Positions 1 to 33,165 of a DNA stretch of 33,165 nt are shown piece after piece. Position 1 is the stretch's first letter. The number at the start of each line of letters is the position of its first letter. A program made the translations under genes and the position numbers. A model generated the notes under the pieces. The model ran no database searches, had not been told where the DNA came from, and saw nothing but the letters and a program-made list of their open reading frames with translations. The stretch comes from Deltaproteobacteria bacterium (GTDB lineage: Bacteria; Myxococcota_A; UBA796; GCA-2862545), in assembly GCA_011376105.1 (NCBI GenBank), contig DRPG01000449.1, positions 1-33,165 on the forward strand, read 5' to 3'.

Positions 1-77
1 AGCACCGAGGCGGTGAGGGTGCCGACGAGGAGCCAGCGCTCTACACCCCCCCGGTCCTGCAGCGCGGCAGCCTGCAC
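1..77 (-). CDS. Possible TonB-like protein, N-terminus only (cut by window edge)
   Basis: Immediately after the ExbD stop, a GTG opens MQAAALQDRGGVERWLLVGTLTASVL (short cytoplasmic segment then hydrophobic start); position after exbB-exbD fits TonB. Too short to be certain. Confidence 0.4.
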   Translation of the reverse strand, partial: MQAAALQDRGGVERWLLVGTLTASV

Positions 78-79
78 AG

Positions 80-562
80 CTAGCCTCCCTCGTTGGGGGC
101 CGGGGGCAAGATCCCCCGACCCTCTCCCCGCGTGGCTGGATCGCTCGGGACCATCTGGGACTTGTCGATGTTGATCGCGAACTTGACCACACCTTCGCTC
201 TTGACCAGATCCAGCAGCCACACGACGCGGCCATGGGCCACCGCCTTGTCGGCCGCGATCAGGCAGATCACGTCGTCGTTGCTGGCCTTGGCGGAGCGGA
301 TCCGAGCCCGGAGATCCAAGGGGGTGATCGACTCGCCGTCGAGCAGCAGCTCGCCATCGGGCAGCAGGGTCAGCCCCAGGCTGGTGGCCTCGGTGCCCTC
401 TCCGGAGGCGGCCTCGGGCAGGTTCACCTTGATCGACGACTGCACGATCGTGGTGGCGGTCACCATGAAGATGATCAGCACCACCAGGATGATATCCACG
501 AACGGGGTGATGTTGATGTCGGCGATCAGATCGTCGTCTTCGCCGCCGAGCTTACTTCCCAT
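80..562 (-). CDS. exbD: ExbD/TolR family biopolymer transport protein
   Basis: MGSKLGGEDDDLIADINITPFVDIILVVLIIFMVTA: canonical ExbD/TolR N-terminus with TM Asp (NITPFVD); follows ExbB/TolQ gene. Confidence 0.92.
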   Translation of the reverse strand: MGSKLGGEDDDLIADINITPFVDIILVVLIIFMVTATTIVQSSIKVNLPEAASGEGTEATSLGLTLLPDGELLLDGESITPLDLRARIRSAKASNDDVICLIAADKAVAHGRVVWLLDLVKSEGVVKFAINIDKSQMVPSDPATRGEGRGILPPAPNEGG

Positions 563-1214
563 GGGCTGGCGCCGGATCGTGTTCGGTGGGGTCCTCGGTG
601 TCGATGCAGGCGAGGACGAGGTTTGCGAGGCTCTCGGTGCGGGACTGTCGTGCCCGAACGAAGCGGATCAGGCTGTTGTAGAGCACCACCGCGGGGATGG
701 CGACCATCAGGCCCACCGCTGTGGCCACCAGGGCCTCGGAGATCCCAGCCATGACCGCCTCAGAGGCCTCGGTTGTGTTCACAGCGAGATCGTGGAACGC
801 CTTGATGATCCCGAGCACCGTGCCGAACAGCCCGACGAAGGGCGCGTTGCTGCCGACGGTGGCGATCACCGACAGGCCCCGCTCCATACGCACCTTCTCG
901 GCGGTGATCGTGCTCGCCATGGCCTTCTCGGCGGCCTTGCTGCCTCCGTGGGGCGCCAGCTGCAGCCCCGAGGTCAGCACCCGGGCCTGGTAGCCCTTGA
1001 GCTTGTCGATCTGATCCCGGAAGTGCTCGGAGCGCCCACCGTCGAGGTACTCGTCGAAGGCTGTCTGCAGACCCCGGCGATCAGTCGCGTCGCGCACGAA
1101 GTAGAGGGCGCGCTCGAAGCTGATAGCCACGACGAGCACACTCATGAACACGAGGAGCCAGAGCACCCAGTCCGCCCCCAACAGAGCAAACGCCAACATC
1201 CCATCTTGGAGCAA
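552..1214 (-). CDS. exbB: MotA/TolQ/ExbB proton channel family protein
   Basis: SVIATVGSNAPFVGLFGTVLGIIKAFHDLA...EALVATAVGLMVAIPAVVLYN, hallmark ExbB/TolQ segments; 11-bp overlap with exbD. Confidence 0.93.
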   Translation of the reverse strand: MLQDGMLAFALLGADWVLWLLVFMSVLVVAISFERALYFVRDATDRRGLQTAFDEYLDGGRSEHFRDQIDKLKGYQARVLTSGLQLAPHGGSKAAEKAMASTITAEKVRMERGLSVIATVGSNAPFVGLFGTVLGIIKAFHDLAVNTTEASEAVMAGISEALVATAVGLMVAIPAVVLYNSLIRFVRARQSRTESLANLVLACIDTEDPTEHDPAPAHGK

Positions 1215-1301
1215 GCCGCCTCCCCACCGGTCAGGAGGTGTTCTAGCCTACCCACACCCCCACAGGGGGCAACGGATCGTCGCAGGGAGCGGAGGGGAGG
1301 T

Positions 1302-1377
1302 TGGAGGCGCCACCCGGATTCGAACCGGGGAATGGAGGTTTTGCAAACCTCTCCCTTGACCACTTGGGTATGGCGCC
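1302..1377 (-). tRNA. tRNA-Cys (GCA), CCA encoded
   Basis: Minus strand GGCGCCATACCCAAGTGGTCAAGGGAGAGGTTTGCAAAACCTCCATTCCCCGGTTCGAATCCGGGTGGCGCCTCCA; loop TTGCAAA gives GCA anticodon, U73 discriminator, paired 7-bp acceptor stem. Confidence 0.96.
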
Positions 1378-1446
1378 AGCCGATCGGGACTGTATCGAGC
1401 TACGACGGGTCGTCAAGGGTCTGGATGATCGGGGAGGGCAGGGGGG

Positions 1447-2196
1447 GTGCTGTCGTTGGTGGTGATCGCGAGGAACGAGGGGGATCGGCTGGCGCGCTGC
1501 CTGCGCTCGGTCCCCTGGGCGTCGCAGGCGCTGGTGGTGGTGGACACCTCGACCACCGACGACACCGCCGAGATCGCCCTTCGAGAGGGGGCCCGGGTGA
1601 TCCGGGCGGGCTGGCCGGGGCACGTCGCGCAGAAGAACCGAGCCCTGGCGGAGGCGAGCACCCCCTGGATCTTGTCCCTGGACGCCGACGAGTGGCTGAC
1701 GCCCGAAGCGGGCGCGTCGGTGCAGCGGGCGCTGGTGGATCCCGGCGACGCGGTCGGGTTCTCCCTGCCCCGGTGCTCGCGGTGGCTGGGGCGCCCGCTG
1801 CGGCACGGCCGGTGGTACCCCGATCGCAAGGTGAGGGTGGCCCGGCGGGGCCGGGCCCGCTGGGTCGGCGACGATCCCCACGATCGGATGGAGGTCGATG
1901 GGCGGGTCCGGCCTCTGCAGGGAGACATCGGCCACCAGCCCTACCGCACGATCTGGGAGCACCTGTCGACGATCGACCGCTACACCCAGATCCACGCAGC
2001 GTCGATGCACCAGCGGGGAGCTCGTAGCCATCGATGGGATCCTCCGCTGCATGCAGCGCTTCATTTCGTAGACGCGATGCTGTTGAAGAGCGCATGGCGG
2101 GACGGCGTCGACGGAGCCGCGGTGGCTCTGCTCGGGGCGGTCTACTCCGGGCTCAAGTGGCGCAGGCTGCGGCAGCTGGGGCGAAGCGCGCCGTGA
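1447..2196 (+). CDS. Glycosyltransferase family 2 (LPS core-type, WaaE/KdtX-like)
   Basis: MLSLVVIARNEGDRLARCLRSVPWASQALVVVDTSTTDDTAEIA...WILSLDADEWLTPE: GT-A fold with DADE motif. Confidence 0.88.
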   Translation: MLSLVVIARNEGDRLARCLRSVPWASQALVVVDTSTTDDTAEIALREGARVIRAGWPGHVAQKNRALAEASTPWILSLDADEWLTPEAGASVQRALVDPGDAVGFSLPRCSRWLGRPLRHGRWYPDRKVRVARRGRARWVGDDPHDRMEVDGRVRPLQGDIGHQPYRTIWEHLSTIDRYTQIHAASMHQRGARSHRWDPPLHAALHFVDAMLLKSAWRDGVDGAAVALLGAVYSGLKWRRLRQLGRSAP

Positions 2197-3212
2197 GGAT
2201 CGGCCTGGTCGTCGATCGCGTGGGGCCGGGCTCGGGCACCGCGGGGGTCGCTCACGCCCTGATCGTCCACCTGCTGGCCCGGGGTCACGAGGTGGCGGTG
2301 CGGTGCCGGGGGGGCGCCGCGCTCCCCGAGGGGGTGGCGCTCCTCCCGGAGGAGGCACAGGGCTGGCTGGTGGTGGGCCTCGATCGGGTGGCCGGGTGTG
2401 CGGTGGTGCGCGCGTCGGGGGGGGTCCACCGGGCCTGGTCACGAGCGGGCGCGATCACGCTGTGGAGGTGGATGAGAGCGCTGGGGCCCGATCAGATCGC
2501 TGAGTCGCGCAGGGAGGCTGTGGCCTACCACAGCGCGCGGATCGTGATCTGCAACTCGCTGCGGGCGGCCGGTGAGGTCGTCGCCTGGCACCGGCTGCCC
2601 CCCGGGGTGGTGAGGATCGTGCGCAACGGCGTGGATCTACAGCGGTTTCGACCCGACGGGCGGGCCCGGGTGGCTGCCCGGGCCCGCCTGGGGGTGCCCG
2701 CCCCGGGTCGGGTCGCCCTGTTCCTGGCCCATGGCTGGTTTCGCAAGGGCCTAAGCGCCGCCCTCGCCGGGTTTGAGGCCGCCGCGGGGCCGGAGGATCG
2801 GCTGGTGGTGGCCGGCCGGGACGCCCACCGGCACCGCTGGCTGCGCCCCGCCGCCCGGCTCGGGGCTCGGCTGGTGGTGGTGGACCCCGGGGATCCGGTG
2901 CCCCTGCTCGCCGCCGCCGACGTCTTGATTCACCCCACTCGCTATGACGCCTCCGCCAACGTGGTGCTCGAGGCGATGGCGGCCGGGGTGCCCCCGGTGA
3001 CCACCCTGTGCGACGGCGCCGCCGAGATCGTCCCTGATCGTGGCCTGGTCGTCGGAGACCCGCGAGATGTCGCTGGAATCGCGGCTGCGGTCCGTTACGC
3101 CTGGAGGACACCGGGCCTGGCCCGGCGCTGTCGTGTCGCCGCTGAGGCCTGGCCCACTTCTCGCATGGTGGGTGAGGTGGAGACGATCCTGGAGGAGATC
3201 CAAGATGGATGA
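2193..3212 (+). CDS. Glycosyltransferase family 4 (GT-B, WaaG-like)
   Basis: GTG at 2193 overlaps the upstream TGA (GTGA); MRIGLVVDRVGPGSGTAGVAHALIVHLLARGHEV...HPTRYDASANVVLEAMAAGVPPVTT typical GT4. Track ORF start 2034 is upstream of the likely start. Confidence 0.86.
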   Translation: MRIGLVVDRVGPGSGTAGVAHALIVHLLARGHEVAVRCRGGAALPEGVALLPEEAQGWLVVGLDRVAGCAVVRASGGVHRAWSRAGAITLWRWMRALGPDQIAESRREAVAYHSARIVICNSLRAAGEVVAWHRLPPGVVRIVRNGVDLQRFRPDGRARVAARARLGVPAPGRVALFLAHGWFRKGLSAALAGFEAAAGPEDRLVVAGRDAHRHRWLRPAARLGARLVVVDPGDPVPLLAAADVLIHPTRYDASANVVLEAMAAGVPPVTTLCDGAAEIVPDRGLVVGDPRDVAGIAAAVRYAWRTPGLARRCRVAAEAWPTSRMVGEVETILEEIQDG

Positions 3213-6200
3213 GCGATCCACTGGGCCGAGCCCCCTCGAGACGGGCGGGGAGCCTCCGGGGGTAGCCACCGGCCGGATCCGGGCCATGGGGTGCCTCAAG
3301 GGGCTGGCGGGCATGTCGATGGTGGGGAGCGTGGTCCTCGCTGTGGTGGCTGTGCTCTCGCTGGTGGTGCTGATCGGCGGCTACCAGTACTTCGTGGTGC
3401 TGAACCCCGGTCCCCACCTCGATCGGGATCATGTCCGCTCGATCATCGCCCAGGAGTCCCCGGTCTACTACAACGACGGGATCACCCGGGTGGGGGTTTT
3501 CTTCGAGGAAGAGCACCGCCAGTTCGTACCCTACGAGGAGCTCCCTGAGGCCTATGTGATGTCGATCGTGGCCGCGGAGGACTCCCGGTTCTGGCGCCAC
3601 TGGGGCCTCGATCCCAAAGGGATCCTGCGCGCCATGCGCGACAACCTCGTGGCCGGCGGGGTGGTGGCCGGCGGGAGCACACTCACGCAGCAGACAGCGA
3701 AAAACCTGTATTATCGCCCAGATCGCACCCTGAGGTCGAAGGGGGTCGAGCTCCTCAACGCGCTGCGGCTGGAGGCGCACTATGACAAGAGCGAGATCCT
3801 CGAGTTCTATGTCAACCAGTTCCACGTCTCGGGCAACGGGCGGGGTCTCGGGATCGCCGCGCGCCACTTCTTCAACAAGGAGGTGGACGATCTCACCGTC
3901 GCCGAGTGTGCGTTCCTCGCGGGGCTGGTGAAGGGACCTTCATACTACGATCCCTTCCTAGGCAACGAGGAGCGCAGCGCGCGCTCCGTCCAGCGCGCCC
4001 ACGAGCGCACCCGCTATGTCCTGGGGCGGATCTCCGGCCAGCGCCCCGAGGATCTCGTCCGTCCCCTCCAGGGAGCCGACGATCGGGAGGCCTACCAGGA
4101 GCGCCTGGTCGCCGCCACGGCGCTGGAGGCCGAGGCCACCCGGCTGCTGACCGAGGGCTTCGAGCTGGACTTCGAGCGGGGCTCATTCCGGTTCGCCAGC
4201 TCTGCGGTGCTCGACGAGGTCGCCCGGAGGCTGGACGAGCCCCCGTTCGACAAGATCCTCGGCGACGCCGGGATCGAGAGCGCAGAGACAGCGGGGCTGC
4301 ACGTGGTCACCACCCTGGATCCAGACGCCCAGCGCGAGGCGACCTGGGCCCTGTGGCACCACCTGACCGAGGTCGGCACCTGGATGGAGGGCCTCGGTCC
4401 CGAGGACTTCGTGCTCGATGGCCACCGGGGGCCCAGGTTCGATCCGGACTTCCCTCCACGGCGCCACGAGTTCCGCGTCGCACGGGTGGCGGAGCACGAG
4501 GGCGACGCGGGGCGTCGCACCGTGCGCCTCGATCTGGGCGGGCACCTGTGCATCGTCGATCGGACCGCGGTGGTCCGGGCGGCGGTGGCCAGCTGGCGAG
4601 GTCAGAAGCAGGATCACCGCGCCAAGGCCCCCACCAAGGAGGTCGACGCGTTCATCAACGCCATCTCCGACGGGGCGATCGTGCTGGCGTCGGTGCGGGA
4701 GCTACGCGACGAGGTCGCCTACTGCGATCTCGAGGTCCGCCCCGAGCTCCAGGGGGCGGTCTCGGTGCTCCAGGACGGGCAGATCCGGGCGATGGTGGGG
4801 GGCAACGACAACCGGAACTTCAACCGGGCCACCGCCTTGAGGCAGTTTGGCTCGACCTGGAAGCCGCTGATCTACCACGCAGCGCTCCAGCTCGGCTGGT
4901 CCCCCGACGACGCGATGGACAACGAGCGCAACGTGTTTCCGTTCTCGACCACGTTCTACTACCCCCGACCCGATCACAGCCCCGCGGCCCGGGTGTCGAT
5001 GGCCTGGGCGGGGGTGAGATCCGAGAACCTCGCCTCGATCTGGCTGCTATACCACCTCACCGATCGGCTGGACGGCGAGCAGATCCGCTCCCTGGCCCAG
5101 TCCCTCGATCTGGCCCGTCGGCCCGACGAGGACATCCCGGCCTACCGGACCCGGATCCAGAAGATCGGGGTGCTGCCCACACCGGATCGGGTGGAGGAGG
5201 GGCTGTTCCTCCAGTCCCGGCAGGAGATCCTGTCGGGGATCGAGGACTCGGATCATCCCGAGGATCAGGTCGCGTTGCAGTCCCTGCTGTTTGGGTGGGG
5301 CTACTCGGGGGAGCGCAACCGGGTCTCGCGGGAGGGGGCGGCGACCCGGGCCTGGAAGCAGCGCGCGCTGGACAACAACTGGCGCACGCTGCACGGCCGG
5401 TTCCTCGAGGGGGAGCGCTCGGGCTGCCGCTTCCAGTACGGTGAGCTGGTCCGCGCCCTGGAGGCACGCGAGCTCCCCGACGCCGAGCTGACCCGGGATC
5501 TGTCGGTGTGGCTGGACGGTGACGTGATCCGGGTGGCCTGCGGGGCCATGCCGGAGGGCTACGTCCGCCCCGACGCGGCGTTCATCGCGAGCCTGCCGGG
5601 GGCCGATCCAGGGGCCGATCCCGGCGCCCCGGAGGCTGGGGAGCCTGCGCTGGCCCTGCCCCCAAGGGCGCCCTCGCCCTCGGCTGAGCGACGTCGCCGG
5701 CTGCTCCAGGGCCTGTTTGGCCCGGGCGATGACGCCGACGATCCCTCCCAGCCGTCCCCGCGGGGGATCCGCCGGGCCATCCGCCGGGGGCCGCAGGTGG
5801 CGCCGGTCGACGACGTCCTGGTCGACGATCGGATCCACCTGGGCACGCTCGAGGCCCTCGACGGGGCCCTGGATCGCCGCAGGATGGCGTGGGAGCTCCA
5901 GGACGATCGGCCCGATCTATACGATCCGGAGATCCTGTACTGGCACCAGGACTTCCGGGTGTTGCTGGCGATGCGGTACATCAACCGCCTGGCGGAGCAG
6001 TACGGCGTGCAGACCGAGATCCGGGAGGTGCTGTCGATGCCCCTCGGCGCGTCGGAGATCACGCTGGAGGAGGCGACGAGCATGTACACCGGCCTGGTCT
6101 CGGGCCAGGCCTGGGAGTTCCCCGGGCTCTCCCGCGGGGAGACGATCGAGAAGATCCAGACGTCGACCCTGCTCATCCAAGAGATCCGGGACGTCGATGG

Positions 6201-6864
6201 GCGCGTGCTGTACCGGGCGATCCCCACCCCCACTCAGGTCGCTGAGCGCCCGGTGGGGGAGATGACGGTGGACATCCTGCGCAACGTGGTCCTCCATGGC
6301 ACCGGCCGCAGGGCGAAGACCCGGCTGACCTCGGGGGGGCACCCGCTGCCGGTGGGGGGCAAGACCGGCACCACCAATGACTTCAAGAACGCCGCCTTCC
6401 TCGGCTATGCGCCGGTGGCCGACGGCGGGGGCTACTCGGTCGAGGGGGGCTTTGTGATCGGCACATACGTGGGCTACGATGACAACCGATCGATGTCCCG
6501 GGGGCGGATCCGGCTCGCGGGGGCGTCCGGCGCCCTGCCCGCGTGGATGGGCACGATCCAGGGCCTGGCCGACGCTGGGCTGCTCGGCTCCCCGCCGGCG
6601 TCCGCGCCCTCGGAGGGGGAGCCCTGGCCCCTGCTGGTGGGTAGCGGCATGGCGCGCACCTTCGTGGACGCCTCCACCGGGCTGCCGACCCAGGGGGAGG
6701 AGAGCGGGGCCATGACCCTGGTGACCAAGTCCCTGGTGGAGCAGCGCCCGGAGGTTGAGTTCGAGCCCCTGAGGCGCCCGCACCGGATCGCACCGGGCAC
6801 CGAGGAGGCCATGATCGAGGGGGCCGCCCAGCCGAGACGAGCGCCCCGGGGGGCCGGGGACTGA
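3205..6864 (+). CDS. Class A penicillin-binding protein (GT51 transglycosylase plus transpeptidase) with large insertion
   Basis: GT51: EDSRFWRHWGLDPKGILRAMRDNLVAGGVVAGGSTLTQQTAKNL; transpeptidase SxxK in FGSTWKPLIY, SxN in SENLAS, KTG in GGKTGTTNDFKNAAFLGY. ATG at 3205 (MDERSTGPSP...). Confidence 0.93.
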   Translation: MDERSTGPSPLETGGEPPGVATGRIRAMGCLKGLAGMSMVGSVVLAVVAVLSLVVLIGGYQYFVVLNPGPHLDRDHVRSIIAQESPVYYNDGITRVGVFFEEEHRQFVPYEELPEAYVMSIVAAEDSRFWRHWGLDPKGILRAMRDNLVAGGVVAGGSTLTQQTAKNLYYRPDRTLRSKGVELLNALRLEAHYDKSEILEFYVNQFHVSGNGRGLGIAARHFFNKEVDDLTVAECAFLAGLVKGPSYYDPFLGNEERSARSVQRAHERTRYVLGRISGQRPEDLVRPLQGADDREAYQERLVAATALEAEATRLLTEGFELDFERGSFRFASSAVLDEVARRLDEPPFDKILGDAGIESAETAGLHVVTTLDPDAQREATWALWHHLTEVGTWMEGLGPEDFVLDGHRGPRFDPDFPPRRHEFRVARVAEHEGDAGRRTVRLDLGGHLCIVDRTAVVRAAVASWRGQKQDHRAKAPTKEVDAFINAISDGAIVLASVRELRDEVAYCDLEVRPELQGAVSVLQDGQIRAMVGGNDNRNFNRATALRQFGSTWKPLIYHAALQLGWSPDDAMDNERNVFPFSTTFYYPRPDHSPAARVSMAWAGVRSENLASIWLLYHLTDRLDGEQIRSLAQSLDLARRPDEDIPAYRTRIQKIGVLPTPDRVEEGLFLQSRQEILSGIEDSDHPEDQVALQSLLFGWGYSGERNRVSREGAATRAWKQRALDNNWRTLHGRFLEGERSGCRFQYGELVRALEARELPDAELTRDLSVWLDGDVIRVACGAMPEGYVRPDAAFIASLPGADPGADPGAPEAGEPALALPPRAPSPSAERRRRLLQGLFGPGDDADDPSQPSPRGIRRAIRRGPQVAPVDDVLVDDRIHLGTLEALDGALDRRRMAWELQDDRPDLYDPEILYWHQDFRVLLAMRYINRLAEQYGVQTEIREVLSMPLGASEITLEEATSMYTGLVSGQAWEFPGLSRGETIEKIQTSTLLIQEIRDVDGRVLYRAIPTPTQVAERPVGEMTVDILRNVVLHGTGRRAKTRLTSGGHPLPVGGKTGTTNDFKNAAFLGYAPVADGGGYSVEGGFVIGTYVGYDDNRSMSRGRIRLAGASGALPAWMGTIQGLADAGLLGSPPASAPSEGEPWPLLVGSGMARTFVDASTGLPTQGEESGAMTLVTKSLVEQRPEVEFEPLRRPHRIAPGTEEAMIEGAAQPRRAPRGAGD

Positions 6865-6893
6865 GCACGGTATCGTCGCGGTGGAGGTGTCGG

Positions 6894-7136
6894 GTGGAGC
6901 CGTTGATCGTGGGGGGGCTGACGGGGATCACTGCGGTGGTGGGGGTGGCCTTCTGGCAGCTGATGGTCCGCCCCAACGCGTTGCTGGCGCTGTGGTCCGA
7001 TCCCTCCGTCCCCGCAGAGCCCTGGTTCGAGCACCACCCGGGCGCGCTCCAGGGTCTGCGCTGGGCCCTGGGGATCGTCTTGTTCCTCTCCGGCTTCCTC
7101 ACCGGCCACACCCTCACGTTCCTGCTCCAGACGTAG
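6894..7136 (+). CDS. Small membrane protein, two predicted TM segments, unknown function
   Basis: MEPLIVGGLTGITAVVGVAFWQLMV...ALGIVLFLSGFLTGHTLTFLLQT; GTG start just downstream of the PBP gene. Confidence 0.55.
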   Translation: MEPLIVGGLTGITAVVGVAFWQLMVRPNALLALWSDPSVPAEPWFEHHPGALQGLRWALGIVLFLSGFLTGHTLTFLLQT

Positions 7137-7159
7137 AGGGGGGCCGAGCCCTGGCGCTC

Positions 7160-7176
7160 GCGCCCTCACAGGGCGC
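7160..7176. terminator. Short perfect hairpin (GCGCCCT-CAC-AGGGCGC), possible terminator
   Basis: 7-bp perfect stem with 3-nt loop 24 bp after the stop of the small membrane protein; no T-tract, so weak evidence. Confidence 0.3.
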
Positions 7177-7361
7177 ACCCCAGAGCGCCTCCTGGTCCGC
7201 TGAGCGCGCCCGGTCGCCCCGCGCACAGACCGGCCACCGGGCCCACGGTGGCCCACTCCTGTCGAGATCAGGGGCCGAGGACTTCGTCTGGTGGAGCCCT
7301 GGTGGGTCGCCCCTGGCCGGGGCGCTGTCCCCCTCTAGAGCGCCGCCTCCGCCACCTCCCG

Positions 7362-7405
7362 GATCGATCAGATCGTCCCTGGATCGCCAAGATCATCCCC
7401 GGATC
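7362..7405. repeat. Intergenic cluster of six GATC sites in 44 bp
   Basis: GATC at 7362, 7366, 7371, 7382, 7391, 7402 in ggatcgatcagatcgtccctggatcgccaagatcatccccggatcg. Confidence 0.9.
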
Positions 7406-7424
7406 GTCTCTGGGAGGGGGAGGT

Positions 7425-7501
7425 TGGTGGCTAGGGGCGGACTCGAACCGCCGACAACACGGGTATGAACCGTGCGCTCTAACCAACTGAGCTACCTAGC
7501 C
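7425..7501 (-). tRNA. Elongator tRNA-Met (CAT), CCA encoded
   Basis: Minus strand GGCTAGGTAGCTCAGTTGGTTAGAGCGCACGGTTCATACCCGTGTTGTCGGCGGTTCGAGTCCGCCCCTAGCCACCA; loop TTCATAC; fully paired G1-C72 and no GGG/CCC anticodon stem, so not initiator. Confidence 0.94.
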
Positions 7502-7582
7502 ATACAGTGGCAAGCTAACCAACCCCACTGATCCTGTCTCCCCGTTTCGTGCGGAGGGGCTCGAGGCGGCGGGGGCGGCCCG

Positions 7583-8164
7583 CTATCGCACGATCCTGCC
7601 CCAGCGCTCCAGGGCGGCACGGAACGCGTCGGGATCGTCGAAGTCTCCAGCGATGGCCTCGTCGGCGACCTCGACCTCGGTGGCCTGCGCCAGGATCGTG
7701 CGCAGCCCCGCCGGGGCCCCGCCGCCCACGACCCGTCGCAGCGCGGACGATCCCAGCAGGACGGGGTGGCCCCGCTGGCCGAGGTGGGTGGGGACAGCCG
7801 GGGGGCCCGCGGCCAGCAGCGCGGCCAGGGTCGTGGGCGAGGGGGGCAGCACATCCACCGGGGTGACCAGGCATGTGTGCTCGATCCCCCAGCGCTGCAC
7901 CGCCAGCCTCAGGCTGTCGATCGGGCCGGTCGAGGCCCAGGCGGGGTTGAGCACGACGGGGGTGTCCCCCAGCACCAGGCGGTGGCGCTCGGCGTGCGCA
8001 CCCAGCACGACCCCGATCCGGTCGCAGGCGGGGGCCATCCGCTGGAGGTGCAGGCGCAGGAGCGGGACACCGGAGATCTCGAGAAGCCCCTTCGGGCTGC
8101 CCATCCGGCGGGAACCGCCCGCAGAGAGGATCACGCCCCACGTCGCCGAGGTTAGCGGATCCAT
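7583..8164 (-). CDS. MobA/MocA-like nucleotidyltransferase
   Basis: WGVILSAGGSRRMGSPKGLLEISGVPLLRLHLQRM: NTP-transferase signature (LAAGxSxRMGxxK). Confidence 0.85.
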   Translation of the reverse strand: MDPLTSATWGVILSAGGSRRMGSPKGLLEISGVPLLRLHLQRMAPACDRIGVVLGAHAERHRLVLGDTPVVLNPAWASTGPIDSLRLAVQRWGIEHTCLVTPVDVLPPSPTTLAALLAAGPPAVPTHLGQRGHPVLLGSSALRRVVGGGAPAGLRTILAQATEVEVADEAIAGDFDDPDAFRAALERWGRIVR

Positions 8165-8188
8165 GAGCAGGTCCAGCAGAGGAGAGGC

Positions 8189-8899
8189 ATGGATCGTGCG
8201 AAGGCCTCGTTCTTGGGTCGAGCAGCGCTGTTATCACACCTGCCGCCTCCGCTGCTCTCCCGAGCCGTCCAGCGGACGGCGCCGGTGCGGGTGCGCCGCC
8301 GCCGGGAGCTGTGGCGGGTCGGCGATCCAGCGGAGCACCTGTACTTTGTCCGCTCAGGTGTCGTGCGGGTGGGCATGGAGATCGGTCAGGGGCACGCGCT
8401 CACCCTGAGGTTTCATGGCAAGGGAGACGTCTGTGGGGAGGTCGGAGCCCTGGAGGCCGCCCTGGGGACCCCCGCGGCGCGCCACACCGACGCGGTGGCC
8501 CACGAGGAGCTGGTGGTCTACGCCCTCCCCATCGAGGAGCTCCAGCTCCTGCTCGAGGGCTTCCCCGGGGTGGTCGCAGAGCTCGCGGGCCTGGTCTCTA
8601 CCCGGCGCCGCGAGGTGGAGCTCCGCCTCGGGGGCTTGCCCTTCAGCCCCGTCCCGTGCCGGGTGGCCTCAGCCCTGCTCCAGCTGGTCGAGCCCTTCGG
8701 GGTCCGTGACTCCAGGGGGATCATCATCAACCTGAGGTTGACCCACCGGGAGCTCGCCGGCCTGGTGGGCTCGACGCGGGAGACCGTCAGCGCAATACTC
8801 TCGGAGCTGCGCAGGGCAGGGGTGCTCCAGATCGAAGGCAAGCGGGTCGTGTTGCTGGACACCGACGCGCTGCAGGCCCGGGCCGAGCCCCCTGGCTGA
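8189..8899 (+). CDS. Crp/Fnr family transcriptional regulator
   Basis: cNMP-binding-like RRRRELWRVGDPAEHLYFVRSGVVRVG...; C-terminal HTH LTHRELAGLVGSTRETVSAILSELRRAGVLQIEGKRVVLLD. Confidence 0.92.
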   Translation: MDRAKASFLGRAALLSHLPPPLLSRAVQRTAPVRVRRRRELWRVGDPAEHLYFVRSGVVRVGMEIGQGHALTLRFHGKGDVCGEVGALEAALGTPAARHTDAVAHEELVVYALPIEELQLLLEGFPGVVAELAGLVSTRRREVELRLGGLPFSPVPCRVASALLQLVEPFGVRDSRGIIINLRLTHRELAGLVGSTRETVSAILSELRRAGVLQIEGKRVVLLDTDALQARAEPPG

Positions 8900-8973
8900 G
8901 GATGAGGGCGCGTCGCGGGAGGGGTGCCCCTGGCGTATAGTGCCACTCTCGTCCATCCGCCCACCAAGGCTCC

Positions 8974-9717
8974 ATGACCTTCACCTCACCCCTGCGCATA
9001 TCCTCACCCCTGCGCGTGTTCTGGTTGTCCTGCCTGGCGGCGAGCCTGCCGGCGCCTGCCCAGGCTGGCTCGCTTGGCCTGGGGCTGGCGTTCGTTCAGG
9101 ATCTTCCTGATCCAATCTCCACCGACACCCGCCTCGGTCTCGGGCTGAGCCTCCAGCTGCCTGTGCGGCTCGATCTCACCGAGCACACCTCCCTGCGGAT
9201 CGGAGGTCGCCTCGACTACGCAGGGGGGGGCGGAGAGCGCAACGGCTTCTGGTGTCGTGAGCTCGACGTCATCTCCTGGGACGTGATCGCTGACGAGCGG
9301 GCCGGGGTCCACCCCAGGTGCGGGTGGATGCTCTCGGGGGGGCTGACCGTCGGGCCCGAGATCAGGCTGCCTGTCTCCGGGCCGGTGCAGCCCTACGTGG
9401 CGGGGGGGCTGGGGCTCACAGCCATCGGCAACTTCCACAACATCCACATCCCCGAGCTGCTCGATCCACAGCGAAACAACCTCAGCCCCGATGGCCTGAG
9501 CTTCAACATCGATCCCTTCAGCCTCAAGGCCTCCTGGCTGACGGATCTGGCCCTCGGCGCCCACCTCGGAGAGCGCTGGTACGCAGAGGCAGGCTACTCC
9601 TCCGCCTGGGCCGGGCGGGCCGAGCTGAAGAAGTCCACCGCCGACCTCGAGGTCGACCGCGAGCCCTATGGCTGGAACGCGCTGCGTCTCGCCGGGGGGC
9701 TGAGGTTCCCGCTCTGA
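8974..9717 (+). CDS. Outer-membrane beta-barrel-like secreted protein
   Basis: Signal peptide FWLSCLAASLPAPAQA; alternating strands and C-terminal ...NALRLAGGLRFPL ending near an aromatic as in OM barrels. Confidence 0.6.
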   Translation: MTFTSPLRISSPLRVFWLSCLAASLPAPAQAGSLGLGLAFVQDLPDPISTDTRLGLGLSLQLPVRLDLTEHTSLRIGGRLDYAGGGGERNGFWCRELDVISWDVIADERAGVHPRCGWMLSGGLTVGPEIRLPVSGPVQPYVAGGLGLTAIGNFHNIHIPELLDPQRNNLSPDGLSFNIDPFSLKASWLTDLALGAHLGERWYAEAGYSSAWAGRAELKKSTADLEVDREPYGWNALRLAGGLRFPL

Positions 9718-9784
9718 TCCGCTCGGGTTGTCGCAGGCCGGGCCTGCCTGAGCCGGTTAAAGACGGTGCCCAGGCGAGGGCTCG

Positions 9785-10303
9785 ATGAAGCTGTATCGTG
9801 CGAAGATCCCAGTCATCGCAAAGGAAATCGTCGACAAGCTGGCCCTCGATGGGGACGTCGAGATCGAGCCCTCCCGGCGCGAAGAGGCCGAGAAAGATCT
9901 CGTCGCGATCATGGAGGAGTATCGGCGCCGCGACATGGAGCTGCGCGAGCGGGTCCGGGAGTACATGTCGACCCGGAGGCTGCCGTACTCCGAGTTTGGG
10001 CGCACCCGAAAGCGCATGGCCGAGGAGATGGATCACCCCATGGGGGAAGACGTCGAGCGCTTCCTTACCCGCCAGTTCATCGAAAACATGCTGATCTCCC
10101 CCAACGTAGAGGAGGTCTACGAGGAAGACGCGGTCATCCGGCGTAAGATGCTGGAGGTGCTCGAGGCTCACGATGTCGACGAGCGCGAGATCCGTGAGGA
10201 GGCCATGACCAAGATCAAGAACGTGCGCGAGGGCACGGTCGACTACGAGATCGCGCTACAGAACGCGGTCAAGGCGGTGAAGAAGCGACGGGGCCTGATC
10301 TGA
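9785..10303 (+). CDS. DUF507 family protein
   Basis: MKLYRAKIPVIAKEIVDKLALDGDVEIEPSRREEAEKDLVAIMEEYRRRD... typical DUF507 N-terminus; two similar halves possible. Confidence 0.8.
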   Translation: MKLYRAKIPVIAKEIVDKLALDGDVEIEPSRREEAEKDLVAIMEEYRRRDMELRERVREYMSTRRLPYSEFGRTRKRMAEEMDHPMGEDVERFLTRQFIENMLISPNVEEVYEEDAVIRRKMLEVLEAHDVDEREIREEAMTKIKNVREGTVDYEIALQNAVKAVKKRRGLI

Positions 10304-10971
10304 TCGCCTGGGCCCTAGCTTCGATCCTCGGGTGTGCCTCCACACGCTCCCCCGAGGGCCCTAGTGTCCCCGATCCCGAGGCTCGGGAGCCCCCGAGCCC
10401 AGCGCAGGCCCCCACCCTTCAGCGCTCCGCTCCCCTCGTGACCTCGGGGCCCGTCCCGGTGGTGCTGGCGTTCAGCAACCTCAACCCGCTATATCAGGGC
10501 TACTTCTCCACCGAGGCGTGGGTGGCGGAGCTGTCGTCGGCGCTGGGGGGCTGCTTCACCGAGAGCGTCGAGGTGGTGATCTCCTACAGCGACGAGACCC
10601 GGATCGGCCGGATCCTGATCCAGACCCCGATCAGCGCGCTGGCGTGCAGCCCGGTGCCCGGGCCCGAGGGCGTGGATCTCTCCCCGCTGGTGCCGGTGGG
10701 CCAGGCGCTGGCACGCTACCGCGACGCTGTTGCGGCGGCGAGGGACGTGCGGGTGGCGAGCTTCCGGGTGGGGGTGCGGCTGGTGCGGGGGGTCGAGCTC
10801 TGTGATCTGTACGTGGGGGGGCAGTTTCCCCCCGATGGCACCACCTTCTCCCCCTGCCTGGGGCTGAGGGGCAACGAGATCTGCCTCGGCGATCGGCACG
10901 AGGCCCTCACCTCCCTGCCCTGGCCCCAGGGAGAGCACCGGGAGATCCTCTCGGCCTGCCTGGGCGGCTAG
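10300..10971 (+). CDS. Putative lipoprotein, probable CTG start
   Basis: Track starts at GTG 10438, but the frame is open upstream and reads LIAWALASILGCASTRSPEGPSVPDPEAREPPSPAQAPTLQRSAPLVTSGPVPVV: lipobox SILGC. CTG at 10300 overlaps the DUF507 stop (CTGA). Confidence 0.6.
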   Translation: MIAWALASILGCASTRSPEGPSVPDPEAREPPSPAQAPTLQRSAPLVTSGPVPVVLAFSNLNPLYQGYFSTEAWVAELSSALGGCFTESVEVVISYSDETRIGRILIQTPISALACSPVPGPEGVDLSPLVPVGQALARYRDAVAAARDVRVASFRVGVRLVRGVELCDLYVGGQFPPDGTTFSPCLGLRGNEICLGDRHEALTSLPWPQGEHREILSACLGG

Positions 10972-10975
10972 ATCG

Positions 10976-12967
10976 GTGCTGGAGCTGCTGCTCGAGGCCG
11001 TGTACGCCAGGCCCGCCGAGCCAGGTCCCCGCCTGGTGCTGGCCGACTGGCTGCAGCAGCGGGGCGATCCCCTCGGGGAGCTGATCCAGCTCGAGCACCA
11101 AGGCTCCGATCCGACCAGCGTCCGCCTCCTGTATGCACGACAAGTCCGCAGGATCCTCGGGGATCTGCTCGGTGGGGTCCGGCCCCTGCGGTGCTGGCTC
11201 GGGTTCCTGCACGAGGCGACAGATCTCGGCGAGGTCTCGATCGACAGCCCGATCTGGGGCACGGTCCAGCACGTCCAGACCCGTCGCCCGGAGCTGGTCG
11301 TCCGCCTCGCCGGGCGCGCGCTGCGCTCGGTCCACCTCGGCTCCGGGGCGCTGCCCCAGCTGCTGGTCTGTGAGGCCCCCCTGGCCCTAGAGCGGATCTG
11401 GCCCCTGGAGTTGGATCAGGTGCCCTGGCTGCCCCCCGCCCCCCGCGAGGGACTGAGCCGGCTCACCCACCTGTCCCTGCGCCTCGCCGACGCCGACCTC
11501 CTGCGCCATCGGCCCCTGACCCCCTCCGGGACCGACACCCTGAGGCAGAGCGTCGAGGTGTTGCTGCCTCTGCTGCCCGCCCTCGAGATCCTCCGGCTCG
11601 AGGCGCCGGTGGATCCAGCGTGGGGCTGGAGCGCGCTGTGGCGCGCTCACCCCTCCCTGCGGCGGGTGGAGGGGTGGGGGGGGAGCTGGCAGCGCGAGCC
11701 AGCCCCGTTTCGGGCCACCCTGCCTGTGGTGCCCCGCTCGCCCCGGTGCGCGATGGAGGATCTCATCGAGGTGGGCAGCACCCACGAAGGCTACCTCCTG
11801 CTGGAGCGCCTCGGGGATGGGGTGAGCCACCAGGGCGGGTGGCTCGCCTCGGATCCAGATGATCAGCCCGTCGTCCTGTGGTTCGATCGAGGGCGCTCTC
11901 CCCCGGACTGCGAGGGGCTGCTGTCCGGAGCTGAGGTCCCGCTGCCGGGGACGGAGGGTCAGTTCAGGCCCCTCCGGGCGTGGGTGCTCCCCCCCGGGGT
12001 GCCCCCCGGGCCGGCCCCCTGGCCCCCGGACGAGGTCGCTGAGGTGCAGCGCTTGCTGCGCTCCGTCGAGCGCGCTCTGCCTCGCGATCACTTCCTCGGG
12101 GGCGACGCGCTGGAGCACCTGGTGCGGCTGGCGGATGGCTCCCTCGCCCTGCTCCGGCCCCCCCTGAGCAGCCGCCCGCCGGGCTCCCTCGAGCTCCGGC
12201 TGGGCCGTCACGTGACTGCGGTGCATCCCTGGGCCGGGTACAGCTGCCGGGGGCCGATCCGCAGCTGCAACGAAGACAGCTTCTGGCTGGATCCCCGGGG
12301 GATCTGGGCGGTAGCAGACGGCATGGGCGGGCACTCGATGGCGGAGCCCGAGGCGTGGGCGGTGGCGCAGGCGCTGTGTGTGCCGGGCCCGGCTCAGGAG
12401 CGTCTCACCGTGGCCTGGCGGGAGCTGGTGGCGGCTGAGCAGGCCCACCCGACGGGGGCGGGGGCCACAGCAGCGCGGCTGGTGATCGAGGGCTCCACCG
12501 CTCACCTGGCCTGGATCGGGGACGTCCGGATCTACCTGATCCGGGGTGAGGAGATCGTCGCTCAGACCCTGGAGCACACGCTGGCCCGGCACCTGGTGGA
12601 GGTCGGGCGGATCCAGCCCCGGGAGGCCCTCGATCTCCCCCACCGCAACATCATCACCCGCGCCGTGATGCCCGGGGAGGAGCCCCAGCTCGAGGAAGCC
12701 GTCGTGCCCCTCGAGCCCGGAGATCGCCTCCTGGTGGTGACGAGTGGGGTCTGGGTGGCGCTCGAGCCTGCGATCCTGCTCGCCCTGGTCCAGGAGGCCT
12801 CAGATCCCGCGGAGGCGGTCTGGCGGGTGCTGTCCGAAGCCAACCGGGTGGGGGGAGACAGCAACGCGACCGCGGTGCTGGTGGTGTTCGAGCGACCGGC
12901 TCAGGGGCCCTCGCTCTTGGTAGGAGCCCCCGACGGGGGAGCGCCTGAGGGAGGCGCGGGGGTGTAG
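10976..12967 (+). CDS. Multi-domain protein: TIGR02996-like N-terminus, LRR-like region, degenerate kinase-like segment, PP2C-like C-terminus
   Basis: MLELLLEAVYARPAEPGPRLVLADWLQQRGDPLGELIQLEH (TIGR02996-like); YLLLERLGDGVSHQGGWLASDPDDQPVVLWF (kinase N-lobe-like without Lys); RSCNEDSFWLDPRGIWAVADGMGGHSMAE...WIGDVRIYLIRG...GGDSNATAVLVVF (PP2C). Confidence 0.82.
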   Translation: MLELLLEAVYARPAEPGPRLVLADWLQQRGDPLGELIQLEHQGSDPTSVRLLYARQVRRILGDLLGGVRPLRCWLGFLHEATDLGEVSIDSPIWGTVQHVQTRRPELVVRLAGRALRSVHLGSGALPQLLVCEAPLALERIWPLELDQVPWLPPAPREGLSRLTHLSLRLADADLLRHRPLTPSGTDTLRQSVEVLLPLLPALEILRLEAPVDPAWGWSALWRAHPSLRRVEGWGGSWQREPAPFRATLPVVPRSPRCAMEDLIEVGSTHEGYLLLERLGDGVSHQGGWLASDPDDQPVVLWFDRGRSPPDCEGLLSGAEVPLPGTEGQFRPLRAWVLPPGVPPGPAPWPPDEVAEVQRLLRSVERALPRDHFLGGDALEHLVRLADGSLALLRPPLSSRPPGSLELRLGRHVTAVHPWAGYSCRGPIRSCNEDSFWLDPRGIWAVADGMGGHSMAEPEAWAVAQALCVPGPAQERLTVAWRELVAAEQAHPTGAGATAARLVIEGSTAHLAWIGDVRIYLIRGEEIVAQTLEHTLARHLVEVGRIQPREALDLPHRNIITRAVMPGEEPQLEEAVVPLEPGDRLLVVTSGVWVALEPAILLALVQEASDPAEAVWRVLSEANRVGGDSNATAVLVVFERPAQGPSLLVGAPDGGAPEGGAGV

Positions 12968-14088
12968 CTTGCGCCCTGCTCGGGGCCAAAGGGCTCCACC
13001 CCGATGAAGGTGCCGCCGGCGGCGGCGGTGTGCATCCTGGAGGTGAAGTCCCCCAGCAGGACGTTGCGCTTGAACTGCTTGCCCTCGAAGCCCCATAGCA
13101 CGAAGCTGCCATAGAAGGGCGTGGGGTTGTACCACTCGAAGTCGTGGCCGTAGACGCTGTCTATCCGCCAGCGCCGGCTTGTCGGGAGATCGACGAACGA
13201 CAGGGTCGGTGGCCGCACCTCGGTCTCGAAGGTCTCGGGCAGCTGCTCCTCGAAACGCTTGGCCCTGCGCAGCTCCCGCTCCCGGGCAGCCTCGGACAGC
13301 TCGTCCCAGGCGCGCTGGTAGAACACGCTGACCGGCTCAGCCTCGTGCTCGAGCATCAGCCAGCGGCCGTCTCGGTGCAGGCTGCCCCGGAGCGCTGGTG
13401 ACCAGCTACCCCGGGGGGTGCCGGTGGAGGCCTGGTACAGGGTGACCGTCTCGCCCGAGCCGATCACCAGCGCGTCGGCCTCGGGGGTGAACGTCAGCGT
13501 GTCGACGTCACCGAGCCAGGGAAACGGCTCGCTGACGCTCCCATCCGAGAGATCGATCCGGAAGGGCCTGGGTCGCCCCCCGATCTCTGCGGTCAGCAGC
13601 ACGCTGCCGGGATCGCTGTCCCGCTGTAGATCCGCGATAACACCCCACTGTGCGGGCACCGCCACGTCAAAGATCGTGGCCTGCTCGGTGTCGTACAGCG
13701 CGAGGTGTTGGGGGGGCCCGTCGGGCGCATCGGGGGGCGGGCCCACCGGCACCACCAGCCGGGTGGGGGAGACCCAGATCCCTGGCCCGGTGGGGGAGGG
13801 GCTCGGGACCACACGGGTGTCCTTGGTGGGGGACTCCGCGTCCATGATGTGATGGCTCATCCCAAGCTGAAAGTAGAGCTTTCGGCCATCGGGGGACCAG
13901 GCGTAGTCCTGGAAGTGGTTGTTGCCACAGGGACGGAACGCCGTCATGAAGTTGTGCTTTGAGGCGAGGTAGCGGATCTCCGCCTCGCTGCAGGGAGCGA
14001 AGGCCTCCCCGACGTTCTGTGACAAAGTCCCCACCGTCGGGTCGCCTGTGCACCCGAGCAGCGCCAGCAGCACTGAGGTCGCGATCAC
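12901..14088 (-). CDS. Putative lipoprotein, WD40/TolB-like propeller
   Basis: GTG at 14088: MIATSVLLALLGCTGDPTVG (lipobox LLGC); YAWSPDGRKLYFQLGM and repeated beta-propeller-like segments. The longer ORF (to 14916) is spurious antisense extension. Confidence 0.7.
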   Translation of the reverse strand: MIATSVLLALLGCTGDPTVGTLSQNVGEAFAPCSEAEIRYLASKHNFMTAFRPCGNNHFQDYAWSPDGRKLYFQLGMSHHIMDAESPTKDTRVVPSPSPTGPGIWVSPTRLVVPVGPPPDAPDGPPQHLALYDTEQATIFDVAVPAQWGVIADLQRDSDPGSVLLTAEIGGRPRPFRIDLSDGSVSEPFPWLGDVDTLTFTPEADALVIGSGETVTLYQASTGTPRGSWSPALRGSLHRDGRWLMLEHEAEPVSVFYQRAWDELSEAARERELRRAKRFEEQLPETFETEVRPPTLSFVDLPTSRRWRIDSVYGHDFEWYNPTPFYGSFVLWGFEGKQFKRNVLLGDFTSRMHTAAAGGTFIGVEPFGPEQGASYTPAPPSGAPPSGAPTKSEGP

Positions 14089-16064
14089 GATCTCCGCCTC
14101 CCGAAGGCCAGCAAGGCCGTCCCGAGGATCGACACCATCGACGCGCGAAGGTGCCCCGTCGACGCGCGAAGGTGCCCCGTCATGGAGCCACATGCACACC
14201 CACCGACCTCCCCGGGGGGCGCCGAGGCCGTGGTTGTGGAGGTCGCCGCGGTCTGATGGAGATCCGTCAGGCTGATGTGTTCGCCTGCGCTCCACAGCCC
14301 CACGTCGACCCGCTCTCCGTCCCCGGGGGGGGCGCCGAGGACCAGGCGATCGGGGGCCCAGGCATGGATCGGCAGCTGGATGCGCCTCCGCTGGGGCCCG
14401 ACCACCGCCCAGGCCCGGGTGCCGATCCCAAAGCCGGTGCCGATCACCTCCAGGACGCCATCGGCCAGCAGGAAGTGGTCGATCGAGGCCCGCTCGGACT
14501 CGTCGATCCACAGCGCCCGCGGGAACGCGGTGCCGTCGGCGGCCACCAGGGTCCACCAGCCTGGCCCCAGCTCCAGGACGTCGATCCATGCGCGCCCCTG
14601 GATCGAGGCCACCTGGTGCTCGGGTGCGCCGCCCTGGACCAGGGTGAGGATGCCGGTGTCCTCCCAGGGCAGCTGGATCCAGCCTGGAGCGGCGAGGGCG
14701 GAGGGCTCGGCCCAGCCCGAGCCGATGGAGACAGGCTGCAGCTGCAGCTGCAGCTGCAGCTGCTGCGTGCCGTCGAGCTCGATCTCGAGCGATCGGGGGG
14801 CATGGCCCGGGGCCTCGACGTGCAGCGTGGCTGAGCCGGAGCCCGTGATCCGGTGGAACCGCCCGGTCTCGGGATCGGTGTGGAAGATCGCGCTGGAGGT
14901 GGAGCCCTCCAGCCACAGACTGGCGTCCAGCGGCAGGCCGTCTGGATCGAGGACCGTGCCCGACAGCGAGGGGGGACGATCGATGAAGTCAAGGATCGCG
15001 TCGAGGTGCCACTCGACGATCTCGGGGATCCACTCGGGGGAGGGTGACTTGGGATCGGTGAGCTCCAGGGTGTAGTCCATCACCCCCTGTCTGCCATAGC
15101 TCCAGTCGTTGGTGTCGCCGTAGGTGATGTACCAGGCGGCGCCGTTGGTGAACCAGAACCCCGGCGCGTCGCACCTCGCTGCATAGTCGGCGGCCAGCGC
15201 CTCCATCAGCTCGGCCTCCGGCGCTGGATCGGTGGTGTGGTTCCACACCCAGCCCAGGTTGATCGCGCCGGAGTGCAGCGACAGCCCCGCCATGGGGCGG
15301 GTGTGCAGCGACAGCGCCCGGATCGCTTGGGTCTCCGGCTCGGAGAACGGCTCCGGCCCTCCAAAGGGCTCGTTGTAGGACCAGGCATAGTCGTAGTTGC
15401 GGTTCAGATCGACGACGTTGGCATTCAGCCGGTTGCCGATCTCCACCCCGTCGGGGTTGACGTAGGGCACGATCCAGATCGTGGAGCGATCGAGGATCCT
15501 GGAGATCCGCTCGTCGGCGCCGGGATCCGCCAGGGCGCTCGCCGTGGCCAGGGCGACCTCGAACGACGACCACTCGTCACCGTGGTGGGCACCGAGGATC
15601 CGGTAGGTGGGCGCGCCCTCCAGTGGATCGCGGCCCAGCACCAGCGCCTGGATCGGTCGACCCTGGACCGAGGTCCCGATCGTCACCAGGCTCGCCACAG
15701 CCGAGGCCTCGGCCAGCTCCGCCAGCAGCGCGTCGCCCTCGCCGGGGGAGTGGTAGCCGGGACCGGGCGGGCCCAGGCTGTGATCCGGCAGCACACGGTG
15801 CACCGGTCGCCCGGTCGCCTCGAGGCGCTGCAGCGCACCGTCAGGCAGCAAGACCCGGATCTCGACCACCTTGTCACGGACCCAGCGCCGGCCCTCCACC
15901 GGGATCGCCCCCCCCAGCTCTAGCGCGTCGATCCGGGCCCCGGCGGGGACCTCCACCCAGGCCTCCCCGACGGGGCTCTCGGGTGGGGATCCACCCCACG
16001 AGACCCGGGGCGACAGCAACAGGAGCAAAAACAGGCAGGCTCGTGGGCCGATCCTGCCCCACAG
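14085..16064 (-). CDS. M14 family zinc carboxypeptidase, CarboxypepD_reg-like domain, MYXO-CTERM-like tail; start uncertain
   Basis: Zn motif GAHHGDEWSSFE, His in LSLHSGAINLGW, Glu in MDYTLELTD; tail GGCACGS...SMVSILGTALLAFGRRRS. ORF extends to 16232 but that overlaps the divergent kinase; CTG at 16064 precedes LWGRIGPRACLFLLLLLSPRVSWG signal peptide. Confidence 0.85.
   Translation of the reverse strand: MWGRIGPRACLFLLLLLSPRVSWGGSPPESPVGEAWVEVPAGARIDALELGGAIPVEGRRWVRDKVVEIRVLLPDGALQRLEATGRPVHRVLPDHSLGPPGPGYHSPGEGDALLAELAEASAVASLVTIGTSVQGRPIQALVLGRDPLEGAPTYRILGAHHGDEWSSFEVALATASALADPGADERISRILDRSTIWIVPYVNPDGVEIGNRLNANVVDLNRNYDYAWSYNEPFGGPEPFSEPETQAIRALSLHTRPMAGLSLHSGAINLGWVWNHTTDPAPEAELMEALAADYAARCDAPGFWFTNGAAWYITYGDTNDWSYGRQGVMDYTLELTDPKSPSPEWIPEIVEWHLDAILDFIDRPPSLSGTVLDPDGLPLDASLWLEGSTSSAIFHTDPETGRFHRITGSGSATLHVEAPGHAPRSLEIELDGTQQLQLQLQLQPVSIGSGWAEPSALAAPGWIQLPWEDTGILTLVQGGAPEHQVASIQGRAWIDVLELGPGWWTLVAADGTAFPRALWIDESERASIDHFLLADGVLEVIGTGFGIGTRAWAVVGPQRRRIQLPIHAWAPDRLVLGAPPGDGERVDVGLWSAGEHISLTDLHQTAATSTTTASAPPGEVGGCACGSMTGHLRASTGHLRASMVSILGTALLAFGRRRS
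14138..14181. repeat. 21-bp perfect tandem duplication (2.1 copies)
   Basis: cgacgcgcgaaggtgccccgt at 14139-14159 and 14160-14180; encodes (TGHLRAS)x2 on minus strand. Confidence 0.97.
14735..14762. repeat. GCTGCA hexamer microsatellite, about 4.5 units
   Basis: gctgcagctgcagctgcagctgcagctg; encodes QLQLQLQLQ in the carboxypeptidase. Confidence 0.95.
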
Positions 16065-16116
16065 GGGGGGACGGTGTACCCGGGCGGTCGGGGTGGGGGT
16101 GATAGCATGCCGTCGG

Positions 16117-17532
16117 ATGCGCACGCTCACCTTCAACCGGATCATCGGTCTCGGCGCCATGGGGACGGTGTACCACGCCGAGCTCAGGGAGCCCCGCGGA
16201 TTCACGCGGCAGTGCGCCGTCAAGGTCATCAAGGCCAGCTCTCCGGATCAGGCCCACTTTCGGGCCCGCATGCGGGACGAGGCGAGGCTGCTGGGCCTGC
16301 TGCAGGACGAGCAGATCCTCGGTGTGACCGAGCTGATCCGGATCGATGGCCGGGACTGTGTCGTGATGGAGTACGTCGAGGGGGTGGATCTGTCCGCCCT
16401 GCTCAAGGAGCACCGCGTGCCTCCCCGGGCCCTGGCCGAGCTGGGGGCGGAGATCGCGGGCACTCTGCACCGGGCCCACACGGCGGTCCACCCGAGCAGC
16501 GGTGTGCTGCTGCACGTCATCCACCGCGACGTCAAGCCGGCCAACTGCATGGTCACCCGCCGTGGCGGGGTCCGCCTGCTGGACTTCGGGGTGGCCCGGG
16601 CTGTGTTCGAGTCCCGGGAGAGCGAGACCCAGGGGCTGGTGCTGGGCACTCTCAACTACTTCCCCCCCGAGATCCTCGCTGGCTCGGAGCCGACCCCGGC
16701 GCTCGACATCTATGGGCTCGGGCTGACCCTATGGGAGTGTGCCACCGGTCGGAGCTGGGGCTCTCCTCAGGTCCACCGGCACCGGTTCGAGCGCAGGGTG
16801 GAGCAGCGCCTCGCTGAGGTCGACGCGGCCTATGCCCCCGCCGTCTCCGTCCTCCAGTCGATCCTGCGGTGGGAGCCCGACGCCAGGCCCCCGGGGGCGG
16901 AGGTCGAGCGCCTCCTGCTGGAGGCCGCCCGCTCCTGCGCCGAGCCTGGGCTACGGGCCTGGTCCCGGGAGGTCGTCCCGTCGCTGCTGACCCTGGAGAT
17001 CCCCGTCCCCAGGGACGACACCCTGGTGGGCAAGACGCTGCCGATCGAGGGAGCGATCCCGCTGGACGAGGGCACAGCGGAGTCGACGGGGCCGAGACCC
17101 GGGCTGGTGCCCATGCCCCGGTTCGTGGTCGGAGAGCGGGAGCTCGTCTCCCCGGACATGCCCACCACCCCGATGCACACTGGGCCCGACGGCACCCCGA
17201 TGCTGTCCGGCCAGCGCGCCGCTGAAGATTCTGACGATCTCTGCCTGTCGGAGCCGATCGCCATGGGGGGGCTGGCCGCGCGGGTCGCGGATCTCCCGCC
17301 CCACCAGCCATCGATCCCGCCTCCCCCCCAGGCGCCCCCGTCCCGGGCGCCCGCGGAGCCCCGGGTCCTGGCCAGCTCGCAGGCCAGCTCGCAGGCCAGC
17401 TCGCAGGCCACCTCGAGCAACCTCACCCTGTTGGTCGCCGCCGCCGCCGCCAGCGGCATGGGCTCGGTGGTGGTGGTGCTGCTGATCGCCGTGCTGGTCC
17501 TGGTGGTGTTGCTGATCCTCCAGAACACATGA
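16117..17532 (+). CDS. Ser/Thr protein kinase with C-terminal tail anchor
   Basis: MRTLTFNRIIGLGAMGTVYHAEL...CAVKVIKAS...VIHRDVKPANCMV...LLDFGVARA...GTLNYFPPEIL; C-terminal TM SVVVVLLIAVLVLVVLLILQNT. Confidence 0.92.
   Translation: MRTLTFNRIIGLGAMGTVYHAELREPRGFTRQCAVKVIKASSPDQAHFRARMRDEARLLGLLQDEQILGVTELIRIDGRDCVVMEYVEGVDLSALLKEHRVPPRALAELGAEIAGTLHRAHTAVHPSSGVLLHVIHRDVKPANCMVTRRGGVRLLDFGVARAVFESRESETQGLVLGTLNYFPPEILAGSEPTPALDIYGLGLTLWECATGRSWGSPQVHRHRFERRVEQRLAEVDAAYAPAVSVLQSILRWEPDARPPGAEVERLLLEAARSCAEPGLRAWSREVVPSLLTLEIPVPRDDTLVGKTLPIEGAIPLDEGTAESTGPRPGLVPMPRFVVGERELVSPDMPTTPMHTGPDGTPMLSGQRAAEDSDDLCLSEPIAMGGLAARVADLPPHQPSIPPPPQAPPSRAPAEPRVLASSQASSQASSQATSSNLTLLVAAAAASGMGSVVVVLLIAVLVLVVLLILQNT
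17371..17410. repeat. 12-bp tandem repeat x3 (gccagctcgcag)
   Basis: Three perfect copies plus partial fourth in kinase linker; encodes (ASSQ)n. Confidence 0.95.
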
Positions 17533-17570
17533 TCCCACCGGGGCTCGGCTGATCCCTGACCAGACCAGCC

Positions 17571-18125
17571 CTACTCGTGGATCGGCTGCATCCAGACCAT
17601 CGACGAGGTGAGGCCCAGCGAGGCCAGCGCCCGATCGTAGCGCTCCTCGATCGGGGTGTCGAACACGATGCCCGCGTCGAGATCGGTGAACAACCAGCCG
17701 CCTTGCTCGATCTCTCGATCCAGCTGACCCGAGGCCCAGCCCGCATAGCCGAGGCAGAGCATCATCGGAGCCTCGCCCTGGAGCAGCCGCAGCAACGCGT
17801 CGTGGGAGCGGGTGACCCCGAGGCCACCGGGGAGCAGCCAGCCCTCAGCGGCGTCGGACAGCCCGCCTCGGGTCAGGACGGTGCCCGAGTCGGTCTCCAC
17901 CGGCCCCCCCCAGACCACCGGCGTGTCCTGGTGGCGGGACAGATCGATCGGCTCTTCGAGGGCGAGGACCTCGGGCAGCCGGTGCTCCAGGGCACGGTTC
18001 ACCACCACCCCGATCGCTCCGTCTTCGGGATCGTGGTGGAACACCAGCACCACCGTTCGCTCGAAGAAGGGATCATGGAGCTGCGGGGACGCGATCAACA
18101 GGGTCGGGGAGAGGTGATCTGCCAC
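17571..18125 (-). CDS. YqgE/AlgH family (UPF0301) protein
   Basis: LSPTLLIASPQLHDPFFERTVVLVFHHDPEDGAIGVVVNRAL...VVWGGPVETDSGTVLT...LCLGYAGWASGQLDREI. Confidence 0.95.
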   Translation of the reverse strand: MADHLSPTLLIASPQLHDPFFERTVVLVFHHDPEDGAIGVVVNRALEHRLPEVLALEEPIDLSRHQDTPVVWGGPVETDSGTVLTRGGLSDAAEGWLLPGGLGVTRSHDALLRLLQGEAPMMLCLGYAGWASGQLDREIEQGGWLFTDLDAGIVFDTPIEERYDRALASLGLTSSMVWMQPIHE

Positions 18126-18239
18126 CCGTGGACTCTACCACGCTCCGGGATCCCCGAGGGCTGGCCTGGATCAGGGTGGGCCCGGCCAGCGCTGATCCTC
18201 CGGATCCCGCCCCCCGCGCTCAGGGCCCCGGTGGCTCGC

Positions 18240-19514
18240 TCAGGAGACTCCGCCGAACTCCTGGATCGTCTGATAGACCGGATCGCCGGTGCCATCGACC
18301 ACGTCCTCACCGACCAGCACCTCGGACAGGCCCTCGACGCTGGGGACCTCGTACATCACCTCGAGCATGACGTGCTCCATGATCGCCCGCAGGCCGCGGG
18401 CGCCGGATCTTCGGGCCTGAGCCTTCTCTGCGATCCGACGGATCGCACCGTCGGTGAAGCGGAGCTTGACCTTCTCGAACTTGAGCAGCTTCTGGTACTG
18501 CTTCACCAGCGCGTTCTTGGGCTCGGTCAGCACATGGATCAGATCGTCGACGCCGAGCGGATCCATCACCGCCACCACCGGGAGTCGACCGATGAACTCG
18601 GGGATCAAGCCGAACTTATCGAGGTCCTCGGTGTTGACCTGCTTCAGCAGGCTGCGTCGGTGCTCGAGGCTCTCGGGATCGGTCCGGCCCTCGATGGGCT
18701 GTTCGCGGGAGAACCCCACGGAGCGCCGACCGACCCGCTGCTCGACGATCCGCTCGAGCCCCTCGAAGCTGCCGCCCACGATGAACAAGATGTCCTTGGT
18801 GTCGATCTGGACGTGTTCTTGGTTGGGGAGGCGCTTGTTGCCGCGGACCTGGATGTTGGCGACGGTGCCCTCGAGGATCTTCAGCAGGGCCTGCTGCACC
18901 CCCTCCCCCGACACATCGCGGCTGACGGAGGAGGTGAAGCTCTTCTTCGACAGCTTGTCGATCTCGTCGATGTAGACGATGCCCCGCTGGGTGCGCTCCA
19001 GGTTGTTGTTCGAGGACTGGTAGAGGTTCAGTACGATGTTCTCGACGTCTTCCCCGACGTAGCCGGCCTCGGTGAGGGTGGTGGCGTCGGCGATGACGAA
19101 GGGGACATCGAGGAACCGGGCCAGCGTGCGCGCGAGCAGGGTCTTGCCCGTGCCGGTGGGCCCGATCAGCAGCACGTTGGACTTCTGGACCTCGACCTCG
19201 GACTCAGACGAGCCCGCGTTGGCCTCGAGCCGCTTGTAGTGGTTGTAGACCGCGACCGCGATCTTGCGCTTCGCGTCTTCTTGGCCCACCACGTATTGAT
19301 CGAGGTACGACTTGATCTTGACCGGCGCCGGCACCCCGGAGTGGCCCCAGCTCACCGGCTTCTGCTGGGTGTTCTCCCGGATGATGTCGAGACACAGCCG
19401 GATGCACTCGCTGCAGATGTAGACGTTTGGTCCCGCGATGATCTTGTCGACCTCGCGCTGCGATTTGTGACAGAAGGAGCAGCTGAGGCCACTCGGATTG
19501 CTATATTTGCCCAT
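18240..19514 (-). CDS. clpX: ATP-dependent Clp protease ATP-binding subunit ClpX
   Basis: Zn finger [65 protein letters not shown]-like [24 protein letters not shown] at 19514 preferred over the track start. Confidence 0.97.
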
Positions 19515-19666
19515 GGTGCCCGCTCTGTTCCCTCTCTCCAGCACTATAGGCACGTCTTCTGGGGGGGTCAACGAACCCGCGCCACTCTGTGGGTGAGAAC
19601 GTCGAGAGCTACATCTAGCCGCAGGAACCGGGGTGGGCCGGACAGACTCGTGGGAGGTTGCGGTCG

Positions 19667-20725
19667 ATGGCTTTGGACTACTACACCGTGCTGGGGGTCC
19701 AGCGCGGCGCGACGCCCCAGGAGATCAAGCGTGCCTTCCGCCAGATCGCCCGCGAGTGTCACCCCGACGTCTCGGGGGGGGATCCCATCGCTGAAGAGCG
19801 GTTCAAGGCCGCCCGGGCGGCCTACGAGACCCTGATGGATCCCGTCGCCCGGGCCCGGTACGATCGCCGGGGCCGGCGCCGCCCGGATCCAGCTCCGGGG
19901 CCCTCCTTCGACGCGTTCTGGCGCGCCACGGGCCGGCGTGAGGGGCGACCCTCCCCCGATCCGGGGATCCGCCGGGCCCGGGGGGGGCGGTTCAACGTCA
20001 AGGATCCCGGCAACGCCGTCACCCTCGACGACCTGTTCGATGACCTCGGGGGGCCTCAGGAGCAGCGCTCCGGCGCACAGACGGCCCAGGCCACCGGCCG
20101 GGCTCAGCGCCCCGGCCCCGCCGGCGCCGAGCCCCGCGCCGGTGGAGATGTCCACATCGACGTGGACGTCCCCGCCCAGGTGGCCGCCTCGGGGGGCTCG
20201 GTCACCGCGATCTATCACCGGCTGCAGCGCGCCGACTCCTGGCGGCCGGGCGCTGTGGATCCCGGGCTGGTGCGGGTACAGGACATCGCAGACGTACGGG
20301 TGATCCCGGGCACCCGCGAGGGCGAGCTCCTGCGGGAGCGAGGCCTGGGCAACGCCGGAGCCCACGGCGGGCCCTACGGGGATCTGGTGGTCCGGGTCCG
20401 GCTGCAGGGATCGATCCGGAGCGGGGCACGCCCGGAGCCTCCGCGGTCCGACGCCGCCACCCCCGGCGATCGGGTGGTCGACATCAGCGTGGTGGAGGCG
20501 CTGCTGGGGGGGCGGATCACCATCGAGACCCCCCAGGGCTCGGTCAAGCTGACGATCCCGCCCGGCACCAGCGGCAACACCCGGATGCGACTGAAGGCCC
20601 GGGGTGCCCCCGACGCAGAGGGCCACCCCACCGATCTCTATGTGGTCACGCGGATCTGTGTCCCCCGCCGGCTCGACGAGGCGTCCCGCCAGCTGATCGA
20701 GGCGTTCGCCAGGCTCAACCCGTGA
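19667..20725 (+). CDS. DnaJ-like co-chaperone
   Basis: [67 protein letters not shown]-domain with HPD; C-terminal DnaJ_C-like domain. Confidence 0.9.
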
Positions 20726-20792
20726 GCAGATCCGGGGCGCTGACGTGGCAAGCCCCGGGGAGCAGCAGCGGCGGCGGCCGGGGGGCGGCAGC

Positions 20793-20828
20793 GGCTTGGT
20801 GATCAGGCGCGGCTTGGTGATCAGGCGC
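20793..20828. repeat. 18-bp perfect tandem duplication spanning a stop codon
   Basis: ggcttggtgatcaggcgc at 20793-20810 and 20811-20828; second copy contains the stop (20821-20823) of the 1321-aa kinase. Confidence 0.96.
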
Positions 20829-23800
20829 GGGTAGGTGCGGGGTAGGCCTCGAGGGAGTCTTCGATCAGCTCGATCATCGGCTGGAGATCGAACCGTCGCG
20901 CGTCCTCGAGGGCGGCATGGAGTTGGGCGCGCCCCTCGACGATCCGATCGTGCTCGAGCAGCCACCGGCCCGCCAGCCAGCCCCCCGAGGTCGTGACCTC
21001 CTGATCCCCGAGGGCCCTCGCCCTCGCCGCGGCCGCCTGGATGGCGTCGACACCGGCCCGGCCCGCGTTGGCGTCGAGGTAGGCGAGGTAGACGTCGTTG
21101 AGGACCACCCCCCGATCCCAGCCGACCTCGCTGGCCAGCTCGCGGCTTCGCTGGAACGCGACCCAGGCCCGGGCTGGATCCCCCTTCTGGAAGTGCACAT
21201 CGCCGATGTTGTGGTGGTTGATCACCACCCCGCGGGTGTACCCGATGCCCTGGCGGACCGCCAGCGCCGCCCGGTAGAACGCCAGGGCCTCGTCGAGGTG
21301 CCCCGCCCAGGCGTGCAGCAGGCCGATGTTGTTCAGCACCCGCCCCTCGAGGATCCGATCCCCTGCCTCCCGCACGGTGACCAGGGCACGCTCGAGCAGC
21401 TCCTGGGCGCGCTCGTGATCGCCGCCCCGCAGGTGGCGGTTGGCCAGGCCGATCTCACAGCGCGCCACCGCGACCAGATCGCCCCGGGCCAGATCGATGG
21501 CCTGCTCCCACAGCTCCTCGGCCTTGTCGTGCTGGCCCTGATCGTAGGCCAGCGTCGCGGAGGCCTCGAGCGCCTCGCGCTCGAGCTCGGGATCGTCCTC
21601 GTTGCGCAGCATCACCCGGGCCTGGGACAGGTGGGCGTCGGCCAGGGCGACCCGGCCCTGCTGGACGTAGCCCCGGCCCAGGGCCACGTGTGCCCTCGCC
21701 TCGATCCAGGGCAGGCCCGCCTCGCTTGAGATATCGAGCGCGAGCTGGAGCCTGCGCCGCCCCTCGGCGAGCTCCCCCATCAGCGTGCTGACCGAGCCCA
21801 GGCGGAGATTGAGCATCGCCTCGCCCTGGACGCGGGCGTCCCAGTCGTCGGGGTTGCGATCGGCCCGGGCGAGGTGCTCGAGGCCGGAGAGGTAGCAGTG
21901 CCGGGCGCGCTCAAGGAACTGCTTGCCCTCCAGCGCGCTGCCGGCGCGGAACGCATACCGGGCGGCGTCGATCGGCCGCCCGCCCTCGGCGCAGTGGCTC
22001 ATCAGGGCCTCGAGGTGGGGCTCGAGCCTGTCCTCGTGCAGCTTCTCCAGCGCAGCGGCGATCAGGCGGTGGTAGTCCCTGCGCTGGATCCCCATCGTGC
22101 CCCGCAGGGCCGCCTCCCGGACCAGCTCTGAGGAGAACGCCCACTCCTCGGGGCTCTCCCGGGTGACCAGCCCGTGGGCCAGTAGATCGAGGGCCAGGGG
22201 GGTTGGATCGAGGCCCGCGGCCTCGGCCAGCAGGGGGAGGGTGAACACGGGCCCCGCCACCGCGGCGAGCTGCAGCAGCCCCCGGGCCGCTGGATCCAGC
22301 GAGTCGATCCGGCTGGTGATCAGGGCCTGCAGCGTGTGGGGCAGCTCGCCCCGGACCCCGTCCACCAGGGTCGCGCGCCCATCGGCGATCTGGATCCGGC
22401 CGGTCTGGACCAGGTACTTGAGCATCTCCTCGAGGTACAGGGCGTTGCCCTCGGTGGTGCGCTCCAGCAGCGACAGCACGTCGGGGGCGACCTCGGAGAC
22501 GTCGAGCAGGCTGGCGGCGAGGCGCGCCTGTAGCTGCACGGGGAACGCCCCGAGCCGGACCGGACGACACACCTCCCCGAGGGTGGGGGACAGGGGGGGC
22601 AGGGCGGCGATCAACACCAGCACCGGCACGTCGGCCACGCTCCGGATCAGCCCGGCCAGATCGTGATCGGCGCCCCGGTACAGGTGGTGGGCCTCGTCCA
22701 GCGCGACGATCACCGGGCGATCCTCAGCGAGGCCCCGCAGCATCCGGCTGAGCGCCTCCCAGGCCGCGGATCGATCCGGGGCGTGCTTGGTGGACGCGCC
22801 GAGCAGGCCCCGGACGGTCTCGAGGTCCCGGACGCCGAGGCCCAGCTGGGACAGGCGCTCGACCTCGTCCAGCAGCCGCTGGGTCGAGGCCTCGGGATCG
22901 ACGCCTAGCACCGCGGCGATCAGATCCCGCAGGGGCTCCAGCGGGCGCTCGGAGGCCGCGGGGCAGCGGGCCCCGAGGAACAGGGTGCCCCGACGGGAGG
23001 CCAGGTCCCGGATCTCCCGGATCAGGCGGGACTTACCGGATCCGACGTCCCCGAGCAGGGCCAGGGCCACGCCCCGCTCGGAGGTGAGCTCCACCAGGGC
23101 GCTGCGCAGGATCTCGACCTCTGAGCCCCGCCGCAGCCAGACCCCCCGGTGGGTGCCGCGCAGCCCGTGGCTCCGGGACTCGACCAGGTACGCCGGCAGA
23201 TCGGCGCGCCCCCCCCGGCAGGGCACGCCTGGACCCCGCCGGACGCGGAACGCGCCCTCGACCAGGCCCAGGACCCGCTCGGACACCAGCACCTGGCCAT
23301 GGTCCGCCACCGAGGACAGGCGTCGGGCCAGGCGGGTGGTGTCGCCCCGGGCGACGTAGCGGACCCGGCGGCCCACCTGCTGGATCGTGACCTCGCCGCT
23401 GTGCACGCCGATCGCCAGCTCCAGCGCCATGCCCTTGCGCCGCAGCGTGCCCACCCCCCGGACCAGCTGCATGGCGCACTCCAGCGCATGTGATGCGTCG
23501 TCGACCCGGGTTCGGGGGACGCCAAACAGCACGGTGATGTGATCGTCCACCGCGCGCTGGATGTGGCCCCCATGCCGATCGGTGATCTTCCGCATCCAGC
23601 GCAGGAGCTGGTATTTTCGCTTGACCAGCGTCTCGGGGGTGACCTGGGCGGACAGCTCGGTGAGCCCGTCGACGTCGACCATCACGACGACCACCGGGCG
23701 GCGCTCCCCCAGGGGGGCCTTGAGCCGGCCGGGCAGCGGCGTGGCTGCGTCCGCCCCCGGATCCGACGGAGAGGAGCGATCAGCGGGATCGAGGCGATCG

Positions 23801-24786
23801 ACGTCGGCCACCAGCTGCTGCAGCCGGAGCTCATCGAGGGTACGGTTGGCCTCCTCGGGGAACGCCGAGCGCACCAGGGCCGCGACCTCGGTCCGGCCCA
23901 CCCGGTGGCGGGCATGAAACAGCCAGGCGCGCAGATCCTCCTCGAGCAGCGCGGCCGAGGCGTAGCGATCGTCTGGATCCAGCGCCAGGGCCGCCTGCAG
24001 GATCTGCCACAGGCGCTCGTCGATCTCCACCCCGTGATCGGCGGGGTGGGACACCTTCGCTTCTCGGACGCTCTCGAGCTTGCGCGCTGGATCGGGATCC
24101 GAGAACAGGCGATGGCCGACGATCAATTCCCACAGCACGATCCCGGCGCTGAAGATGTCTGATCGGTGATCGATCGGATCGCCCCGGGCCTGCTCGGGGC
24201 TCATGTAGGCGTACTTGCCCCCCCCCGGACCCGGCCTACGGGCGGCGGGATCTGCGCCGACGCTGTTCACCAGCCGCGCGATCCCAAAGTCAACGATTTT
24301 TACCTCTCCGGCAAATGTGACCAGCACGTTATGGGGGGACACGTCGCGGTGGACCAGGCCCAGGGAGGTGCCGTCGGAGGCGGTGCGGGCGTGGGCGTAG
24401 GCCAGCCCCCGGCAGGCCTCGGCGATGATCGCCACCGCCACCGGCAGCCCGATCCGCTCTTCCTTGGCCCGGAGCTTCTTCACGAGCTGGGTCAGGTCCC
24501 GGCCGTGGAGGTGCTCCATCGCCATGTAGTGGGCCCCCGAGACCTTCCCCAGCTCGTAGACCTGCACCACGTTGGGGTGGTTGAGGTGCACCCCGATCTT
24601 CGCCTCGTTGATGAACATCTGGACGAAGCGTGGATCCTCAGCGAGCTCGGGACGGAGCCGCTTGATCACCAGCCGCTTCTGGAAGCCCGCCACCCCGAAG
24701 GATCGCGCGAGGAAGACCTCGGCCATGCCGCCGGTCGCGATGCGCTCGAGCAGCTCATACTTGCCGAACGGCGCCGGCAGCGGCAT
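20821..24786 (-). CDS. Ser/Thr kinase - class III cyclase-like - AAA ATPase - TPR protein
   Basis: YELLERIATGGMAEVFLARSFG...LVHRDVSPHNVLV...KIVDFGIARL; cyclase-like VVVVMVDVDGLTELS...DDHITVLFGVP...GIHSGEV-like GVHSGEVTIQQVG; Walker A LLGDVGSGKSRLI, Walker B VIVALDEAHHL; TPR-like C-terminal half. Confidence 0.92.
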   Translation of the reverse strand: MPLPAPFGKYELLERIATGGMAEVFLARSFGVAGFQKRLVIKRLRPELAEDPRFVQMFINEAKIGVHLNHPNVVQVYELGKVSGAHYMAMEHLHGRDLTQLVKKLRAKEERIGLPVAVAIIAEACRGLAYAHARTASDGTSLGLVHRDVSPHNVLVTFAGEVKIVDFGIARLVNSVGADPAARRPGPGGGKYAYMSPEQARGDPIDHRSDIFSAGIVLWELIVGHRLFSDPDPARKLESVREAKVSHPADHGVEIDERLWQILQAALALDPDDRYASAALLEEDLRAWLFHARHRVGRTEVAALVRSAFPEEANRTLDELRLQQLVADVDRLDPADRSSPSDPGADAATPLPGRLKAPLGERRPVVVVMVDVDGLTELSAQVTPETLVKRKYQLLRWMRKITDRHGGHIQRAVDDHITVLFGVPRTRVDDASHALECAMQLVRGVGTLRRKGMALELAIGVHSGEVTIQQVGRRVRYVARGDTTRLARRLSSVADHGQVLVSERVLGLVEGAFRVRRGPGVPCRGGRADLPAYLVESRSHGLRGTHRGVWLRRGSEVEILRSALVELTSERGVALALLGDVGSGKSRLIREIRDLASRRGTLFLGARCPAASERPLEPLRDLIAAVLGVDPEASTQRLLDEVERLSQLGLGVRDLETVRGLLGASTKHAPDRSAAWEALSRMLRGLAEDRPVIVALDEAHHLYRGADHDLAGLIRSVADVPVLVLIAALPPLSPTLGEVCRPVRLGAFPVQLQARLAASLLDVSEVAPDVLSLLERTTEGNALYLEEMLKYLVQTGRIQIADGRATLVDGVRGELPHTLQALITSRIDSLDPAARGLLQLAAVAGPVFTLPLLAEAAGLDPTPLALDLLAHGLVTRESPEEWAFSSELVREAALRGTMGIQRRDYHRLIAAALEKLHEDRLEPHLEALMSHCAEGGRPIDAARYAFRAGSALEGKQFLERARHCYLSGLEHLARADRNPDDWDARVQGEAMLNLRLGSVSTLMGELAEGRRRLQLALDISSEAGLPWIEARAHVALGRGYVQQGRVALADAHLSQARVMLRNEDDPELEREALEASATLAYDQGQHDKAEELWEQAIDLARGDLVAVARCEIGLANRHLRGGDHERAQELLERALVTVREAGDRILEGRVLNNIGLLHAWAGHLDEALAFYRAALAVRQGIGYTRGVVINHHNIGDVHFQKGDPARAWVAFQRSRELASEVGWDRGVVLNDVYLAYLDANAGRAGVDAIQAAAARARALGDQEVTTSGGWLAGRWLLEHDRIVEGRAQLHAALEDARRFDLQPMIELIEDSLEAYPAPTRA

Positions 24787-24902
24787 CGACCTCCCGACCT
24801 CAGCGGGATCCTAACGGATGTGGGGCGTGCTTGTCTGCCGGGGGTGGGTCTCGGCGTCCGTCCGTCGGGGGAGGGATGGGCTATCGTGCCCCGAGTCCGT
24901 TG

Positions 24903-26126
24903 ATGATCCAACCCCCCTCAGCCAGGAGCCTGCTCCTCGGCCTCTCGATCGTCTTGTCGGTCCTCGCCGCGGGGGCCGCTGGGTTCTTCCTCGGCTCGAG
25001 CCGTCCGCCTGCGCCGGCCTGGCCCACCTACGCTCCGATGTTCGATCGAGTCGCCCCGGTGGTGGTCAACGTGAGTGTGGAGGAGCCTGAGCTGCGCATC
25101 GGCAGCGGGTTCGCGGTGTCGGAGACCGAGGTGGTGACGTCCCGCCACCTGATCGTGGACGCGACCTCGGTGATCGTGCGGGACATCGGGGGCTGGGCGC
25201 TGCCCGCGGAGGTCGTCGGCACCGACGCCCGCACCGATCTGGCCCTGCTGCGGGTCCAGGACGGGGGGCTGCGGCCTGCGCGGCTGGGCCAGAGCAGCAG
25301 CCTCCGGGTCGGCGACACGGTGCTGGCGATCGGCAACCCCTACGGGTTGGGGCACTCGCTAAGCGTCGGTGTGGTCGGCCATCGGGGGCGGCGCAGGCTG
25401 TCCCCGGAGGTCGAGGGGGGCCCCCGGGTCGACTTCCTCCAGCTGTCCCTGCCGCTGAACCCGGGCAACAGCGGGGGGCCCTTGTTCGATCAGGAGGGGC
25501 TGGTGGTGGGGGTACTGTCGGGCACCCACGCCCAGGGCCAGGCGATCGCGTTCGCGGTGCCGATCGAGGTCTTGTCTGAGACCCTGCCCGCGCTGCGGCG
25601 GGGGGCACGGGTGAGCCGGGCGTTCCTCGGGATCCACACCCGGATGGACGGCCGGTCGGTGGTGGTGCGCTCGGTGATCCCCGCCAGCCCCGCGGACCGG
25701 GCGGGGATGCGGCCCGGAGACGCGATCAGCGCGATCGACGGGCAGCGGGTGGCCAGCCCCGAGACGGTGCAGGCGATCCTCGATCGGCTCTCGGGGGGCA
25801 GCCGGGTGTCGGTGCGGCTGCTGCGGGAGGGGCAGCTGCAGATCCTGGACGTGACCCTGGCGGACTGGGCCAGCCAGTCGGTGGTGGTCGGGGGCATGAC
25901 GCTCCGGCCCGCGCCGGGGACGGGGGGCGAGGTGGTGGCTGTCCGGCCCCGCAGCCGGGCTGAGCACGCCGGGGTGCGCGTCGGAGACGTGGTGCGCTCG
26001 GTCAACGGGGTGCCGGTGCGGGCACCCGCCGACATCAAGGCGCGTCTCAGCGGCGGCGCACCCTCCCAGCTCGATCTGATGCGCGACGGGGTGCCGCTGC
26101 AGCTGCAGCTCGAGGGGTCCGGTTGA
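24903..26126 (+). CDS. HtrA/DegP-like serine protease with two PDZ domains
   Basis: Catalytic His in VVTSRHLIVDATS, Asp in DARTDLALLRV, Ser in LNPGNSGGPLF; two C-terminal PDZ-like segments (ASPADRAGMRPGDAISAIDG; RAEHAGVRVGDVVRSVNGV). Confidence 0.92.
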   Translation: MIQPPSARSLLLGLSIVLSVLAAGAAGFFLGSSRPPAPAWPTYAPMFDRVAPVVVNVSVEEPELRIGSGFAVSETEVVTSRHLIVDATSVIVRDIGGWALPAEVVGTDARTDLALLRVQDGGLRPARLGQSSSLRVGDTVLAIGNPYGLGHSLSVGVVGHRGRRRLSPEVEGGPRVDFLQLSLPLNPGNSGGPLFDQEGLVVGVLSGTHAQGQAIAFAVPIEVLSETLPALRRGARVSRAFLGIHTRMDGRSVVVRSVIPASPADRAGMRPGDAISAIDGQRVASPETVQAILDRLSGGSRVSVRLLREGQLQILDVTLADWASQSVVVGGMTLRPAPGTGGEVVAVRPRSRAEHAGVRVGDVVRSVNGVPVRAPADIKARLSGGAPSQLDLMRDGVPLQLQLEGSG

Positions 26127-28434
26127 GCCGCTGGAGCCCCAGCGCCTCCTCGAGGACCTGCTCGATCCGATCGATGAACACGAACTCGAGATCGCCCTTG
26201 ATCTCGTCGGGGATGTCGGCGAGATCGTTTCGGTTGTGCTGGGGCAGCAGCATGATCCGCACCCCCGCCCGCCGGGCCGCCAGGGCCTTTTCCTTGATCC
26301 CCCCGACGGGCAGGACCTTCCCACGTAGGGTGATCTCTCCGGTCATCGCCAGTCGCTCCCGCACGGGCCGACCAGTGACCAGGCTGGCCAGCGCGGTCAC
26401 CATGGTGACGCCTGCGCTGGGCCCGTCCTTGGGGATCGCGCCGGCGGGCACGTGGAGGTGGAACTCAGCGTCGAACAGCTCGACGTCGATCCCGTAGTCG
26501 TGGCCATAGGCCCGCAGCCAGGACATCGCCGCCTCGGCCGACTCCTTCATCACCTCCCCCAGCGATCCGGTGAGCTTCATCGAGGCCTTGCCCGGCATCC
26601 GGGCGGCCTCGACGAACAAGATGTCGCCCCCGGCGGCGGTCCAGGCCAGGCCGATCACCACCCCGGGGTGGGGCTCGAGCTCGGCGAGCTCCTGGAAATA
26701 CCTCGGTGGACCGAGGTACTGCGGGAGCTGGTTCGCTCGGATCCGGACCTTCTTGACTCCGTCCTCCACCACCCGGCGCGCCACCTTCCGGTTCAGCCGC
26801 GCCAGCTGGCGCTCGAGCTCCCGCAGCCCCGCCTCTCGGGTGTAGTCCCGGATCGCCCGTTGGATCGCCCCGGTCTCGATCGAGATCTCGGCGGAGGACA
26901 GGCCGTGGTTCTGGGTCAGCTTGGGGATCAGGTGCTTGCGGCTGATCACCACCTTCTCTTCCTCGGTGTACCCGGGGATCTCGATGATCTCGAGGCGATC
27001 GAGCAGGGCCGGGGGGATGGGATCCATCAGGTTGGCGGTGGCGATGAACAAGACCTGGGACAGATCCACCGGCACGTCCAGATAGTGATCCACGAACGCG
27101 TTGTTCTGCTCGGGATCGAGCACCTCGAGCAGGGCGCTCGCTGGATCGCCGCGGAAGTCGTTGCCGACCTTGTCCAGCTCGTCGAGCACCAGCACCGGGT
27201 TGCGCGTCCCCGCCCGGATCAGGGCCCGCAGCAGCCGCCCGGGCAGCGCACCGACGTAGGTGCGGCGGTGGCCCCGGATCTCGGTCTCGTCCTTGACGCC
27301 GCCCAGCGCGATCCGGCCGAAGGAGCGGCCCAGCGCCTTGGCGATCGACATGCCCAGGCTGGTCTTGCCCACCCCGGGGGGGCCGACGAAGCAGAGGATC
27401 GGGCCCTTGGACTCGGGCGCGAGCTGGCGCACCGCGAGGTACTCGAGCAGGCGCTCCTTGACGAACTCCAGCCCGTGGTGATCGTGATCGAGCACCCGCT
27501 GGGCCTTCTTGAGCGAGGTGGTGTCGCTGGTGGACAGCCGCCAGGGCACGTCGCAGACGGTCTCGAGCCAGGTGCGGATGATGGTGTACTCGGCGCTGTC
27601 GGTGTGGACCCGGCGCAGGCGCTCCACCTCGCGCAGGGCCTCGGCCATGATCTCCTCGGGCATGCCCGCCTCCTGGATCCGATCCTCGAAGGTGGCTGCG
27701 TCGGCCTCGGCCCCCGATGCCTCCCCCAGCTCGGCCCGGATCGCCTTGAGCTGCTCCTTGAGGTGGTACTCCCGCTGAGAGTCGTCCATCGCGCGCTGGA
27801 CCCGGGCGTTGACGTCCGCGGCGATCTGCTGTCGGGCGACCTGGGTGACCAGGTGCAGCAGCGCCGTGTCGAGCCTCGCGTCCAGCACGTGCTGCTCCAG
27901 CAGGGCGATCTGCTCCGACAGCGGCGCGTCGGTGGTGGCCATCACCTGATCGGCGAGGTGGGACGGATCCTCGGGGGTGGGGGCGATGGTCCAGTGCTCG
28001 TGGGGCTGTAACCCTGCGTTCTGGGTGTGGGCCTGGTACAGATCGGCCAGCTCAGCGGCCACGGCCCCGAGCCGGGCGCTGTCGATCACCGCGTCCTCGA
28101 TCGGCTCGATCGCCACCACCGTGGCTCCCCCCACGATCGACAGGGTGTTGGTCCTGCGCACCCGCTCCACCCCCTCGACCAACACCCTGAGGGTGCCGTC
28201 GGGCAGCCTGGACAGGCGCAGGATCCGGCCCAGCACGCCGGTGGTGGACAGCACCGCGTGCAGTGGATCGTCTTCGTCGACGTCGAGCTGAGGCAGCATG
28301 ACGAAGGGCACCCCCTCGTCGAGGTGGCGCTCGATGGCGCGGATGGACGAGGGTCGCCCCACGGGCATGATCCGGATCATGCCAGGGAAGACCACCATGC
28401 CCCGAAGAGGCAGGGCCACAGGAAGGGGGGACAT
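26047..28434 (-). CDS. lon: ATP-dependent Lon protease
   Basis: MSPLPVALPLRGMVVFPGM; GPPGVGKTSLGMSIAKALGRSFGRIALGGVKDETEIRGHRRTYVGALPG; catalytic PKDGPSAGVTM. ATG at 28434 preferred over the track start 28950. Confidence 0.97.
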   Translation of the reverse strand: MSPLPVALPLRGMVVFPGMIRIMPVGRPSSIRAIERHLDEGVPFVMLPQLDVDEDDPLHAVLSTTGVLGRILRLSRLPDGTLRVLVEGVERVRRTNTLSIVGGATVVAIEPIEDAVIDSARLGAVAAELADLYQAHTQNAGLQPHEHWTIAPTPEDPSHLADQVMATTDAPLSEQIALLEQHVLDARLDTALLHLVTQVARQQIAADVNARVQRAMDDSQREYHLKEQLKAIRAELGEASGAEADAATFEDRIQEAGMPEEIMAEALREVERLRRVHTDSAEYTIIRTWLETVCDVPWRLSTSDTTSLKKAQRVLDHDHHGLEFVKERLLEYLAVRQLAPESKGPILCFVGPPGVGKTSLGMSIAKALGRSFGRIALGGVKDETEIRGHRRTYVGALPGRLLRALIRAGTRNPVLVLDELDKVGNDFRGDPASALLEVLDPEQNNAFVDHYLDVPVDLSQVLFIATANLMDPIPPALLDRLEIIEIPGYTEEEKVVISRKHLIPKLTQNHGLSSAEISIETGAIQRAIRDYTREAGLRELERQLARLNRKVARRVVEDGVKKVRIRANQLPQYLGPPRYFQELAELEPHPGVVIGLAWTAAGGDILFVEAARMPGKASMKLTGSLGEVMKESAEAAMSWLRAYGHDYGIDVELFDAEFHLHVPAGAIPKDGPSAGVTMVTALASLVTGRPVRERLAMTGEITLRGKVLPVGGIKEKALAARRAGVRIMLLPQHNRNDLADIPDEIKGDLEFVFIDRIEQVLEEALGLQRLNRTPRAAAAAAPRRASDRAGRVRRR

Positions 28435-28511
28435 CAGGACTCCGGTGGGGGGGGCCGATCCGAGGCGGCCCCGGACGCGAGGGGGCCGCACGGACGCTGC
28501 TGCGGCGAGGG

Positions 28512-29714
28512 CTATCCGGCCTTGGCGGTGGGCGCCGCTTTGGCTGCCCCTGGGGAGGGCTCGGAGGGTTGGGTGCGCAGGTGCTTCGGCAGGGGCCGAA
28601 GCTGGGAGAGGTGCTGGTAGTCGCGGATGTAGCTCTCCCAGCCCCGGAGCCGACCCTTGCGCTCCTCCCCCTCGCGGAACCGGAAGAAGCCCATGTAGTG
28701 CTCGCGCCACCACTGCCAGAAGTCTTTCTCGTAGATCACGCCGTCGAGCAGAGGATCGTAGAGCTCCTGCTGGAAGGTGTGACCGGTGAGCCAGTCCCGG
28801 CAGGACCAGCGGCCGTCGTCGTAGATCACATAGTGGGACGAGGCAAAGGTCCAGGATCCAGTGTTCACGTAGTGCTTGCCCGGCGCCACCTCGACGATCC
28901 CCGGGAGGTGGGAGTGACCACAGACCACTGCGGACCAACGACCCGCGCACAGCAGCTCGCAGGCCGGGCGGAAGATCGCCATTGGATCGCCCATGTTCGA
29001 GCGCGCCCAGTAGGTCAGGTAGCGGTTGAGGCTCTCGGCTGAGCGTGGGAAGCCGATCCGGGCCATGCCCGAGGCATACGCGTTGGCCAGGGTCGCCACC
29101 TTGTGGGCCAGCCAGAACAGCAGCCGGTTAGAGCGGGTGTAGAACTCGCCCAGCGGGATCCGCAGCCAGGTGCCAAGCCAGCGCTCCACCAGGTGGTGGA
29201 CGTTGGTGGACCAGCCGTGGCCGTTGCCCATCGCGTCGCGCATGTAGGGATCGAACTGCCAGCCGTGCACGACCAGCACCTCGTCGTCACCGATGATCAG
29301 CTCGTCGCAGACCCGGAACTGCAGGATCTCGTGGAACAGGTTGATCTCGTAGTCGTGGTTGCCGATGACGTAGTACAGACGACCGTCCCTCGCCACACGG
29401 GACAGGGCCGAGAACAACTCCTGGTGAGCGCGGAGCACCCGGGTGAACAGCCACGCCTGGTGGAAGTCGATCGCGTCGCCCACGATGACGAGCACCCCGC
29501 CCTCGCGCTCGACCCGATCCACCAGCGCCATCAGGTGCCGATCCTTGCCGAAGAACGCGTCCGACGGGGTCGCGTCTCCGATGTGGAGATCGCTGATCAG
29601 CCAGATCGGGCGATCGGTGGGGAGATGTGCCACGACCGCGGGGCGACGGTTCCAGCCGGTGCTGGTCACGCCGCTGCCCTCGTGGGCGGGACGGATATGG
29701 GGGTGTCTGGACAT
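28512..29714 (-). CDS. Metallophosphoesterase (calcineurin-like; LpxH-like fold)
   Basis: IWLISDLHIGDATPSD...VLVIVGDAIDFHQAW...YYVIGNHDYEINLF...VVCGHSHLPGIVEV...HYVNTGSW. Confidence 0.9.
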   Translation of the reverse strand: MSRHPHIRPAHEGSGVTSTGWNRRPAVVAHLPTDRPIWLISDLHIGDATPSDAFFGKDRHLMALVDRVEREGGVLVIVGDAIDFHQAWLFTRVLRAHQELFSALSRVARDGRLYYVIGNHDYEINLFHEILQFRVCDELIIGDDEVLVVHGWQFDPYMRDAMGNGHGWSTNVHHLVERWLGTWLRIPLGEFYTRSNRLLFWLAHKVATLANAYASGMARIGFPRSAESLNRYLTYWARSNMGDPMAIFRPACELLCAGRWSAVVCGHSHLPGIVEVAPGKHYVNTGSWTFASSHYVIYDDGRWSCRDWLTGHTFQQELYDPLLDGVIYEKDFWQWWREHYMGFFRFREGEERKGRLRGWESYIRDYQHLSQLRPLPKHLRTQPSEPSPGAAKAAPTAKAG

Positions 29715-29739
29715 TGCAGATCAAGGATAGCGTGCCGGG

Positions 29740-30375
29740 ATGCGGAACCAGGTGGGGCGGATCTCGTTTGTTGGAAGCTTTCGGTCACAGCTGCCTGACC
29801 TCGGTCTCCCGGAGATCGCGTTCGCGGGGCGCTCCAACGTCGGCAAGAGTTCGCTGCTCAACACCCTGATGCGCAGGCGCAGCCTCGCCCGCACCAGCCG
29901 GACCCCGGGCCGTACCCAGCTGATCAACCTGTTCCAGATCGGTGACGCGGTGGTGTTCGCCGATCTGCCCGGCTACGGCTTCGCCCGGGTGCCCGAGCGT
30001 GTGCGCCTGGAGTGGGGCCCGATGGTGGAGACCTACCTCGGCGAGCGCGGGACGCTGCGGCTCGTGGTGGTGCTGGTCGACATCCGCCGCGACGCTCAGC
30101 ATGACGATGGCTCCCTGCTGTGGGGGCTGACCGAGGCGCGGATCCCCTCGGTGGTGGTGGCGACCAAGACCGACAAGCTGTCCAAGCAGAAGGTGCGCAG
30201 GCAGCTGACCACGCTGCGGCGGGATCTCCACCTCCCGGTGGGGCAGCCGATCCCGTTCAGCGCCCGGACGGGAGCAGGGCGGGGCGCCGTGTGGGACGAG
30301 CTCGAGGCGGCGATCAGGCGTCCGGTGGAGCCCGCCGAGCCGCTGCCTCCGGCGACCGATCCGGAGGAGGCGTGA
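29740..30375 (+). CDS. engB: Ribosome biogenesis GTP-binding protein EngB/YsxC
   Basis: LPEIAFAGRSNVGKSSLLNTLMRRRSLARTSRTPGRTQLINLFQI...FADLPGYGFARVP...VVVATKTDKLSK. Confidence 0.96.
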   Translation: MRNQVGRISFVGSFRSQLPDLGLPEIAFAGRSNVGKSSLLNTLMRRRSLARTSRTPGRTQLINLFQIGDAVVFADLPGYGFARVPERVRLEWGPMVETYLGERGTLRLVVVLVDIRRDAQHDDGSLLWGLTEARIPSVVVATKTDKLSKQKVRRQLTTLRRDLHLPVGQPIPFSARTGAGRGAVWDELEAAIRRPVEPAEPLPPATDPEEA

Positions 30376-30973
30376 AGCCGGTGGCGACCACAAAGAACTC
30401 CCGGCTCCGCTGGCGCACCGCCTCGGGCCGCACCCGCTTCACCCGCCCAAAGCAGCGCCGCAGCTCCGTGACAAAGGACGGCGCCTCCTCGCCGTCGAAC
30501 ACCTTGCACACGAAGGCGCCCCCGGGCCGCAGCAGGGCGAGCGCCAGCTGCAGGGCACTCCGGGCCAGCTCCAGCTGCCGGACGTGATCGCCGAAGGTGT
30601 CGCCGGTGGTGCGGGGGGCCATGTCAGAGAGCACCACGTCGGCGGCTCCGCCCAGGGCGGCGTGCACCTCCCCGGGGGTCACCTCGAGCACGGAGCGCAG
30701 GATCAGGGGGCCGGGGCTGGTCTGGGGCTCGTCGATGTCGACGCCCACGACGATCCCGCCGGGCCCGACGATCTGAGCGGCATAGCGCCACCACGAGCCC
30801 GGGCTGCAGCCCAGATCCACGACGCGCCCTCCCCGCCTCAGGGGCTGAAAGCGGCGCTGGATCTCGGTCAGCTTGTACACAGAGCGGGCGGCGTAGCCCT
30901 CCGCATGAGCCCGCTGGGTGAAGCGATCGGCCCTGCGGTAGGGGTTCTGTGAGCCTCTCCTGCGCCGCCCCAT
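30314..30973 (-). CDS. rlmE: RlmE/FtsJ-family 23S rRNA 2'-O-ribose methyltransferase
   Basis: RRADRFTQRAHAEGYAARSVYKLTEIQRRFQPLRRGGRVVDLGCSPGSWWRYA...DVVLSDMAPRTTGDTFGDHVRQLELA...GGAFVCKVFDGEE. Confidence 0.93.
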   Translation of the reverse strand: MGRRRRGSQNPYRRADRFTQRAHAEGYAARSVYKLTEIQRRFQPLRRGGRVVDLGCSPGSWWRYAAQIVGPGGIVVGVDIDEPQTSPGPLILRSVLEVTPGEVHAALGGAADVVLSDMAPRTTGDTFGDHVRQLELARSALQLALALLRPGGAFVCKVFDGEEAPSFVTELRRCFGRVKRVRPEAVRQRSREFFVVATGFTPPPDRSPEAAARRAPPDA

Positions 30974-30986
30974 CTCGATCCCGGCC

Positions 30987-32435
30987 TCAGGAGAGGCGCT
31001 GGGCCCAGGTGGTCAGGGCCCGGATCATCTGGCCGGTGCCGCCTGCGGCGTAGCGATGGTTGGGCTTGTCGAGGAACGCGGCCCCCGCGATGTCGAGGTG
31101 GGCCCAGCGCGGCACTTCGTCGGCGACGAAGTGCTCCAGGAACAGCGCCGCGGTGGTGGCGCCGGCGTCGCGACCGCCCACGTTCTTGATCTGGGCAAAG
31201 TCGCTCTTGAGCGCCTCGTTGTAGGGCTTGTGCAGGGGCAGGCGCCACAGGCCGTCCCCCACCGCGGCGGCGGCGTCGAGGAGCTCGGTGGCCAGCCCGT
31301 CATCGCCGGTGAACAGCCCGGTGAAGTCGGAGCCCACGGCGACCACGCAGGCCCCGGTGAGGGTGGCGGCGTCGACGATGGTGTCGACCCCCTCGATCTT
31401 GCTCGCGTGGATCAGGCAGTCGGCCAGCACCAGCCGCCCCTCGGCGTCGGTGTTGTGGATCTCGACGGTCACGCCGTTGCTGTAGCGCAGGATGTCACCC
31501 AGCTTGTAGGAGGCACCCGAGACCATGTTCTCGACCGCTCCGACGACACAGTCGATCGCGACGGGGAGCCCCAGCTCGGCGATGGCCCCGGTGGCTGCGA
31601 GCATGGTGGCCGAGCCCCCCATGTCGCACCGCATGGTCTGCATCGCAGAGCTGGGCTTCAGCGACAGCCCGCCCGCGTCGAAGGTGACACCCTTGCCCAC
31701 CAAGGCGACGTGGCGCTGGGCCCCCTGGGGGCGGTAGGAGACATGGATCAGGCAGCCGGGACGATCGGAGCCCTGGCCCACGGCCACGATGCCCACATAG
31801 CCCGCGCGGCGACACGCCTCGATGTCCATCACCTCGACCTCGACCCCTGGGATCGCGGCGAGCTCCCGGGCCTTTGCCGCCAGGGACTCCGGGTACAGAT
31901 CCGCGGCGGGGAGGTTCACTAGATCCCGACCCCACCCCTGCCACCGGACCCGGGTGGCGCTGGCCTTGCACGCGGCCTCATCGGACCCCGCGCCGGGGAG
32001 CAGCCAGGTGGAGACCTCGGGGGAGCGCTCGGTCTCAGGCTTGTAGGGCTGGAAGAGATAGCTCCCGGCCGCCGCGGCCTCGACGAGATCCAGCCCCTGG
32101 GCTGCGTCGTGGCCGAGGGCGAGGACCACGGTCTGAGCGTGGCTGCTCCGGGCCTCCCTGCCCGCCCGCCCCGCCGCAGTGCGCAGCGCAGCGGCTCCGC
32201 CGTCTCCTGTGCCCACCACGATCAGGGTGCGGGCGGCGAGGCGGCCCAGGGTGGGGATGCTGAAGAGCGAGCCGGGGCCACCGCTGAACCGACGCTGACG
32301 GAGCTCTGCGATGAGCTTGCCGTCGAACCCGGCGTCGAGCTCGAGGATCGCCCCATCGAGATCTGGGCCAACGCCGACGGTGAGGGCATCGCACTGCACC
32401 TGGTGGAGTGGTTCGGTGGAAAAACGGACGTTCAC
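30987..32435 (-). CDS. pepA: M17 leucyl aminopeptidase
   Basis: VALVGKGVTFDAGGLSLKPSSAMQTMRCDMGGSATML...VEIHNTDAEGRLVLADCLI: cytosol aminopeptidase signature NTDAEGRL. Confidence 0.96.
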   Translation of the reverse strand: MNVRFSTEPLHQVQCDALTVGVGPDLDGAILELDAGFDGKLIAELRQRRFSGGPGSLFSIPTLGRLAARTLIVVGTGDGGAAALRTAAGRAGREARSSHAQTVVLALGHDAAQGLDLVEAAAAGSYLFQPYKPETERSPEVSTWLLPGAGSDEAACKASATRVRWQGWGRDLVNLPAADLYPESLAAKARELAAIPGVEVEVMDIEACRRAGYVGIVAVGQGSDRPGCLIHVSYRPQGAQRHVALVGKGVTFDAGGLSLKPSSAMQTMRCDMGGSATMLAATGAIAELGLPVAIDCVVGAVENMVSGASYKLGDILRYSNGVTVEIHNTDAEGRLVLADCLIHASKIEGVDTIVDAATLTGACVVAVGSDFTGLFTGDDGLATELLDAAAAVGDGLWRLPLHKPYNEALKSDFAQIKNVGGRDAGATTAALFLEHFVADEVPRWAHLDIAGAAFLDKPNHRYAAGGTGQMIRALTTWAQRLS

Positions 32436-32447
32436 AGGGTCTCCAGG

Positions 32448-33165
32448 TCAGCAGGCTTTTGCCAGCAGGGACAGGGCCAACACCATGAGCACGCACACAG
32501 CGATGGATGTGCCGACGGCGAGGTAGGTATCTCGCCGGAGCGCCTCAGCGAAGCGCGCGAGGGGATCAGGGAGCGAAGAGTCCGGTGGACGCTCCCAGGT
32601 CGGCAGATCCTCGCCGTCGTCTGGATCGAGCCCCACGCCGGACAGCCAGCTCCCCCCAGGGTCGTGGTGCAGGGGGCGCTGCTCGCGCTGCTCGAGGGGC
32701 TGCGTCCGGGCCTCGAGCACGGCCGGATCGACGATCGGTGCGAGGACCGGTGGGGTGTCGGCGCTCGGGGGTAGCAGCTGGACCGGACGGACCTCACCGC
32801 CGGGGGCCTGGGTGCGGGGCCTGGTGCGGGGCACGGTCCGCTCGGACGCCAGCGGGGTCGCTGTGGCCTGGATCCGGTGGGGCAACGGGATGTTGGACTC
32901 GAAGGCATCGTCTCCTGTCGGGGGGGCCACCGGCGTCGGGAACGGGGTGGCCTCCGAGGCCTCCGGAGCCGGGCCGGCGTGGGCTGAGGCAGCGTGGATC
33001 TGCACCGGGGTCTCCTCGGGGGGGGGCACGAGCCTGGGGGTGGAGGCCTCAGCCCCGTCCCCGTCCCCGTCCCCGTCCCCGTCCCCGTCCCCGTCCCCGT
33101 CCCCGGCCCCGTCCCCGTCCCCGGCCCCGTCCCCGGCCCCGGGAAAGGGCAGCGGGGTGGGGGGC
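32448..33165 (-). CDS. Low-complexity protein with Gly-Asp repeat and C-terminal tail anchor (N-terminus beyond window)
   Basis: Frame remains open through the window edge: PTPLPFPGAGDGAGDGDGAGDGDG...AEASTPRLVPPPEETPVQ...; C-terminal TM YLAVGTSIAVCVLMVLALSLLAKAC. Track start 33029 is probably internal. Confidence 0.6.
   Translation of the reverse strand, partial: PPTPLPFPGAGDGAGDGDGAGDGDGDGDGDGDGDGDGAEASTPRLVPPPEETPVQIHAASAHAGPAPEASEATPFPTPVAPPTGDDAFESNIPLPHRIQATATPLASERTVPRTRPRTQAPGGEVRPVQLLPPSADTPPVLAPIVDPAVLEARTQPLEQREQRPLHHDPGGSWLSGVGLDPDDGEDLPTWERPPDSSLPDPLARFAEALRRDTYLAVGTSIAVCVLMVLALSLLAKAC
33053..33142. repeat. CCCCG(T/G) hexamer repeat, 15 units
   Basis: Eight CCCCGT, then CCCCGG, CCCCGT x2, CCCCGG, CCCCGT, CCCCGG x2; encodes (GD/GA)n on minus strand. 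Confidence 0.97.

Follow-up and report, generated by a model that had tools for sequence, protein, structure and literature searches.

The window, by which we mean the whole stretch of 33,165 nucleotides analysed here, is contig C449 of a draft genome of 6.7 Mb in 766 contigs (80.7% complete), and its annotated features include an ORF for a class A PBP-like protein, a gene for a Ser/Thr kinase-cyclase-AAA-TPR protein and a gene for Lon protease (Table 1). The segment 5041-5999 sits between the transglycosylase and transpeptidase domains of the PBP-like ORF, and it was here that the sequence-only reading had seen the choice of the Asp codon depend on the next base, with GAT before C and GAC otherwise. 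The count in frame 1 is exact: before C there are 14 GAT and no GAC, while GAC occurs 17 times before A, G or T and GAT once before G (Fisher p = 3e-8). For the window as a whole, the predicted genes have 186 GAT and 19 GAC where C follows the Asp codon, 35 GAT and 295 GAC where another base follows it, and the Asn, His and Tyr codons followed by C end in T 21 times and in C 179 times. The exceptions that had been pointed out at about 1975, 9655 and 25697 are all real GACC words, the last of them starting two bases earlier.

Table 1. Features of the window that bear on the Asp codon switch and on GATC.
Feature	Position	Strand	Observation
Whole window	1..33165	.	GATC occurs 559 times (16.9 per kb), 6.2 times the roughly 90 predicted by base composition
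Exception, GACC kept	1975..1978	+	real GACC word
Class A PBP-like ORF	3040..6864	+	transglycosylase PF00912 and weak, partial transpeptidase PF00905 match; Asp before C is GAT in 29/29
Stretch of the finding	5041..5999	+	Asp before C is GAT in 14/14; other Asp is GAC in 17/18
Exception, GACC kept	9655..9658	+	real GACC word
Ser/Thr kinase-cyclase-AAA-TPR protein gene	20824..24786	-	Asp before C is GAT in 38/42; minus strand obeys the rule too
Exception, GACC kept	25695..25698	+	real GACC word
Lon protease gene	26050..28950	-	Asp before C is GAT in 20/21

Codon statistics for the genome were taken from 422 kb on about 35 readable contigs (approximately 6% of the genome) with heuristic gene calls. 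In this sample GAT makes up 88% of the Asp codons before C and 10% of the others (ln OR 4.11 ± 0.07), and the pattern persists outside the PBP gene on every readable contig sampled. The other NNY codons were examined for a similar T-before-C switch and show no general one, the pooled Asn, His and Tyr codons giving a ln OR of -0.48, so a general T-before-C bias was dropped. The difference between Asp and control ln OR is 4.59 here and at most 3.0 elsewhere, the value of 3.0 coming from a 10 kb sample. The GAT share before C is 0.83-0.91 for any base after the C and 0.69-0.91 by the base preceding the codon; tabulated by the following dinucleotide, it is 0.84-0.91 for every CN and at most 0.21 for all others. 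Genes vary little in this respect, apart from a few low outliers that may have been imported recently or read in a wrong frame. The near-binary cross-codon rule creating GATC that had been proposed is thus borne out, with the extension that it is a rule of the DNA and not of codons. The total density of GATC is 17.1 per kb, or about one in 58 bases, which is 6.3 times the expectation from base composition and 2.6 times that from dinucleotides, and every readable contig of the first sampled batch lies between 12.8 and 18.9 per kb.

The whole genome is shifted toward GATC where the genetic code allows it, and between genes as well. Synonymous sites of all three frames are pulled in this direction. 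A is the third base of 24% of the Gly and 23% of the Arg codons that stand before TC (GGA 0.236, CGA 0.228), compared with about 1-5% before other T-starting dinucleotides, while Ala and Val codons, for which an A-ending would not give GATC, show no such rise (GCA 0.039, GTA 0.011). The preference for a G-ending codon before Ile ATC, which had also been noted, holds as a count, G making up 82% of the G- and C-ending four-fold codons there; however, it makes up 70% before ATG too, so that static counts give the Ile contexts no more than a partial specificity for GATC, and it is the comparison of orthologues described below that separates the ATC from the ATG contexts. Intergenic DNA contains 14.9 GATC per kb and genes 17.5 per kb, and the excess over a dinucleotide model is alike in both (2.60 and 2.57, respectively), which shows that the effect is not translational. 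When codons were shuffled with all protein sequences and their codon usage preserved, GATC came first of the 256 tetramers (6293 vs 3584, 1.76 fold), and by z-score no tetramer was more depleted than its neighbours GACC (0.51) and CATC (0.59). GGTC, which a transition separates from GATC, is depleted more strongly than GCTC, which a transversion separates from it (A:G 3.26 vs A:C 2.09). The flanks of GATC are flat and all flanks share the enrichment, and GCGATCGC, at 13.2 per 100 kb, is not above the product of its flank frequencies; an extended HIP1-like motif was therefore dropped.

Relatives were compared in samples of 7-60 kb per genome, and of 183 kb for the nearest sampled relative, a congener (G001). 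At equal GC the congener has 8.7 GATC per kb vs 17.1 here, and other members of the family have 1.8-11.1 per kb. When whole-genome densities were compared through GATCN{0,30}GATC pairs, the genome came first among 379 from the phylum, with about 7,050 pairs per Mb, and the second had about 5,690. One contig of the congener aligns in order with part of the window, and differences between orthologues are given here in the direction from the congener to the genome under study. At conserved Asp codons followed by C there are 24 changes of C to T and 2 of T to C, compared with 2 and 9 in the His, Tyr and Asn control; at four-fold codons before ATC there are 24 changes of C to G and 2 of G to C, compared with 5 and 4 before ATG and 20 and 15 before other codons starting with A. 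Since the asymmetry is 24 to 2 for transitions and for transversions alike, both kinds of change run toward GATC. Polarisation with four outgroups is thin: 29 of the 48 sites were usable, of which 11 are non-GATC in all outgroups, 4 are GATC and 14 are mixed. These comparisons show a pressure by which words one base away from GATC become GATC, and which is strong, genome-wide and directional in one species and much weaker in its nearest sampled congener.

The pressure acts site by site, regardless of how far away the next GATC lies. Among 2,734 sites with Asp followed by C, the GATC share is flat at 0.84-0.90 from 4 to 160 bp from the nearest other GATC (0.90 at 4-10 bp and 0.84 at 80-160 bp), and 3,143 sites before ATC likewise show no dependence on this distance. 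In addition, the spacings of GATC are near geometric, with a CV of 0.98. This argues against selection for a sufficient number of repair signals, the benefit of which should fade with density, and selection for mismatch-repair coverage was dropped for lack of any spacing effect.

GATC is the mark used by DNA methylation and mismatch repair of the E. coli type. A gene for a predicted Dam-family methylase on contig C693 matches TIGR00571 with 201 bits (cut-off 114.85) and aligns with E. coli Dam across the whole target-recognition segment. On contig C534 (G000:C534; L247:11565-12245) lies a gene for MutH, which passes the equivalog model NF003458 (256.7 vs 243 bits), falls just below the cut-off of TIGR02248 (219.3 vs 229.9) and matches E. 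coli MutH (1azo) over the full length with E = 2e-61, the catalytic DF..LG-ELK region being conserved; a search of the genome for the MutH/Sau3AI family gave this MutH as the sole match. Both contigs bear the GATC signature, which makes contamination unlikely. The MutL endonuclease motif DQHAX2EX4E is replaced in this genome and in three family members, while it is kept in three of the four genomes without Dam and MutH that were examined, the fourth also being without it. In G354 (93% complete), for which no MutH or Dam-family methylase is listed, MutL is without the DQHA motif and a positive GATC-specific effect is nevertheless seen. These sequence matches show genes for Dam, MutH and a motif-less MutL, which together make up the set predicted for methyl-directed mismatch repair as in E. 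coli. No gene for Vsr was found in the genome or in three relatives, and repair of the Vsr type was dropped.

However, the congener has orthologous Dam, MutH and motif-less MutL, yet a far smaller GATC effect, and in E. coli, which also has Dam and MutH, the context effect at Asp codons followed by C is absent (difference -0.09) and GATC is near expectation at 4.3 per kb. Thus, Dam and MutH are insufficient for the effect. Among the 379 genomes of the phylum, MutH is found in 129 and Dam above the cut-off in 215, with both together in many, and on inspection their presence does not explain the density of GATC. Furthermore, the codon shuffle places GATC at the top in all groups of the phylum that were sampled, also in genomes without detected Dam, which indicates that some of the background arises in another way. 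True MutH thus occurs in a phylum, probably Myxococcota, outside the gammaproteobacteria, and in the window's family it is accompanied by a motif-less MutL; it is to the gammaproteobacteria that MutH has been described as confined (PMC4390886); in the literature we found nothing specific on MutH outside the gammaproteobacteria or on a GATC codon effect.

Among the possible explanations, we tentatively favour a drive toward Dam sites, recent in origin and acting on each site independently, that would be linked to Dam methylation and would most readily act as a bias of repair or conversion. Where the two strands differ at a site, the strand with the methylatable GATC would be kept as the template and the other strand corrected, and a further lineage-specific change beyond Dam and MutH would be required. 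Such a drive would be a site-autonomous relative of the mismatch-repair ratchet that Elhai proposed for the cyanobacterial HIP sequences, a model in which sites are expected to saturate at about one per kb (PMC4390886); the lack of saturation at 17 per kb argues against the ratchet as published. There are further points against biased repair: the bias of MutS for transition mismatches would not predict an equal 24 to 2 for the C:G to G:C changes, and nothing that we found explains the extreme level, given the set of orthologous repair genes in the congener. Natural selection on each site, in which every methylatable GATC would be slightly beneficial, for instance through a GATC-binding nucleoid or replication-control protein, epigenetic regulation or self-marking, is nearly as likely and is itself no more than a possibility. 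The equal asymmetry in transitions and transversions and the action in intergenic DNA are what selection at the level of the tetramer predicts, and in population-genetic terms it is almost indistinguishable from biased conversion. It would, however, need an effective advantage of several in 2Ns at each of well over 100,000 genic and intergenic sites, even at those 4-10 bp from another GATC; a benefit through mismatch-repair coverage should fade with density, and no fading is seen; and a uniform advantage at equilibrium would not give the unevenness between GGTC and GCTC (3.26 vs 2.09), although a recent onset could.

The remaining explanations are far less probable than biased repair or selection. 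A mutation hotspot, with GACC as the target of a cytosine methylase and GATC as the product of deamination, could account for GACC/GGTC being the most depleted neighbour, and one gene for a C5-methylase is present in the genome. We consider it very unlikely, since the C to G transversions that turn CATC into GATC are equally one-sided (24:2) and specific for GATC (5:4 before ATG), by which deamination as the sole cause is largely refuted, and since the congener and a further family member, both with weaker effects, have C5-methylase matches as well. An ordinary high-GC background, be it a preference for T before C or the usual standing of GATC as the commonest AT-containing palindrome, would fit with the first rank of GATC in the sampled groups of the phylum and with the 11-15 GATC per kb attained by other high-GC genomes. 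The next-highest densities are those of genus g105, with 14-15 per kb and no Dam or MutH, where all NNT codons rise before C (controls 1.4-2.0, difference about 0), so that the density there comes from T-ending codons of every kind being preferred before C and not from GATC itself. The present genome has negative controls and a large difference, and the congener has half the density at the same GC, so that such a background is very unlikely as the explanation. A translational codon-pair effect, in which the wobble reading of tRNA-Asp is swayed by the next base, was suggested by the fact that the first observation was phrased in Asp codons; the same enrichment in intergenic DNA, in the Gly and Arg frames before Ser and before Ile codons refutes any codon-pair or tRNA effect and leaves it with practically no probability.

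The closest known system is HIP1 of the cyanobacteria (GCGATCGC and alternates; Elhai 2015, PMC4390886), in which a GATC-containing palindrome that is a methylase target is likewise grossly over-represented, a matching methylase is encoded, the level differs sharply between relatives and a ratchet of methyl-directed repair has been put forward. In the present genome GATC is such a palindromic word, grossly over-represented genome-wide, and the predicted Dam-family gene supplies the matching DNA methylase. In contrast to HIP1, it is not an extended GC-rich palindrome such as GCGATCGC but the bare tetramer, with no enrichment of GCGATCGC beyond its parts; the density is about 17 per kb instead of about 1 per kb, spacing brings no saturation and a real MutH is encoded. 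GATC itself is generally under-represented in the cyanobacterial groups A and B (Elhai, PMC4390886). The methyl-directed mismatch repair of E. coli shares with this genome the predicted Dam-family methylase, MutH equivalog and motif-less MutL, but not the enrichment, and the organism, by its relatives, is not a gammaproteobacterium.

Restriction causes depletion of its site. Type II restriction-modification, too, shifts the genome-wide frequency of a four-base palindrome, but the expected sign is depletion with a cognate nuclease, whereas GATC is enriched in the window's species. Such avoidance is apparent in two other genomes, G013 (1.8 per kb) and G074 (2.6 per kb), in both of which the effect at Asp codons followed by C is negative. 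G013, a member of the family of the window's species, has two Dam-family matches and one MutH-family match, which suggests a GATC restriction system at some time. Strong avoidance of GATC was also seen in two unrelated MAGs, one of Nitrospirae and one alphaproteobacterial (0.3 and 0.6 per kb, respectively). GC-biased gene conversion is comparable in that it biases fixation in a way that imitates selection, at synonymous and intergenic sites alike, but what is favoured here is one particular palindrome, and changes toward A or T are among those favoured; we know of no case of palindrome-directed gene conversion.

The HIP sequences of the cyanobacteria raised the question why some genomes accumulate the target word of a methylase. 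In this lineage the case is cleaner: the word is a bare Dam site of four bases that is close to saturation, a congener with half its density serves as the control, and a predicted Dam/MutH/MutL set of the E. coli type is encoded. It makes biased repair and selection directly testable against each other, and shows that a signal of the kind usually taken for codon bias can arise at the level of the DNA. The MutH and motif-less MutL of the phylum would extend mismatch repair of the E. coli type well past its usual stated range. The fuller proposal, that a recently switched-on, Dam-linked biased conversion makes nearly every reachable site GATC and that this is the first such case with an E. coli-type Dam/MutH/MutL set outside the gammaproteobacteria, may hold, but is put forward still more cautiously than the drive itself.

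A further deviation in tetramer usage concerns AAT/ATT, which is nearly absent from the 422 kb of this genome. AATC, ATTC, AATG and ATTG stand at 0.08-0.13 of the dinucleotide expectation here and at 0.3-0.5 in the congener, and the Ile codon ATT makes up about 0.2% of the ATY codons, compared with 5-30% for other NNT codons.
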